This document shows positions 1-64,000 of a stretch of DNA of 64,000 bases, piece by piece. The stretch covers positions 62,001 to 126,000 of the forward strand of contig JAKSGN010000022.1 in assembly GCA_024180945.1 (NCBI GenBank), given 5' to 3'. The notes beneath the pieces were generated by a model. It had not been told where the DNA came from. It did not search any database and saw only the letters and a list, made by a program, of their open reading frames with translations. Numbering within the stretch: the first letter of the stretch is position 1; every line of letters starts with the position of its first letter. Origin of the DNA: Macrophomina tecta. Its lineage: Eukaryota; Ascomycota; Dothideomycetes; Botryosphaeriales; Botryosphaeriaceae. The translations under genes and the position numbers were made by a program.

Positions 1-344
1 CCGTCGACTCCCAGTCGACAAAAGGTTCAGCAATGATCAGCCTGGTGGCTGATCGTGCCCCAACAACTCTATATACAGGTAGGTCCGTAACACTAAAACT
101 ACAATTCTTTGTATTACCATTGCACCATACCTATTCCGCTCGTTACATTGCTTTATCAAGCCAATGCTGAGTATTATACTGTGTCAAAAAATTGCGCATA
201 TTTAGTCTCAGAGAAGTTTCAGTTATGCTGTGTTGGAGTATAAAAAAAAGCACCTCTACCATCCTTCCTGCGTTGTCATGCCAGAATACCACTCCTGCTT
301 TGCATTATTACTGAATATCAAGACATTGCATAGCTAGCATTTTA
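1..344. other. left-edge sequence without a gene
   Basis: No coding frame is convincing here. The 12-mer ccgctcgttaca at 136-147 also ends the candidate LTR at 32065-32076, so the window may begin inside a related LTR. Only that short match supports this; the rest of the stretch is AT-rich and unassigned. Confidence 0.25.
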
Positions 345-2850
345 TTTATTTATTTATTTAGCTTAACGTCCTTTTAGAGTCGGAGACTATTAAGGACGGG
401 CCATGAGAGCCTTTTCTGCTTTTAGAGTTCTGTATAGGGGTTGGTCGAGGTTCGTACTAGGAATAGTTGGCTTGAATGCCTGAAGAGAGGTTTTCCCTCT
501 AAGGAAAGTGTTGGAATATTTGATTCAGTAGTGTTTTGGATTCAGTTATGTCTTATACTCGTTGCACACCTGTCTCAGTAGGTAAGCAAGTTACATACCC
601 GTTTTACCCTAGTAGGTAGAATAGGTATAAGGGAAGCCCGTACGGCCTCCCTCTACTAGATATGCCAATCTATGGGAACTCATTTTCATCAGTTGAATCA
701 AGGCTGCCAATTAGTCATTTTCCAACAGAAAGACTAGGAGATATTATGAAACAATCGAAAAACTAGCAAGGCAAAAGAGTGTAAACGTCGAGCGTATTTA
801 TACCCCGTCGGGCAGGTCGTTAAGCATCCACCGACGCGTGGATATCTTCGTTTTTCGAAGGAAGTCTACCGTAGCAGAGATTCCTTCGGTTGTGGAGAGG
901 AGGTCCCGGAGGTTCAGTCGGTTTGCGCTTAGAGTGCTCTTTACTGAGAGCCTTTCGGTTCTGTATAGAGGACATTCTAGCAGTAGGTGTCTCGGTGTTT
1001 GTTTTGCAGTACCAGAGCATGGACATCTATCGTCTTCTGCATGGTTGAAACGATGGAGATAGGACCTGAAGTAGCCGTGTCCTATCTTCAGCTGGTAGAA
1101 GGCAGATGCTATTTCCCTTACCGAAATAGGGGGCCTAAGCTTCCGTTTGATCTTCCAACCGAAAGTCTTGCTGTACGCGGATGAAGGAGTCGCCTTCCGC
1201 AGGTTTTCCCACTCGTCATACAGCCGTCCCTTGACCTGCGTACTGTAGTACACGAGGCTGGGTCGGTCTGTATCCGGTAGTCGGGTGGCGGCCTTCTTTG
1301 CTAGTAAGTCGGCTTCCTCATTGCCATGGACATTGACATGTCCTGGAACCCATTTGATTACGACTCTGTTGCCCTTATCCTTTAGTCTCTGGGCAGCCGT
1401 AATTGCCCGGAGTTGCCATGTCTGGCCAGGCGTATTGCCTGGACTCTCTACCCTCGAGATTGCGGCCTGGTTGTCTGCAAACACTGCGATCTCCTTCGAA
1501 GAATATCCTTTTCTGTTGGCAAGCTCAAGGGCGGTAGTAATGCCCTCGTGTTCGCCGTTGTAGACAAGAGTGTTGGGACCGAGATTCTTGGTGACCCTGT
1601 CTTGGATTTCTTCCTTGGATTGGCTGTGGTCAAGTAGTACTACTCCGACGCAACACCAGTTCCATGTGGTATGGCGGAGGCATCAGAGTATATCGTTACG
1701 AGGTTGCTAGAGGCTGCTAGCAGCGTGTTTCTGTGCTCTACAGCAGCAGATGCCTTGTCTAGAGCAGAGATGCTAGTGGTGTAAGGCAAGCATCAGTACC
1801 GTGGCGGGAAGAGGAAAGGATCAACCTGTTTAATTCCTTGCGGAATATTCCGGAGTATGCCCTTCACTCTTTCCAGTCTTGTGGTCATGTTGTTATCTCT
1901 GTTCTCTAAGTTTATCTTGTCGAGCTCAAGCCGAATTGGATGGGTGTCTCCAATTGTCTTGGTCCTGAATGCATACCGGCGAAGGTCTGCATCCAGGCGG
2001 AGGTCGACTGGTGGGATCGCCGGCTTCTATTTCCATAAGTCCGATGGGCGCCGTCTTAATCACTCCTAGAATTTTTCGAAGAATGAGGTTTTGAAGGAGG
2101 TTGAGTTGGCGTTTGACTGCCCATTGGTGTTTCCAGTAGATCTGGCTGCCATAGTCGGCTATGCTTATAACACAGGCGTTGTAGAGTTGTCGGATAGTAC
2201 AAGGGGAGAGCCCTCGTTCGACATTGGCCAGTCCGGATAGCCGGTGGAAGGCGGACCGTGCTTGGCTAACTCTTATAGAGACGTGATCTTTAAAGGAGAG
2301 CAGCGGGTCGAAGAAGACTCCTAGCCATCTAACTAAGTTCTTAGGCTCTTTTACCTCGCCGTCTGGCAGGGTAATGAGTGAGGAGGTAGCGTCTTTGCTC
2401 TTACTGAAATGCAGCGGTTTAGTCTTTGCCAGGTCAAAGGCTACGCCGTTCTCCTCGCCGCGTTTGTAGAGTTCTTTTATCTCTTCATCTAGTATTTTGA
2501 TGTTGCGTTTAAAGCTGCCGGAGCTAGCCAAAACCGCTATGTCATAATGTAGGAGAAGTAGGTGACTTTTCGCGAGGAGAAGAGCTCTCGGAGGTAGATG
2601 AGGAAGAGTAGTGGGGAGACTGGGCTTCCCTGCGGTATGCTAGTCTCTATGGGACTAAACTCTTCTTCTTCTCCGTTGAACGCGAGCCGTAGTCGTCGGT
2701 TATGAAGGAAGGACCGTACCCACGCGAGTAGGTTTAGTGGGAGACCGATCCTTGCCATAATGGCTAGTAGCTGTTCCTGGGCAATATGGTCGAACGCGCC
2801 TTTAACGTCTAAGAATACGACCGTAGACTTGCGCAGTGGTGTATTCGGTA
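345..2850 (-). mobile_element. LINE-1 copy (window LINE 1): 5'-truncated non-LTR retrotransposon, minus strand
   Basis: On the minus strand the order is reverse transcriptase, RNase H, about 450 nt of 3' UTR and a (TAAA)n tail at about 341-360, which is the usual layout of a non-LTR element of the Tad/I type. The 5' part of ORF2 (endonuclease) and ORF1 are missing, because the coding sequence stops at about 2850 where a hAT element begins. The tail marks the 3' end; no target duplication was identified. Confidence 0.75.
798..2850 (-). pseudogene. LINE ORF2 remnant: reverse transcriptase plus RNase H
   Basis: Three minus-strand pieces belong to one broken ORF2. The first (about 2850-2537) has the RT motifs FLDVKGAFDH and PQGSPVSPLLFLIY. 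The second (2531-1926) has the RT thumb with WLGVFFDP and the YNACVISIADYGS region. The third (about 1715-798) is RNase H, starting near SDAS and containing FADNQAAI, WVPGHVNVHGNEEAD and a C-terminal zinc-like CPCSG...HLLLECP motif. The pieces are separated by stops and frameshifts. One base is missing exactly at the YIDD catalytic motif near 2535, so the protein cannot function. Without these lesions this would be a Tad1-like polymerase. Confidence 0.8.
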
Positions 2851-2854
2851 TTGA

Positions 2855-5510
2855 AAAACCCCTGTCAATATCCTCAATACATATTGAGGATATTGATTTT
2901 TTCAATATTGACTCTTCAATATACGGTTCTTCAATATTGAGAAATATTGAGGATATTGAAAATATTGAATTCAAGCACTCGCTACCCAGGAGAACTCCGT
3001 GTTGTGGTTCGTGACTTAAGTGGCAATGTTGCCACTCGAAGTCTCTAGAAGCAGCTGGAATCGAAGGTGGCAAAAGAATTGTCCAGAGAAAGGTATAAAA
3101 TGATGGATTGAGTCCGTAGACAAAAGAACAAGTCTTACCCTGTGTTTTATAACACTCCGGAGTCACAGACTTTTCGTTGTCAGAGTTTTCGCACACTGTG
3201 CATACAACTAAGGATTAACGCAATTACTCCACTACCACGTCCAATATGGCAAGCAGCGACACCGAAATGGATGACGATAGCTCCTCTCAATTCTCAAACC
3301 TCGATTCTTCTCAATTTACCGAGTTGTCGCGTGCCGATAGCCCCGATTCTACAGTCACTACTAAGAGTAGAGTTTCTTCCGGCCGCGGGGCTAAGAAGCG
3401 TACCCAAACCGCTATAGAGACTTGGGGCCATGCGAAGAAGCTGAAGCCAGATGAACAAGTCCGACGTGATCGCGCTGGCAACAGGATATGGGTGTGTAGT
3501 AGATGCTCATGGGAATCGGCTTCTCTGACCTCTGCACGAAACCATCTTGATCAAGTGCATGGTATCAAGATTAAAGCGCAGCAACCACAGGTTATAACAA
3601 AGGGACAGGCGAAGCTTGAGCAGATTCTTCGACGGCAGGGCGAGAAACAGCAAGCCCAGGCTGATGAACGCGAGCAAAAAATGCTCAGGAATGCCATCAA
3701 TCAAAAGGCCTTCGACGAATCTCTACTGCAGCTTATCGTGATCAACAACCTCCCACATAAGTCAGTAGAGTATCCGGAGCTGTACTCCCTGATTATGAGC
3801 GTCAATTACATGGCAGCAGAAGTTTACCCAAAGTCCCGAGCCGCAATACCAAAGAAAATCGACCTCTCCTTCCTGCGGACTAAAGCCGAGATAAAACAAC
3901 ACCTCCGCTCCGCACTCTCCGAGATACACCTTGCCTGTGATGTTTGGACAACTGAGTATAAGAAGAAGGCTTTCCTGGCTGTTGTCACACACTTCGTCGA
4001 TGCCGATGGGAAGAATCGCAAGGCTCTTCTAGGCCTACCACAATTACGAGGGAGCCATGGCGGTCAACACCAAGCGGAGTACGTGAATGGCATAATTGAC
4101 TGGTACGAGATTGCTCATAAGCTTAGATACTACATTGGTGATAATCACGGTTCTAATGACAAGTGCTGTCGCTTTATCTCAAGGCATCTTAGGGAGCAAT
4201 ATCAAGTCAATTGGGAGCCAAAGACTCGTCGAATTCGCTGTCACGGCCACATCATCAACCTTGCCAGTCAGGCCTTCATTTTCGCATCTGACAAAGAGAT
4301 GATTGATGCGGTGGTAAAGGAGGTCAGACAGGAAGCTGAGCCTGGGAATGAGGACGATATGAATGGCAGTTCTGACGGGGGTATTGAGTACGATGAAGAG
4401 GTAAGGCTTTCGGCGTTGTCAAAAAAGAAGAGACTTAGTTGGAAGGATATTGGGCCGCTAGGAAAACTTCATGCGATCGTCGCTTATATGAGGGCTTCAG
4501 AACTCCTCTACAACGAATTTCTCGCCGCCGCGGGTCGCATGATACCTATGGATAACGATACTCGATGGGATAGCTGGCATACTATGAGTACTGTTGCTTG
4601 TGAGCTTGAAGGCCATGTCGATACCTTTGTGAAGAACCACCGTAAAGCGATTGGGAAGTACGCACTTACCCCTGACGATTGGGAAACGCTACGCGAGATC
4701 AACGTTTTCCTTAAGCCCTTTGAGAAAGTCACGAAGGGAACTCAAGGCGACCTTGAGTCTATTGAGAAAACGCTAGTAACAATGGACGTCCTCGTTAAGC
4801 ACCTCGAGAAGCAGAAGAATAAGCACGTAAATAATACTGAGTTTCAGAACGCAATTTTAATGGCTTGGTACGCCTTTGACAAGTACTACAGCCTTACCGA
4901 TCAGGTGCCAGCTTATGCGGCAGCTTTACTCCTCCATCCTTCAAGGCGAAAGCGCTACATTGATGCGAACTGGAAGAAGTCTTAGGTTAGAGCAGTACTA
5001 CCAAAGCTCCAGAGCCTTTGGGAAAAGAAGTATTCTGCTGTCGAAGAAGCTACCGCTCCAACCTTATCGCAACCAACCAACGAGCCTGACGAATATGATC
5101 TTCTTGAGCGAGATCTTAACGTGGTTCAATCATTCGCTGATGACTGGGAATCTTTTATCGAAGCTGACCCTACCGAAATCTCTACTAAGACTGCACTAGA
5201 GTGGTGGTGTCAAGAGCAAGAGCGAATACGGTACCCACGTCTCTACCGCATGGCAATTGACATCCTTTCGGTACCAGCGAGGTCAGCAGAGGCAGAGTGA
5301 GTCTTCTCAGGCGCGCGGCGTCAAATACCATGGAGCAGGGCAAGCTTGGGAGCGAAGATGATTGAGCAGATCGAGTGTCTAAAACACTGGTTAAGGAAAG
5401 GTTGGCTTGACCAACTCAACGTTGACCTACCACCAGAAGAAGGCGAAGGTGGCGAAGCAGAAGCAGAAGGCGAAGCAGAGGCCGAATGCAACGGTAATAT
5501 GGTGAGATGA
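2855..5510 (+). mobile_element. hAT element A inserted into LINE 1
   Basis: The LINE coding sequence ends abruptly near 2850. An AT-rich block of subterminal repeats built on tcaatattga follows, including a 32-nt palindrome with 15-bp arms at 2865-2896, and then a hAT transposase gene. Clustered subterminal repeats are typical of hAT ends. I could not find a matching right terminus; the region after 5510 already resembles other elements, so the right end is probably lost. Confidence 0.6.
3246..5510 (+). pseudogene. hAT transposase A with two nonsense codons
   Basis: This frame encodes a hAT (Ac-like) transposase. It has an N-terminal BED-type zinc finger (WVCSRCSW...NHLDQVHG, residues about 82-108), the RNase H-like core with CDVWTTEYKKKAFLAV, GDNHGSND, RCHGHIINLASQ and NDTRWDSW, and a C-terminal dimerisation region near RMAIDILSVPA and VFSGARR. 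Reading is open from 3246 to a TAG at 4983-4985, continues in the same frame to a TGA at 5298-5300, and ends at 5508-5510. Both stops fit C:G to T:A transitions, as RIP would leave. The unbroken length would be about 754 codons, normal for the family. The second stop removes the last conserved block, so the copy is dead. Confidence 0.85.
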
Positions 5511-5860
5511 ATTCAAAGTTAAAGGGTCGCCAGAAGAGAACAGGGTGGTAAGCGTCCCGTTTTCTGCCGTCATGGGCCGTCTGACGAGACGAGACGACAC
5601 GGCCAGGGGCCATGACGAGACGTGACGGCAGAAACCGGCCGGTGACGAGTCGGTGACGATATGACGGAAAGCTTAGTAAGCATATATCCATGGTGTTGAG
5701 TTGGGAGGCCGGGATGAGGGTATCGTTTGCTAGCATCACCCATATTAATTATACTGCTTTCTCCGCACCCCATCCACAAGCTCTCTTCGCCAGCTCACCA
5801 GCTACGAGTCTAAAGCGTTTCACGATAGATGACGTCATTCCATGGTGTTAAGTCTCATTG
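5511..5860. other. junction sequence with two hAT-like termini
   Basis: This stretch carries ccatggtgttgag at 5688-5700 and ccatggtgttaag at 5840-5852, both resembling the termini of hAT element C at 9514 and 11945. The second probably closes the 3' end of hAT B. The first, 150 nt away in the same orientation, has no partner. Around 5560-5660 there are repeated gacgag/tgacg words and no gene. Confidence 0.4.
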
Positions 5861-7213
5861 CTACACGATCTTATTTACCAGCCACGCCTTCTGGCACATC
5901 TCTGCCTCTATCGTATCGTCGCTGAGCCTTGTTCGCTCATACGATATTTTCCGCCTCCCATATGAGAAGAGACGCTCAGGTTCTGCGCTCATGGCGGGTA
6001 TAGTGAAGACGTCAAAGGCCATGCGCTGTAGCACAGGCCATTGCGAGCCCTCTGCGTGCCACCATTCGATGGGATTGGCCACCGTATAGGTGGTTGGGCC
6101 GGCCTCCCAGTAGCTGTTTAGCTGCGAGGACTCGATTTTACGTCTCTTTCCTCGCCGCCTAGCAAAATTAGTGGGCCGACCGAACGCTTCAAAAGCCTTG
6201 AAGACGTCATCCTCTGGTGGTGAGGAGTCTTCCTCCGCCGCGGCCTCCTCCGCTGCGGCCTCCTCCTCTGCTTGCGCAAGCCATACCCGTTCATACCTCT
6301 CATACTCCTGCTTAATAGCGCTCCTAGCTTTCGCAATCCAGCTCTTGTACTCCTGCCAATGCTCTTCAAAGTACTCAAAGCGGTAATTGGGGTGGAGGAA
6401 GATGGCAAGGCGGTAAATGGGACTCTCATCGATCAGTGAGTGATAATCGGTTAGCTTGAGCCAGCCGGCATCCACCCTCGTGGAGTACTCCTTCCAGATC
6501 TCACTAGGAAGCTCGTTGGCGTCCATTTGAGCCTCCATGCGATCGACCTCCGCTTTGAGGTGTTTATACATGAAACCCATGGATTTGAGCGTCTCCCATA
6601 CGGCTCCATGCGTGCCTTGGGTCGCCTTACCCTCCATGTATTGTGTGAGGCCTTTGAAGGGTCGCAGCAGCTGAAAGAGGCGCTCCAGATACGCCCAGTT
6701 GTCGGGTGAGAGGCGGTCAGATCGTATGTCATATGAGGAAGGTGGTGGTTGGTAGCGATCGAGGAAGCGATCGATCGCGTCGCGCAGTTGAAGCGCTGTT
6801 TAATCGATTAGCGATCCGTAGCACCAAGGAGCAGGAGAACTTTACTACGATTTATATATATCTCCAGTAGAAGCATCCTGCTATCACTTGGCAATTAAAC
6901 CACCAAACTTACCTCTCTTGATCATGTAGTAGGCGGAGCTCCAGCGTACGCCTTGGTCGATGAGCAGCACGTAGTAGAAGGCCTCATCACCACCATGCGG
7001 GTCCGGGTCATCGTCAGTAAGTCGCTCATAAGGCATCTGGCACCTCTCAAACTCCTCTCGCCTCCCATTGCTTCTATTGATGAATACGCAGATGTTATGA
7101 AGCTTGCCAAGAGGCCCTGCTTTGCTCCAAACCTTGAACGCAGCGTCGCTATCGTCCTCCAAGCCAAGAAGGTCTCTTTCAAAGGCAGTAACCCCTCCTC
7201 ACGAGCCTCCGTC
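5840..7213 (-). mobile_element. hAT element B, 5'-truncated
   Basis: The minus-strand transposase remnant lies just inside a terminal motif (ccatggtgttaag, 5840-5852) shared with hAT C. The other end was not found: homology stops at about 7213, next to the Tc1/mariner gene. The N-terminal half of the transposase, including the BED finger, is missing. Confidence 0.55.
5861..7213 (-). pseudogene. hAT transposase B, C-terminal half with one intron
   Basis: The upstream piece (about 7213-6913) contains SKAGPLGKLHNI and DQGVRWSSAYYMI. A GT-AG intron at 6796-6912 (117 nt) joins it in frame to the downstream exon. That exon carries LLRPFKGLTQYMEG, PIYRLAIFLHPNYRFEYFEE, and the dimerisation signature MAFDVFTIPAMSAEPERLFS, and ends at 5861. 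A charged, alanine- and glutamate-rich insert lies in the middle. An in-frame stop just above 7213 and the lack of any zinc-finger or N-terminal sequence show truncation. The preserved intron suggests decay is fairly recent. Confidence 0.8.
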
Positions 7214-7468
7214 AAGCCCAATTAGGCTCGAGGAATCACCCTCTCAGCAGCTAGCTGGTTTTTTTTACTTGGCTAGAGAGTCAGCCTTCGTTCAGAAGCT
7301 CAAATCTCCAGCGAGCACACCAAATTCTTATAGATGGCGAGTGGGATCTTGAAGGGCTAAGGAATGATATTTCTACAGTACAGTGGGCTAGTTGGGGCTT
7401 GCCCGAGGGCCTTCTTCAGCGCCTCAAACGTGAGGTACGTCGCCATAGAGGCGTACGGCTCGCTACTA

Positions 7469-8546
7469 CTACTCACCAACAGGAAGAGCCTCTTCTGCGC
7501 CGCAGTAGCCCGCCTTTCTGAAGTGTGATAGGGCGGAAGTAGTAGAAGTAGCTACATTGATTGCATGGTGTAGGAAGGACCCAAAATCAGTATACTCCGA
7601 GGTATAAGCGTAGTTGCGACGAATCCGCGTCTTAATGTCGTGAAAGCTATGCTCAATGGGGTTGAGTTCAGGGCAGTATGGAGGAAGAAATACGAGGTGG
7701 ATACCGGCGGCGCGAACGGCTTCTCGAATCTCCTACTTTTATTAATAGAATATACTAAGCTTTATGAGAACCTTAAACTTACTGGCGCTCGGTGGATCGA
7801 GGCGTTATCCATAATAATAACATGATAGCCTCCGCGGAGCTGTGGCAATACCGTCTCTTGTAACCACCGTAGCAGGACTTCCGTATTAATCGTTACTTGC
7901 TCGACAAGTACTCCCTCCATATAGCCATCTAGTGTATACGCCGGTAGAATACTCCAGCGTGGTGAGCGTCGTATTGAGCCTTCCACCGTCGCCTCGACGC
8001 CCACCGAGCTCCACCCGTATGAGCGCCAGCCAGTACGCTCGTCAGCACCAGACTCGTCAATAAACACCAATTGACTGGGGTCAAAGGCAAGCATGCGGCC
8101 ACGAAAGATGGCCTTCGTAATTAGGCAACGTTCTGCAGCCCTTCTACGAACGTAAGTACGACTCCAGCCGCGGCGATAAAGTGTACGCCAAAGAGTCGTA
8201 ATATGCACAACAACACCACAAGTTTGCTCCATATACCATGTCATTTCGTCAAGATAAGCCGTAGGGTTTGAGTCCAGGAAGTTCAGAAGCACCTATAGCT
8301 ATTAGCTATATAAAATATGCAGGAGGGGGCTGCTACATCTTCTTCATGAACTGTGAGGGTTCTCTTCCGCCCATCAGGGCTAGTTGGTGCGTACGGCTCG
8401 CCCCAAACACGTAGATTGCGCTTAATACGGTACACAGACGCTTTATGACACTTGGCGGCGTCTGCAATAGCGCCTGTATGCCATTGGGCGCGTAGGCAGT
8501 CGAGGATTGTAACGATTTGGTGCTCTTGGAGGCGAGGAAGTGCCAT
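7469..8546 (-). CDS. Tc1/mariner-type (DDE_3) transposase, three exons
   Basis: Three exons (8546-8337, 8292-7783, 7732-7469) joined across GT-AG introns of 44 nt (8293-8336) and 50 nt (7733-7782) give an unbroken 327-residue protein. The N-terminus is a helix-turn-helix (HQIVTILDCLRAQ... TGAIADAAKCHKASVYRIKR). The catalytic domain shows FIDESGADERTGWRSYGW (first D), VIIMDNASIHR (second D) and LPPYCPELNPIEHSF (E). Length and spacing fit the IS630-Tc1-mariner superfamily, and every lesion-prone motif is intact. Such enzymes cut at TA and paste elsewhere. I looked for terminal inverted repeats at about 7230-7470 and 8550-8760 and found none I trust, so element borders are not given. Confidence 0.85.
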
Positions 8547-8559
8547 GAGTGCTGTTATG

Positions 8560-9510
8560 CTGTGCTACAACACCAGGGTATTACCGCAAAAGGAAGTTCA
8601 CGATGTAATTAGGCGAAGAAGCACGAAGAAACGCGTTGTTTGGGCGACTTGGGGTGGGTAGGACGTTTGGGCGCGTTCTCGCTTTTTTTGGTGAGGTCGC
8701 GCGCGAAAAATCCGGGGATTAGGCCCCCCGTCGCTAATGATTTGCAAACCCCAGTAAGGATTGACAGGATTGAAAACTACACTGTGAAGAAGTAACGCGT
8801 CAGTATCCTTACACTTTCGATAGCCAATTTCCTCGCTGAATCATCTATCTCATGATGCAATAGTTAAAGCCCTATTTTATTGTGTTCGCGGAGCCTTTCT
8901 TCTCTCAAAAGCGATTCTCAAAATCCCTGTGAGAGCCTCCCTGGAAGCCGGCTTTGACGATAGCCTATCGCCACCCCTCACCCTTCATCCTCCTCCTTCT
9001 GACTGGGTGATTGAGTCCATCAGACACAGTCAATTGACTCCAGAAACGCGGATAGCCAGCCAGCGCGGGCGCTTTGGTGTGTTTTGGGGGGAGGGGACCG
9101 AGATATCTGCTACTAGTACGCCGCGTCGGGATCCAGCGTCCGCCCGACCGGAACCGTCTCGGGCAGCTAGCGCCGATCAGGCTCGATAGGTATCGCAGCT
9201 AGCCAGCAAGCTCTCGTACTGCGTATTCTTGCCGGATGCAGACGGGGGCTCATGACGGTCCGTGTAGGTGACGGGCAGGGTGGTAAACAATTCAACCACC
9301 TTCAACCGATTGCAATAAAGATTGAGGTCTTGGCAACTCAATCAATCAATCATAAAGCCGTCATTTTGTCAATCAATCAATCTAAAAGGCCTGGTTGATT
9401 GCAATGTTGAAGCGATTGAAGGCACGTGATAGGAGAGCATTAATCTGGCCACCTGGCCCTGGCTGACTGCCTACTGGCCGCTGGCCAGTCCGTCCATGAT
9501 GCTATCACGA
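8560..9510. other. unassigned spacer between transposons
   Basis: No gene is evident. The part at 9280-9420 has many caatcaatcaat and ttcaaccgattgcaat words, similar in flavour to the sequence at 11980-12020 on the far side of hAT C, consistent with hAT C having landed in a simple-repeat-rich stretch. The 3' flank of the Tc1/mariner gene occupies the start. Confidence 0.4.
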
Positions 9511-11951
9511 GGTCTTGGCATGGTGTTGAGTACCATTCACGCCGGATCCGACCGGCATATTATTAATCCAGCCTCCGTGATGGATAAAAATTTTCACCTC
9601 GCATAGGTATCGTATCGCCTACCCGACCGTCTCAATCAGCTGCACACCACACCTTATGGCTTCTGACAGCCCGCCGTTTATCGCTTCTGCACTCTCTATA
9701 GCGCCTATGGGCCTTACCCCAGCAGACTCTAGTAATCCGGCTACGGACGGCCGCGGTCCACAGCGTGAAGGGTGGGAATGCTTCCCTTGGGACAAGTTCA
9801 AAGGCTTCGTTATTAATGAGAGGTCCAATCGCTCTGGCTGGACGTGGGAGCACGGCTTCGACGTCAAGCGCCATAATAACTCATCTCATTGGATCTGCTG
9901 GCACTGCGTTACGAGGCGAAGCCCTCAACCGGCTATCTTCGCCGCCGCAGGTACAGCAAATCAAGCCAAGCACCTCGTCAATGAGCACGGTGTTCACGAT
10001 CCTACAGGCAAGCGGCCAGCGAAGCGTGCAAAGGTCTCTACCGCTGAGAGGCTTCATATGGACGTCACCAAGCCAGCTGAACAGGCAGTTGTCAATCGGC
10101 TTATTCAAAGCTTCAATCCTACCTACTTTCAGGAACTCCTCGTAGACTGGATCACGTATGACAATGTCCCTTTTCGCAAGGTTGAGAGCCATCACTTTCA
10201 TCGTTTAATGGAGTATACCAACCCTGCTTGTGCTTCATCCTTGCCCTCTCATCCAACGGTGCGAAAGTGGCTCCTCAATGAGTTCAATAGGCACCGAGGC
10301 ATCGTCACTGAACTTCTTCACGGCTCACCAGGCTTTATCCACCTCTCATTTGACGGCTGGACGTCCCGCAATCACAAGAGCTTGCTTGGCGTTATTGTGC
10401 ACTTCCTTAGCTCTAATGGCAAGCTGCGACAATTCACAATTGGATTACCACAACTAGAGGGCCATCACGGCGTGGATATGGCCGAGGAGGTAGCTCAGAT
10501 CATTGCAGACTGGGGAATTGGTAACAAGATTGGATACTTCATCACCGATAACGCCTTCAACAACGATACGGCGATTGATCAGCTAGCTGACGAATTCGGC
10601 TTCAACGCTAAGCAGCGTCGCCTCCGCTGTATTGGACACATTATCAACCTTGTTGTACGTCAGATTCTCTTCGGCGTAGATTTTGATCTCTTTGAACAGA
10701 ACTGTCATGACGCCCGTGATCTACTCGCTGAACATCGTCACTGGCGTCAAAAGGGAGCGCTTGGCAAGCTTCACAATGTTATCCATGCGATTGCACGATC
10801 AGAGAGCCTTCGCGCGAAACTTCGTCGGCTTCAGCAAGCTGGCCAGCCAACCGGTGAAGGCGACGCCGTTACGTACGAGCTCGTACTCGATAACGCAACC
10901 CGATGGAACTCCTTTGAGGCTATGATCGAGCGCTCAATCAAGCTACGATACTTCATTGACGCAATCCTGCTGAACGAGGTCTCAGAGTGGAAAGCGTACA
11001 TCCTTCGAGCTAGGGCTGACGGTAGAGAGATCAAGCGAAAGCAGCCTATCCTCGTAGACGACTATCTCACCGCAGATGACTGGGCTACAATCAATGAGTA
11101 TCACTCTATCCTTCAACCCTTCAAAGAGGTTTCAATAAGGCTACAGGGCAACCCTACTCAGGGTCAAGTTTGGTGCTCTTTGGGAAGTCCTTCCAGTTAT
11201 GGAGTTCCTCTTAGGCCATCTGGAGGAGGTAAAGGATCGTAACGACGTATATCCAGAGGAGCACTTCAAGATTAACGTCGAATTGGGCTGGGCTAAGCTC
11301 AATGAGTACTACACGCTGCTTGACGACACCCCTGCATACGTCGCAGCGCTGGTGCTTCACCCAGCCTTTCGCTGGACGTGGATTGAGAAGCACTGGGCAG
11401 ATAGGCCTGAGTGGATAGCGTCAGCGAAGACATCTGTCAATCAGCTATGGAAGGGTCAGTATCAATTGACACAAGCCACTGATGAGGCATCAGATGAGCG
11501 TCCCCTGAGGCGTATACGAGATGAGACTACCAGCTTCGCTAGCTGGCTCCAGTCATCTACAGCGAAGCCTCTCATACCTACCACCTCCGACGAGTACACC
11601 ACCTGGCAGACTGATATGTCTCCACTAGATACGGAACAGCGAAATCCAATTGAGTATTGGTTACTACGGCAGAAGCAGTATCCACGGCTCTCTCGGATGG
11701 CTCTAGACCTCTTCTCAATACCAGCAATGTCGACAGAGGTGGAGAGGATCTTCAGCTTAGCTGGACAGATGATAACGCCCCTACGGAGTAGGGTGGAAGG
11801 CAATACTATTGCTGTGGCACAGATGCTGCGATCATGGGTTGGAGCAGGCATCATCAAGCGATGATAATAGCCTACGATAGCGAAGCTGAAAAATATAGGC
11901 GATTTTGTATAACTATAATCGATAGTAGGCAGGTCTTAACACCATGCCAAG
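9511..11951 (+). mobile_element. hAT element C with terminal inverted repeats
   Basis: The left end reads cttggcatggtgttgag (9514-9530) and the right end is its near-perfect inverse, cttaacaccatgccaag (11935-11951). The flanks offer a possible target duplication tatcacg(a/g) at 9503-9510 and 11952-11959, seven of eight matching, although three extra bases on the left make the exact border uncertain. One transposase gene fills the interior. Confidence 0.75.
9656..11864 (+). pseudogene. hAT transposase C with a single frameshift
   Basis: The first frame (9656-11242) encodes a zinc-finger-like start (HWICWHCVTR...AKHLVNEHGVHD, residues about 76-120) and the catalytic core with HLSFDGWTSRNHKSLLG, YFITDNAFNNDTA, RCIGHIINLVVRQ and DNATRWNS. 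A one-base shift near 11165-11172 moves the reading to the frame that continues with ALWEVLPVMEFLLGHLEE and the dimerisation signature RMALDLFSIPAMSTEVERIF, ending at 11864. Apart from this shift, all expected hAT blocks are present at normal length (about 735 residues). It is either recently dead or the shift is a sequencing error. The motifs differ from hAT A and D, so it is a separate subfamily, closer to hAT E. Confidence 0.85.
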
Positions 11952-12014
11952 TATCACGGGTTTAGTCAGCAGCCGTTCAACCGGCTCAATCAATCAATTC
12001 AACTCAACAATCAA

Positions 12015-13753
12015 TCGGACTGAGGCACAATCGAATCCTCCTGGAATTGAAAAACGCCCAAACAAAAGGCCCGCGGGGCCAAGACCACCATCAAAAGATA
12101 GCGCGCAACGAGGCCTCCATCTCAGTCAAAGAAGAGACCTCGCAGTGTCTCTACTAGGCCGCTGGCCGAAGGTCTCTTTCCGCCTCATACCGGTCCCTCA
12201 CCAGTCGAGATTTTCACTCCCGTGGCCATAGCGCAGTCTTGGCACTATACGTGCAACAATGGCTCCAAATGCGGCATCCTTGTCGCAAGAAGATCGGCAA
12301 ACCGGAACCCGAGCCCCGTCAGAAAACCAAAGGGTGACTAGACAGCAATCTGCCATGATACCTCAAGCAGAAAACACCAGCCAAGACACAATCCATGTCC
12401 AACCAGCACCGGAAGCTACTCCACCGAGAACACGACGAGTAGCATTCAACGAAACCCACCGCAGCAAAATCTGGGACCATGAGGCTCAAATTGGGTACCT
12501 ACAAAGAAAAGACCAGTTTTCAAGTGAGAACTTCCTAAAGATCGAAGAAAAATTCACACAGCTAGCCGAGCAAAACCGGCAGCTAGAGGAAAGGGTCGCA
12601 CAACTAGCTGAGCAGAACCAAAAGCTTGAGGAGAAAGTTGAGCAACTTACTACAGAAAACAAGAAGTTCGACCAGGAGATCGAAAGACTGTTCGAAAATG
12701 AGGAGCACCAAGAGAACCACAACAAAAGCCTAGAGAAGAGGATTGAAGAATCGACCATACAGGCCCATCAGCTTACGGAAAGACTGGACACGATGTCTTC
12801 AACTCCTCAGGTCAACAACCAATGCTGGGCAGCGGTGGCAGCACGCCCGATACCTAATTTCCCCCCAACGTACAACACCCAATCTGGAAACAGCCCTGCA
12901 ACTCTACGGATTACCACCGCGGTACCCTCTACCCAGAACACCTTCTCGAGGTACATGCCAACCAAAACTGCAGCAGAGCATATCTCGCAGGCCCTCAAGA
13001 AGCACGACAGGACAAGAGACGCATCAGTTCTCGGTGTAGGAACGACGAAGCTAGGATATCTTATCCGCTTCAAGGACGAGGAAGCAAAGAAACTTGCGAC
13101 GAGCAATACCGAATGGACCAAGACGCTTGGAAACGACACAGCGATCACCCAGCCCCAGTTTGGTGTTGTAGTCCACCGGACACCGACATCGGAAGTCGAC
13201 ATTGAGAAGAAAAACGACGCTATCCAAAAGATTCTCCAGGAGAACAGCCTTGTAGACGCACAAATTAAGAACATAGCCTGGATGAAGAAAAGAGACTCGC
13301 CGATAGGACAACATGCCTCCCTGGGCATCTGGTTCAGCACGCAAGAAGCAGCCCAAAACGCCATCCAGAACGGACTTGTGTTCGGTCAGAGCTACACCAA
13401 CCGTGTCGAGCCCTACCGAATGGAGAGAAAGAGGTGCCACCGGTGCCTTCAGTTTGGACATCTGGCCTGGAACTGCAAAAAGAAGGAAAGGTGTGCACAC
13501 TGCCTTGCAGAGCACAACAAGAAGGACTGCAGCTCGGATACCCCTCCGAAGTGCGCAGACTGCAATCAGAGCCACCCAACAGGAGCAGCCCAATGCAAAG
13601 GAGCCATGCCCTACCCTCTTCTAAGCGGAGGATAACTGCGTATCGCCTCCTAGTTTCCTTTGTTATCTCTTAATGTACAGTACCTAGTAGCACATTCCTT
13701 TGAATAGTCTGTAGCCTGCATATCGCTCAGGGCGATGGGTCAGGGTAAATGAT
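12015..13753 (+). mobile_element. LINE 2: ORF1-only non-LTR element
   Basis: The 5' region around 12050-12100 and the last about 55 nt of the 3' end (13706-13753, tagcctgcatatcgctcagg and following) match the corresponding parts of the adjacent LINE 3. Between them only ORF1 is present; ORF2 (endonuclease, RT, RNase H) is absent. It ends in the same tcaac repeat junction as LINE 3. This is an internally deleted copy that kept both ends and a complete ORF1. Confidence 0.75.
12259..13635 (+). CDS. LINE ORF1 (gag-like) protein, intact
   Basis: The 458-residue protein has a basic N-terminus, a long coiled coil (residues about 85-185, rich in LEERVAQLAEQN-type heptads), a central nucleic-acid-binding region (residues about 230-375) and three C-terminal zinc knuckles: CHRCLQFGHLAWNC, CAHCLAEHNKKDC and CADCNQSHPTGAAQC. 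ORF1 proteins of Tad-like elements coat the RNA and form the retrotransposition particle. The start lies in a context (caacaATGgctcc) like that of the LINE 3 ORF1. The last ten residues differ from LINE 3, where the deletion or recombination of ORF2 begins. It has no internal stop, in contrast with its neighbour. Confidence 0.85.
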   Translation: MAPNAASLSQEDRQTGTRAPSENQRVTRQQSAMIPQAENTSQDTIHVQPAPEATPPRTRRVAFNETHRSKIWDHEAQIGYLQRKDQFSSENFLKIEEKFTQLAEQNRQLEERVAQLAEQNQKLEEKVEQLTTENKKFDQEIERLFENEEHQENHNKSLEKRIEESTIQAHQLTERLDTMSSTPQVNNQCWAAVAARPIPNFPPTYNTQSGNSPATLRITTAVPSTQNTFSRYMPTKTAAEHISQALKKHDRTRDASVLGVGTTKLGYLIRFKDEEAKKLATSNTEWTKTLGNDTAITQPQFGVVVHRTPTSEVDIEKKNDAIQKILQENSLVDAQIKNIAWMKKRDSPIGQHASLGIWFSTQEAAQNAIQNGLVFGQSYTNRVEPYRMERKRCHRCLQFGHLAWNCKKKERCAHCLAEHNKKDCSSDTPPKCADCNQSHPTGAAQCKGAMPYPLLSGG

Positions 13754-13773
13754 ATCAACTCAACTCAACTCAA
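13754..13773. repeat. tcaac microsatellite at LINE junctions (left copy)
   Basis: Three tandem tcaac units followed by tcaat separate LINE 2 from LINE 3. The same array recurs at 19311-19330 after LINE 3, and ttcaactcaacaatcaat occurs at about 11999-12015 before LINE 2. The repeats look like the preferred target or target-duplication sequence of this LINE family. Confidence 0.6.
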
Positions 13774-14018
13774 TCGGGGGGCCAATCGGGGGGCAAAAGC
13801 CAGAAGGAGGCGAAACTACTAACCAAGGCTCGGCCCGGGACCAAACCACCAGCAAAAGAAAGCGCACAGCGGCCACACCACGTCAACTCAGCAGCAAAGC
13901 CTGCAGCGCCGAGGCGCGGCCGCTAGGCGGGGCTATCTTAGAGAGCCTTCTACATTCACCAGACGCAAAATTCTTCCCCTAGTGGTCAAAGCACAGGCTT
14001 GGCGCTATACGTGAAACC

Positions 14019-15287
14019 ATGGCTCCTAATCCGGAACCCCCACCATACCGCGGGCGCCGCCAATCAACCACAGTCCCATCAAACAACCAAATGGTTACTA
14101 GATCCCAATCAGCGGCCCCCAAAAGGAATGTTGGAGAAAGACGACGCACTACTAGCCACAGAAACAACCAAGATATGGAAGACGATATTTACGTGAGCTC
14201 TTCGCAAGACGATCTCCCCAGCAGCCAGAATATACAATCCACGCAAGCAACCCTCCAAGTAGAGACAAACACGAACACCGAGACACTAGCCCACCTAGTA
14301 TCCCAGCAGCAAATGACCATCAAACTCCTCTAAAAGGAAAGAGAGGAGGCCAAGAAAGAACACCAGGAACTAGTCAAGCTTATTAGCAACCTGGCTGATC
14401 AAGTCAAGAAACTCGAAAGCAAGCTCCAACCAGTCACTACCAACCCTCAAAGCCAAAGCTGGGCATCAGTTGCAGCCCGCGGAGCACCCCAGACACCCCC
14501 AACGTACAATAGGCAATCCGGAAACAACCCTACAACGATACTCATTGACGTCCCACCACCAGCCCCTGACCAGACACCAGCTAACGGTTTTATCCGAAAC
14601 CTCCCCACCCCAACAGCAGTGAACCTCATATCTCGGGCATTGAAAAGCCAAGAACCAACCAAACAAACGGAGGTTCTAGGAGCTAGGGCAACAAGACGAG
14701 GATACCTTATCCGCTTTAAATCCGGAGAAGCGAAACAGCTGGCCACTCAGAACCAAGAATGGACCACGGCACTAGGAAAGGACATCAGGATCAACCGCCC
14801 AAAGTTCGGAGTGGTGGCCCACCGCACGCCAACAGAAGAAGTGCAAGTAGAGGAGAAGGAAAAAGCAATTCAAAAGATTACCCTTGAGAATAAGCTTCTA
14901 GAAGCAAACATCCAAATCGAGGATATAGCTTGGATGAAAAGAAAAGACAACCCCCTCGGCCACTACGCGTCCCTTGGAATCTGGTTTAATACTGAAGAAG
15001 CAGCCCAAAACGCAGTCCAGAATGGGCTTCTCTTCGGGCAAGAAATCGTCAATCGTGTCGAATTCTACCGCATGGAGAGGAAGCGGTGCCATAGATGCCA
15101 GGGGTTTGGGCACCTCGCTTGGAACTGCAAGGAGAAAGAACGATGCGGAAACTGCAACGGAGAACATAATGCAAAGAACTGTCCACTAGGCAGCCCTCCC
15201 CAGTGCGCAGACTGCCGCGGCAGTCACCCAACAGGAGATAGCCAGTGCAGGGCTCAGGCCCTTCCCCACATCAACTTTCGATGCTAG
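14019..15287 (+). pseudogene. LINE ORF1 protein with one TAA nonsense codon
   Basis: This frame encodes an ORF1 protein of about 422 residues with the same plan as that of LINE 2: an N-terminal disordered region, a short coiled coil, a nucleic-acid-binding domain, and zinc knuckles CHRCQGFGHLAWNC, CGNCNGEHNAKNC and CADCRGSHPTGDSQC. A TAA at 14331-14333 interrupts it after residue 104. The change fits CAA to TAA, a CpA to TpA transition of the RIP type. Downstream reading is open, and its stop overlaps the ORF2 start as atgctag. Confidence 0.85.
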
Positions 15288-18200
15288 AGCCCCTACGAAG
15301 TGTCCAATTGAACATCTGGAAAACAAACGAATGCATGGAAGCCCTAATCAATGACCCAGATACAGAGGGAATCGACATCCTTCTTATTCAAGAACCACCA
15401 GTCTCCTTCTTTAAAACTCTACCACAACACCGCTCATGGCATCTATACACCCCAACCTATGCTGGAACCCAAAAGAAACGATCTGCTATCTACGTAAATA
15501 AGAGGATCTCTTCCTCTGCACAACGGCAGGTCCCATGCAACAGCCGGGACATTACAGCTGTTCAAATTCAGACACCAAACCAGCCAATAATCATCTTCTC
15601 AGTTTACATACCACCAATGGGAGGAACCCAGCAGTCTGCTGAGAACGAAATGCTGGCCGCTCTTCAAGCGGTTCGCCAGTCGATAAGGAAGCAGACAGCA
15701 AACACCACCCCAGGCCTTATCCTTGGAGGAGACTTTAACAGACAAGATCCACTGTGGGGCGGAGATAACATTAAACCATACCTAGTGGGAAGCGCAGCAT
15801 CCTTAATCTCATTTATGGAAGAACGCCAGCTTCAGAGCCACCTTCACCGCGGCACACCAACTTGCTACGCTAACAACAAGGCTGACAGCAAAACGACGCT
15901 AGACCTCACCCTTAGCAACACCCCAAACCAGCTGATCAAGTGCGAACTCCTTGACCAAAACTACGGGTCAGACCACAGAGCCATCTACTCCGAATGGAAC
16001 ACGGATGTTGAACTGGCAAACACACGGCCGCCACGAAAGCTCTACGAACGGACAGACTGGACGAAGGCGGGGCTAGCTATCCAGCGCGCCCTTGGGCAAG
16101 CGAGAGAAATTGTCACGCAGGAACAACTTGATGAGGCAGTCGAGCAGCTCATCAGCGTCACCGCGGCCATTACAAACGAGCTAACTCCAACTGCTAAGCC
16201 ATCCCCGTACTCAAAGCAGTGGTTCAGCCCGGAGCTCAAAGAATACCAAGCGAAATACAACAAGCACCGCCGGCTGTGGCAAACCTTTAGTGCAAGCCTT
16301 GGAAGAGACAATCCAGACACGCTGGGTCAGTACAGCGCCATGAAAACAGCCCGCAGAGAATGGGTAAAGGCGATAGCACACGCAAAGAGCAGCCATTGGA
16401 AGGACTTTTTGGATAATGCAGGAAAGGGTAACCAACTATGGAAGGCAGCCAAATACGCCAGTCCAAGTGACAACTACAGCAACATCCCCCCGCTTTCAAC
16501 CGGTAATGGAGACGTTACGGAGAATGGAGAGAAGGCACAGCTCATACTAGACACTTTCTTTCCAAAACCAACTGACCCACAACCTCCACCTCAACCCGCT
16601 ACAGTACCTCCTATGTGGTGGGAACCAATCACCAAGGCCGAAATCTACCAGAGTCTAAACTCCACCAAAGCCAATTCTGCCCCTGGAGAGGATGGCCTCC
16701 CAATGCTTGTCTGGCAAAAGCTTTGGCCTCACATTGCCAAGCACATCCACCACATCTTCTCCGCATCCATTAATCTCGGCTACCACCCAAAAGCCTGGCG
16801 AACAGCAGCGATCATCGTCCTCCGGAAAGCCGGCAAGCCCGACTACACAATCCCTAAAGCATACCGCCCAATCTCTCTGCTCAACACACTTGGAAAACTG
16901 CTGGAAGCAGTAATAGCAAAGAGGCTATCCTACTATGCTGAGAAGCACAATCTCCTCCCGACCACCCAGTTCGGTGCAAGACCAGGCAGGCCCACAGAGC
17001 AAGCCCTACTCATCCTAGTTGATGCAATATGGAAGGCCTGGAAAGAACACAAAGTAGTCACTCTAATGGCATTCGACCTAAAAGGTGCCTTCAATGCAGT
17101 AAACAAGGGGTCACTTGACTACTGTCTAGCTAAGAGAAGGATTCCAACCAAAGCAAGGTGCTGGATTATGAGCTTCATGGAGAACAGGGCTGCCTCGGTA
17201 TCGTTCGATGGCTACACCAAGCCAGCAGCAGCCCTAGAACACCCCGGCCTCCCCCAAGGCTCCCCACTCTCCCCAATCCTATTTGCCTTCTACAACGCCG
17301 ACCTGGTGGACCAGCCAGCAGACTTCACTGGAGGAGCATCTGCCTACATTGACGACTACTTTCGATGGCGAACTAGCTTATCTGCAAGCAAGAATCTCGC
17401 AGCCTTGCAGAGAGAGGACATCCCAAGAATGCAACGATGGGCAGAGCAAACCGGATCAAGCTTTGAAGCCGACAAGACGGAGCTTATACACTTTACAAGA
17501 AGTCCAGACCAGAACTGCTTAGCAGCAATAGCAATGGGCAACCACATAATTGAGCCTAAGCAAGAAGTGAAGCTCTTAGGAGTCATCTTTGACCAGCAGC
17601 TCCGGTGGAGAGCCCATGTCCAGAGAGCAGCCACACGAGCAACCAAGACCTGCCTAGCCATAGGTAGACTAAGGCACCTTCGACCAAAACAGATACGCCA
17701 GCTTTATCAAGCATGCGTAGTTCCTCAACTGGATTACGCCTCAACCGTCTGGCACTCCCCAAAGAAATGCAAATGGCAAGTGGCAGTGCTCTCCAGGATT
17801 CAGCGGATGGCAACAACCAAGGCTATCTCAGCCTTTCGAACCGTATCAACCGAAGCACTGGACTACGAGAACTTCCTCCTACCAACAAAGCTACGCCTCC
17901 AAGCCCGAGCAGAGAGGGTTATTTCCAACCTTAGAACACTCCCAACCTCGCACCCATGCAAGGCTCTTATTGACAAAGCAACCTTAACGCTTAATCTAGC
18001 AGTTAGCTTCCTCAGCCCCCTTAATGCAACTCTCAAGCTACAAAGCCCAAGCCAGGCGGAGGACACTGAAGTAATTGACACCTGCCCCCTCCCACCATGG
18101 AAGGCCCTGCCACTAGACAATATCCAACTGCAACTACCCAAATCTCAGACTCTAGAGGTTTTCAAGGAAGAGCTCCAATCGGACCGGACGAAGAGGATCT

Positions 18201-19153
18201 TCACAGATGCATCCAAAGTAAGAGAACAGCTTGGAGCAGCTGCAGTAATCCTCGGCCAGGAACAGAGAATCCACAGACAAGCCCAGAAGGGGGTTGGCTC
18301 TAGCAAGTTCTACAGCATCACAGCCGCTGAGCTTATTGCTATCAACACCGGCATGGAACTAGCAGTGGAGCAGAATCTCGAAGAAGGCAATTCAAACCCA
18401 GCATCCTACACAATCTACAGCGACTCCAAGGCAGCCCTGCAAGCACTGGCAAACCCACACAAACGGCGATCCGGCCAAGGCATAGTGCGCTCGATTACAG
18501 AAGCAGCTCAGCATATTAGGGACAGCCATCAGATTAACTTCTCTCTTCAATGGGTTCCAAGCCACAGTGGGATCAGAGGGAATGAAGAAGCGGATAAGCT
18601 TGCCAAAGCTGCAACCACCCGCCTTAGAGAACACAGTTTTGGACCACTGGCATCACTTCAGGCCCAGGCAGCCAAGGAAGCAGTGCAAAGAACTTGGGCA
18701 GCAGAGTGGGAAAACTCAGACAAAGGCCAACACCTCCGAAGCATTGACACAGCTCCACCAGGCCCCCACACCCGGCATCTATATGACAAGCTTCCACGGA
18801 GTCAGACTGGTCTTCTTGCCCAGTTGCGAACTGGCCACTGTTGGCTCAATCAACACCGCACTCGAATGGGCCGGATCAATAATGAACAATGCGAATGTGG
18901 AGAAGTTGAATCAGTTTCCCATGTCCTTCTTGACTGCTGCTTGCTCCAGCAACGCCGACAAAAGATGTACGAAGACAGTGGACTAGAACGGAACAACTTG
19001 TCTGCTCTACTTGGTGGAAAGCCTCTGAGCAATGCTGCACCTACCCAGAGCAAAAGTCACAAAGGGAAGACAACAGCATCACAGCTTCAGGCTGTGCTAA
19101 GCTTTGCACAAGACTCACAACGGTTTAAGAATAGAGATGAACCCACAGCTTAG
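15281..19153 (+). CDS. LINE ORF2: endonuclease, reverse transcriptase, RNase H
   Basis: The ATG at 15281 overlaps the ORF1 stop (atgctag) and gives a 1290-residue polyprotein with no stop. Domains in order: APE-type endonuclease (SVQLNIWKTNECME, LLIQEPP, GGDFNRQDPLWGG, SDHRAIYSEW; residues 1-230), reverse transcriptase (YRPISLLNTLGKLLE, FDLKGAFNAVN, LPQGSPLSPILFAFYNADL, AYIDDYFRW at about residue 688), RNase H (FTDASK, TAAELIAIN, IYSDSKAALQAL, WVPSHSGIRGNEEAD; about 970-1095) and a C-terminal zinc motif CECGEVESVSHVLLDC (about 1200). The enzyme nicks target DNA and copies the element RNA in place. All catalytic motifs are present, so it may be functional. An in-frame ATG 36 nt upstream exists but lies inside ORF1. 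Confidence 0.93.
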   Translation: MLEPLRSVQLNIWKTNECMEALINDPDTEGIDILLIQEPPVSFFKTLPQHRSWHLYTPTYAGTQKKRSAIYVNKRISSSAQRQVPCNSRDITAVQIQTPNQPIIIFSVYIPPMGGTQQSAENEMLAALQAVRQSIRKQTANTTPGLILGGDFNRQDPLWGGDNIKPYLVGSAASLISFMEERQLQSHLHRGTPTCYANNKADSKTTLDLTLSNTPNQLIKCELLDQNYGSDHRAIYSEWNTDVELANTRPPRKLYERTDWTKAGLAIQRALGQAREIVTQEQLDEAVEQLISVTAAITNELTPTAKPSPYSKQWFSPELKEYQAKYNKHRRLWQTFSASLGRDNPDTLGQYSAMKTARREWVKAIAHAKSSHWKDFLDNAGKGNQLWKAAKYASPSDNYSNIPPLSTGNGDVTENGEKAQLILDTFFPKPTDPQPPPQPATVPPMWWEPITKAEIYQSLNSTKANSAPGEDGLPMLVWQKLWPHIAKHIHHIFSASINLGYHPKAWRTAAIIVLRKAGKPDYTIPKAYRPISLLNTLGKLLEAVIAKRLSYYAEKHNLLPTTQFGARPGRPTEQALLILVDAIWKAWKEHKVVTLMAFDLKGAFNAVNKGSLDYCLAKRRIPTKARCWIMSFMENRAASVSFDGYTKPAAALEHPGLPQGSPLSPILFAFYNADLVDQPADFTGGASAYIDDYFRWRTSLSASKNLAALQREDIPRMQRWAEQTGSSFEADKTELIHFTRSPDQNCLAAIAMGNHIIEPKQEVKLLGVIFDQQLRWRAHVQRAATRATKTCLAIGRLRHLRPKQIRQLYQACVVPQLDYASTVWHSPKKCKWQVAVLSRIQRMATTKAISAFRTVSTEALDYENFLLPTKLRLQARAERVISNLRTLPTSHPCKALIDKATLTLNLAVSFLSPLNATLKLQSPSQAEDTEVIDTCPLPPWKALPLDNIQLQLPKSQTLEVFKEELQSDRTKRIFTDASKVREQLGAAAVILGQEQRIHRQAQKGVGSSKFYSITAAELIAINTGMELAVEQNLEEGNSNPASYTIYSDSKAALQALANPHKRRSGQGIVRSITEAAQHIRDSHQINFSLQWVPSHSGIRGNEEADKLAKAATTRLREHSFGPLASLQAQAAKEAVQRTWAAEWENSDKGQHLRSIDTAPPGPHTRHLYDKLPRSQTGLLAQLRTGHCWLNQHRTRMGRINNEQCECGEVESVSHVLLDCCLLQQRRQKMYEDSGLERNNLSALLGGKPLSNAAPTQSKSHKGKTTASQLQAVLSFAQDSQRFKNRDEPTA

Positions 19154-19315
19154 AAATTCTTCACATCACATCCCTTACACCTTACTATCCGCCCTCCCTT
19201 ATCCTTTCTCTTCCTCCCAGATTGACACGCAACATGTATACTAGTAGCAAAACACCTTGAATAGTTGTAGCCTGCATATCGCTCAGGGCGATGGGTCAGG
19301 GTAAATGAATTCAAC

Positions 19316-19854
19316 TCAACTCAACTCAATCATTGGGGGCAGCCCTTCATCCAACTCGGCCGCCGCCCTGACCACCGGGACCACCACGTTCGGCCACTGA
19401 CATCGGAGCCCCGTCTCCCTTCCCGTCGAGCAAAGCCTTTGACTAACCCCGCACTTCGTGCAGCTGTGACTGTCTTTATCGTATCTGATCGTCGACCGGA
19501 ATTCGTCCAGCTGCGCCCGCGTCAAGCCGTCGTGCTTGCGACAGCTCACCGCCGAGTGCGAATATCCCCTCTCTTCCTCTCCTCCCTCCAGCACCCAGCA
19601 TACCGGGCACGAGTCCGCCAGTTCGTTCATCACCCGCTCCACCAGCTGCCACTCCACGCCCACCTCCATCTGCCAGTCCTGCCACTCCGTCAGTCCCTCC
19701 CCACACCTGTCGCACCGCGCCCCGCCGTCGACCTCGCCGCAGCTCACCCCTTCGCCTCCGTCCAAGTATCGGCTTATCACCGCTCGCCGGCACTCCTTCG
19801 CCTCGATGAAAGCCGCCATCGCCCACACGTCTATCCCCAACCCATCATCACCTC

Positions 19855-19886
<32 letters not shown>

Positions 19887-20990
19887 TGCCGCCGCCCGGC
19901 CGCCGCCCCCCTCCTCCTCTCGACCTCCCCTTCCTCCACCAGCACCATCGAGTCCACCAGCTCCCCGGCTCGCCCGGCACGGCCGCTCTCCTGCGCGAAG
20001 TCGATCATCCCCCACGGCATGCCGACGTGAAGCACCAGCACGATGCCCTCGATGTCGATCCCGGTGCCCAGCGCCGACGTCGCCACGATGAAGCCGCCCC
20101 GCTCCAGCCAGCCGTCCAGCCTCTCGCTCCTGTCGGCCACGCCGGCGTGATAGTACGCGCAGTCGAGCTCCGCCGCCAGCTCCTCGCACCGAGCCTTGCT
20201 GCAGCAGTAGACGACCGCCTTCAAGCCGCCCGTCAGCCTCCGCTGCTGCCTCCGGCAGATCTCCACCGCCGTCGTCGACAGCACGCCCCTCGGGCACCGC
20301 TGCACGTTGTAGCGGATGCCCGGCCGCACCGTGCTCGCCCTGATGTGCATCGCGCACCGCACCAGCATGCAGTCGCCCAGCTCCTCCTCCAGCGCCGGCG
20401 GCAGCGTCGCCGTCAGCAGCACCATCGGGCAGCCCAGCACCCGCAGATCCTTCAGCCTCGCCAGCCTCGGCCGCCAGCCGTTCGCCGTGAATGTCAGATG
20501 ACACTCGTCGATGAAGATGCGCCTCAGCAGCCCCTGCCCGGCCAGCAGCGACGCGTAGCTGAGAAAGCCCCAGCTCGCCGCCACGTCCGCGCTGACGACG
20601 ACCACCGCGGCCGGGTTCACCTCGCCGGGGTGCCACTCGAAGCCGTCGATGCCGCTGCTCTTGAGCCGCCGCAGCACGTCCCCGACCAGCGCCCTGAACG
20701 GCACCACCACCACCGTCACCCCGGGCTCCTCGAAGCACGCCGGCACCATAAACAGCAAGCTCTTGCCCCCTCCGGTCGGCAGAACGACGACCAGCGGCGT
20801 CTGCCCGTCGAGAACGGCGTGCATAGCCCGCTCCTGCTCCACCGATCGGAACCTCACCTCCTCCCCGTCGGATTTCCGCAGAGCCTGCTGCATCGCCCTG
20901 CGTAGCTCCCCTTCCTTCTCTTCCACCGGCACCGCCCTTCCCCTACGATGATCGCCCCGCCTTCTTCTTTTCGCCATCATTTCCCTCCTC

Positions 20991-21034
<44 letters not shown>

Positions 21035-24000
21035 GTCGCCGTTACCATTGCCATTATTATCGTTTTCCTCCAGCTCTATATCCTCTTTCTCTTTCCCCCC
21101 CTCTCCTCTGCCGTTCTCTAAGCCCGGGCCACCGCTGCCCTTTCTTCTTCTCTTTTTTCCCTTCCCCTTCCCCTTGTCACCCTTTATCGTCTCCATCGGC
21201 GCCGGCTTACCGCTCTCGAGCCCTAGAAACGCGTGCCACCTGCCGCTGAGCGGCCGGAACGTCTCCAGCGAGCGAATGCTCAAGTGCTTGACGATGTTCA
21301 CCGGCACCCCGTAGTTTATGACTCCGATTGCGGTCGTGCGCCCGTTCTGCAGCTCCAGCGCGCTCTCCCCCCCTTCTTCGTCCTCCATCTCGGCCTCCTC
21401 GATCTCGCCCACCTCGTCCTGACAGCCCCGCGAGAAGCCGTCGCCGACCATCACCCTGCCGATGCCCACCGCTGCGTGTCGGTAGTCGTGCGTAGTCAGA
21501 CGGTTGCCCAGCCGCACCTCGGTCTCCCGCACCATCACCCGGGTCAGCCGATCCGTCTCCCACGGCCCGCGGGCGTCCGCCCAGACGTAGTCCGTCCAGC
21601 CGCCGCCCAGCACCTGCACGGCCAGATACTCTGCCAGCGGCTGCACGTACGCCATATGCAGCGCCATCAGCTGCCCGACCCGCCACGGCAAGAACCGCGG
21701 CACCACCTTCGGCCTGTCCCACTGAGACTGCGACTTGTGATAGCGGGTGACGAAGACGACCTGCCCGTCCATGACGAATATGTTGCGGTCCTGCATCATG
21801 CCGTTGCGGTGCCGCAGCGCCGTGATCTCCGTGCCCCTCGCCGGTTGCCCGCCGGTGATGTGAACCGCGAGCAGCAGCAGCTCCAGAAAGCGGTCCACCC
21901 GCCTCAGATATCTGCGCACCAGCCTCGCCCTCCACGCCGACGACAACGGCAGCCGCCCCTGCCGTTGCTCCTGCTGTTGCCCATTCTGCTGCCGCCGCCC
22001 CTGCTCTTGCTCTTGCTGCTGCTGCTGCTCTTCTTCCGGCTCCAGCAGCTCCGCTCGCATCATCCTTCGGCCCTCCTTACTCTGCATTACCCCCTCCAGC
22101 ATCATCCGTAGCCCTTCGCTCAAACCGTTGTCCGTCCTACTCACAAACGAAATTCCCCGTTTTGTGAATGTGACGTCGTCCACGATATCCTCTAGCGGGA
22201 TCGTAAACCGTCCTCCTCTTCCCCCCCGCCTCTTCTTCTTCTCCCTCAACCCCTCTTTCTCCGCCGCCGCCACCGCCATCCACATCAGCTCCCCCCACAG
22301 CAGTTCCTCCGCATCATCGACCAGCGTCCGAGCCATTTCCTGAAACCGCGCGATCACGATCGGCCTGCCGTATAGATAGAAGATCCTGCGGTCCGTCGAC
22401 CACCACGAGTTGCCCGAATTGCCCTCGGCCATCGCCACGTGCTTGCCGTGCGCCAACAAGCTCAGCATCGTGCTCATCGGGCTGTACGAGCCGTCCGCCA
22501 GATAGTCCTTCCGCATCTCTAAGAACCACTCCCTCTCGGCCTCCCTTTGCTCCCTCCGCTTCGCCGGCGGCAGCAGCTGCTCGATCGCCAGCACCCGCAC
22601 GCAGTAGACGACGCCGGCCAGCCTGTACGAGTAGTCCTTCGCCCGCCGCAGCCGTCCCGTCTCCTGATCGATGCCCAGCACCGCCAGAAAGTGAACGAGC
22701 CCGCTGTCGAACGGCCGATCGCCGACCCGCTGAAAGACAAACGAGCACGACAGCCGAAGCAGCCATTTCGTCTGCTCCGCCTGCGCCTGCTCCGAAGTTA
22801 AGCTCAGCGCCAGCCGTAGCCGCCTCGCCGAGTGTCTTTGCTCACCCGTCCATTTGAACAGCCTGCGCGCATCCCGTAGCACCCTCAGTCTTTCTTCCTC
22901 CTCCTCCTCCTCCTCCTCCTCCTCCTCCTCCTCCTCCTCCTCCTCCTGCTGCTGCTCCTGCCGCTGCTGTTGTTCTTCTCCTGCACCATCGCCGTCTCCA
23001 TCGCCGCCACCCTCACGATTCCTCTCCCCCTCCCCATCTTCCTCCCCCTCTTCATCTTCACCCCAGTCATCAAGCTCCTCCCTCGCCATGAAAATCCTCA
23101 GAGCGTAGCAGATGAACTGCCTCCAGTAGCCGGCGTACTTGTACTGACTGTCCCTGTTCTGCAGCCGGGCAAGCGGCCGCTGATCCACCTCCTCCTTCTT
23201 CGCGCTCCGCAGCCACCGCTTCGTCTCGAGTCCCAGCGTCCGGAGCCCGGCGACGCCCTGCTCGATCAGAAGATCCACCAGCCTCGCCACCTTCTGCAGC
23301 TCGTGCTCGTCCCGCCCCGGCAGAGCCGCCGCCGCCGCCAGATGATTGAAGTTGCAGCGCGCCAGATGCTCCTCCCAGCCGGTGCGGTTCTGCCAGCCGG
23401 TGCGGTCCTGCTTCGCCACCTCGTCCTCCATCACCGCCATCTCCTCGTCGTGCTTCTTCGCCGCCGCCGTCCACTCATCCAGCAGCTTGCCCACGCTCTT
23501 CTCCGCCCTTTTATCCATCCCCTCCAGCGCTCCCTCTGCCTCAGCTCCATCTCTTTCACCCTCCCTTCCGCCACCACCGCCATTATCATCATCACCATCA
23601 CCACCCCGTTCCATCATTACCGCGAAGAACTGAGAAGCTTGCCTGCTCGGAAAGAAACGCTGACACCGCACACCCCGCCTCCACGGCTCCTTGCCGGCGG
23701 CCCGCAGCTGATCGGCCTTGCTGGGGCGGCCTCCCCGGCCCTGCTTAGTCCAGCCGTGCGCGTCCCTGCAGTGATTCCTCATGCGGTTTTCGTTCCTGCA
23801 CACAAACCGGCACCGATCCGACTCCACCTCGCACAGCAAACCATCCGGGAATATCGGCAGCTGCGGGATCGCCGCCTCGACGGACGCCGGCACTTCCAGC
23901 TCGGCCGGGCGGCGCAGCAGACGGTCGCCCCAGAGCTCGATCAGCTCATCCGACACGGCCTGAGCCTGCCGCCGGCTCATTCTATGCTCGCCGCCCCGTA

Positions 24001-24097
24001 GATGCGCGCCGACCGCGTCCGGCCAGACGGCGTGCCGGCATTTCCTGCACGCGACCAGCCCGAATGCCGGTATCTGCTCGAAATGCGCGCTCGCCAT
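19316..24097 (-). CDS. tyrosine recombinase-RecQ-type helicase fusion protein
   Basis: One intron-free frame encodes 1593 residues. The N-terminus has a C2H2-like/OrsD-type module (FGLVACRKCRHAVWPDAV...HLRGGEH, residues about 12-40) and a second finger (CRFVCRNENRMRNHCRDAH). A tyrosine-recombinase domain follows: R754 in GQPARGTE, K788 in RYHKS, H870 and R873 in THDYRHAAV, and Y929 in GVINYGV. After poly-acidic linkers comes a superfamily 2 helicase: LPTGGGKS (Walker A, K1112), IDECH (1196-1200), TATLPP, YYHAG, TSALGTGIDIEG and QESGRAGRAG (1369-1378), which is RecQ-like. A cysteine-rich tail (CDRCGEG, CPVCW, CTKC) ends the protein. Poly-E, poly-D and poly-Q tracts occur. The coding strand is strongly GC-rich, unlike its neighbours. 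The stop lies in the tcaac array at the LINE 3 junction, so the native C-terminus may be altered. It probably belongs to a Crypton-like or telomere-linked-helicase-like element. Confidence 0.85.
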
Positions 24098-24264
24098 TAC
24101 CGAGATTCGGATTGCTAGAAAGCAATCGAAGTTAAGAATCGAGACTAAACGGGTTAATAACGAATAACTAGTTATAGATAGATCTAATAGTATAGAAAAT
24201 ACGATCTAAATATAAAACGTAGTATTAAGATTCCCTCTATTAAACTAGATAAATTCATTGAATC
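24098..24264. promoter_or_regulatory. AT-rich upstream region of the recombinase-helicase gene
   Basis: A 167-nt AT-rich spacer separates the two same-strand recombinase genes. It must contain the promoter of the downstream fusion gene and the 3' end of the upstream gene. It has several tata-like words but no motif that can be assigned with confidence. Confidence 0.4.
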
Positions 24265-26910
24265 CTAAAACTCCACGCGCACTCTTTTCAATGCCGCATT
24301 TCCTTGGTCGGTCTTCTCCTTAAGTGGGCGTTTTCGAGCCCCCAAATACACCCGAAAACCAAGAAAACTATGCCATTCCCTGCTTACCGCTCGGTATTCC
24401 CTCCTTCGCGCTTCGATGTGGCCCGGCGCCTCTTGTAATCCTCTCGCATAGACCGTTCCTGCAATCCAAGAGCCGTGACTCGCCTGTTCATCAGCCAATT
24501 CCTTATCGATCCCATAATCCCGCTTGAAACCACCACATTTTAGGTGTTGACGGGAGATTGCGATGGCCATATGCCGATACATCGTGATGTTCAGCCGGGT
24601 GTTGAAATAAACCTCCGTTTCCCTGATAATCACCTTGCTTAGACGACCCGCGTCCCAGCTCCCCACTCCTCTTGGCCAGAGGTACGCCGATGGTGGGTCC
24701 CTGCGCTTGTTGGCCAGAACATCGAGCTTCTGCCAGAATGGAAGCACGAGCCAGAGATAGTAGACTAGCAGCTCGCTGACCTCCCTCGGCAGGTACCGGT
24801 GAATGATCTTAGTCGACCCGGTAATGTTATAGCCTTTGTGATAGGATGTGACCGTTCCAACCAATCCCTCCTCGATGAAGATACCCCGATGGTGGCCCTG
24901 CGTAGTGTTGCTGTGTTGTAGGCTCATCAACTCAGTGCCCCGTGCCGGCTGGCCTGACGTGAAGTGGATCAGGAGCAGGAGCCGCTCCAGGAACAGATCA
25001 ACCTTTGTAAAGTATGCTTGTACAGCCTTCCTCCTCCAGCGTATCTGTTCCTCAGGCGTGACGAATAGCATCTCATCTATTAGCCAGTCGTTGCGTGAGA
25101 CCCTGTCGAGCAACCATCGATCGCTGCCTGCTTGAAGCTGCGCCTTGTTGCGCGGATCCTGAAGAAAATTCCAGCCCACCTGGCCGTTGCTATGGTCATC
25201 ACGAAGGCGGTGTAGATGAAAGGTGGGCACGACTTCCTCGCGGCTCTCTTCCGGATGAAGAAGTAAGAGATCCTGTAACTCCTGCTGGGCCTGCCTTAGC
25301 TGCGCCGCCACAAAGTCCCGGAGCGCGTCCATGCTAAAGCTCGCGTCCTTGTAGGTGACCGTCTCTCCATCCTCCGACCATATAATATAGCCGAGCGAGG
25401 TGGTGTTGCTTACCACTTTCTTCGCGTATGCACGCAGACGGCAGGCCCAGTCGAACGCGGTGCGAGACCCACGCACCATGAAGCGCTCCCGCATCTCGTC
25501 CAGCATGTCTGACGGATACTCGACGGCGCCCTCTTCGGCGGCTAAAACAGCTCTCTGCACCACGAGCATCTGCGCGATCTTGATAAACTTGGAGAGATCG
25601 GGGGAGTAGCTGAGCGGTCCGCGAAAGACGCAGCCTGGCTTCTCGTCAACCCCAAGTACGGCGAGGAAGCTGAGCACGACACTCTCGAAATGGCTTCCCT
25701 TGAGCGTGTGATCAAGCAAAGAGATGCAAAGATTGAGGCAGGCTCTGTCTAACTTAGTAACGATCGCTGTTTCCTCGCCTCTCATCGTTGTACCGTCCTC
25801 TCCTGTGGCTCTCTGTGTTCTCAAAGCGGCCAGCTCATCGGCGAGAGAGATGGCACGGTCCAGGTGGAGGAGCTGGGCGGCGGTAAATCGGTGGGGTAGC
25901 GGGGTCGGCTGATCGGGCTTGCTGGTGCGGTAGGCGAAGCAAACGAGGCGTTTCCACAAGTCTTTATAGGCGCGGAACGTTCCTTTTTGCAACCTGATCA
26001 TAATCATCCGTTCTTCCTTCGCCGACTGGCTAACCACAAAGCTGTTGATCCTGGCCTGATCAAACACGCTGATCCTATCTTCGCATATCGACCGGTGTGC
26101 TTGCTCGACGATGCGGTCGAGGCTGTCGGTTAAGATATGTAAATGCGGCTCGGTGACTGGGTTTGCAGCGTATGCAAGCGGCACCGCGCTAGAAGGGTCA
26201 ATGCCGCTAAAGTACTGCGGCCAGCGGGTCATCTCGAGCCATGGAGAGACATTCGTTTGGCTGTTGGGTTGATCATCATATACTCGCGCGAATCTCCGCT
26301 GCTCATAGCCGCTCCGTTCGAGCTCTTCGTCGAGGAGGCCTTGGACAACATCGGCTTTCTCCACGGGGGCCGACCTCTTCCGTTCCTTGCTCTCCGCAGA
26401 GACCGAGACGGTGAAGTAGGAGCTTTGGTGCCTGCTGGCGAAGAAGCGCTGACAGTAGACCTTCTGGAACATTGGCCCGTCGTCTTCTCTAGGCGTCTTC
26501 GGGATTTTCTTCTTAGGGGCGCCGGGCTTGCGCGGGATAACGCGATGGATGTTAAAGTGTTTTTGCATGGCTTCTTCGCCCCACTTGGTGGCCGCACGTA
26601 CAAAATCACAACGGCTACACTGGAAGCCCCGGTAGACCCGCAGTCCCGGGATAGGGGCAGCCTCTGGCGGTGGTCTCTTGATTTTAACAGTTTGGGGATC
26701 AAGGATGTTGAACGTCGTTTGCAGATGAGCCGCGAGCGCGTCAGCTGGCCTCGTCGCATTAGCTAACGCAGGTTCGATCCTGCAAGCGTGACGGGCGTCT
26801 TCTAGGTGTCTGGTAGCGATGTGGCTGCGAAGGTGAGATGGTGCGACGGCGAAGGCGCACGGTTTGCATATCAGCACGCCGTATTCTTCCTGGAAATCGA
26901 AGATGTCCAT
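24265..26910 (-). CDS. OrsD-like / tyrosine-recombinase protein
   Basis: An intron-free 881-residue protein shares its whole plan with the N-terminal two-thirds of the neighbouring fusion but lacks the helicase. The N-terminal finger is VLICKPCAFAVAPSHLRSH followed by FQCSRCDFV...KHFNIHR. The C-terminal recombinase domain shows R657 in GQPARGTEL, K692 in SYHKG, R779 in TMYRHMAIAISR, H812 in ASHGSW and Y821 in GTVYARG. The H-to-Y spacing of nine matches XerD-type enzymes, while the HxxR histidine is replaced by T776. Tyrosine recombinases cut and rejoin DNA through the tyrosine. It lies 167 nt upstream of the fusion gene on the same strand and may form a two-gene unit with it. Assignment to Cryptons is inference; a domesticated or telomere-linked gene is the alternative. 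Confidence 0.8.
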   Translation of the reverse strand: MDIFDFQEEYGVLICKPCAFAVAPSHLRSHIATRHLEDARHACRIEPALANATRPADALAAHLQTTFNILDPQTVKIKRPPPEAAPIPGLRVYRGFQCSRCDFVRAATKWGEEAMQKHFNIHRVIPRKPGAPKKKIPKTPREDDGPMFQKVYCQRFFASRHQSSYFTVSVSAESKERKRSAPVEKADVVQGLLDEELERSGYEQRRFARVYDDQPNSQTNVSPWLEMTRWPQYFSGIDPSSAVPLAYAANPVTEPHLHILTDSLDRIVEQAHRSICEDRISVFDQARINSFVVSQSAKEERMIMIRLQKGTFRAYKDLWKRLVCFAYRTSKPDQPTPLPHRFTAAQLLHLDRAISLADELAALRTQRATGEDGTTMRGEETAIVTKLDRACLNLCISLLDHTLKGSHFESVVLSFLAVLGVDEKPGCVFRGPLSYSPDLSKFIKIAQMLVVQRAVLAAEEGAVEYPSDMLDEMRERFMVRGSRTAFDWACRLRAYAKKVVSNTTSLGYIIWSEDGETVTYKDASFSMDALRDFVAAQLRQAQQELQDLLLLHPEESREEVVPTFHLHRLRDDHSNGQVGWNFLQDPRNKAQLQAGSDRWLLDRVSRNDWLIDEMLFVTPEEQIRWRRKAVQAYFTKVDLFLERLLLLIHFTSGQPARGTELMSLQHSNTTQGHHRGIFIEEGLVGTVTSYHKGYNITGSTKIIHRYLPREVSELLVYYLWLVLPFWQKLDVLANKRRDPPSAYLWPRGVGSWDAGRLSKVIIRETEVYFNTRLNITMYRHMAIAISRQHLKCGGFKRDYGIDKELADEQASHGSWIAGTVYARGLQEAPGHIEARRREYRAVSREWHSFLGFRVYLGARKRPLKEKTDQGNAALKRVRVEF

Positions 26911-27264
26911 TTTCTTTCTCCACGAGACGTGCGTCTGGATAAGATGTAAACAAACCAGGCGTAAAAGTAGGCGTGGTAGTAAAGAAACCGGAGGGCAGAA
27001 GACGGTGAAGACGGTAAAGAAGACGAAGGCGAAGAAAAGATATACGCGTATATAGCGCGTTGGGACGCGACGCGTCTAGGGATAATCGAGTCAGGTGTAA
27101 GAAACTCCATTTGACTTTACTTGAGATAGCTAGTCGAAAGAAGAGGAAGCGGCTGAAGGAGCGGTAACAGCAGCCGAAGCGGCAGAATTTTGATGAGGCG
27201 AGCGAAGACGGGACGCTAGTGCAAAAAGAGGTATAAAACCCATGTTGAATCCAATTTCGAGTTG
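26911..27264. other. upstream region of the recombinase gene
   Basis: No gene is seen. The stretch is purine-rich on the plus strand (gaag repeats at 26990-27040) and includes gacgcgacgcgtc near 27066. It presumably holds the promoter of the minus-strand 881-residue gene. At its right end (27265) LINE 4 starts without a recognisable 5' end. Confidence 0.35.
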
Positions 27265-27284
27265 AGTCCAACCGCGCATATATC

Positions 27285-27554
27285 TTAGGCGGAGAGGCGG
27301 CGTATACTAATGTGTTTGAACACCGCCCGCGTCCAAGACGCTGCTTTAAGTGCCAGAGCTACGACCATCTGCAGTTCCGCTGCCGAGGAGAAGAACGATG
27401 CGCGAAATGCGCAGGCGTCGGCCACAGGGAGGACGGCTGCTCGTCGACGACGGTAAAGTGCGCCGCTTGCGGCGGTCCGCATAGGGCAGACTACAGAGGC
27501 TGCCCAGAGTATGACAAGCTCTTGCGCGAAATGCTTCACCAGCGTAATGAGTAG
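27285..27554 (+). pseudogene. 3' end of LINE 4 ORF1 (zinc knuckles)
   Basis: About 90 residues remain of an ORF1 protein: EAAYTNVFEHRPRPRR followed by three zinc knuckles, CFKCQSYDHLQFRC, CAKCAGVGHREDGC and CAACGGPHRADYRGC. The upstream part is missing because the element is 5'-truncated. The stop tag at 27552-27554 overlaps the ORF2 start as atgagtag, the same overlap logic as in LINE 3. Confidence 0.75.
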
Positions 27555-30500
27555 GTCGCTCAAGGTGATTCACGCGAACTTAGGAAAGAGCGGAACAGCG
27601 CAGTATAGCCTACTAAACGACGAAGACCTCAGCGATTTCAGCGTTATTTTCATCTCGGAGCCAAGCTGCTTTCGCGGGCCTGGCGGCGAGACCATGGCAG
27701 TACCAGTCACTCATTCATACTGGAAGCAACTACTGCCGACGACGTCGCGACATAGTCGCTATCCCGTTCGCTCAATGTTGTGGATCCGCAAAGACACGCA
27801 AGCCAGGCAGATAGCAGTACCCTCCGCCGACATTACAGCCGCAGTTATTACGCTACGGGACCGGATCGTGTTCGTGGCAGCCGTGTACGTCGCCAAGAAG
27901 GAGAACATGGACGACCCGGAACTCATCAGCGCGCTTGAGCACCTGCGAACGGCAATCACACAGGTAGGAAGCCAAACCAATGGGGTTCTAGAGCTCCTCA
28001 TCTGCGGTGACTTTAATAGACACGACCAGCTGTGGGGAGGTGATCTTGTGTACGGCTCACCACGCAGCGGAGAAGGCGCGCCGATAATCGACTTTATGGA
28101 GGACTTTCACCTGCAGAGCCTGCTGCCTAGAGGCACGGTCACGTACGAGTCGGCCGGACACAGCTCTACGATCGATCTTATCCTAGCGTCGCCCCAACTA
28201 ACGGAAGAGATGAGCAACTGTAGCCCTACTAGCACGGCATACGGACGTGATCATCTGGCTATCGAGACCTATTTTGAGACTGACGTGCCTTACCAGGAAC
28301 TGGAAGCGCAATACACGTTCCGCAGTGCCAACTGGGAGGCCGTCAGAAGCGAGATGAGAAAGACACTTGTTAAGGAGCCTCCTCCAGATGCCCAGGACAT
28401 GGAAAGCTTCACCAACTATCTATTAGAAACGGTTTCGGCAGCACTGCGGCGCTGCATCCCTAAAGCGAGACCGTCACCATACGTGAAGAAGTGGTGGACG
28501 GCGGACCTCAGTCAACTGCGAAGGTCATACACCTACTTCAGGAACCAGGCGAGAGGGCGCCGAAGGTGGGGACAGCCAGATATCTGGTTAGAGGCACAGG
28601 CAAGGGAAGCGGCCAAAAGATTCCATGACACGATGAGGCGCCAGAAGCGAAGGTGCTGGAAGGACTTTCTTGTGGAGCCGACCAACATCTGGAAAGCGGC
28701 CAAGTATCTTACCGATTCAGGAAGCAGCGGACTCGCTCGAATTACACGCCTCAAATACCAGGACGGCTACGCGGAGTCCTGCGAGGAGATCTCGGAGACA
28801 CTGATCAGGAACTTCTTCCCGGAGCTCCCTGAAGTCCGAGGGGGTGCACAGGCCGTGGCGGCTCAGAACTGTAGTGAGCAGCTCGAATACGCACCACTGA
28901 CAATGGAAGAAGTAAAGGAGGCCGTCTTCCGGGCCAGTCCATTCAAAGCACCGGGAGCAGACGGAATTCCCGCGGTTGTGTGGCGCGAGCTTTGGCCAGT
29001 GATTGGCAAGCATATCTTTCAGCTTTTCAACGAATCGTTACTACATGGCCGCTTACCTAGCCGCTGGAGCATCGCGAGAATTATTCCGCTGCGCAAGACA
29101 AGAAAGTCAGCGGAGGTGGCGCAAGGATACAGGCCAATCTCGCTGTTGTCGACGCTGGGAAAAGCGCTAGAGTCAGTGGTGGCAGAGAGGATCTCTGCAT
29201 TGGCGGAGGAGCACTCTCTACTACCTAAGAACCACTTCGGCGGTAGGAAGCAACGATCCACAGTGCAGGCACTAACCGTCCTCCAGCAACGCATCTATGA
29301 CGCGTGGCGCGAAGGCAAGGTTCTCTCGCTTCTATTGTTCGACGTCAAAGGGGCTTACAACGGCGTTGCCCGAGACGTGCTCCTCCAGCGGCTCCGATAA
29401 AGAAGGATCCCGGAAGTGCTGGTCAAATGGGTGAAAGCGTTCTGCTCCAATAGGAGCGCCTCTGTGGTGGTGAATGGCGAGACGTCTAGGGTCATGGACC
29501 TGCCGTAGGTAGGACTTCCGTAGGGATCGCCTCTCTCGCCGATACTATTTCTATTCTTTAACGCCGACTTAGTCCAGTCCGTAACCAACAAGAACAAAGG
29601 AGCCATCGCCTTTATCGACGACTATAGCGCCTGGGTGACGGGATTGTCCGCAAGCGAGAACGTGGCAAAGCTTTAAAGAGCGGTGGTGGCTCGAGCCGAA
29701 GAGTGGGAAGCGACGAGCGGCGCGACGTTTGAAGTAGAGAAGACGATGCTTATCCACTTTACGCGAAATGAGCAGAGGCGATCTGGCTAGCCGATAATAG
29801 TTAAGGGAAGAGAGGTGCACCCAAAGGTAGAAGCGAAGATTCTCGGCGTCATCTTCGACCAGGAACTCCGGTTTAAGGCTTATGCGGGGAGGATCGTAAA
29901 AAGGGGCGTCTAGGCAGCCCTGGCGCTAAAGCGACTACAGGGCCTTCGACCTAGCAGCGTGCGCCAGCTCTTCTTAGCTACCGTAGCCCCGGCGGTCGAC
30001 TATGCGGCTCCAATATGGGCGCCAGCCATAACGGCACTACTGATGAAATCACTCGAGGCAGTGCAGAGAATCGCGGGCAGAGCAATCACCGGGGCGTTTA
30101 GGACGGTAGCGCTGCCCATCCTCGAAGCCGAAGCAGCGATTCTACCTGTCGAGATCCGCCTCTACTAGTAACTGCTTCGATTTTGGGTCAGCTGCTATAC
30201 TTTGCCGCAGAAACACCCGTTCTGGAAGCTGAAGCGTGCGATCGATCTGGCTAACAAGAGGTTCGTGTCCCCACTGTAGCGAATAATGCTGACGGCTAGA
30301 GAAATCGACGCTGAACGCCTCGAAACGATCCGCCCATTTGTAAGAATGCCGTGGGCCGATAGACTAGCCGTTCAGATTGACTCCCTAGAGCCGGCGAAGC
30401 TCCGAGCCAGCTCTCCGCCAAGGTCAGAGGTAACCATCTTTACGGATGGCGCGCAAAGAAGCGGTAAGCTCGGAACCGGCGTCTTTTGCGTGGATAGTAG

Positions 30501-31409
30501 GGGCACAACCATCGTCGCTTACTTATGTCCGGTCGGCAAATCTGAGTTAGTAGACAGATTACTCGCGGAGCTCCACGCACTCCACCAAGCAGTAGAGCTA
30601 ATACAGGGCACGTGGTCGTCCGCGATGGTGGCTGCATATCCCGAAGCAGCTAAGGTAAAACACGCTATTTATAGTAACAGCAAGACAGCCCTTTGTCTTC
30701 TCCGCAGGTCGCAACAAGTGCCGCGTTAGGAAACTGTTCGAAACATCCTCCGCTTGTTAGACTAGATCAGATGCAACAAGGGACCGCCCGTCGAGTTTAG
30801 GTGGGTCCAGCGCGCGAAGGGATTGTAGGGAGCGAGAAGGCGTATAGCTTGGCACTACAAGCTATAGAGAACAACTAAGAACCTCTTTTAGGTAAGCTAC
30901 TACGGCCGTTAGCACTGGCTCGGTGTAGGGAAATCACTTTGAGACTATGGAGGAGAACATTCGAAGCTTCTAAGGTCGGCGAGTCGACCCGCAAGCTTGA
31001 CCGAGCGTTGGCACATTTCTATACTAAGAAGCTCTATGACCAACTGAACTACAAGGAAGCCGCAGCGATTGCGCAACTAAGAACGTCGAAAGCGAGCCTA
31101 AACGAACCGCTATATAAGATTAAGCGAGCAGAGGCGCCCTCGTGTAACTGCGGAGCGGAGAGGGAAACAGTCAAGCACTTCCTTTTGGAATGTTCGCGTT
31201 GGATGGATCTGCGCGCTAGATTACAGATTGACCTGGGAAGTAGATTCGGTGATCTCGCATTTATGCTAGGCGGATGGTCGGGCACGAGAAAGCCAGACGG
31301 TAGGTATGCAGATGGGCCGCCGGAGAAGTGGCGGGCGGATATGCGCGCAGTTAAAGCAATAGCAGCCTTTGCTCTGGCCACTGGAAGACTGGTAGCAACT
31401 AGAGAGTGA
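27547..31409 (+). pseudogene. LINE 4 ORF2: clean 5' half, stop-riddled 3' half
   Basis: From the ATG at 27547 the frame is open to a TAA at 29398-29400. This part encodes the endonuclease (KVIHANLGKSG, ICGDFNRHDQLWGG, RDHLAIETYF) and the start of RT (FKAPGADGIPAVVW, YRPISLLSTLGKALES, LFDVKGAYNGVARD). Beyond it the same frame is recognisable but carries more than ten TAG or TAA codons: the RT catalytic AFIDDYSAW (near 29612), ILGVIFDQELRF, RNase H (FTDGAQRSG near 30437, IYSNSKTAL near 30668) and the C-terminal zinc motif CNCGAERETVKHFLLEC (near 31146). The stops fit CAG/CAA to TAG/TAA changes typical of RIP. The abrupt change in damage density near 29400 is unexplained. Confidence 0.85.
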
Positions 31410-31802
31410 GAGCTCAATTCTTCTCTGAGCAAAGCAATCCCTTCTCCAACCAGCCGTCACGCCGGTATAGGGACTGACAGCACTCGGGAAGTGGTCTCGA
31501 AGGGGATGGTACGAGGGGTGCATGGAGGACAGCTCTGCTTTTATATTTCCTCTTTTCCTTGCGTTTGTTAAGCTCTATCTATTAGTCGATTTGTCCGTGT
31601 CTATTTTCAGATCGTTGAACTGGAGGGAGGTATGGATTCTTTGCATATAGTGTGCTGGGCCTCGAATGAACCGGGATCCCAATGTAGCTTAGCGTAGGAT
31701 AGTGTTCTTTGTCCCTATGGTCTGCTGAGGCCGACGGGGTGTATGAATCATCATCATCATTATTATCATCATCATGGGCTACATAGAGCAACAGCCGCCC
31801 AG
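31410..31802. other. LINE-derived tail region with (CAT)n tract
   Basis: It contains the 3' UTR of LINE 4 and a catcatcat tract at about 31747-31775 preceded by ggtctgctgaggccgac. The inverse of this block resembles the tail at 57960-58030, so a minus-strand LINE tail fragment may be present. There is no protein-coding gene. Confidence 0.4.
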
Positions 31803-32076
31803 TGTAGCCACGGCGACATCTAGCAACACTAGATTGTATACACTTTCCTACTTGTATATAAACCACACTCCTTAGATAGCTTTGACCTTCGTGGTCAACT
31901 TCAACAATAGAATTTGGACTCTATTGGTAATACGGCCTTCGCACGCAGTGCTTAGTCTTATTACGTGTTCGACTTGCTCTCACCCTCTTCTTGTACCCAC
32001 TTAAGGAAAACCCCCTCGATAGGTTTTCTCCCTCTTCGGTGTTTGGATCCTTAGAGGCAGAGGCCCGCTCGTTACA
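31803..32076 (-). repeat. candidate solo LTR
   Basis: On the minus strand a 274-nt block begins tgtaacgagcgg and ends gtggctaca, the TG...CA form of an LTR, with a tatata-like word and pyrimidine-rich stretches inside. The flanking pentamers (cccag and ttatt) do not match, so a target duplication is not supported. The tgtaacgagcgg end recurs at 136-147 in the window. Confidence 0.4.
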
Positions 32077-32707
32077 TTATTATGTACGACCGTTCTATGT
32101 TAAGGGCTGGGTTGACGAGGCTCTAGAACCTTCTTCCCTATAGCCCTTAAACAAGCAATTCCTACTGCTTGCGCTGCGTGAATTGGCATGCTGGCTAGTG
32201 TATATCTAATCGGGTTCGTTCCAGAGCTGACTTACTTATATCATGGAACCCTGATCGCGTGTTTACATGATGGCTGAATTATTCACTGGAATTAGTTCGC
32301 TGGGTATTGGCTAGGAATGCCTATCCGTAATAGGTTGGGCCCAACGCTGTGTTAATCACGGTATGTTCCGGTATGGTAATGTTCCCGCTAGTGGTTTGAC
32401 GTCGCGGGGATCTTCCAACTCGGCATATTCGAATACCCCATATGGGTACTTTGGATGAGGTGGCTGGTTTGGTAGTGCGCTATAGGATGGAGTACTGTAT
32501 CGAATACTGTCGTGCTTATCTGCAGTATGTATATCTAAATAATATGTTAAGTTCACCGTGCCCCTTGCGTCTATTAATGATCCTATCTTATATTGTGTTT
32601 CTAGCTTTGCTGTCTTTTACCTGCCCCTTGCCGATGCCGTTGTGAATTTCTCTTCTAGTCTCCGTTCCACTTCTTATTACAGTCTAAAATTTAACGGCTA
32701 GGTCGTA
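32077..32707. other. unassigned spacer
   Basis: About 630 nt with no convincing coding frame, no repeat family recognised and moderate AT content. It presumably includes the promoter of the decayed rhodopsin-type gene that starts at 32708. Confidence 0.35.
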
Positions 32708-33650
32708 ATGGCTGGCGACGATTTTTTCTCGGTGTACGATAGTAATGGCTCTGCGCAGCTAGCTTTCGACGAGGACCTAGGACCGAAAACGAATGTTATC
32801 GTCTGGCTCATAGTGACCATATCGCTTGTTATTATTGTTATTAGAGTATTCTGCAAGTATCGGTTGCGGGTGGGACTCGGGTGGGACGATTGAGTGCTTA
32901 TCGCGTTATGGGTGAGACTTTCTCTTTCCGTTGCAAATTTATCATCAACCCTAACATCTATTTTATAGATCATGCTTTTGATTAGCGCAAGTCTCACGAG
33001 CTGGATCATCACTCTTGGGTACGGTAAATACATCAAGGCTATCGACCCGTCAGTGCTCAGTGTTATTGGGCTCGGGGGATATCTTTCAGGTGCACTAGCC
33101 GTCTTTGCTATTGTTTGGAGTAAAATATCCTTCGCCATTATGCTGCTACGTGTTGTAGAAGGTCGGACGAAGTATTTCGTCTGGTTTATCATCATTAGCA
33201 TGAATCTTTTCATGACTATGTCGGTGATAAACATCTGGATCTCTTGCCACCCAGTTGAGAAGTTATATAACCCGAGCGTCCCTGGTTCGTGCTGGCCCGT
33301 TAACGTCGTCGTTGATTATGCCACCTTCTCTGGAGGTAGGTTTCCCTCACTGGTTATGAAAACTCCAGCATGGAATTCAGGGTGAAACTGATACGACCCC
33401 AAAAGTATACTCCGTAGTAATGGATATCGTCCTCGCGCTGCTTCCATGGAAGGTGATCATGATCCTTAACATGAGGAGGGCGGAAAAGGTTGGAGTCGCT
33501 CTGGCCATGAGTATGGGGATATTGTAAGTGTCCTATGTGCATTTATACTGTTAAGGCAATGTGGAACGCTGATTTAAATTTTCTTAGTGCCGGCGCGGCT
33601 GCCATCGTGTTGGAATATGGCTATACACGAGTGCACAGATGCATTCCAAA
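32708..33650 (+). pseudogene. fungal rhodopsin-domain integral membrane protein, decayed and 3'-truncated
   Basis: The pieces match the fungal rhodopsin-like family of seven-helix proteins. Exon 1 gives a hydrophobic helix (NVIVWLIVTISLVIIVIRVF) and the diagnostic YRLRVGLGWDD; there a TGA replaces the usual Trp codon before VLIAL. After a GT-AG intron (about 32911-32967) come LISASLTSWIITLGYGK, WSKISFAIMLLRV and NIWISCHPVEKLY. A later exon gives VMDIVLALLPWKVIM and RAEKVGVALAMSMGI. The frame across about 33342-33384 does not join cleanly. Homology ends at about 33650, where LINE 5 sequence starts, so the last helices are lost. The nonsense codon, the poor junction and the truncation indicate a pseudogene. 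Confidence 0.7.
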
Positions 33651-33980
33651 GTAGTTAGCCTTAGATTCTGAGGATAAGAGGCGACTCCTGAGCCTCTCCC
33701 TCCTAATTCGTGCCACTTCCCATCTGGTGATTGCGACCCCATCCAATCCAAAACAAGTCACCTTCATCAGTTGTACCAATGCTGTCAATTAGTCACTTGT
33801 TGGATATCACGTGTTTCAAGGTCTCCTTATATCACACCACATAGCTTAGTTGAAAAACAACCACCTGCAGCGAGAACGAATTCTTGGAATTACGCCTTAC
33901 AACCACGCGCAATCGCTCTGCAACGCGTACTAAGCCGCTCTACTGGCAATCCGCTATCGCCCAATACCGGATTGTCCGCT

Positions 33981-35519
33981 ATGGCGGTCGCCGACGCCTT
34001 GCGACCCGGCGATAACCCACTTTCGCTCTACGAGCACGCCGCACAGCTTAGGATCCAGGCAAAGCAGCTTCTTGACGATGCAGGCGACCAAAGACGCAGC
34101 TTCCGCTACCACACCATCGCTCCGCTGATCAAAAGCGCCATCGAGTTGTGCGACAAAACCCTCAGTCAGCCGACGCCGGCCGAGCTGAAGGCAGTTGTGC
34201 ACTCAGTCCTCCAGACTGCGAACGACATCAAGAAGGACACAAGCGCCATCAAGCGCACCACTGACTCCATCAATACAGCCGACTCCCAAATCCAACGGAC
34301 CGCGCAGCAGAGCCCCATGACCTGGGCTCGAGTAGCAGCGATGCGAACGACAGCAACAGCGACAGCACAGATGCAGCCCAACCTCTCGCCAAGCCCGAAT
34401 GACCGGTGTCGCGAATTAGTGATCAAGCTTTCGGACCCGCAGATGATCAGCCACCTCCGCTCGCAGCCCCCGACCCACCTCAAAGAACGCATTAATCGTG
34501 CGCTGAAGTCGCAGCCGGACCCCGGGGTGAACAAGATCCAGGTAGTCGCGGCGAAGCAGCTTCGAAGCGGGGATATTGCGGCATACACAAGGAACCAACA
34601 AGAGAAGGAGATACTGCAGGAAAGCGCACACAGTTGGGTGGAGACGTTTGGAGGCACAGCGCGAATCGTGACACAGACGTATGGTGTCATCGTGCACGGC
34701 GTACATACCAAGTCAATAGACCTCTCAGATATGGAAAATGCCATCAAACTGCTCCAAGCGGAGAACAAGCCGCTACTCCCCAATGCTGAGATTAGATACG
34801 TAGGCTGGCTAACCAAGGCTTCCACCAACAAGAAGGCGTCGTCGCTAGTGGTGGAGTTTAGCAGGGCGGAGGACGCTAACGTAGCGATCACCGGAGGGAT
34901 GGTGTGGCAAGCGGAGATGCTCTCGTGCGAGCTCTACGATCGAACGTGCAAAGTCAAGCAGTGCTTCAACTGCCAAAAGTACGGTCACATAGGAACCCAG
35001 TGTCAAGCACCGCAAGCCTGTGGCTATTGTGCAGGCCAGCATAATTCCAAAGACTGCGGACTGAAGGAGGACCCGGGCGCGGAGCGCAGGTGCGCTGCGT
35101 GCAAGCGTTCTCACACGGCGTGGAGCGTGGCCTGTCCAGAGAGAAAGAAAGAGAAGGAGAGGGTTGAACGAGCTAAGGCCATGAGGCCATTTCTTCACCC
35201 GGAAAACATCAGCAAGAGACCACCAGCACTGACGCAAGCACCAACACGGACAACTCAACCCACTGAACAGACGACAAATCAAACGTCAGCGGTCCCGGCG
35301 GAACGCCCGACCAGGAAGCGCGGAAGACCGAGGTCACTGCACGCCGAACCCGAAAGTACTGTGCTGAGGGGAGAGCGGCAAGAAGAGATCGATAGCCTGA
35401 TCAGAGCAAGCCAGCAGCTCCGGGAGGAGGCGCTGGCCATGTCAGGCAGGCAAATCGCAAATACTCGGCAGCCAAACACACAGCCACTTAGCAACGAGAT
35501 CACAATGCTCGATGACTAA
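33981..35519 (+). CDS. LINE 5 ORF1 (gag-like) protein
   Basis: From the ATG at 33981 (MAVADALRPGDNPLSLYEH) the protein has 512 residues; the frame is open 210 nt further upstream but that part looks non-coding. It has a helical N-terminus, a central nucleic-acid-binding domain (RELVIKLSDPQMISHLR, TYGVIVHGVHTKSID), zinc knuckles CFNCQKYGHIGTQC, CGYCAGQHNSKDC and CAACKRSHTAWSVAC, and a basic, proline-rich tail with an AT-hook-like RKRGRPRS. Its stop overlaps the ORF2 start as atgactaa. No stop or shift is present although ORF2 is destroyed. Confidence 0.85.
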   Translation: MAVADALRPGDNPLSLYEHAAQLRIQAKQLLDDAGDQRRSFRYHTIAPLIKSAIELCDKTLSQPTPAELKAVVHSVLQTANDIKKDTSAIKRTTDSINTADSQIQRTAQQSPMTWARVAAMRTTATATAQMQPNLSPSPNDRCRELVIKLSDPQMISHLRSQPPTHLKERINRALKSQPDPGVNKIQVVAAKQLRSGDIAAYTRNQQEKEILQESAHSWVETFGGTARIVTQTYGVIVHGVHTKSIDLSDMENAIKLLQAENKPLLPNAEIRYVGWLTKASTNKKASSLVVEFSRAEDANVAITGGMVWQAEMLSCELYDRTCKVKQCFNCQKYGHIGTQCQAPQACGYCAGQHNSKDCGLKEDPGAERRCAACKRSHTAWSVACPERKKEKERVERAKAMRPFLHPENISKRPPALTQAPTRTTQPTEQTTNQTSAVPAERPTRKRGRPRSLHAEPESTVLRGERQEEIDSLIRASQQLREEALAMSGRQIANTRQPNTQPLSNEITMLDD

Positions 35520-35934
35520 GGCCAGGCAGCTTTCCATCTTGCAGTACAATGTTATGAGATCCAGGACCAAAGTGATGGCGCCCCTGTTTCGGGACCGACG
35601 AACGCGCGAGTTCGACATCATCGCCATCCAGGAGCCGTGGGAGAACCCCTTCCAATTCCTCCACCTACGGCAGGTGCCGGGCGTGGCGTCGGGCGAGTGC
35701 GACTGTGGGCGTGGACTGCAGACAGTCAACCACGTGCTGTACTCGTGTAGCAAGTTCGACGAGCTAAGGCTCACCTTTCGCAAGCCGGACGACAAGGGGC
35801 GGAGAAGCTGGACGACGGACCTGAGGAAGTTGCTGAGCCAGCGCAGCACAGCCATAGCAGCAGCAAAGTTCATGATGGCAACAAAGCTCCTCGGGCAATT
35901 TGGAGCGACATCACACTCACAGCATGAAGCTTGA
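35512..35934 (+). pseudogene. LINE 5 ORF2 with a large internal deletion
   Basis: The first about 47 residues are the start of an endonuclease (LSILQYNVMRSRTKVM, FDIIAIQEPWENPF). The frame then passes directly, near 35655, into the extreme C-terminus of an ORF2 (VPGVASGECDCGRG, QTVNHVLYSCSKF and about 70 more residues). The endonuclease core, RT and RNase H are gone, yet the junction is in frame and the remainder (140 residues) has no stop. It cannot act as a polymerase. Confidence 0.75.
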
Positions 35935-36234
35935 CACTGGAGGAAGACGGGATAGTTTGCGGAAAAGACCTGCGCTGAGGGATGACCGAAGTGCCAAGAG
36001 ACGTGTATGTAGAAGTATGCAGAGGAGATAGAGAACAGGCCAGGCCCCGCCGCCTCGCCTAGACTCAAACGGGTCTAGCGGACGTGGAGGAACCGGCCCT
36101 ACGCCGCATAGCTGCCTTCGGCGGCTGGGACGGACTATGAATTCATCATCATCATCATCTCGCGGGCGCGTAGGCGCCCCGCTTGTCCTTCTTATCCTTC
36201 CTACCCAGGTCCTGTGTAGGCTGCGCCGTAACAC

Positions 36235-36528
36235 TTACCCCGCAGTCGACGCAGCATATTAGCTGTGTCTTCGACCATCCACTTGCGAGGGGGATAACCG
36301 CGGGCAGCAAGGTCCAATATCCATTCCGTCAATGTCTGTTCTTCTTCGTCGTCGAGGTTTCTGTTGTTGGCGGTGGTTTCGGCGCGTGGAGGTCGACCCT
36401 GGAGGCGGCGTCGGAGCGTATCGAAGTTCACGCGATATATACGCGACGCTTCCTTGATACTCGAGATTTGGTTATTTTTTTAACGCGTTTATAGCACAGA
36501 CAAGTCGCCCTTCTCGCTCTAAAGCCAT
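36235..36528 (-). pseudogene. N-terminal fragment of a pogo/Fot1-type transposase
   Basis: The minus strand encodes MALEREGRLVCAIN at the start, then the helix-turn-helix ASRIYRVNFDTLRRRL and the CENP-B-like segment TEWILDLAARGYPPRKWMVE. One extra A in an A7 tract near 36480 shifts the frame between the two parts. The fragment stops at 36235, where the LINE 5 tail begins; the DDE catalytic domain is not found on the other side of the LINE, so the rest was lost. Confidence 0.7.
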
Positions 36529-36599
36529 AGCCCTCGAATTTGGTGGCATGGTGTTGGTCGGGATAAGAGAGGTGTAGATGTCTGGTGGTTGTCTTGGCA

Positions 36600-37040
36600 C
36601 ACCCGAACGATTCGCTTGTGGAGTACGTTATCTGGTCTCTGATTGGGCTGGCTGCTTCTTTGGATCAAGCCTGTGCGTGGGCGGTCGAAGGAACATCAAA
36701 ATTCTGCCGCTGGCATCTCCTGCTGCGCAGGAGTTTTAGTGCGCCAAGACGATTCTTAGAACTAGCGGCACAACGTTCACAACCATTAAAGCGTTAGGCG
36801 GTCCTCCGCCCTTGCTTCGTTCAAGTGCCCATCGCAATGCAGCCTAAAGCTTTCGGTCGTACACCACCTACTCCATATTTTTTTTTTTTTTCGCTGCGCT
36901 CTGACCTCAAGAATAAGCTTATGTCGGCACGATGTTGTGGTTCCCCCGACCGCCCACGCACGGGCTGGATAGTAACCAATAAACGTTGAGAGAATGGGAA
37001 AGAGGGGTGTTTACAACAAAGCATAAGTCTTAGGGGGGAT
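36600..37040. repeat. unclassified dispersed repeat, copy 1
   Basis: The segment is clearly related to 60805-61220: shared words include ctagcggcacaacgttcac, ttcgctgcgctc, ataagctnatgtcggcac and caaagcataag. Copy 1 has inverted ends, cctgtgcgtgggcggtcgaa at 36670-36689 against cgaccgcccacgcacggg at 36947-36964, giving a foldback of about 295 nt. No protein is encoded. It may be a non-autonomous element. Confidence 0.6.
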
Positions 37041-38429
37041 GGGAGTGTGATAGAGGGTGTATTTTTATGAGTGCAGTGGTGAATTATCCATGGTGGATCA
37101 TCCCCCAGAACCGTGCGGTTTCCCAATGAGATGCGTGAAGTTATCACTCATCTCTTAGCACAGCCGGCGGGTTGTTCCCATAATCTCCAAGACAAGACCG
37201 GTCTTCTCTCCACTATCTTACCATCATACGAGCTCGCCGACAATATGTTTCGAACATGACCGTGCCCGCATCTCCGCGGCGTCGCCTGGGACAAAACTTA
37301 TATTTACTGTCACTCGTTTAAAGTCACCGAGTCCGGCCCGCCAGCATATCACCTCGGCAGTCGGTTAGACGACAAGTCTGAAGCCGACGAGCAGAGCCTC
37401 CACTCCATGCCGCTTCTCCGGAGTGAGTCTCACGTGGCCGGCGAAGCGGCCTTGGTAAAAACCTTCAACGCAGGATCAAGCTCCTGAACCTTGTTCCCAG
37501 AAAAATATGGCCTATCCCGCGATTTGGCGGTGGGAGGTGTGATGAATGAGCTACTAGACAGGAGATGGAAGGTATTAGACGATCCGACTGTCGCAGTAAG
37601 ATCTCTTTCTATTCATATGGACGTCTAGACCGTCCTGCATGCACCTGCCGCCCGCTCCAGGCTTTGCATTTTTTGTTGGGGGGGGGGGAGCAGACCAAGG
37701 ATCTGGCGCCAACAGGCCGCAGTGCTCAGTAGCGGTGTAGAATTGCCTTGAACGGAACCAGAATCCCGCCGCACATCCTCTCGCACACGGGTCGGCTCCT
37801 CCGCCACAAGCCGCCGCCCATTGTCGCACCGCCATTGTTGGCGGGCCTGTTCCCCGTTCGCGCATGCCGAGATTGTCGATCTGGCTGGAGGGGTTCGGAG
37901 CTGGTGCTGGAGGCGTTTCGGGCGACAATACGGAGGTTGCTGCGGAGCGGGACAGTGGTGTCCGATGCCTTGTGCCGCTGGGTGGGACGCAGAGTGTAAC
38001 AGTTGTCGATGGGTGAGCGTGTGGTTCATCCACAAACCGACTAGCGTCGGGGTGGCTGTTTCGCCGTCTCCGGCCGCTCACCTCTGCACCTCCGCGCCTG
38101 CATCCGCCAACTCATCCACCACCCACCTTCAATCTCGTTCATCACTCCCGCCGATCTTGCGTCCACGCTACAACATCACTTCGATCGCTAGCACCAATTG
38201 ACCGTCTGCTACCCCGGCCCCCAGGGACTCGTTCTAGTGCGCGCGAACTGCTCTGGGCGAAGTGGCTCGGTTCTACACACGTGTAGAACTGCCCTTAACG
38301 CAGTGGCTCGGTTCGTTCGTGGTAGATCCATCCTGGGTAACAGCGGTTACGAGTCAAGGCTGCTCTGCGAACGAAGCCTGGGAGGGAGGGTCGTCCGCAC
38401 ATAGTGGGGGGGTTCTCGTTCACGTCACA
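37041..38429. other. long unassigned spacer
   Basis: No gene can be supported. Open frames exist on both strands (for example 37575-38081 minus), but they have a biased, motif-free composition. A G10 run lies near 37680. Just before the next gene, agtggctcggttc occurs twice (38260-38310), flanking a small palindrome, ttctacacacgtgtagaa. Confidence 0.35.
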
Positions 38430-39947
38430 ATGACTACTTGCGTCAAAGAGCAGGCCTTGATTGAGTGGCAGGCTCAGCGCGGTGAACGGCGCGTCCTGGG
38501 CTCGTTGGCGCCTTTTAACAAAGGCAGCTCCAAGCTTTTGCTTGTCGTGGATCTTAACGGAGCGCTGGGCGTCTTCGTGCGGCTTCTACTTCAGGTCTCC
38601 CTCAAGGTTCGCGGGCGTGGACGCCGCCGTGACCTGCTCCTGGTCTACCCACTCGAGTCTCTTGCCCACACCTCCTTTGTATTTGACAAGCTGAAGATCT
38701 CGCAGGTAGATTCTGCATCCGCTATCCACGAGGCCGGACTCTCTCCTGACGGTCACATCCTCCGCGTACACTTCGTCCTCAACAGTCTTGGCTATGCAGT
38801 GCTGCCAAATACCGCCGCCGAGTCCATCGTCCCAGACACCACTACCGCCGCTGACATACTTGCCTCGGTACGTTCGTTGTCCAACGCTTTCCGGTTCCAA
38901 GCCTACATAAAAACCAGCGACTATGCGTGTGTTGGCCTGAATCAACTCGCCGAAAAACTTCGGAACGGCACTTTGAAGCCTATGGGTTGGCTCGCCATGT
39001 TCGATAGCGACACCCGCATGCTGGACTGGAGCCGTGTCAAGCCATTTAGCGCAGGCCATTGCGAGGAGACTCGGGATCCGAAGAAGGCTGACCGTTCGCG
39101 CTCTGCCTCGCCCCACCGTCATGACGACCCACCTCCACCCTACCGCGTGTCTCGTCCCGCCGCCTCGCAACTACGCCCGGCAACATCGCGCTTCCCAGTC
39201 CCTGCCGAGATACCGCCAACGCCATCACCGCCGAGCTCTCCGTCTGTCCAGGTACGGCGATCTACCACTCCACTGGAACCCGTGGAAGCCTCTACTGCAG
39301 CCGCCGACTCTCCCACCGTCGTTTATGAGACGCCGCAGCCACCACCACCACCCCAGTCAGCCCCGCCCACCCTTCAATCGTGTCCCCACAGCCCAAGCCA
39401 CAATCACACTTCAAGTCTGCACCTGGACGCCACATCTCGAATTCGTGCCAGTCTCGCCGGTGCCGACGCCCCACGGATCCGTGCGCATCTAGAGAGCATT
39501 ATCACCGTTTGGCTCGCCAAAGCCTTTTCATGCAATAGAACCGTCTACAGCCACCGGCTGCTACGCTCAGCGCTCCAAGCTATGGCACACCACGCACGTG
39601 AAGCTAACATCTCAGCCTTTCACGTAGCACGCATCTCCTGCGCAGCCCGGTTCTTCTTTGACCCGATTGGCGTGGTGACCGAGAAACAAGTTGCACTCGC
39701 CTACCAATATATCCTCGACATGGAGGAGTTGCTCGCGTGGATGCTTGGGGAAGATGGGGACCCCTTCGCAGATGTGTTGGTGTGGTCGCAGATGTTGGAG
39801 CTTGGCGAAGCGGCACGAGCTGCTGCTGCTGGCGGCGTAAGGCTGGAGAATGGCGCTTCTTTTACGGGCGATACACGTTTGCTGTTTCGATACAACCGCT
39901 GTAAGAGCGCTTGCGTTGGGCGCGTACTGTCATATTATGAGAAGTAA
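38430..39947 (+). CDS. hypothetical protein, unrecognised
   Basis: From the ATG at 38430 (MTTCVKEQALIEWQAQRG) the frame encodes 505 residues without introns; it is open 168 nt further upstream, but that part overlaps a repeat-like sequence. The N-terminal 240 residues look like a folded domain, with LLLVVDLNGALGVFVRLLL, HEAGLSPDGHILRVHFVL and FRFQAYIKTSDYACVGLNQL. A basic, proline-rich disordered stretch follows (about 250-360), then a helical C-terminal domain (IRAHLESIITVWLAKAFS, VALAYQYILDMEELLAWML). I do not recognise the family. Normal codon composition and the two ordered blocks suggest a real gene. No transposase or enzyme motif is visible. Confidence 0.6.
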   Translation: MTTCVKEQALIEWQAQRGERRVLGSLAPFNKGSSKLLLVVDLNGALGVFVRLLLQVSLKVRGRGRRRDLLLVYPLESLAHTSFVFDKLKISQVDSASAIHEAGLSPDGHILRVHFVLNSLGYAVLPNTAAESIVPDTTTAADILASVRSLSNAFRFQAYIKTSDYACVGLNQLAEKLRNGTLKPMGWLAMFDSDTRMLDWSRVKPFSAGHCEETRDPKKADRSRSASPHRHDDPPPPYRVSRPAASQLRPATSRFPVPAEIPPTPSPPSSPSVQVRRSTTPLEPVEASTAAADSPTVVYETPQPPPPPQSAPPTLQSCPHSPSHNHTSSLHLDATSRIRASLAGADAPRIRAHLESIITVWLAKAFSCNRTVYSHRLLRSALQAMAHHAREANISAFHVARISCAARFFFDPIGVVTEKQVALAYQYILDMEELLAWMLGEDGDPFADVLVWSQMLELGEAARAAAAGGVRLENGASFTGDTRLLFRYNRCKSACVGRVLSYYEK

Positions 39948-40109
39948 CTTACGTAGACTTTTTATGAAAACACCTTCGAATAACAAGGGAACTAAATCTG
40001 CTTCCGCCTAAGACCTAACCAGAACGCCTGAGTCCAGTGTTATAGGCCTATGCTTTATGAGACGAAAGCGACAGAATAAACTTTATTTCGCCACGAAAAT
40101 CTCACGCTA
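39948..40109. other. 3' flank of the hypothetical gene
   Basis: A short AT-rich spacer holds the likely 3' UTR of the plus-strand gene. It ends at the TA (40108-40109) where pogo element A begins. Confidence 0.4.
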
Positions 40110-41981
40110 ACGTGGTTCACAAGCGAGCGGTCACCCCAAGCGAGCGGTCACCCCAAGCGAGCGGTCATCCCAACCAACCTCAGACAACTTTACACACGAA
40201 TAGCACAACACCACAACAAGTTATAATAGTGCATTAAATGCAGTACCTTACTTAGTATCTGATACTTCCTTTTGACAGGTACGAGAGTTATGCCCAGTCT
40301 TGCCACAGCGCCCACAGCGGCGTTGTTGCGTCGCGCCGCTCTCTGCGCGCAAACCTCTTCGCAGACTTCTCACCCTTCTCCTGCCTACCATCACCCTCTG
40401 CAGCAATTAATTCAGTGCCCTCATCCTTTGTTAGGATCCCCTGATTCTGAATATACTTGCGCTTCCGTGATTTCCGCTTGCTTGCCGCCTCATTTGCCTT
40501 CCGAAGACTCGCAATCTCATCGCGCATTAGCACCATCGAATGCACCATCATCTCAGCGCCCTTCGTGAGCCGATCGAGCGAATCAATGATGGGAGAGGGC
40601 GAGGAACCTTGGTGCCTCTGGATCCGATTGCGAATTAACGTTGATTGGGACCTAAACTCAAAGGCGCTTCTTGGTGTTTTAGATTCCCATGGGCTGTCCT
40701 CTGGTGCGGGTGGTGACGGCGTACGAAGCTGCACATCAAGCTTGGATAACACTGCCTCTGGGTTAAATGGGACTAGCCCAGCGCCTTGAAAGCTTGAGCA
40801 GATGCTTTTCTTCGTAAATACCTGCTTAAAGGCCGCCTTAAACGCAGGGAGGAACTCCAGGTTAGTGATGTGATTAATGCGGTTGCGCGCTAAGCCACAG
40901 ATCTGGTCCCTATACGCGCGCTTCAACCGCGAGAAGCAGCCCACATCAAGCGGCTGCAGCAGGTACGACGAGTGTGCAGGTATGTAGAGAGTAGTTATAT
41001 TACTTTCCTTGCAGATTTCCTGGAAATCGAGCGAGTTGTGGCTGCTATGGCCGTCGATAATTAGCAGCCAATGCGTTCCCACGGCACGCGTCTTCGTGTG
41101 CGCGTCGAAGTGCTTTAACCACGCGACTCCAAGCTCATCTATTGTCCAGTCGTTCTCGCTAACCCCAATAACCCAGTCGCCACGTATAGCGTTATTCTCG
41201 TACCAGCTGGAGATGTGGTTCTTGCCAGCGAAGATGATGAAGGGTGGAATCGCCCACCCAGCAGCGTTGATACCCTGGATCACCGTCGTCCATTCGCGAT
41301 CGCCTGGCTGGACAACCTTCCGCTTGCCACGCCTCTCTGAACCTGTAACAACAAGCTGCGACGAGATAAGGCCCATCATAAAGCCAGTTTCGTCAAAGTT
41401 GCAGCTGTCCTCGTCCTGGATGCCGTACTTTGCCTTTATGGACTGCACAAGCTTGAACCAGTCGCCAATTACTCGCGGGTCTTCGTTCACGCCTCGCTGG
41501 CGATCGTACGAGCGGCTCCACTGAGTTTTAAGCTCAGGCGTGCGGTTGATGAAGTTGTCTGGCCAGTTCTTGCCAACCTGCTTCTCACCACGCTCCTGAA
41601 GCAGTTTATTGGCCATATCTCGCACGGTACCCTTCGTAGGCGGAAACCCTCTCGAATCTAGGTCAAGTATGTGTTGGACAATTGCTAGTTCTTCGTACTC
41701 AGTGAGCTTCTTTGAATTAGGCTCACAATCGCGTCGTGCAGCGGTCCCGTCGCGTCGTCGGCGCAATGTAGTTCGGGAGACGTCGTATGCGGTTGCAGCG
41801 CGGTTTTCGCTTTGAATTCGGTTGCAGTTAATAGCTTGAATAGCAAGAAGAATTCTGCCTTCGTTGTAAGTTAATTGCACGTTGTGTTGTTGTTGCATCG
41901 CGAAAAAGGTAGGACGCGTCGTCTGAAGTTGGTTGGGGTGACCGCTCGCTTGGGGTGACCGCTCGCTTGTGAACCACGTGA
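40110..41981 (-). mobile_element. pogo/Fot1 element A with iteron-like inverted ends
   Basis: The left end (40110-40190) and right end (about 41915-41981) are inverted repeats starting acgtggttcacaagcgag. Both contain tandem 17-bp units, aagcgagcggtcacccc: three at the left, two at the right. TA dinucleotides flank both ends (40108-40109 and 41982-41983), as expected for pogo insertion. The interior holds one transposase gene. Confidence 0.8.
40288..41898 (-). CDS. pogo/Fot1 transposase A, C-terminal knuckle frameshifted
   Basis: The natural start is the ATG at 41896-41898 (MQQQHNVQLTYNEGRILLA), although the frame is open through the inverted repeat to 42120. The protein has a psq-type helix-turn-helix (AATAYDVSRTTLRRRR), a CENP-B-like DNA-binding domain (ILDLDSRGFPPTKG, NWPDNFINRTPEL) and a DDE_1 catalytic core with FDETGFMMG, LLIIDGHSSH and LLQPLDVGCFS. 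Near 40335 the frame slips, so the protein ends in a short unrelated tail at 40288. The expected C-terminal zinc knuckle, of the form CGRCGKTGHNSRTC, is present in another frame ending at 40248. Catalytic residues are intact; loss of the knuckle may or may not abolish function. Confidence 0.85.
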   Translation of the reverse strand: MQQQHNVQLTYNEGRILLAIQAINCNRIQSENRAATAYDVSRTTLRRRRDGTAARRDCEPNSKKLTEYEELAIVQHILDLDSRGFPPTKGTVRDMANKLLQERGEKQVGKNWPDNFINRTPELKTQWSRSYDRQRGVNEDPRVIGDWFKLVQSIKAKYGIQDEDSCNFDETGFMMGLISSQLVVTGSERRGKRKVVQPGDREWTTVIQGINAAGWAIPPFIIFAGKNHISSWYENNAIRGDWVIGVSENDWTIDELGVAWLKHFDAHTKTRAVGTHWLLIIDGHSSHNSLDFQEICKESNITTLYIPAHSSYLLQPLDVGCFSRLKRAYRDQICGLARNRINHITNLEFLPAFKAAFKQVFTKKSICSSFQGAGLVPFNPEAVLSKLDVQLRTPSPPAPEDSPWESKTPRSAFEFRSQSTLIRNRIQRHQGSSPSPIIDSLDRLTKGAEMMVHSMVLMRDEIASLRKANEAASKRKSRKRKYIQNQGILTKDEGTELIAAEGDGRQEKGEKSAKRFARRERRDATTPLWALWQDWA

Positions 41982-41983
41982 TA

Positions 41984-42120
41984 TCGTACGATGTTGCAGC
42001 CTTGCGAATACTCAAAATTCGATCGTTTTGAACGGCCTGCTTAGCAAGAAGTAGTCTGCCCTCTTTTTGACGTGATTCTTGGTCCTGTGTTGATGTCATT
42101 GTTGATTTGCATGAGGACAC
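41984..42120 (-). pseudogene. N-terminus of a second pogo transposase, interrupted by element A
   Basis: Upstream of the element A inverted repeat, the minus strand encodes EGRLLLAKQAVQNDRIL and RKAATSYDI, the start of another pogo helix-turn-helix. It breaks exactly at the TA where element A is inserted. No clear continuation lies on the other side at 40109 and below. The two genes are in the same frame through the inverted repeat. Confidence 0.6.
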
Positions 42121-43161
42121 GTTTTGGTGTTGGTGGGGTGGCCCGATGACTGGTGTGGCCCACTGAGTGGTGAAACGCGTTACTGCTTTTCTCCGCCCAC
42201 GCCAAGCAAGCTTTCGCCCTTTCTCTTTCTCGTCCTTTCAGACACCTTTAATCCTTTTTCATGACGTTTCAGGGCATCAGCGTGCGAAGCGCGCGTCACC
42301 AGTAGGCTTAGCGCAAGAATTCTAGGCCTCTTCTGGTTCGTCGATTCAACTCCGCTATCATGTGACTGCGCGTAATCTACGCGACTTCCCGGCGTCATCT
42401 GCAAGCACCTTAGGCTTCACGTAACTCCGTACCCTACGAGAGGGCCAGCGCGCAGGCTTCGCCGGGGGGGAGTTCAGCTGGATCTATCAGTATCAGTCTC
42501 AATCCACCTGCTATACATATTAAGATGTACTGATGAGATGGATTTTGCGTTGACCTGGGCGGATTCTGGAGGATCGGGGGGAATTGTGCGCAAACCGGGG
42601 TGGAAATCGTTAACCGGGGTGGAACTTGCGTAAACCGGGGTGAACTTTTGTTAACCGGGGTTGCCTTTGCGCAAACCGGAGTAGGATTTTGCCGCGGTCC
42701 ATCACCCACGCGTCCCCCCCAACATCTTCTGTCGGCGTTGCCGGCATAGGAAAAGGGAAAGCCCGTATTTGGAATAGAATTCGTCCTCAGTTCCGTAATT
42801 GAGGGTCGATTGTACGTGAACTGGTCAAGGTCTGCTATTCTGGTTTCCCACACCCTTCGGCGGACAAGGGGGTCAAGAAGTGGGTTTGGGCGCACGTGAC
42901 TATGATCATCGGCCCTCCACATCCCGCTCCGGAAATGGGTTCAGGGAAATGCGTTGCTGTGCCAACTGCAAAAACAGGCCTTTCAAAACTTGCGGCCTCC
43001 CTCTTTCCTTCCCTCAACCGCTCAACCTACCTGCGGCCTCTCTCGCTCGAAGCACGCACGCCTCCATGTTCTCAAATACCTCTGCGCCCTTCAATCCCAC
43101 AGGGTTCTCAACGTAAGCATACCGAAACACCAAAAAACTTGGTTTACAATCATAATACACC
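42121..43161. other. spacer upstream of the CDC20-type pseudogene
   Basis: No gene is supported. It contains the tandem repeat listed separately and, near 43000-43110, sequence that could be the 5' UTR or first exon of the CDC20-type gene (a gtaagc donor-like site at 43113). Confidence 0.35.
42588..42693. repeat. five degenerate copies of an about 20-bp tandem repeat
   Basis: Units of the form (g/t)(c/t)(a)aaccggggtg followed by 8-10 variable bases occur at 42588, 42610, 42630, 42651 and 42671. They alternate between gcgcaaaccgg- and gttaaccgg-type starts. Function is unknown; it is probably a minisatellite. Confidence 0.6.
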
Positions 43162-44613
43162 ATGGCTTGTCCCTTGGTTATGAGCTCACCTTCTACCCTG
43201 GTTGGTATCAAGAGACAAACTCGCGCCGGCCAAGAATCATCCCAGACTCCCGCGCGCAAGTTTGTCTTGCAAGAGAAGGGGCAGGCGTACATCCACGTTC
43301 CCTCGCCTCTCGGCTCGCCATCAATGCGCCAGCCCTGGGAACCCCAGAAGTCCAACGTCGCTCGCGACTCCCCGAAGATAAAAAGGATCGAGCTTGGTAC
43401 CTCCGAATTCGCGCTTACGGGATCCGGCAACCCAACTTCGGTGACGACTGGCAAGAAGACGAAGACTTCTTCATCCGTCAAGCCATCCCTACAGATGTCA
43501 ACCCTTCGCGTTCTCCGCAATTCGACCGACCGCTTCATCCCTCAGCGCCTTACTTCTGCAGCCATCGACAACGTCAGTATGGCGAGGGTATCTAAGCGCG
43601 GTGAGAATGCTCGTCGGTCGTCGGGAGAGAGCACCAGTGAGGGTTCTACCGTCCCGGCCTTCGTACCCAACGACCTCAACATCTTCGGACCCAGCTCGGT
43701 GGAGGACGACTTGGAACAATCTCTGGGCCGTGTTAACTTGGAGGATAAGGATGAGGAGGAGGCTGCTACAAGGCCGTCACCCAGGACTGTGACATACCGA
43801 GACTCCCTGGCACAGGCTTGCGATATGAACACCGGTTCGCGTATTCTCGAGTTCAAGCCAGCAGTGCCTCAGTCCACCAAGCGGGTAGATGTTCGTGCAT
43901 AGTATTATCGTCCACTCAAGCCTTGTCAGCGGCCAGCTTCGCCGTCGCATCGCCTTTGCTCCGGAGAGGGTTCTCGATGCCACGAACATTGTCGATGACT
44001 CCTACCTGAACCTTCTCGGACTGGCAGACAACCAATTTGCTGTTGCCATTGAGCGCGTTCAATGGTTTCTTCGGGACCTCGGATGGACACATAGTTCATT
44101 CCTGTCGAGTGGGACGGTGATGGTGCATATGTCGCGGCTGCGTTGGGGAATACAGAGGCCCAGATCTAAGGACGTTGAGGATGGCACCAAGCTGCGCAAC
44201 ATGCAGGGCTGTCACCAACAGCAGGTTGCTATAGTGGGATGGAACAAGCATATCTCTCCACAGGTGACCGTTCTAGCCTCATCACGACGTTCGCATCGCT
44301 GAGCACAACGTCAATGAGCTGACCGGCCACGGCCATGAGATTTACGGTCTCGTGTGGCGCTCTCACGGACAGGTGTGTGGGAGCGGTGGCAACGACAACC
44401 TCATCAACATCTGGGATGCCCGCAACCCAGTGGAGTCCAAGCACACCAAGACCAGCCTCTACGCCTGCAGCCAAGGCCCTTGCTTGGTGCCCTTGGCAGC
44501 TCAACCAACTCGTCACCAGCAGTGGATCTAACGGTAGGCAGATCCTGAACTGGACTACTGGTGCGCGCCTCAGCTCAATCGACACTGGCAGCCAAGTCAA
44601 CAGCCTCAGATAA
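43162..44613 (+). pseudogene. CDC20/Slp1-type APC/C activator, decayed copy
   Basis: The first frame (43162-43902) shows DRFIPQRLTSA, TYRDSLAQACDMNTGSRIL and FKPAVPQSTKRVDVRA, diagnostic of fungal Cdc20 proteins before the WD40 propeller. It ends at a TAG that fits CAG to TAG. Later WD40 pieces lie in shifting frames: [80 protein letters not shown] and [15 protein letters not shown]. Cdc20 recruits substrates to the anaphase-promoting complex and is essential, so an intact copy should exist elsewhere. Several frameshifts and the loss of the last WD repeats (replaced by LINE sequence at about 44614) make this a pseudogene. Confidence 0.8.
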
Positions 44614-45090
44614 TCGACGCGCTGCAAGGGGCTTGTCAGAATCAGCAGGTTCCCCGACAAAAGCCCTAACCAAATATGTCAGGGAACTTTCCCGTTCAAT
44701 CGACGATGTGATACGCACCCGCCTCAGCCTCCAGGGACTCCGTCAGCCATTTCAAACAGAAGGCCTTAACAAGACCGCCTTGGGCTTCCTGAGACCCAAC
44801 CGGCCACCTAAGCAAACGCACAACGGCTAGGGGTATGACAGAGGGGAAACATAGTTGAAGATTCTTCTGTCACAGCTCAATATGGTGCTTCAGTTTGCGG
44901 AACAGACAGACCGCAAAGCAGAGAGTAGGCCAGTCAGGTCTAGCTTTCTAAGCCCCGAGACTTTATATCTCCTTCCTTCCCTCAATTCCTTACGCTTTAC
45001 TCCAAGTTAAACTCCCATAGATAATTTTCATCCTTTGAATAGTCTAGCCTACGTACTTGCTCAGGGCGATTGGGTTAGGGTAAATGAATG
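44614..45090 (+). mobile_element. 5'-truncated LINE 3' end
   Basis: The end of the segment (45037-45088) closely matches the 3' ends of LINE 2 and LINE 3 (ttgaatagtctagcc, gctcagggcgattgg, ttagggtaaatga). A short C-terminal ORF2 piece (TKYVRELSRSIDDVI, ending at 44830) precedes it. Truncated insertion of this kind is usual for LINEs. The insertion removed the end of the CDC20-type gene. Confidence 0.7.
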
Positions 45091-45210
45091 CAACTCCATC
45101 TGGATGCCAGATTGAATTGAATTGGATTGTCATCCTGGGTAATGTGTATCAAGGCAGGGTCTACATGCGCAGGCAGCGAAGTCTAAAACTAGGTCGCAGT
45201 CCAGAAATGG

Positions 45211-47975
45211 CAGGCTTTCTAACCATACACCATACGCCATACAGGCTTGTATGGTTTATGGTGTAGGTTTATCCCCGTATGGTACTGTAAACCATATATT
45301 GCCCATACAGGAAATGACGTCATACATGACCACCTTTTTAGCTTAGTGGTGTAGCTCCTATCTACCCAGCTACGCTTTCCTCTAGATACTGTTCAACCAC
45401 TTCAACTGGCAGCCCAGACGTGATACCGCTGCGGATCCAGCTCTTTAAGCACTCTCCCTTCTCAATTGTAGATGATCCTAGCAGCATTCGATCCCATGAT
45501 ACTGTACGGCGTGCACCGGAAAAGACCCGTTCGGGGTCGGCGGACATGGCGGGGATTGAGAGGATATCAATGGCCATCTTTGACAGACGTGGAAAACGTT
45601 TCAGCTGCTCATCACGAAGCCACCAGCTAAGCGGCGAACAGTCGATCGGGATAGGTGTCTGTGAAGTATAGGCTTCATATCCGTCGACGTCGGGCATTGT
45701 GCCTATAACATCAAGCTCCTGAGCAAGAAGATCGTACTCATCCGGCTGTGCTAGTGGCACTAAGGAAGGTATCGAGCGTATGGTTGGCAGCCCTTTGTAG
45801 TCGTCCTCCCGCAGTTTCTGGACGTTGTTGAAGACCTTTTTATGCCAAAGCTTCGGCCAGTTCTGAAGAATATGGGCCTTCCTTCGTGAAGGATGAAGAA
45901 TAAGTGCCGCGGCGTACGCGGGACTCTCGTCCGATAGCTGATAATATTTGTCAAAGACATGCCAGCTCGCAAGCACGCAACCCAGCAGCTGTTGGTCATC
46001 TCTATACTTGTCGAAGGCGTGATTATAGTGCTTGTGAAGAACGTCCATGGTGAATAACGTATGGTCGAGCGTTGTGCGATAGCCCTCGGTAAGCAGCGTT
46101 ATCCTCCAGAATGGCTGGAGGAAGTTGCGGGTACGATGAAGAGTTTGCCAGTCCTGCGGTGTTAGATAGTCACCCATCAGACTATCGTAGTACTTGTCCT
46201 GATACCATTTCACGTGCTCCTGCTTCTCGAGTGTTACGTCGAGGAGAAGAAACCACGAGTTCCGGCGTGTATCGTTGTCAAGCCCCAGAACCCTGCCAGC
46301 ACGCCTCTTGAACAGATTATACCTGTAGTCGTTGGCCCTTATATGGATAGCGATATTATGGACTTTACCGAGAGGTCCCATTTCGCGCCAGCCAAGGCCT
46401 TTGCTTTTCTTCCAAGCCTCGATCATATCCATGTTGTAAGAAGCCTCATCAAGCTCCTCGATTTCTTTACAAGCAGCTTCGACAGCCTCCCGTGAATCCA
46501 TGAAGAGGAAGGCTTGTACGATGAGGTTGACAACGTGGCCGTGGCAGCGGATACGGTGATGCTTTGCCCGCCACATGGTGTCTTTCTCCCTCAGGAAGCC
46601 GCTGAGCGCACGGCAAAGGACGTCATTGGCGCCATGGTTATCGCCTGTAACATATCTTATCTTATGCCAGATGCCATATTCTTCAAGCACTGGCTGAAGA
46701 AGTTTCTATTGCTCAGCCCCGCTGTGACTACCGGGGCCATCTATGCCAGGAAGCTCGGATAGAGCGAGTAAAGCCTGACGGATTTCCTTTGTATCCTCCT
46801 CCACAAATTGTACGCAAGTTCCGAGAAAGGCTTTGTGGTTTGGCGCGCTCCATACGTCGGCGGAAAGGTGAAGCTTTGAGGTCGAGGATTGGAGCTTTTG
46901 TCGCAGGATATCTTTGTGAACAAAGTAGGAGTTGGAAACAAGCTTCTGGACTGAGCCGTGGGAGAGGCTGATAATGTCTCCTGCAGTGTAGTTAACTGCC
47001 AGAAGCGAAGCGTGTAGCTCTGGCCATTGGCTGCAATTATAAGGAAGGTTCCGCACCGTGACCAGCTGAACCAAAGCCTCAATTGCAGCCTTTGGATTAA
47101 GAGCGTCCCGGAGCACCTGCTCCTCGCGCATTTGAAGCTTAACAGTGTTTACATGGCCGGCCTTAGCAAAGGCGTCTTTAAGGAGCGAATTTCGTGCCCT
47201 CTTTACCGGATGTGCCTCTGAGTTTTCTACCTCGATTGAGTGGACCTTTAATAGGTGATTGCGGAAGGTAGTTGAGACGTAAGTAGAATAAGATGGGTTG
47301 ACGCAGTATTTACAGTAGAAGACGAGATCCTTCTTTTGGCCTCCGCGTTCGGGCTCGGAGCTTTGCGGTCGACGAGCATGCTCCCAGGTAGAATCCGTTG
47401 TGCGAGCGCGCTTTTTTTTTTTCGATAAGGTTGAGGATAGGGTCTTCGGGGTCTTGGTTTGCTCGGATGAAGTCTCGATCGACTCCACGATAGATTTATC
47501 GGGATCACTATATGCGACCGAGAAGGAGGAGGACATTATCAAAGGTATTGGAGGTTTTAGACAGATATCAGAAGTGCTTGGTTAGATGGCCATAAATTTG
47601 CGGCTGAATTGGGTGTTGAAGGAATGAGCCTTTTGATGTCGCCTTCTTGAGCGACGGTAGTGAATATATCTACCTAAATTGCTGCTGGCCCAATCTAGAT
47701 GAGCTGTAACGTGTACCAGAATTCAAACAATAGTGTAACCGCTCAGAGTATGACCTCCTTATTTTATTATATGGTGATATAGGCATTAATAATTGATGCG
47801 TTCTAGAGCTACCCAGGAGCCTCTCTTATGCAACACCAACCGAGTCCGGAATAAGGATTTTCCGGCGTATGATCATACTTAAACCATACGGCCGAGCTGT
47901 ATGGTATAGGTGTATGGTTTATATATGGTTTATATATGGTTTAACTAAACCATACGCGTATGGTTAGAAAGCCTG
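45211..47975 (-). mobile_element. hAT element D with perfect 8-bp target duplication
   Basis: Both ends carry the 18-bp inverted repeat caggctttctaaccatac, and the insertion is flanked by agaaatgg at 45203-45210 and 47976-47983. Subterminal regions contain many copies of aaccatac and its inverse (45225-45300 and 47880-47960). The element is 2765 bp with one transposase gene. Confidence 0.95.
45362..47542 (-). pseudogene. hAT transposase D with a single TAG
   Basis: From the start at 47542 (a second Met follows two codons later) the frame encodes a BED-type finger (VFYCKYCVNPS...RNHLLKVHSIE), the core motifs SADVWSAPNHKAFLG, VTGDNHGANDVL, IRCHGHVVNLIVQ and LDNDTRRNSW, and the dimerisation block MAIDILSIPAMSADPERVFS, ending at 45362. 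The only lesion is a TAG at 46706-46708, which fits CAG to TAG. The full length is 726 codons, normal for hAT. The family is close to hAT A (matching VFSGARR and YAAALxLHPSRRK). With perfect ends, this copy could still be moved by an active relative. Confidence 0.9.
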
Positions 47976-48084
47976 AGAAATGGGAGCCGAATAATCCTAT
48001 CTTCTCTACCGTAAATTGGGTATCGTAGTGGAAGGAAATCAAGATGCACCGAACGCCTCCCAATGCCGTATCCTCCGCGAAAAT
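47543..48084. other. hAT D 5' region and 3' flank of the acetyltransferase gene
   Basis: Up to 47975 this is the 5' subterminal region of hAT D, AT-rich with aaccatac repeats. From 47984 to 48084 it is the 3' UTR region of the minus-strand ESA1-type gene. No other gene is seen. Confidence 0.6.
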
Positions 48085-49928
<1,844 letters not shown>

Positions 49929-50117
49929 GAGAGGCTAGGATCCTTGGCTCTATGGTCCCAGGACTATTTTCGATGGAGTTGAGTTGATTCCGTCTCTCGT
50001 TGATGCGACAAATGATGGAAATTGTGCGACGGTGTAGGTGGACGGTACCAGGTTTTGCAAGACGCTAAGTACGCAGGCGAATTGGTAGTTACGTCACAAT
50101 GTCAGCAGAGATTACGG
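49929..50117. promoter_or_regulatory. upstream region of the esa1 gene
   Basis: A 189-nt region lies between the esa1 start and the left end of hAT E. It presumably holds the esa1 promoter, shortened or displaced by the insertion. No specific element can be named. Confidence 0.4.
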
Positions 50118-52935
50118 CAGTGTGAAAAATGGACGGATCGGAAAACACCGATCCGTCCGAATCCGTCCAAAGTGGCGTTGATCCGGATCTAGCGTGGATT
50201 GGATAATCCGTCCATTCTGATCCACTGGGGTATTGTGGCGCAAGCCATCGCTATCTACATCCTCATTTAGCGATTCCCCTGAATGAAGCTGTCAAAGCTT
50301 TACGCCTTTATAACGATCCGGATTTCGTATCTTCTCCTTAATATTAACAAGCTTTACACCTCCATCTAACGACAATTGTCAGTGGTATTCTACTATAAGA
50401 GAAGCTTCAGAATTGTACAATTATCAACCCCCTACAATAGCGCCTCTATCTACACAATCGGTGGCACCGTCATCCCCATCACTCGCCAGTACTTCCTGTA
50501 TTGCCTCCAATATATCGACTCCTACGGACGAGCTCACATTCGATTCAGAATGGAGTAATAAAGCGCGAGCCGGCGAGGCTACTCCATTTGAAAAATCCCG
50601 GTTCAACTACGACTCGGTCGACTGGGGGCGACTACCTAGGTTCAGCATTCCTATTACACAGCTCACAGGCAAGCTCAGCTCGGGCATCTAGAAAGTTAGT
50701 ATACCGACTAAAGATTCCAAATCTTCGAATCGTTAGTGGTTATGTCTTCGCTACCACAATGCTAAAGGTGTACGTCCTAGGCACCATTACAATATTAAGC
50801 GTGGAAGTGCGAATGTAACAAAACACATCCGCCAAGTTCATGGCGAAACCTTCAATAAAGAGAAGGAGATTATACCGTTCGAGCGGAAGAATACGTCAGT
50901 ACCAGCAGGCTTAAATGCTGATGAGCCTCGTGAGCAAGCAATCCTAAATAAGTTGGCACTGGCGTTCGATAAGAATACTTTTCAGAAGCTTCTTATTCGG
51001 TAGATTATCTACGATAACGTATCGTTTCGGCAAGTCGACAGTAAAGTTTTCCGCGAGTTTATTACTTATCTCTCACCGCGTGCAAGAGATGCAATGCCCT
51101 GCGGACCAACTATAAGGCACTAGATTCTAAAAGGATATAGACTTCATAAGGCAGTAGTCAGAAAAGAGCTACAAAATACTATCAGCAAGATTCATATCTC
51201 GTTTAACCTCTAGACATCCGGCAATTATATCTCCCTAAACGGCATCGTTGCTCACTTTATCAATATAAAGTTTGAATCCCAATCTATCCTTCTAGCGACA
51301 CCTGAGCAATCTGACTCCCATACAGGTGGGGAGGTTGCAGAGCAGATTATCCGGGTAATCAAAGATTTCGGCATCCAAGACAAGCTAGGCTTCTTCGTTT
51401 TAGACAACGCTCCGAATAACGATACGGCGATGCAGTTCATTGCAGATAAGTTCAATTTTAATCCGAATAAGCGTCGCCTGCGCTGCGCAGGCCATATTAT
51501 CAACCTAATCGCTCGCCATCTCTTGTTCGGCTTTAACGAGAATCTCTTTAAGTTCGACGACTCAGTACCGGCGAACTTAAAGGAAGAATTGAGGCAGTAA
51601 AGAAGAACTAGACCGGTTGGCAGGGCTCATAATCTCATCGTCTAGACGTACGCAAGTCCTCAGAGGCGAAACCGGTGGCATACTACTCAACTTAAGTACT
51701 TCAAAACCATCGTGGATCCAAATAAATAGCATACAATCAAGACGCGCGAGCTTCACCAAAGCAACGACACTCGCTGGAACAGCGTATACGATGAGATTCT
51801 GACACTCCTGAAGCTCCGAGCTCCTTTTGAGGAATTTATTGCATCTGAGCGAGAACGGGCTGGAAAGGAGAAGACTAGAGGACGCTGGGCTGAAGATGAA
51901 GATGCTGCGCAGAATGCTATCCTGAGAGATACGCTCGAGGCAGAAGACTGGGATATCTTGACACAGTACGCAAAACTGCTCGAGCCATGCTGGAGTGCTA
52001 CAATGGATCTCCAAGGCCAGCCAGGTGACGGCAAATCCTGTGGACTCAGTAATGTTCAGATGGACCTCGAATGTATCGTTGAGGAGTTCACGGCCGCGTA
52101 CGAACGCTACAAGCATGCCCCGCCAGCTACATCTGAAGGACAATGGCATTTCGCCACCCAGATCAAGCTTGCGCTTGACAAGGCCGAGGAGTACTATGCA
52201 AAGCTCGGTGACTCACCTGCATACCTGGCAGCAACTGTGCTACATCCTGGCTATACCTGGAAGTTCATCGAGTCTCAATGGGCAAACAACAAGTCCTGGA
52301 TTACTACCGGAAAAAGAGCAGTCAAATCACTGTGGAACTCTGCCTATAAGCAACAACCAGTCTCAGAGGCTATCTCACCGCTGAAGAAGACTGAGCGAGA
52401 ACTGAATACGATGGAGGCATACCGCATGAGGGGTTTGGCTAAAGCTCGAAGCCAATCTCGCAAGGTAGTTGCTACAGATGAGTTCGACCGTTATAACAAC
52501 CAAGCGCAAGTTGATACCGAAAATCCACTGCATTGGTGGCGTACTATTGGAGCCACCGAGTATCCTCATCTTGCACAAATGGCTTTCGACATGCTCTCAA
52601 TTCCGGCGATGAGCGATGAGCCTAAGCGAGTGTTCAGCAGGCTTGGCCTTATGATAACGAAGCGCCGCAATCATCTTGAGCAGAGCACAATACAAGCTGC
52701 TCAGTGTTTACACTCTTGGGATAAGGCAAAGATTATTGATATCAGGAAGACAGCAATTTCATATGATTAGAGTCAAACTTCAGATAGACACTCACAATTT
52801 TAATTAGATTTTCAGTGGCTTAAGCTCAAGCGCCCCCATGGATCAAAATGGATTAGATCCAGCAATCCGTCCAAATCCGTCCAAGTGGCGTTTTGGATCT
52901 GGATCGGCCGATCCATCCGTCCATTTTTCACACTG
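50118..52935 (+). mobile_element. hAT element E
   Basis: The ends are inverted repeats of cagtgtgaaaaatggacgga (50118-50137 and about 52916-52935), with subterminal copies of gatccgtccg-like words. The flanking octamers gattacgg and gctctcgg match at only five of eight positions, so the two sides are not a clean target duplication. The left flank is the esa1 promoter and the right flank is the interior of a reductase gene, which suggests deletion or recombination at the element. Confidence 0.9.
50413..52770 (+). pseudogene. hAT transposase E, RIP-damaged in its first two-thirds
   Basis: Recognisable blocks run along one family order: HIRQVHGETF (end of the finger), KLGFFVLDNAPNNDTAM, RCAGHIINLIARHLLFG, NDTRWNSVYDEIL, and then a long clean C-terminal stretch (51958-52770) with DSPAYLAATVLHPGYTW and MAFDMLSIPAMSDEPKRVFS. 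Before about 51740 there are many in-frame TAG and TAA codons; after it none. The stops fit CpA to TpA changes. It resembles hAT C more than A or D. Confidence 0.85.
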
Positions 52936-53697
52936 GCTCTCGGCTTGCAGACTATTCAGAACATCCCTGGTATCTCACCAACGCACTTTCTAGGTGCACT
53001 CGGCCTCACTGGTTTGACGGCATACTACGGTATAAAGATTATCGCAGAGGCAAAGCCGGAAGACGTCGTCGTTGTAAGTGGAGCAGCGGGTGCTACAGGA
53101 AGTATGGTTGTGCAGGTGCGGAACTTCTTTTAACCTTCGCCAAGAGCGGAAAACTAATGGCCGTAGTAGATAGCTAAGAAGCTCATCGGGTGCAAGACCG
53201 TCATCGGGATTGCTGGCAGCGATACGAAATGCCGATGGGTAGAGAGTCTTGGTGCAGACATTTGTTTGAACTACAAGTCCGACTTCCTCGGAAAAGACCT
53301 CATCGACGCCACCCCTGATCATGTCAACGTCTACTTTGATAACGTGGGCGGCGAGATCCTTGACCTTGTGCTATCCCGTATGGCACTCCACGGTCGCGTC
53401 GCCTTGTGCGGTGCTATTTCCGCCTATCACGGCACTAAAGATCAGCTGTTAAGGAATTGGCTCTCCGTCATCCTAATGAGAGTTCAACTTAAAGGATTTG
53501 TAGTGACCGATTGGATAGAGCAAGGCGGAGAAAAGGAAGCCATCGGTGAACTCATTAACGCAGCTAGGGAGGGCAAGATCAAAATCAGTGACGAGAACGA
53601 GACTGTCGTGCGTGCAAATTTCGAAGAAATCCCGAAAACATGGATGAAACTGTTTGATGGTTCCAACGTTGGAAAATTAGTTACTGTCAAACATTAA
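52936..53697 (+). pseudogene. MDR-family NADP-dependent reductase, 5'-truncated
   Basis: Two exons (52936-53115, 53170-53697) with a 54-nt GT-AG intron encode the nucleotide-binding half and C-terminus of a medium-chain dehydrogenase/reductase of the alkenal reductase / prostaglandin reductase type. Motifs are GALGLTGLTAYYGI, VVVSGAAGATGSMVVQ (the glycine-rich NADP loop), CKTVIGIAGS, NVYFDNVGGEILDLVLS and RVALCGAISAY, and the protein ends at 53695-53697. The N-terminal catalytic half is missing; the remaining sequence starts right at the hAT E terminus. Everything retained is in frame, so truncation is the only visible lesion. Confidence 0.85.
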
Positions 53698-54197
53698 GCG
53701 TTACAGGACTATCCGCGGCTTACTAGCCCGACACTGTAGTATAAAGGGGATCCTCCCCCACCACTCGTTACACTCTTCAGTAGCATCGTCAATTCATTCT
53801 CTACTCATTACAAAGTCTTACAGTTACCAAATTGGAGAACTGAAGGAATCGGACGAGGAGAGAGTTTTATTGATAATTACCGCTATCTACCAATGGTTTC
53901 TGCCGTTGATTTCTAACTCTTGTTATAAGTCTCGTCATTTTTTCATAGATTCACGCTATATATGTCGCATACCTATAAGTGGAAAATACTAGGGACACTC
54001 CCGAATATATATTCGTTGCAACTCTCCAGCGCAAGTTGGTGAAGTATCAGTGATTTTCAGTTCATACAATGTTTTCTTTGAGCCACGACATCTTAAGGTG
54101 AATGACTAAGCTAAAAGATTGTCCCTAGTTATAGTATACCGACGGTGGTCGGGCTCATTTTCTAGTGACAATTGGGGATACTTCTGCTATTTCAGCA
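53698..54197. other. convergent spacer
   Basis: Five hundred nt between the 3' ends of the reductase and the P450. It is AT-rich and contains no coding frame or repeat that I recognise; it should hold both 3' UTRs. Confidence 0.5.
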
Positions 54198-55315
54198 TTA
54201 TGCTATTACATCAATGCCTCTTGACTTTAGATTAAGAAACAATGGCTTCTTATCCCAAACAAGATATGCTTTTTGATCCATCCAACGCCTGTCCGTTCGC
54301 TCATCTAGACTTATATCAAAGTTGAGGACAATGTTCGCAAGGATAGCGCGCATCTCGTGCCATGCAAGGCTATAGAAAATATGTGTTAGTTGAATTGACC
54401 CAATATATTAGTATTGTTAAAATGCAAGAGATTTAGAAACACGTACTTCTTACCCACACAGTTCCGCGGCCCGAAACTAAAGGGCTCTAGCACATTTCGC
54501 TGATCATTGGCAAAACATTTATCGGCATTCGTTAGCCATCTTTCAGGGCGAAACGCGTGGGGATCGAAAAAGTTGGCCTCGCTATGGTAAGCAGCAAAGT
54601 GCGATACGTAGACGGTTGTCTGAACTTGGTCAGCAAGGTTGTTGGTGGTCTGCCTAGGGCGAAACATCGGAATTATTTTGCTTTGTCTTTACCTTTCTAG
54701 CCACTGGTTTCCCACAAATAATGGCTCCTTCCGTTGGAGTGATGCGGGGAAGCCCGTTCGGCCCCGGGAGGTATACGCGTAATGCTTCCAGCAAGCAAGC
54801 ATTCAAGTATGGCAGCCGAGTCAACACCTGCATGGAGAGATTTTCTCCGCGAGAAGTTTGGCACACCTCCTCGACCAAATTATCCAATTTGTCCCTGTTT
54901 TCGCATAGCAGCCAAAGCACGCCGCTGAGCAGAGTGGCTGTCGTCTCTGTGCCAGCCGCGATAAGAGCTGAAGCGTTCGCATATATCTCATCGAGGTCAA
55001 GGCCCCCCTTTCTCGCATCCATCGATGTGTTGCGTAGTACAAATGTCCAAATATCCGGTCTTATGGCGTCCCGGCTCAACCGCCTGTCGATATGCTCTTT
55101 TGTGAATTGACCGTGGGCAGCACGCCTCGCCGCCATGCCGCGCAGTATGGTCCTGGTAATTACCCACATTAGAAGTGGGGAAGCGCTCTGCAGTGTGCCG
55201 ACAATGCCAATGAACCTGATTGTGCTTACGGCGCCGGAAACCCAGGGGACATAATCGGTGCGTTTGAGGAGGCCGAGAGGCTCGCCGAAAGTCATGTCTG
55301 TCATGATATCTATTC
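54198..55315 (-). pseudogene. cytochrome P450, 5'-truncated
   Basis: Exons 55315-54693, 54619-54447 and 54369-54198, with GT-AG introns of 73 nt (54620-54692) and 77 nt (54370-54446), give the C-terminal about 320 residues of a microsomal-type P450. The I-helix reads SALIAAGTETTATLLSGVLW. The ExxR motif lies in LNACLLEALRVY, and the PERW motif in DPHAFRPERW. The heme loop is FSFGPRNCVGKNLAWHEMR, spliced across the second intron so that Cys is the heme ligand. The N-terminal anchor and first half are missing; upstream sequence is lost at pogo element D (55324). Substrate cannot be inferred. A TGA lies just above the first retained codons, or a splice acceptor is there. Confidence 0.85.
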
Positions 55316-55323
55316 AAGGTGTA

Positions 55324-57175
55324 ACGTACTCCACAAGCGAGTCGCGCACACAACCGAGCCGCGCACCTCGCCAACTTTCGCAACACGTCAGCTTTCAACT
55401 ACTATGGCTCAACCAATTACTACCCAATCAACCTATAACGAAGGAGATATCTTCCTTGCTATCTCAGCTATTAATAAAAAGCAAATTCAGAGTGAAAGAC
55501 GCGCCGCATCAACGTTCAACGTCCCCCCAAGCACGCTCCGCGACCGACGCGCTGGAACGCAGCCACGACGCGATTGTGAGGCTAACTGCAAGAAGCTCAC
55601 CAAATCTGAAGAACTAGCGATTATCCAGCATACGCTTGACCTAGATTCACGAGGGTTTCCGCCTACGAAGCAGATGATACGAGCTATGGCTGATAAACTG
55701 TTGAAGGCTCGTGGCGGCCAGCCAGTTGGCATAAACTGGCCAGATAACTTTATCAGGCGCACGCCTGAGCTAAAGGCTCAGCGGAGCCGCGCATACAATC
55801 GCCAGCGAGCCTTGAATGAGGATTACCAGGTCATCAGCAAGTGGTTCAAGCTTGTAAGCTCTATTAAAGAGAAATACGGCATCCAAGACGAAGACAGCTA
55901 CAACTTTGATGAGATTGGCTTTATGATGGGGGTTATCTTAGCCCAATCAGTTGCCACAGGCTCAGATAGGCGTGGCAGGCCAAAGGTGGTTCAGCCAGGC
56001 AATCGTGAGTGGGTTACCGTGATCCAGGGAATCAACGCTGCTGGATGGGCGATCCCACCTTTCATCATCTTTGCGGGCAAGCACCACCTCTCTACCTGGT
56101 ACAAGGGCAACGATATACCTCGCGATTGGGCTATTGGATTGAGCGACAATGGATGGACCAACAATGAGCTTGGAGTCGCGTGGTTGAAGCACTTCAACGC
56201 GCACACGAAGACGCGTACCGTGGGCACGCATCGGCTGCTAGTAATCGATGGCCATGAGAGCCATATATCACTTGAATTCCAAGAGATCTGCAAGGAGAAC
56301 AATATTATTGCTCTCTGTATGCCGCCACATTCGTCACACCTACTGCAGCCACTTGATGTGGGCTGCTTCTCTCCATTAAAGAAGGCATATGGGCGCCAGA
56401 TCGAGAGCTTGGCGCGCAACCACATCAACCATATCACCAAGCTCGAGTTCTTACCTGCCTTTAAAGCGGCTTTCGACGAGTCAATTACAAAGAAGAATAT
56501 CTGCGCAAGCTTTCGAGGCGTAGGCCTTGTGCCACACAACCCAGATGCTGTGCTATCAAAGCTTGATGTTCAGCTGCGGACGCCGTCACCACCTGCTGCG
56601 GAGAATACCATATGGGAATCGAAAACACCAAGCAACGCCCGCGAGCTGGAGTCTCAATCAACGCTAATTCGCAATCGTATTCAAAGGCATCAAGATTCTT
56701 CGCCTACGTCGATTATCCAGTCGCTCGATCGGCTCACTAAGGGCGCTGAGACAATGGTGCATGAGATAGTCTTGTTACGCGATCAGGTCTCAAGCCTTCA
56801 GAAGGCAAATGAGGCAGCCACAAGGCGTAAACAACGTCAAAGAAAGCGGATCCAGAAGCAAGGCACTTTAACAAAGGCAGAGGGCGAGGATATTATCGCT
56901 CAAAACGACGTTGATGAGCAGCTTACGAGCGAAACGCGTCAAAATAAGGCGCCGGCAGGCACGGGTGAGCTACGTAAAAGACGCTGTAGGAGCTGCGGCA
57001 AGATGGGCCACAATTCTCGTACGTGCAGAAAGAATACTTAAGAGACCTCTTAAGCTATAATAGTTATTGTACTTGTAGTATCTTAATGCGTTGTTAAGCT
57101 ATATGGCTGCAAAGGTAGAGAAAGTTGGTGAGGTGCGCGGCTCGGTTGTGTGCGCGACTCGCTTGTGGAGTACGT
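55324..57175 (+). mobile_element. pogo/Fot1 element D, complete
   Basis: The ends are inverted repeats of about 57 bp (55324-55380 and 57119-57175) beginning acgtactccacaagcgagtc, with only one or two differences. TA dinucleotides at 55322-55323 and 57176-57177 form the target duplication. The 1852-bp element holds one intact gene. Confidence 0.95.
55404..57041 (+). CDS. pogo/Fot1 transposase D, intact
   Basis: The 545-residue protein is complete. The N-terminus has a psq-type helix-turn-helix (AASTFNVPPSTLRDRR) and a CENP-B-like domain (TLDLDSRGFPPTKQM, NWPDNFIRRTPEL). The DDE_1 core shows YNFDEIGFMMG, LLVIDGHESH and LLQPLDVGCFS, the DDD triad of pogo elements. A coiled coil (about 440-470) and a C-terminal zinc knuckle CRSCGKMGHNSRTC follow. 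Pogo transposases excise and insert at TA. It is about 70 percent similar by eye to transposase A at 40288-41898 but has kept its knuckle. With intact ends, it is a candidate active element. Confidence 0.93.
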   Translation: MAQPITTQSTYNEGDIFLAISAINKKQIQSERRAASTFNVPPSTLRDRRAGTQPRRDCEANCKKLTKSEELAIIQHTLDLDSRGFPPTKQMIRAMADKLLKARGGQPVGINWPDNFIRRTPELKAQRSRAYNRQRALNEDYQVISKWFKLVSSIKEKYGIQDEDSYNFDEIGFMMGVILAQSVATGSDRRGRPKVVQPGNREWVTVIQGINAAGWAIPPFIIFAGKHHLSTWYKGNDIPRDWAIGLSDNGWTNNELGVAWLKHFNAHTKTRTVGTHRLLVIDGHESHISLEFQEICKENNIIALCMPPHSSHLLQPLDVGCFSPLKKAYGRQIESLARNHINHITKLEFLPAFKAAFDESITKKNICASFRGVGLVPHNPDAVLSKLDVQLRTPSPPAAENTIWESKTPSNARELESQSTLIRNRIQRHQDSSPTSIIQSLDRLTKGAETMVHEIVLLRDQVSSLQKANEAATRRKQRQRKRIQKQGTLTKAEGEDIIAQNDVDEQLTSETRQNKAPAGTGELRKRRCRSCGKMGHNSRTCRKNT

Positions 57176-57177
57176 TA

Positions 57178-57712
57178 GTGCAAAACCCGGTAAACGTCGG
57201 CGGGGCAGTGCCAGCCTGCTGGAACGACCGTGCCTTCTTCTACCTGGTTTCGGAGTCGCCAGGTAGGCTGACGGTTGTCGAAGGGTTCACCTTGAAGCGA
57301 AGAGGAGGGGCGGCAGTGATTGGATAAGGAGCAGTATCACGTGATAAGTCGGTGCACGATGTGCGAAAGGCTCGTTATGTGCCCCGGATTAGCGCAAAGA
57401 CCCGATCAGTTACTAATCGAGCAGATAAGTAACTGATCGGGTCTTTGCGCTAATCCGGGGCACAGTTATATCCGTGAGGAAAGTTCATACAATCTAGTGG
57501 ATAGCGAGGTAGGGTCTGCTATCTGAGGATAGCTGGTAGTGTCTCGCTATATGTGGGTAGCGGAGTCGTGGCCGCTATCCAAAGATAGCGGCCTTGGTTT
57601 GGCTATCCGGGCCATGTGCCTCACGTGATTGAAAGGTTCGGACCCTGCGATCGCCGTGTCCCGTCCTTTCTCTTTTCTTATCCTTCCTGTGAAGGCTGCG
57701 TCGTAACACAGG
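57178..57712. other. spacer with hairpin and LINE tail
   Basis: No gene is seen. It includes the 36-bp-arm hairpin at 57379-57463 and, at 57676-57710, a LINE tail (cttatccttcc...gctgcgtcgtaacac) like that at 36195-36234. The sequence next to the pogo element does not look like the missing P450 half. Confidence 0.45.
57379..57463. repeat. perfect inverted repeat (36-bp arms, 13-nt loop)
   Basis: The arm gtgccccggattagcgcaaa...(36 nt, 57379-57414) is repeated exactly in inverse at 57428-57463 around a 13-nt loop. gttat occurs just outside both arms (57374-57378 and 57465-57469), a possible target duplication. It could be a tiny foldback element or a transcribed hairpin. Confidence 0.85.
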
Positions 57713-58226
57713 CCTGACGTCGGGCGTGGACCACAGACGATCAGCCACGTGCTATACATGCAGCGAATTCAACGAGCTGAGACTTGCCTTTCGTGTAGGA
57801 GGGGCAGAAACACTGGACGACAAATTTGAGAAAGGTGCTGAGCCAGCGCAAAACAGCCGTAGCAGCAGCAGAATCTATTATAGCAACGAAGCTCCTTAGG
57901 CAATCTAGAGCGACATCATACTCACGACACGAAGCTTGGCACTGGAGGAAGACGGGATATGTAGATGATGATGATTATGATGATTCATATATCTCTTCGG
58001 CCTCAGCGGACCATAAGGACAAGAAACGCTATTAACTCGTTTGTAGAGATATGTAGTATAGGTAGAGAATAAGTCAGAGCTTACCGCCTGGTTTAGGCTC
58101 AAAATGGCCTAGCGGGCACGGAGAAGCCGGCCGCATGCCGCATAGCTGCCTTTGGTGGCTGAGACGGTCTATGACATCATCTTCTTTCCCTCCTCATTGT
58201 GGAGGCTGTGCTGTAACATCAAGGCG
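57713..58226 (+). mobile_element. 5'-truncated LINE fragment of the LINE 5 family
   Basis: It starts inside the C-terminal zinc motif region of ORF2 (GRGPQTISHVLYM) and runs through a diverged 3' UTR with gatgatgat words to a terminal ggctgtgctgtaaca, as in LINE 5. Several C-to-T changes are evident. It lies between the pogo/P450 region and the kinase gene. Confidence 0.6.
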
Positions 58227-58329
58227 CCGAACTTTGGGTTTTAGCTCTCAGTGAGACCTTGAGCGAGCGACGCGCCCCGCGCGAACGTGAGGTAGTGCCA
58301 CACTAGCGATACTTCCATTTTCATGCCCT

Positions 58330-59144
58330 TCACAAGAGAAAATGCGCTCCCAAACTTCCTTCAACGATAATCTTCCGCCAGAGCACACTTTCTTCAAGCT
58401 TCTTTGTTAACTCATTGATGTTCTCTTCCTTTGTTCCATTTGCATCAACCTACATCCGTCAGTATCTCATTCCAGATAGATTGTTCAATACCTACATCGA
58501 TCAAAATGCCATGTTGCCGATACACTTCTTCAACCGCCATAGTCTCTAACTCATATTCGGCGAAACGCCTCTCAAACTTCTCATTGCTGTCATTGCTATC
58601 CCGCGCTCGGGCTAGATATCTCGCTTTCGCATTTTGCATGGTAACCTTTAAAGATAGCACAATGTCCGGTTTTGCATTCGCGCTCACCCCACCGTCACTG
58701 TTCGGAGCAAGTGGCAATTCGTCCTGGAACGGCCATGTGTTGAAGGATTCTAGTTGCTCTGTGCATCGCGGGAATCCATCGACTAGAATGCCTCGGGATT
58801 TCGGTCCATCTTGGTAGATAGCGTCCTTGACCGCCTGGCGAATAAATGGATTCAAATCGTCAGAAGTAAGAAATCCCTGATTGTCGAGTTTGTCTTGGAT
58901 TTTAACTGCGAGTGATGTGGTATTGTTGCCGCGCATCCAACGGCGGAGGCTATCGCCGACAGAGTAGTGTGTCAGGTTGTGTGTTTGTGCGAGATGACTG
59001 CAGAGTGTTCCTTTCCCGGCGGCAGGCGCTCCTGAAACTTTATTGGCGCAGGGTCAGGGCAAATTGGAAGGTCTAAGGGCACGCACCAAGGACGAAAATG
59101 ACCGCAAAGTTGCGGGGAGTGGGGACAGAAGGTATAGTTTCCAT
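58330..59144 (-). CDS. nucleoside monophosphate kinase (adenylate/UMP-CMP kinase family)
   Basis: Three exons (59144-59087, 59031-58496, 58449-58330) with GT-AG introns of 55 and 46 nt give an unbroken 237-residue protein. The P-loop LGAPAAGKGT (about residues 19-28), the NMP-binding region (YSVGDSLRRWMR), the signature VDGFPRCTEQLESF, a short lid (YLARARDSNDSNEKFERR) and a terminal ENINELTKKLEES helix mark a short-lid NMP kinase. Such enzymes phosphorylate NMPs to NDPs with ATP; whether AMP, UMP or CMP is preferred cannot be told by eye. It is divergently transcribed from the viperin-like gene, sharing 365 nt upstream, so co-regulation is likely. A role in supplying CTP precursors to viperin is inference, by analogy with vertebrate CMPK2, which belongs to a different kinase family. 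Confidence 0.88.
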
Positions 59145-59509
59145 AGTGCTAGTCGGCCGTGAGGTCAATATGACTTAGACAGAGTCGGTAGTTTCGGCGT
59201 GGGTGGTGTCAAGGGAAAAGAAGGTGAGACAGTTGTGATAGCTCTTTATCGCAACACTATGAGTGGAGAAGTTCGATATTATTTTAGACACGCGCTACGA
59301 ATGGCGGAGCGCAAGCGCCAAATTTAGCATTCGGTCCGAGGTTATCGCATGAACGCGCAGATATGAAAACCAATCAAATTTCAAGCATTTCCAAGTGGCC
59401 ACGTCAGTAGCGATCACCAACTTTCCCACATTCCGTCCCTTGCTGAAGAGACCGAGTTCACACCTATTGTTAAGCTGTTTACCGACGCATAATCGGAGCG
59501 TACCTGGTC
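59145..59509. promoter_or_regulatory. shared divergent promoter region of kinase and viperin-like genes
   Basis: The 365 nt between the two start codons must contain both promoters. No known binding site can be assigned with confidence. The compact head-to-head layout suggests joint regulation. Confidence 0.55.
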
Positions 59510-60568
59510 ATGGCTATTATTGCTCTTCTGACGAATGTACCGGCTGCCCTATGTCTCTTCATTGCTATCCTATACGCCGTTTTCACGTCCACCGGAATCA
59601 AGAGATACTTTAGAGTGAACGCCATTAACAAGCCACCTGAGGACCCATCAAAAGGACCGGACGCCCCAGTTTCCGTGAACTACTTCCCATCTCGAAAATG
59701 CAACTACACATGCGGCTTCTGTTTCCACACTGACACCTCTTCTTACGTCCTTCCTATCGATGAGGCGAAACGTGGTCTGCGGTTGCTAAAAGAGGCCGGC
59801 ATGCGCAAGCTCAACATCGCGGGCGGAGAACCCTTCCTTTATCCTCATCTCCTCACCGAACTACTCCGCTATTGCAAGGAGGAGCTAAGCGTCGAGAGTA
59901 CAAGCATCGTGAGCAACGGCAGCAAGATCAAGGAAAAGTGGTTGCGAGAAAATTGTCAGTGGCTGGATATTCTGGCAGTGTCTTGCGACTCATTTAATCC
60001 GGAGACGAATAAAAGAATTGGGCGTGGCGACGATGGAGAGAATGCGGTTCGGCTGTTTCGCATCGCGGAGTGGTGCAGGAAATACGGAATTAAGTTCAAG
60101 TTGAATACCGTTGTTAACACACACAACTGGGACGAAGACATGGTCGCCAATATTGAACAGCTGGCACCATTCCGATGGAAAGTATTCCAGTGTCTCATCG
60201 TCGCTGGCGAGAACGACGACGAGACGAGAAAGCGAGACGCGAGGACCTTCCTAGTGGCCGATGAACAATGGCGAACGTTCTGTGACCGGCATAAGCATAT
60301 TCCGTGCTATGTTCCGGAGGACAACCAATCCATGGCGAGCAGTTACCTGCTTCTAGACGAGTACATGTGTTTTCTGGACAAAGGAGCTGGTGTGATGACA
60401 AAGAGCGAGTCGATTTTGGAAGTCGGCGTCAAGAAAGCTATGAAGCAGATTGTTTGGGACAAGAAGTCGTTTGTTGAACGAGGTGGTATTTACGATTGGG
60501 GCAGATCGGGCGTGCAGCAGCAGAGTGTTTGTAGCGGTGGTGGGAGCAGGAAAGAGTTGGAATGGTGA
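59510..60568 (+). CDS. rsad2-like: viperin/RSAD2-like radical SAM enzyme
   Basis: One exon encodes 352 residues, close to the 361 of human viperin. The N-terminus is a hydrophobic helix (residues about 1-27) that should anchor it to the ER or lipid droplets. The radical SAM cluster motif is CNYTCGFC (C64, C68, C71) within a viperin-type context, VNYFPSRKCNYTCGFCFHT. Further family motifs are KLNIAGGEPFL, SIVSNGSKI, LAVSCDSF, KLNTVVN, WKVFQCL, YLLLDEYMCFLDKG and ESILEVGVKKA, and the C-terminal Trp (KELEW) needed by animal viperin for iron-sulfur loading is kept. Viperin converts CTP to ddhCTP, a polymerase chain terminator. All motifs are intact, with no stop or shift, unlike most neighbours. 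An antiviral or anti-element role in fungi is inferred. Confidence 0.93.
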   Translation: MAIIALLTNVPAALCLFIAILYAVFTSTGIKRYFRVNAINKPPEDPSKGPDAPVSVNYFPSRKCNYTCGFCFHTDTSSYVLPIDEAKRGLRLLKEAGMRKLNIAGGEPFLYPHLLTELLRYCKEELSVESTSIVSNGSKIKEKWLRENCQWLDILAVSCDSFNPETNKRIGRGDDGENAVRLFRIAEWCRKYGIKFKLNTVVNTHNWDEDMVANIEQLAPFRWKVFQCLIVAGENDDETRKRDARTFLVADEQWRTFCDRHKHIPCYVPEDNQSMASSYLLLDEYMCFLDKGAGVMTKSESILEVGVKKAMKQIVWDKKSFVERGGIYDWGRSGVQQQSVCSGGGSRKELEW

Positions 60569-60804
60569 TCGGACATCTCAATCAGGTTTGGAAAGACTAG
60601 CATTAGGCTTTGGCATTGACAACAGGCCGAAGACCTATGAACAGCCCTCCTTCCGATTCTCCCTGTTTTCACTGGCCGTCATTCAGTCCGTGCGCCGGCT
60701 GTCAGGGAGACACTGGCGCCTTGCCGCCGACTACGTGCTCATACAGATAGGGGAGGTGTGGTTTGTAAAAACTTCGCTTGCCAACATGCAATATGACTGT
60801 TGCC

Positions 60805-61220
60805 GGGCATCTCCTACCGCGTAGGAGCTTTGGTGCGCCAGAATTATTCTTAATTAGAACTAGCGGCACAACGTTCACAGCCATCATAGCGTGCCATGCT
60901 CATCCTAAGGCTCCCGGGCTTAGGCGTTCCTCCGTCCTTGCTTCGTCCAAGTGCCTATCGCAACGCCGCCTGAAGCTTCCGGCCGTGCACCACCTCCTCC
61001 AGATTTTTCGCTGCGCTCCGGCCTCTAGAATAAGCTCATGTCGGCACGTAGTACAAGAGTTATTTTTCCATTTTTGGTGGAAGTGTGCTTCGCACGGTTC
61101 AGCGGCAGGCTGTTGGTGTTCCTCCGACTGCCCGCGCACAGGCTTGCTCCAAAGAAGCAGCCAACACGATCAGAGACCAGATAGTTGGAAAGAGGGCTGT
61201 TTACTATAAAGCATAAGGTC
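60805..61220. repeat. unclassified dispersed repeat, copy 2
   Basis: It is related to 36600-37040 over at least 250 nt (see copy 1). Towards its end (61140-61185) it carries the inverse of the left arm of copy 1 (tccaaagaagcagcc, atcagagaccagatag), which supports an element with inverted ends. It lies 240 nt downstream of the viperin-like gene. Confidence 0.6.
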
Positions 61221-61914
61221 TTAGGGTTCTTTGGGGTGAATGGGCTTGCTTGGGGACGGCACGGGCGCTGGAAGAGCCGGCTGGTTTGAGCTTGCGGAGA
61301 GCTTGCTGCACGAGCTCGATGCGATAGGCGATAGATGTGTAAGGAAGTCTCTGTGGAGATGGAGGGCCCGCTAGGCTATGGTCAGAGAACTTAGTGGAAA
61401 ACGAGAGGCGAGGCCGGGGTGGTCCGGGCAGAGTTTTCTGCAGGCCACGTGGATTACGGCGAGCGCGGGGGTCGGCTCATAGAATTGCAGGTCGCACCCA
61501 TGAGAATATCGGCTAGCCGGATAGCTGATGCCGACCTAGTGCGACACAGTATAACTATAGGTTTTCTAAACTGTAGTTAGTGGTACTTTAGATCCTTTCT
61601 AAAGTAGCGAGAGCGTATACAGCGGCAGCGGGGAGGAAATTCGTGTTATTGACTAGTCATGACCTTCGTTTGGGATTAGCTCTCGGACGAGCCCGCGATG
61701 ATCGTTATCTAGCCGAAAGTGCTGGTGACCTAACAAGGGTACTTTAGCCAGTAGCAATTTAGAATAAGATAGACGAAAATACTAAATCCACCCTCATTCA
61801 GGCCGAAAACGCATAAACCACCCTATCGGACACAATCCACCTCTTGCAGGGTATATTCACAGGGGGTTCCTGGCCTAATCCTTACCGCTCTGAAAGCCGC
61901 CGGGGTCTGCATGT
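61221..61914. other. unassigned spacer
   Basis: About 700 nt with no coding frame of note and no repeat recognised. It separates the dispersed repeat from the MULE. Confidence 0.4.
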
Positions 61915-61920
61915 TAGGTA

Positions 61921-61990
61921 ATTACTTAGCGTGGTGTTAAACAGCAGTAACACGCTCATATTACTTGGCATGGTGTTGAACAGCAGTAAC
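61921..61990. repeat. duplicated terminal motif beside the MULE
   Basis: A 31-nt unit (attactt(a/g)gc(a/g)tggtgtt, then (a/g)aacagcagtaac) occurs at 61921-61951 and again at 61960-61990, with three differences. It includes cttggcatggtgtt, identical to the terminus of hAT C at 9514-9527. Confidence 0.7.
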
Positions 61991-62022
61991 TCCATTAAAC
62001 ACGTATTATATAACCCCTACCT

Positions 62023-64000
62023 CTATTGCCTCCAGCCCAATTGCTTCCTACTCATATAAACCTCGTTGTAGCTATTAACACGTTGTTGCTTGCGAGGCGA
62101 GAGTCGAATAGGCAGCTCTAGCGGGCGCTTGCGAGTAAGCCGTATTGGCATTGTAAGTAGCAGTGGTGGAGGCGACGGAGTTGCGATTGAACGTGCCGAT
62201 GAGAGAGGTGAATTAGAAGGCGATTGAAGGAGTAACCGGGCCCACTGCTGCTGCTGCTGAATAACGTACTCTTGGCCCTGCTGGTGTTGATATTTAAGAA
62301 GAGGCCGCCACCGTCGCTCGTACATATCGCGGTGTTGCACTACTCTCCCACGCCTTATAACCTCTAGATGACGGTCTTCATAAGGCTGTAATTCAGCCTC
62401 GCATTCAAAGTTGGTAATACGGCGTCTTTGCGTTTCAATCCTTGACTTAAGGAAGCGCACATCACTCTCCTTGCGCCACACCGTTTTATTGGCCTGCGGA
62501 TTAGCTAGCTGGGCGGCAAAGAGCGTCTCCTTCGCCTTACTCAACTCAACCTCCAGGCTCTGAAGAACAGCCCGGGCGCGCTTAGCCATTACTCCCCATG
62601 TTGTTTCTGATGGTGAGCCAAGCTCAGGCCATTCAATTGGTCCTGTGTAGCCTAGTATAGGTGTAGAAGGTATGCGGGGTGGCGGTGAAGTCCATGTACG
62701 GCTTAGAACGTCCTCCAGGGGCGTTCTTGGTAGAGGAGTACGGTGGGTGTTGGTTTCCGCAAGTGCTGACGGCGGCACAACGTCATCGCTAGAGCTACTA
62801 GAGTCGCTAGAGTCGCTTTCGGGGCTGATTTCAATAGGGCTTACATCGCCGGGTGAGCTGGAGCCGTCGCTTGGTGGTTCATGGCCTTGTACGTTGACGG
62901 TGCTAAGGCTTGGAAGTGCGCAACGAGGTTGATATTTTCGCCCAGGTGTCTTATCAGTCTTATCGGTCCCTCCGCTAGGCCTATTATGGGTGCTGCTAGG
63001 CCTATTTTGGCTGCTGCCTGGCCTCTCTGCTGTCTCTGCTTGTATTACGGCCGCCTCCGCTTCTTCATCAACACCTACTCCACCAATATACGGCCCAAAT
63101 GGCTCAGGATTCCGACGGCAGCGCAGCTTGCCATGACCGCTGAAGCCGCAAATTGAGCAGCGGTACGTCCTAACAGGCCTGGCAGGTCCTTTTGGCGCTT
63201 CCTTACGCTTCGTTTGCTGACGTCCGGAGCGGCTTCTAATATTTGGTGGCAAGAGTTCACCCTCCACTAAGTAATCCAGCTCTAGCGGCTTTAACGATAG
63301 TCGGTACGCCTCTCTCTGCGTCTCAAGCTTCCACATATCGCTAATCCAGAGGTGTTCAGGCCGTCTCTTCATGCGCAAGGCCAGCGCGCAGGCGTGTTCA
63401 CAAGGGAGTCCTTCGTCCAGCCAATCCATGCAGTTACAGCGGTTGTCTGCTAACGCCACCTTATAGTGAACCTCTCCCTCATCTAGAGACACAATAACCT
63501 TGCCGGAGCCGTCAATCTCGTTAGCGGGCGTCGCTTTCATTTGCTGCGCAATAGCCGTATGCTCCTCTAGCTTGCGCGCCGCGTATGTAGTAAGTCTAAA
63601 GGCGTTAGGGTGTGTAGCTGTACGCCGCTTAAAGAAGCACGCCTGTACTAAGTTATATATTTATTCTAGTGCCTTGAGCGGCTGCTGATGACGCGCATTA
63701 TTAATCTGCTTATTCATCGACTCTACTGGATTATTCGTTATATTGTTGTAGCGCCGGAGGCCTGCTGGCTGCGTACACCTTGCCCAGTGGCTGAGAGTTA
63801 TATTTGATACGTAAGTTTCGGCGTCGCTATTTACCTCTCGAAGGCTCCTTATATGATGAGAAAAGGCCGCCTCCTTCGCTGCATAGGCAGCCCGTCGAAA
63901 GTGCTTTGCAGCTAACGCGCTAAACTTCTTATGAACGTTACGAGCCATATGATTAATACAGTAGAAGTGGTGAAGGTGGAGGACGTCTCTAACGGCTTTA
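62023..64000 (-). pseudogene. MULE transposase, C-terminal part, one nonsense codon (partial)
   Basis: The frame enters from the right edge with VRDVLHLHHFYCINHMARN, then YNNITNNPVESMNKQI, the end of a MULE transposase domain. A TAA at 63661-63663 interrupts it (fits CAA to TAA). Reading then continues in the same frame with a SWIM zinc finger (CNCMDWLDEGLPCEHACAL, near 63430), a CCHC knuckle (YRCSICGFSGHGKLRC, near 63150), a serine-rich acidic stretch, a helical region and a basic tail ending at 62023. The catalytic DDE residues lie outside the window. SWIM plus knuckle after the DDE domain is a known MULE arrangement. Confidence 0.8.

Follow-up and report, generated by a model that had tools for sequence, protein, structure and literature searches.

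Pairing of viperin-like and nucleotide monophosphate kinase genes, head to head in Macrophomina tecta and recurrent in ascomycete fungi

A viperin-like gene and a nucleotide monophosphate (NMP) kinase gene lie head to head in the 64,000-nucleotide stretch of the Macrophomina tecta genome analysed here (the window), and their linkage is not accidental but recurs in many ascomycetes. The results suggest that the pair is copied and inherited together and that fungi have built a viperin–kinase partnership of their own. We consider it probable that the two genes form a conserved module of filamentous ascomycetes, in which a viperin making 3′-deoxy-3′,4′-didehydro (ddh) nucleotides is served by a dedicated NMP kinase and the pair as a whole is antiviral.

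By motif, full-length NF038283 match and modelled fold, the window viperin belongs to the viperin/SAND family. Its sequence contains the radical SAM motif CNYTCGFC as well as YLLLDEYMCFLDKG and ends in Trp; a terminal Trp, as in the animal enzyme, is found in 98 of the 120 viperin relatives listed. The protein passes the NCBIfam model NF038283 (246.6 bits, cut-off 180), falls short of TIGR04278 (392.1 bits, cut-off 450) and matches nine viperin sequences of the PDB with E values of 1e-99 or better. Its structural model (pLDDT 81) matches viperin structures with E values of 1e-38 to 1e-26, the next non-viperin structure following at 3e-11, and displays a hydrophobic N-terminal helix (residues 10–33) as in the animal enzyme. 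The best matches, which are also the closest solved structures, are the viperin-like enzymes of Trichoderma virens (PDB 7N7I, 9DGW and 9DFN; 56–57% identity).

On the opposite strand, the list of open reading frames (ORFs) gives only a 163-residue kinase piece. However, two short introns predicted from the sequence (55 and 46 nt, bounded by GT and AG) restore a complete three-exon protein of 237 residues with an undamaged P-loop (GAPAAGKGT), and the idea that the kinase is a remnant was discarded. The genes diverge from start codons 365 nt apart (Table 1), in agreement with the coordinates of a preliminary description that had reported two complete genes in this arrangement. Their surroundings include a DDE_1/Tc5-type transposase ORF (55173–57038, + strand), a SWIM-zinc-finger ORF (62026–63660, − strand), with a MULE domain match in the C28 copy of its region, and, farther away in the window, an ORF with reverse transcriptase, endonuclease and RNase H domains (15242–19150). 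Two further large ORFs (19319–24205 and 24268–27075, both − strand) contain OrsD domains, the first also DEAD and Helicase_C domains.

Table 1. Coordinates of the window pair and of features at related loci (plain numbers are window positions)
Feature	Position	Strand	Remark
Viperin gene, type A, single exon, 352 aa	59510–60568	+	one uninterrupted ORF
NMP kinase exon 1	59087–59144	−	gene model
NMP kinase exon 2, bulk of ADK domain	58496–59031	−	gene model, ADK match
NMP kinase exon 3, TGA at its end	58330–58449	−	gene model
Kinase intron 1, phase 1, within P-loop glycine codon	59032–59086	−	site as in type B kinase
Kinase intron 2, phase 0	58450–58495	−	site equals intron 3 of type B kinase
Divergent intergenic region, 365 nt, presumed shared promoter	59145–59509	.	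coordinates
Recent duplication in common with contig C28	57169–64000	.	at least to window end
Viperin, type B	L010:5017–5979		B locus
CYTH/thiamine-triphosphatase-like gene	L010:3125–3802; copies C21:1062387–1063064, C21:60090–60767	−	adjoins type B kinase
AAA_28 P-loop protein	L010:2080–2757	−	next to CYTH gene; relatives on C27 and C10
OTT_1508-like deaminase	L010:6249–7169	−	far side of type B viperin
Decayed type A pair	L013 (C1:16000–25999), about 5425–7262		RIP-like signature in both genes

Results of a search of the genome (54.1 Mb, 37 contigs) show viperin at six places, on contigs C20 (the window), C28, C12, C21 (twice) and C1 (decayed), and the kinase query matches all six. Elsewhere it matches only C32, where a URA6-like gene lies (E 4e-8), and, weakly, C37 (E 0.77); apart from these two, the paired kinase was not found away from a viperin in the 54-Mb genome. 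All six viperin loci have the kinase opposite with the genes diverging, across 365 nt on C20 and C28 and across 181 nt at three loci of a second type (type B). With these loci and the recurrence in other species described below, the pairing cannot be read as a single case. The C20/C28 duplication extends over at least 6.8 kb (99.6% and 99.2% identity in two stretches) and leaves the two viperin proteins identical, and the three B loci are 97.8–99.4% identical over 6.7–8.4 kb; these are recent duplicates, and the six loci are therefore not six independent events. As judged from the sequences, the independent event is instead the divergence of the pair into types A and B. The viperins of the two types are 53–54% identical and the kinases 30%, yet the latter have two introns at equal places and phases (1 and 0), and the flanking genes differ between A and B loci. 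The intergenic regions of the two types yield no conspicuous common motif, their four shared 8-mers being reached in 76 of 500 shuffles. Nor do the recent type B copies inform on selection, with too few changes and no synonymous excess (non-synonymous against synonymous: 4–10 against 0–1 in the kinase and 1–10 against 0–7 in the viperin; the CYTH gene of the C21a copy has four synonymous and two non-synonymous changes).

The preliminary description had called both genes undamaged, which holds for the window pair but not for the copy on C1, whose viperin survives as two pieces with stops. The two genes of this decayed pair show TpA/ApT ratios of 1.73 and 1.48 and CpA-type indices of 0.51 and 0.49, a combination that we take to be RIP-like; the window pair, with a ratio of 0.65 and an index of 1.19, has no such signature. 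Since the A and B duplicates are intact, either they are recent or RIP is now weak. Between the window and C28, the transposon ORF region (62026–64000) differs by 37 substitutions, mostly C to T among those listed, and the whole viperin gene by one. No telomere arrays were detected in the first 9,000 bases of C28 or the first 6,000 of C1. The position of the pair among transposons, including the reverse transcriptase ORF, might suggest that the module acts mainly against retroelements. We hold this to be very improbable, and it is the weakest part of the defence reading: the RIP-like signature on C1 points to a separate defence against repeats, and it is RNA synthesis that the known ddh products reportedly block (PMC10732462).

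Consistent with the preliminary assignment to the adenylate/UMP–CMP kinase superfamily, both kinases pass the Pfam ADK cut-off of 26.8 (72.9 bits for kinase A and 96.1 bits for kinase B), and the P-loop, GDxLR and DGFPR motifs and lid Arg of this superfamily are all present. The thymidylate-kinase family (PF02223) gives no match at 0.01 for kinase A and 18.6 bits for kinase B, below its cut-off of 27. In an alignment of 37 type A kinases chosen from the 120 listed, the P-loop Lys, the GD.LR and DG.PR Arg residues and the lid Arg, all residues with catalytic roles, are invariant. Over the 120 listed kinases DG[FY]PR occurs in 118, the lid pattern in 115 and the P-loop pattern in 73, the last figure perhaps because a short first exon escapes gene models; 70 kinases show all four patterns. 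In type A, DGFPR is followed by an insert and the lid is altered. The paired kinase is probably an active short-lid kinase.

Within the superfamily, the best NCBI model of kinase B is the UMP–CMP family, and that of kinase A is adenylate kinase (94.2 bits against 81.6 for UMP–CMP). Compared with the URA6-like protein of the same genome, kinase B is 37% identical (133 bits) and kinase A 27% (71 bits), whereas an ADK1 fragment scores 30 and 29 bits, a comparison biased by the missing N-terminal part of that fragment. For the Daldinia orthologue (model pLDDT 88), yeast uridylate kinase (1uky) leads the PDB matches, with AK1 structures and human UMP–CMP kinase ranking close behind. The linked kinases thus resemble the URA6/UMP–CMP family in fold but remain below its TIGR01359 cut-off of 207.6 bits (81.6 for kinase A, 120.7 for kinase B), which the C32 protein passes with 237.2 bits. 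A preference for pyrimidines is therefore putative, the best model of kinase A and the ranks of AK1 structures speaking against certainty.

The linkage in other fungi was gauged by equal size of the carrying contigs and by locus tags, using the best 120 of 1,573 viperin relatives and the best 120 of 134 kinase relatives. Among these listed matches, 41 of 117 distinct sizes of kinase-bearing contigs equal one of the 119 sizes of viperin-bearing contigs; of the 41, 16 do not exceed 100 kb and 9 do not exceed 20 kb, down to 3.4 and 4.1 kb for the two smallest. A control list of CYTH proteins gives 0 of 119 equal sizes, although, not being species-matched, it guards only against chance equality. 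Thirteen pairs carry numbered tags of one prefix, and in 11 of them the tags are consecutive (three in Monosporascus, three in Fusarium and one each in Daldinia, Diatrype, Diplodia, Arthrobotrys and Orbilia); the other two tag differences are 7, in Fusarium oxysporum, and 1,094, in Diaporthe batatas. A Recurvomyces pair has tags of different prefixes. Absence of this neighbourhood from related species had been named beforehand as grounds for abandoning the proposal, which the 11 consecutive pairs uphold and two do not. The genera represent three ascomycete classes, Sordariomycetes, Dothideomycetes and Orbiliomycetes.

Viperin and kinase trees built from 30 pairs (the window pair and 29 from other species, with the Daldinia loculata pair kept despite differing listed contig sizes) agree, with a Mantel rho of 0.81 that was reached in 0 of 2,000 permutations; the agreement holds within classes (0 of 2,000). 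In both trees the window pair falls with Macrophomina, and its viperin also with Botryosphaeria. A Sordariomycetes clade is rejected by both trees (p-AU 0.0053 and 0.0211), although without Colletotrichum it is no longer rejected (p-AU 0.204 and 0.0941). Viperin and kinase have in common a history at odds with the classes, arising by either joint transfer or joint duplication and loss. This bears on the proposal that the genes are neighbours by descent only, one old adjacency having been spread by recent duplications with no functional coupling. The recent origin of the C20/C28 and type B copies would fit it; nevertheless the retention of the pair in two old types with different flanking genes, its recurrence in three classes and the joint departure of both genes from those classes make it decidedly improbable.

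Type B loci show further neighbours. A gene for a CYTH-type protein adjoins the kinase and is found in the genome at the three B loci only. The protein contains the motif EVERK, which we read as the CYTH ExExK motif, and matches a thiamine triphosphatase of the PDB (E 1e-8). It has no Pfam match at 0.01, and its relative P0242 matches CYTH at 35.5 (cut-off 23.2). In two of the 120 listed matches (Neofusicoccum ribis and Alternaria alternata) the predicted protein joins a B-type kinase to a CYTH part; these may be fusions or merged gene models, and either way the two genes are neighbours there. For the AAA_28 protein, only chance-level PDB matches were obtained. Three of the genome's seven matches to the OTT_1508-like deaminase lie at B loci. 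The viperin types themselves differ in the residue after SVNY, Phe in type A and His in type B, with 98 Phe and 9 His among the 107 listed relatives in which the motif can be read (in the other 13 of the 120 it cannot). T. virens has two enzymes, one with Phe like type A and one with His like type B, and PDB entries 9DFN and 9DFU, which are its second enzyme and the F40H variant, differ exactly here, which indicates that this position has already been studied by others. The CYTH gene is a new clue to possible control of ddh triphosphates. It is conceivable, though we advance it only tentatively, that viperin and URA6-side kinase, with CYTH resetting or tuning ddh triphosphates in one lineage, make up a fungal ddh-nucleotide immunity cassette, assembled apart from those of animals and bacteria and both duplicated and inherited as a unit, the Phe and His types differing in substrate or product.

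We infer the substrates, product, co-expression and antiviral purpose of the pair, the last by analogy with the viperin family. One divergent promoter would drive both genes, such that the viperin with its hydrophobic N-terminal helix and an NMP kinase from the URA6/UMP–CMP side of the adenylate-kinase superfamily would be produced together. Using SAM and an Fe–S cluster, the viperin would convert CTP and/or UTP into ddh nucleotides, and the kinase would most likely keep the pyrimidine pool filled (CMP/UMP to CDP/UDP) and/or re-phosphorylate ddh monophosphates. The resulting nucleotide would terminate chains during viral RNA synthesis. Viperin products are indeed reported to block RNA synthesis (PMC10732462), and the viperin of Thielavia terrestris is reported to dehydrate both CTP and UTP (PMC9642334); earlier substrate proposals for viperin were UDP-glucose (PMC5850085) and isopentenyl pyrophosphate (PMC8124187).

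Fungal metabolite clusters are often patchy, duplicated and situated in transposon-rich DNA. The pair shares these traits and might thus make a ddh-nucleoside natural product for outside use in competition or signalling, with the kinase supplying the precursor or protecting the producer, and a review relays the hypothesis of antiviral natural products from a fungal enzyme (PMC9642334). This seems unlikely to us, as among the selected ORFs scanned no transporter or biosynthetic backbone gene adjoins the loci, and a monophosphate kinase suits retention of nucleotides within the cell more than export.

Linkage of eukaryotic viperins with nucleotide kinases was reportedly described by Shomar et al. 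in 2024. No description of a fungal viperin paired with an ADK-type kinase was found in the open-licence literature searched, nor any of divergent gene pairs in two lineages with common intron sites, or of the CYTH neighbour. In a mycovirus review, RNA silencing is the named fungal antiviral defence and viperin is not mentioned (PMC11355518). Should the co-inherited module be antiviral, it would represent a second, chemical layer beside RNA silencing. The pair opens the role of viperin's partner kinase to fungal genetics, and its kinase, being of another family than the bacterial partners, provides an independent evolutionary test of what a partner kinase is for.

CMPK2, the animal partner, is an enzyme of the thymidylate-kinase type. 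The fungal kinases differ from it in matching ADK, type A with no thymidylate-kinase match at 0.01, and the sole thymidylate kinase locus of the M. tecta genome is on C6, where no viperin was found. The fungal and animal systems are alike in that a viperin adjoins a nucleotide kinase, and the viperins of the window and of mouse are about 52% identical. Such neighbours are already known in animals, RSAD2 and CMPK2 being reported as adjacent and co-transcribed in humans (PMC12889620, preprint), and in bacteria, where about 15% of viperin genes are reported to adjoin a CMPK2-like kinase (PMC11249213).

With prokaryotic viperins (pVips) the window viperin shares matches to the three PADLOC pVip models. 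Thirty-four prokaryote loci were fetched, the lower-ranked being weak matches, and a motif scan of the 17 examined flagged P-loops in four ORFs, two of which resemble adjacent kinases; both of these (2 of 17 loci) are of the thymidylate-kinase/VakA type and lie downstream on the same strand. The M. tecta genes, by contrast, are head to head, and their kinases match the VakA model PDLC02911 over the P-loop part only (15.4 bits for kinase A and 23 bits for kinase B, short of a full-length match, against 229.6 bits for a Vibrio partner kinase). These scores, together with the ADK matches, led us to reject the bacterial partner type as ancestor of the fungal kinase. The bacterial loci also bear on whether the fungal kinase is kept near viperin for some other reason, such as the AMP/ADP balance of SAM-dependent chemistry or a shared promoter alone. 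That adenylate kinase is the best NCBI model of kinase A would agree with this, but we think it rather unlikely, given that bacterial viperins also adjoin nucleotide kinases (about 15%, PMC11249213; 2 of 17 loci here) and that fungi recruited a kinase independently, which speaks for a common need. Since the fungal partner comes from another kinase family, ADK-type as opposed to thymidylate-kinase-type, the association looks separately assembled, as the preliminary description had anticipated in calling the pairing convergent.
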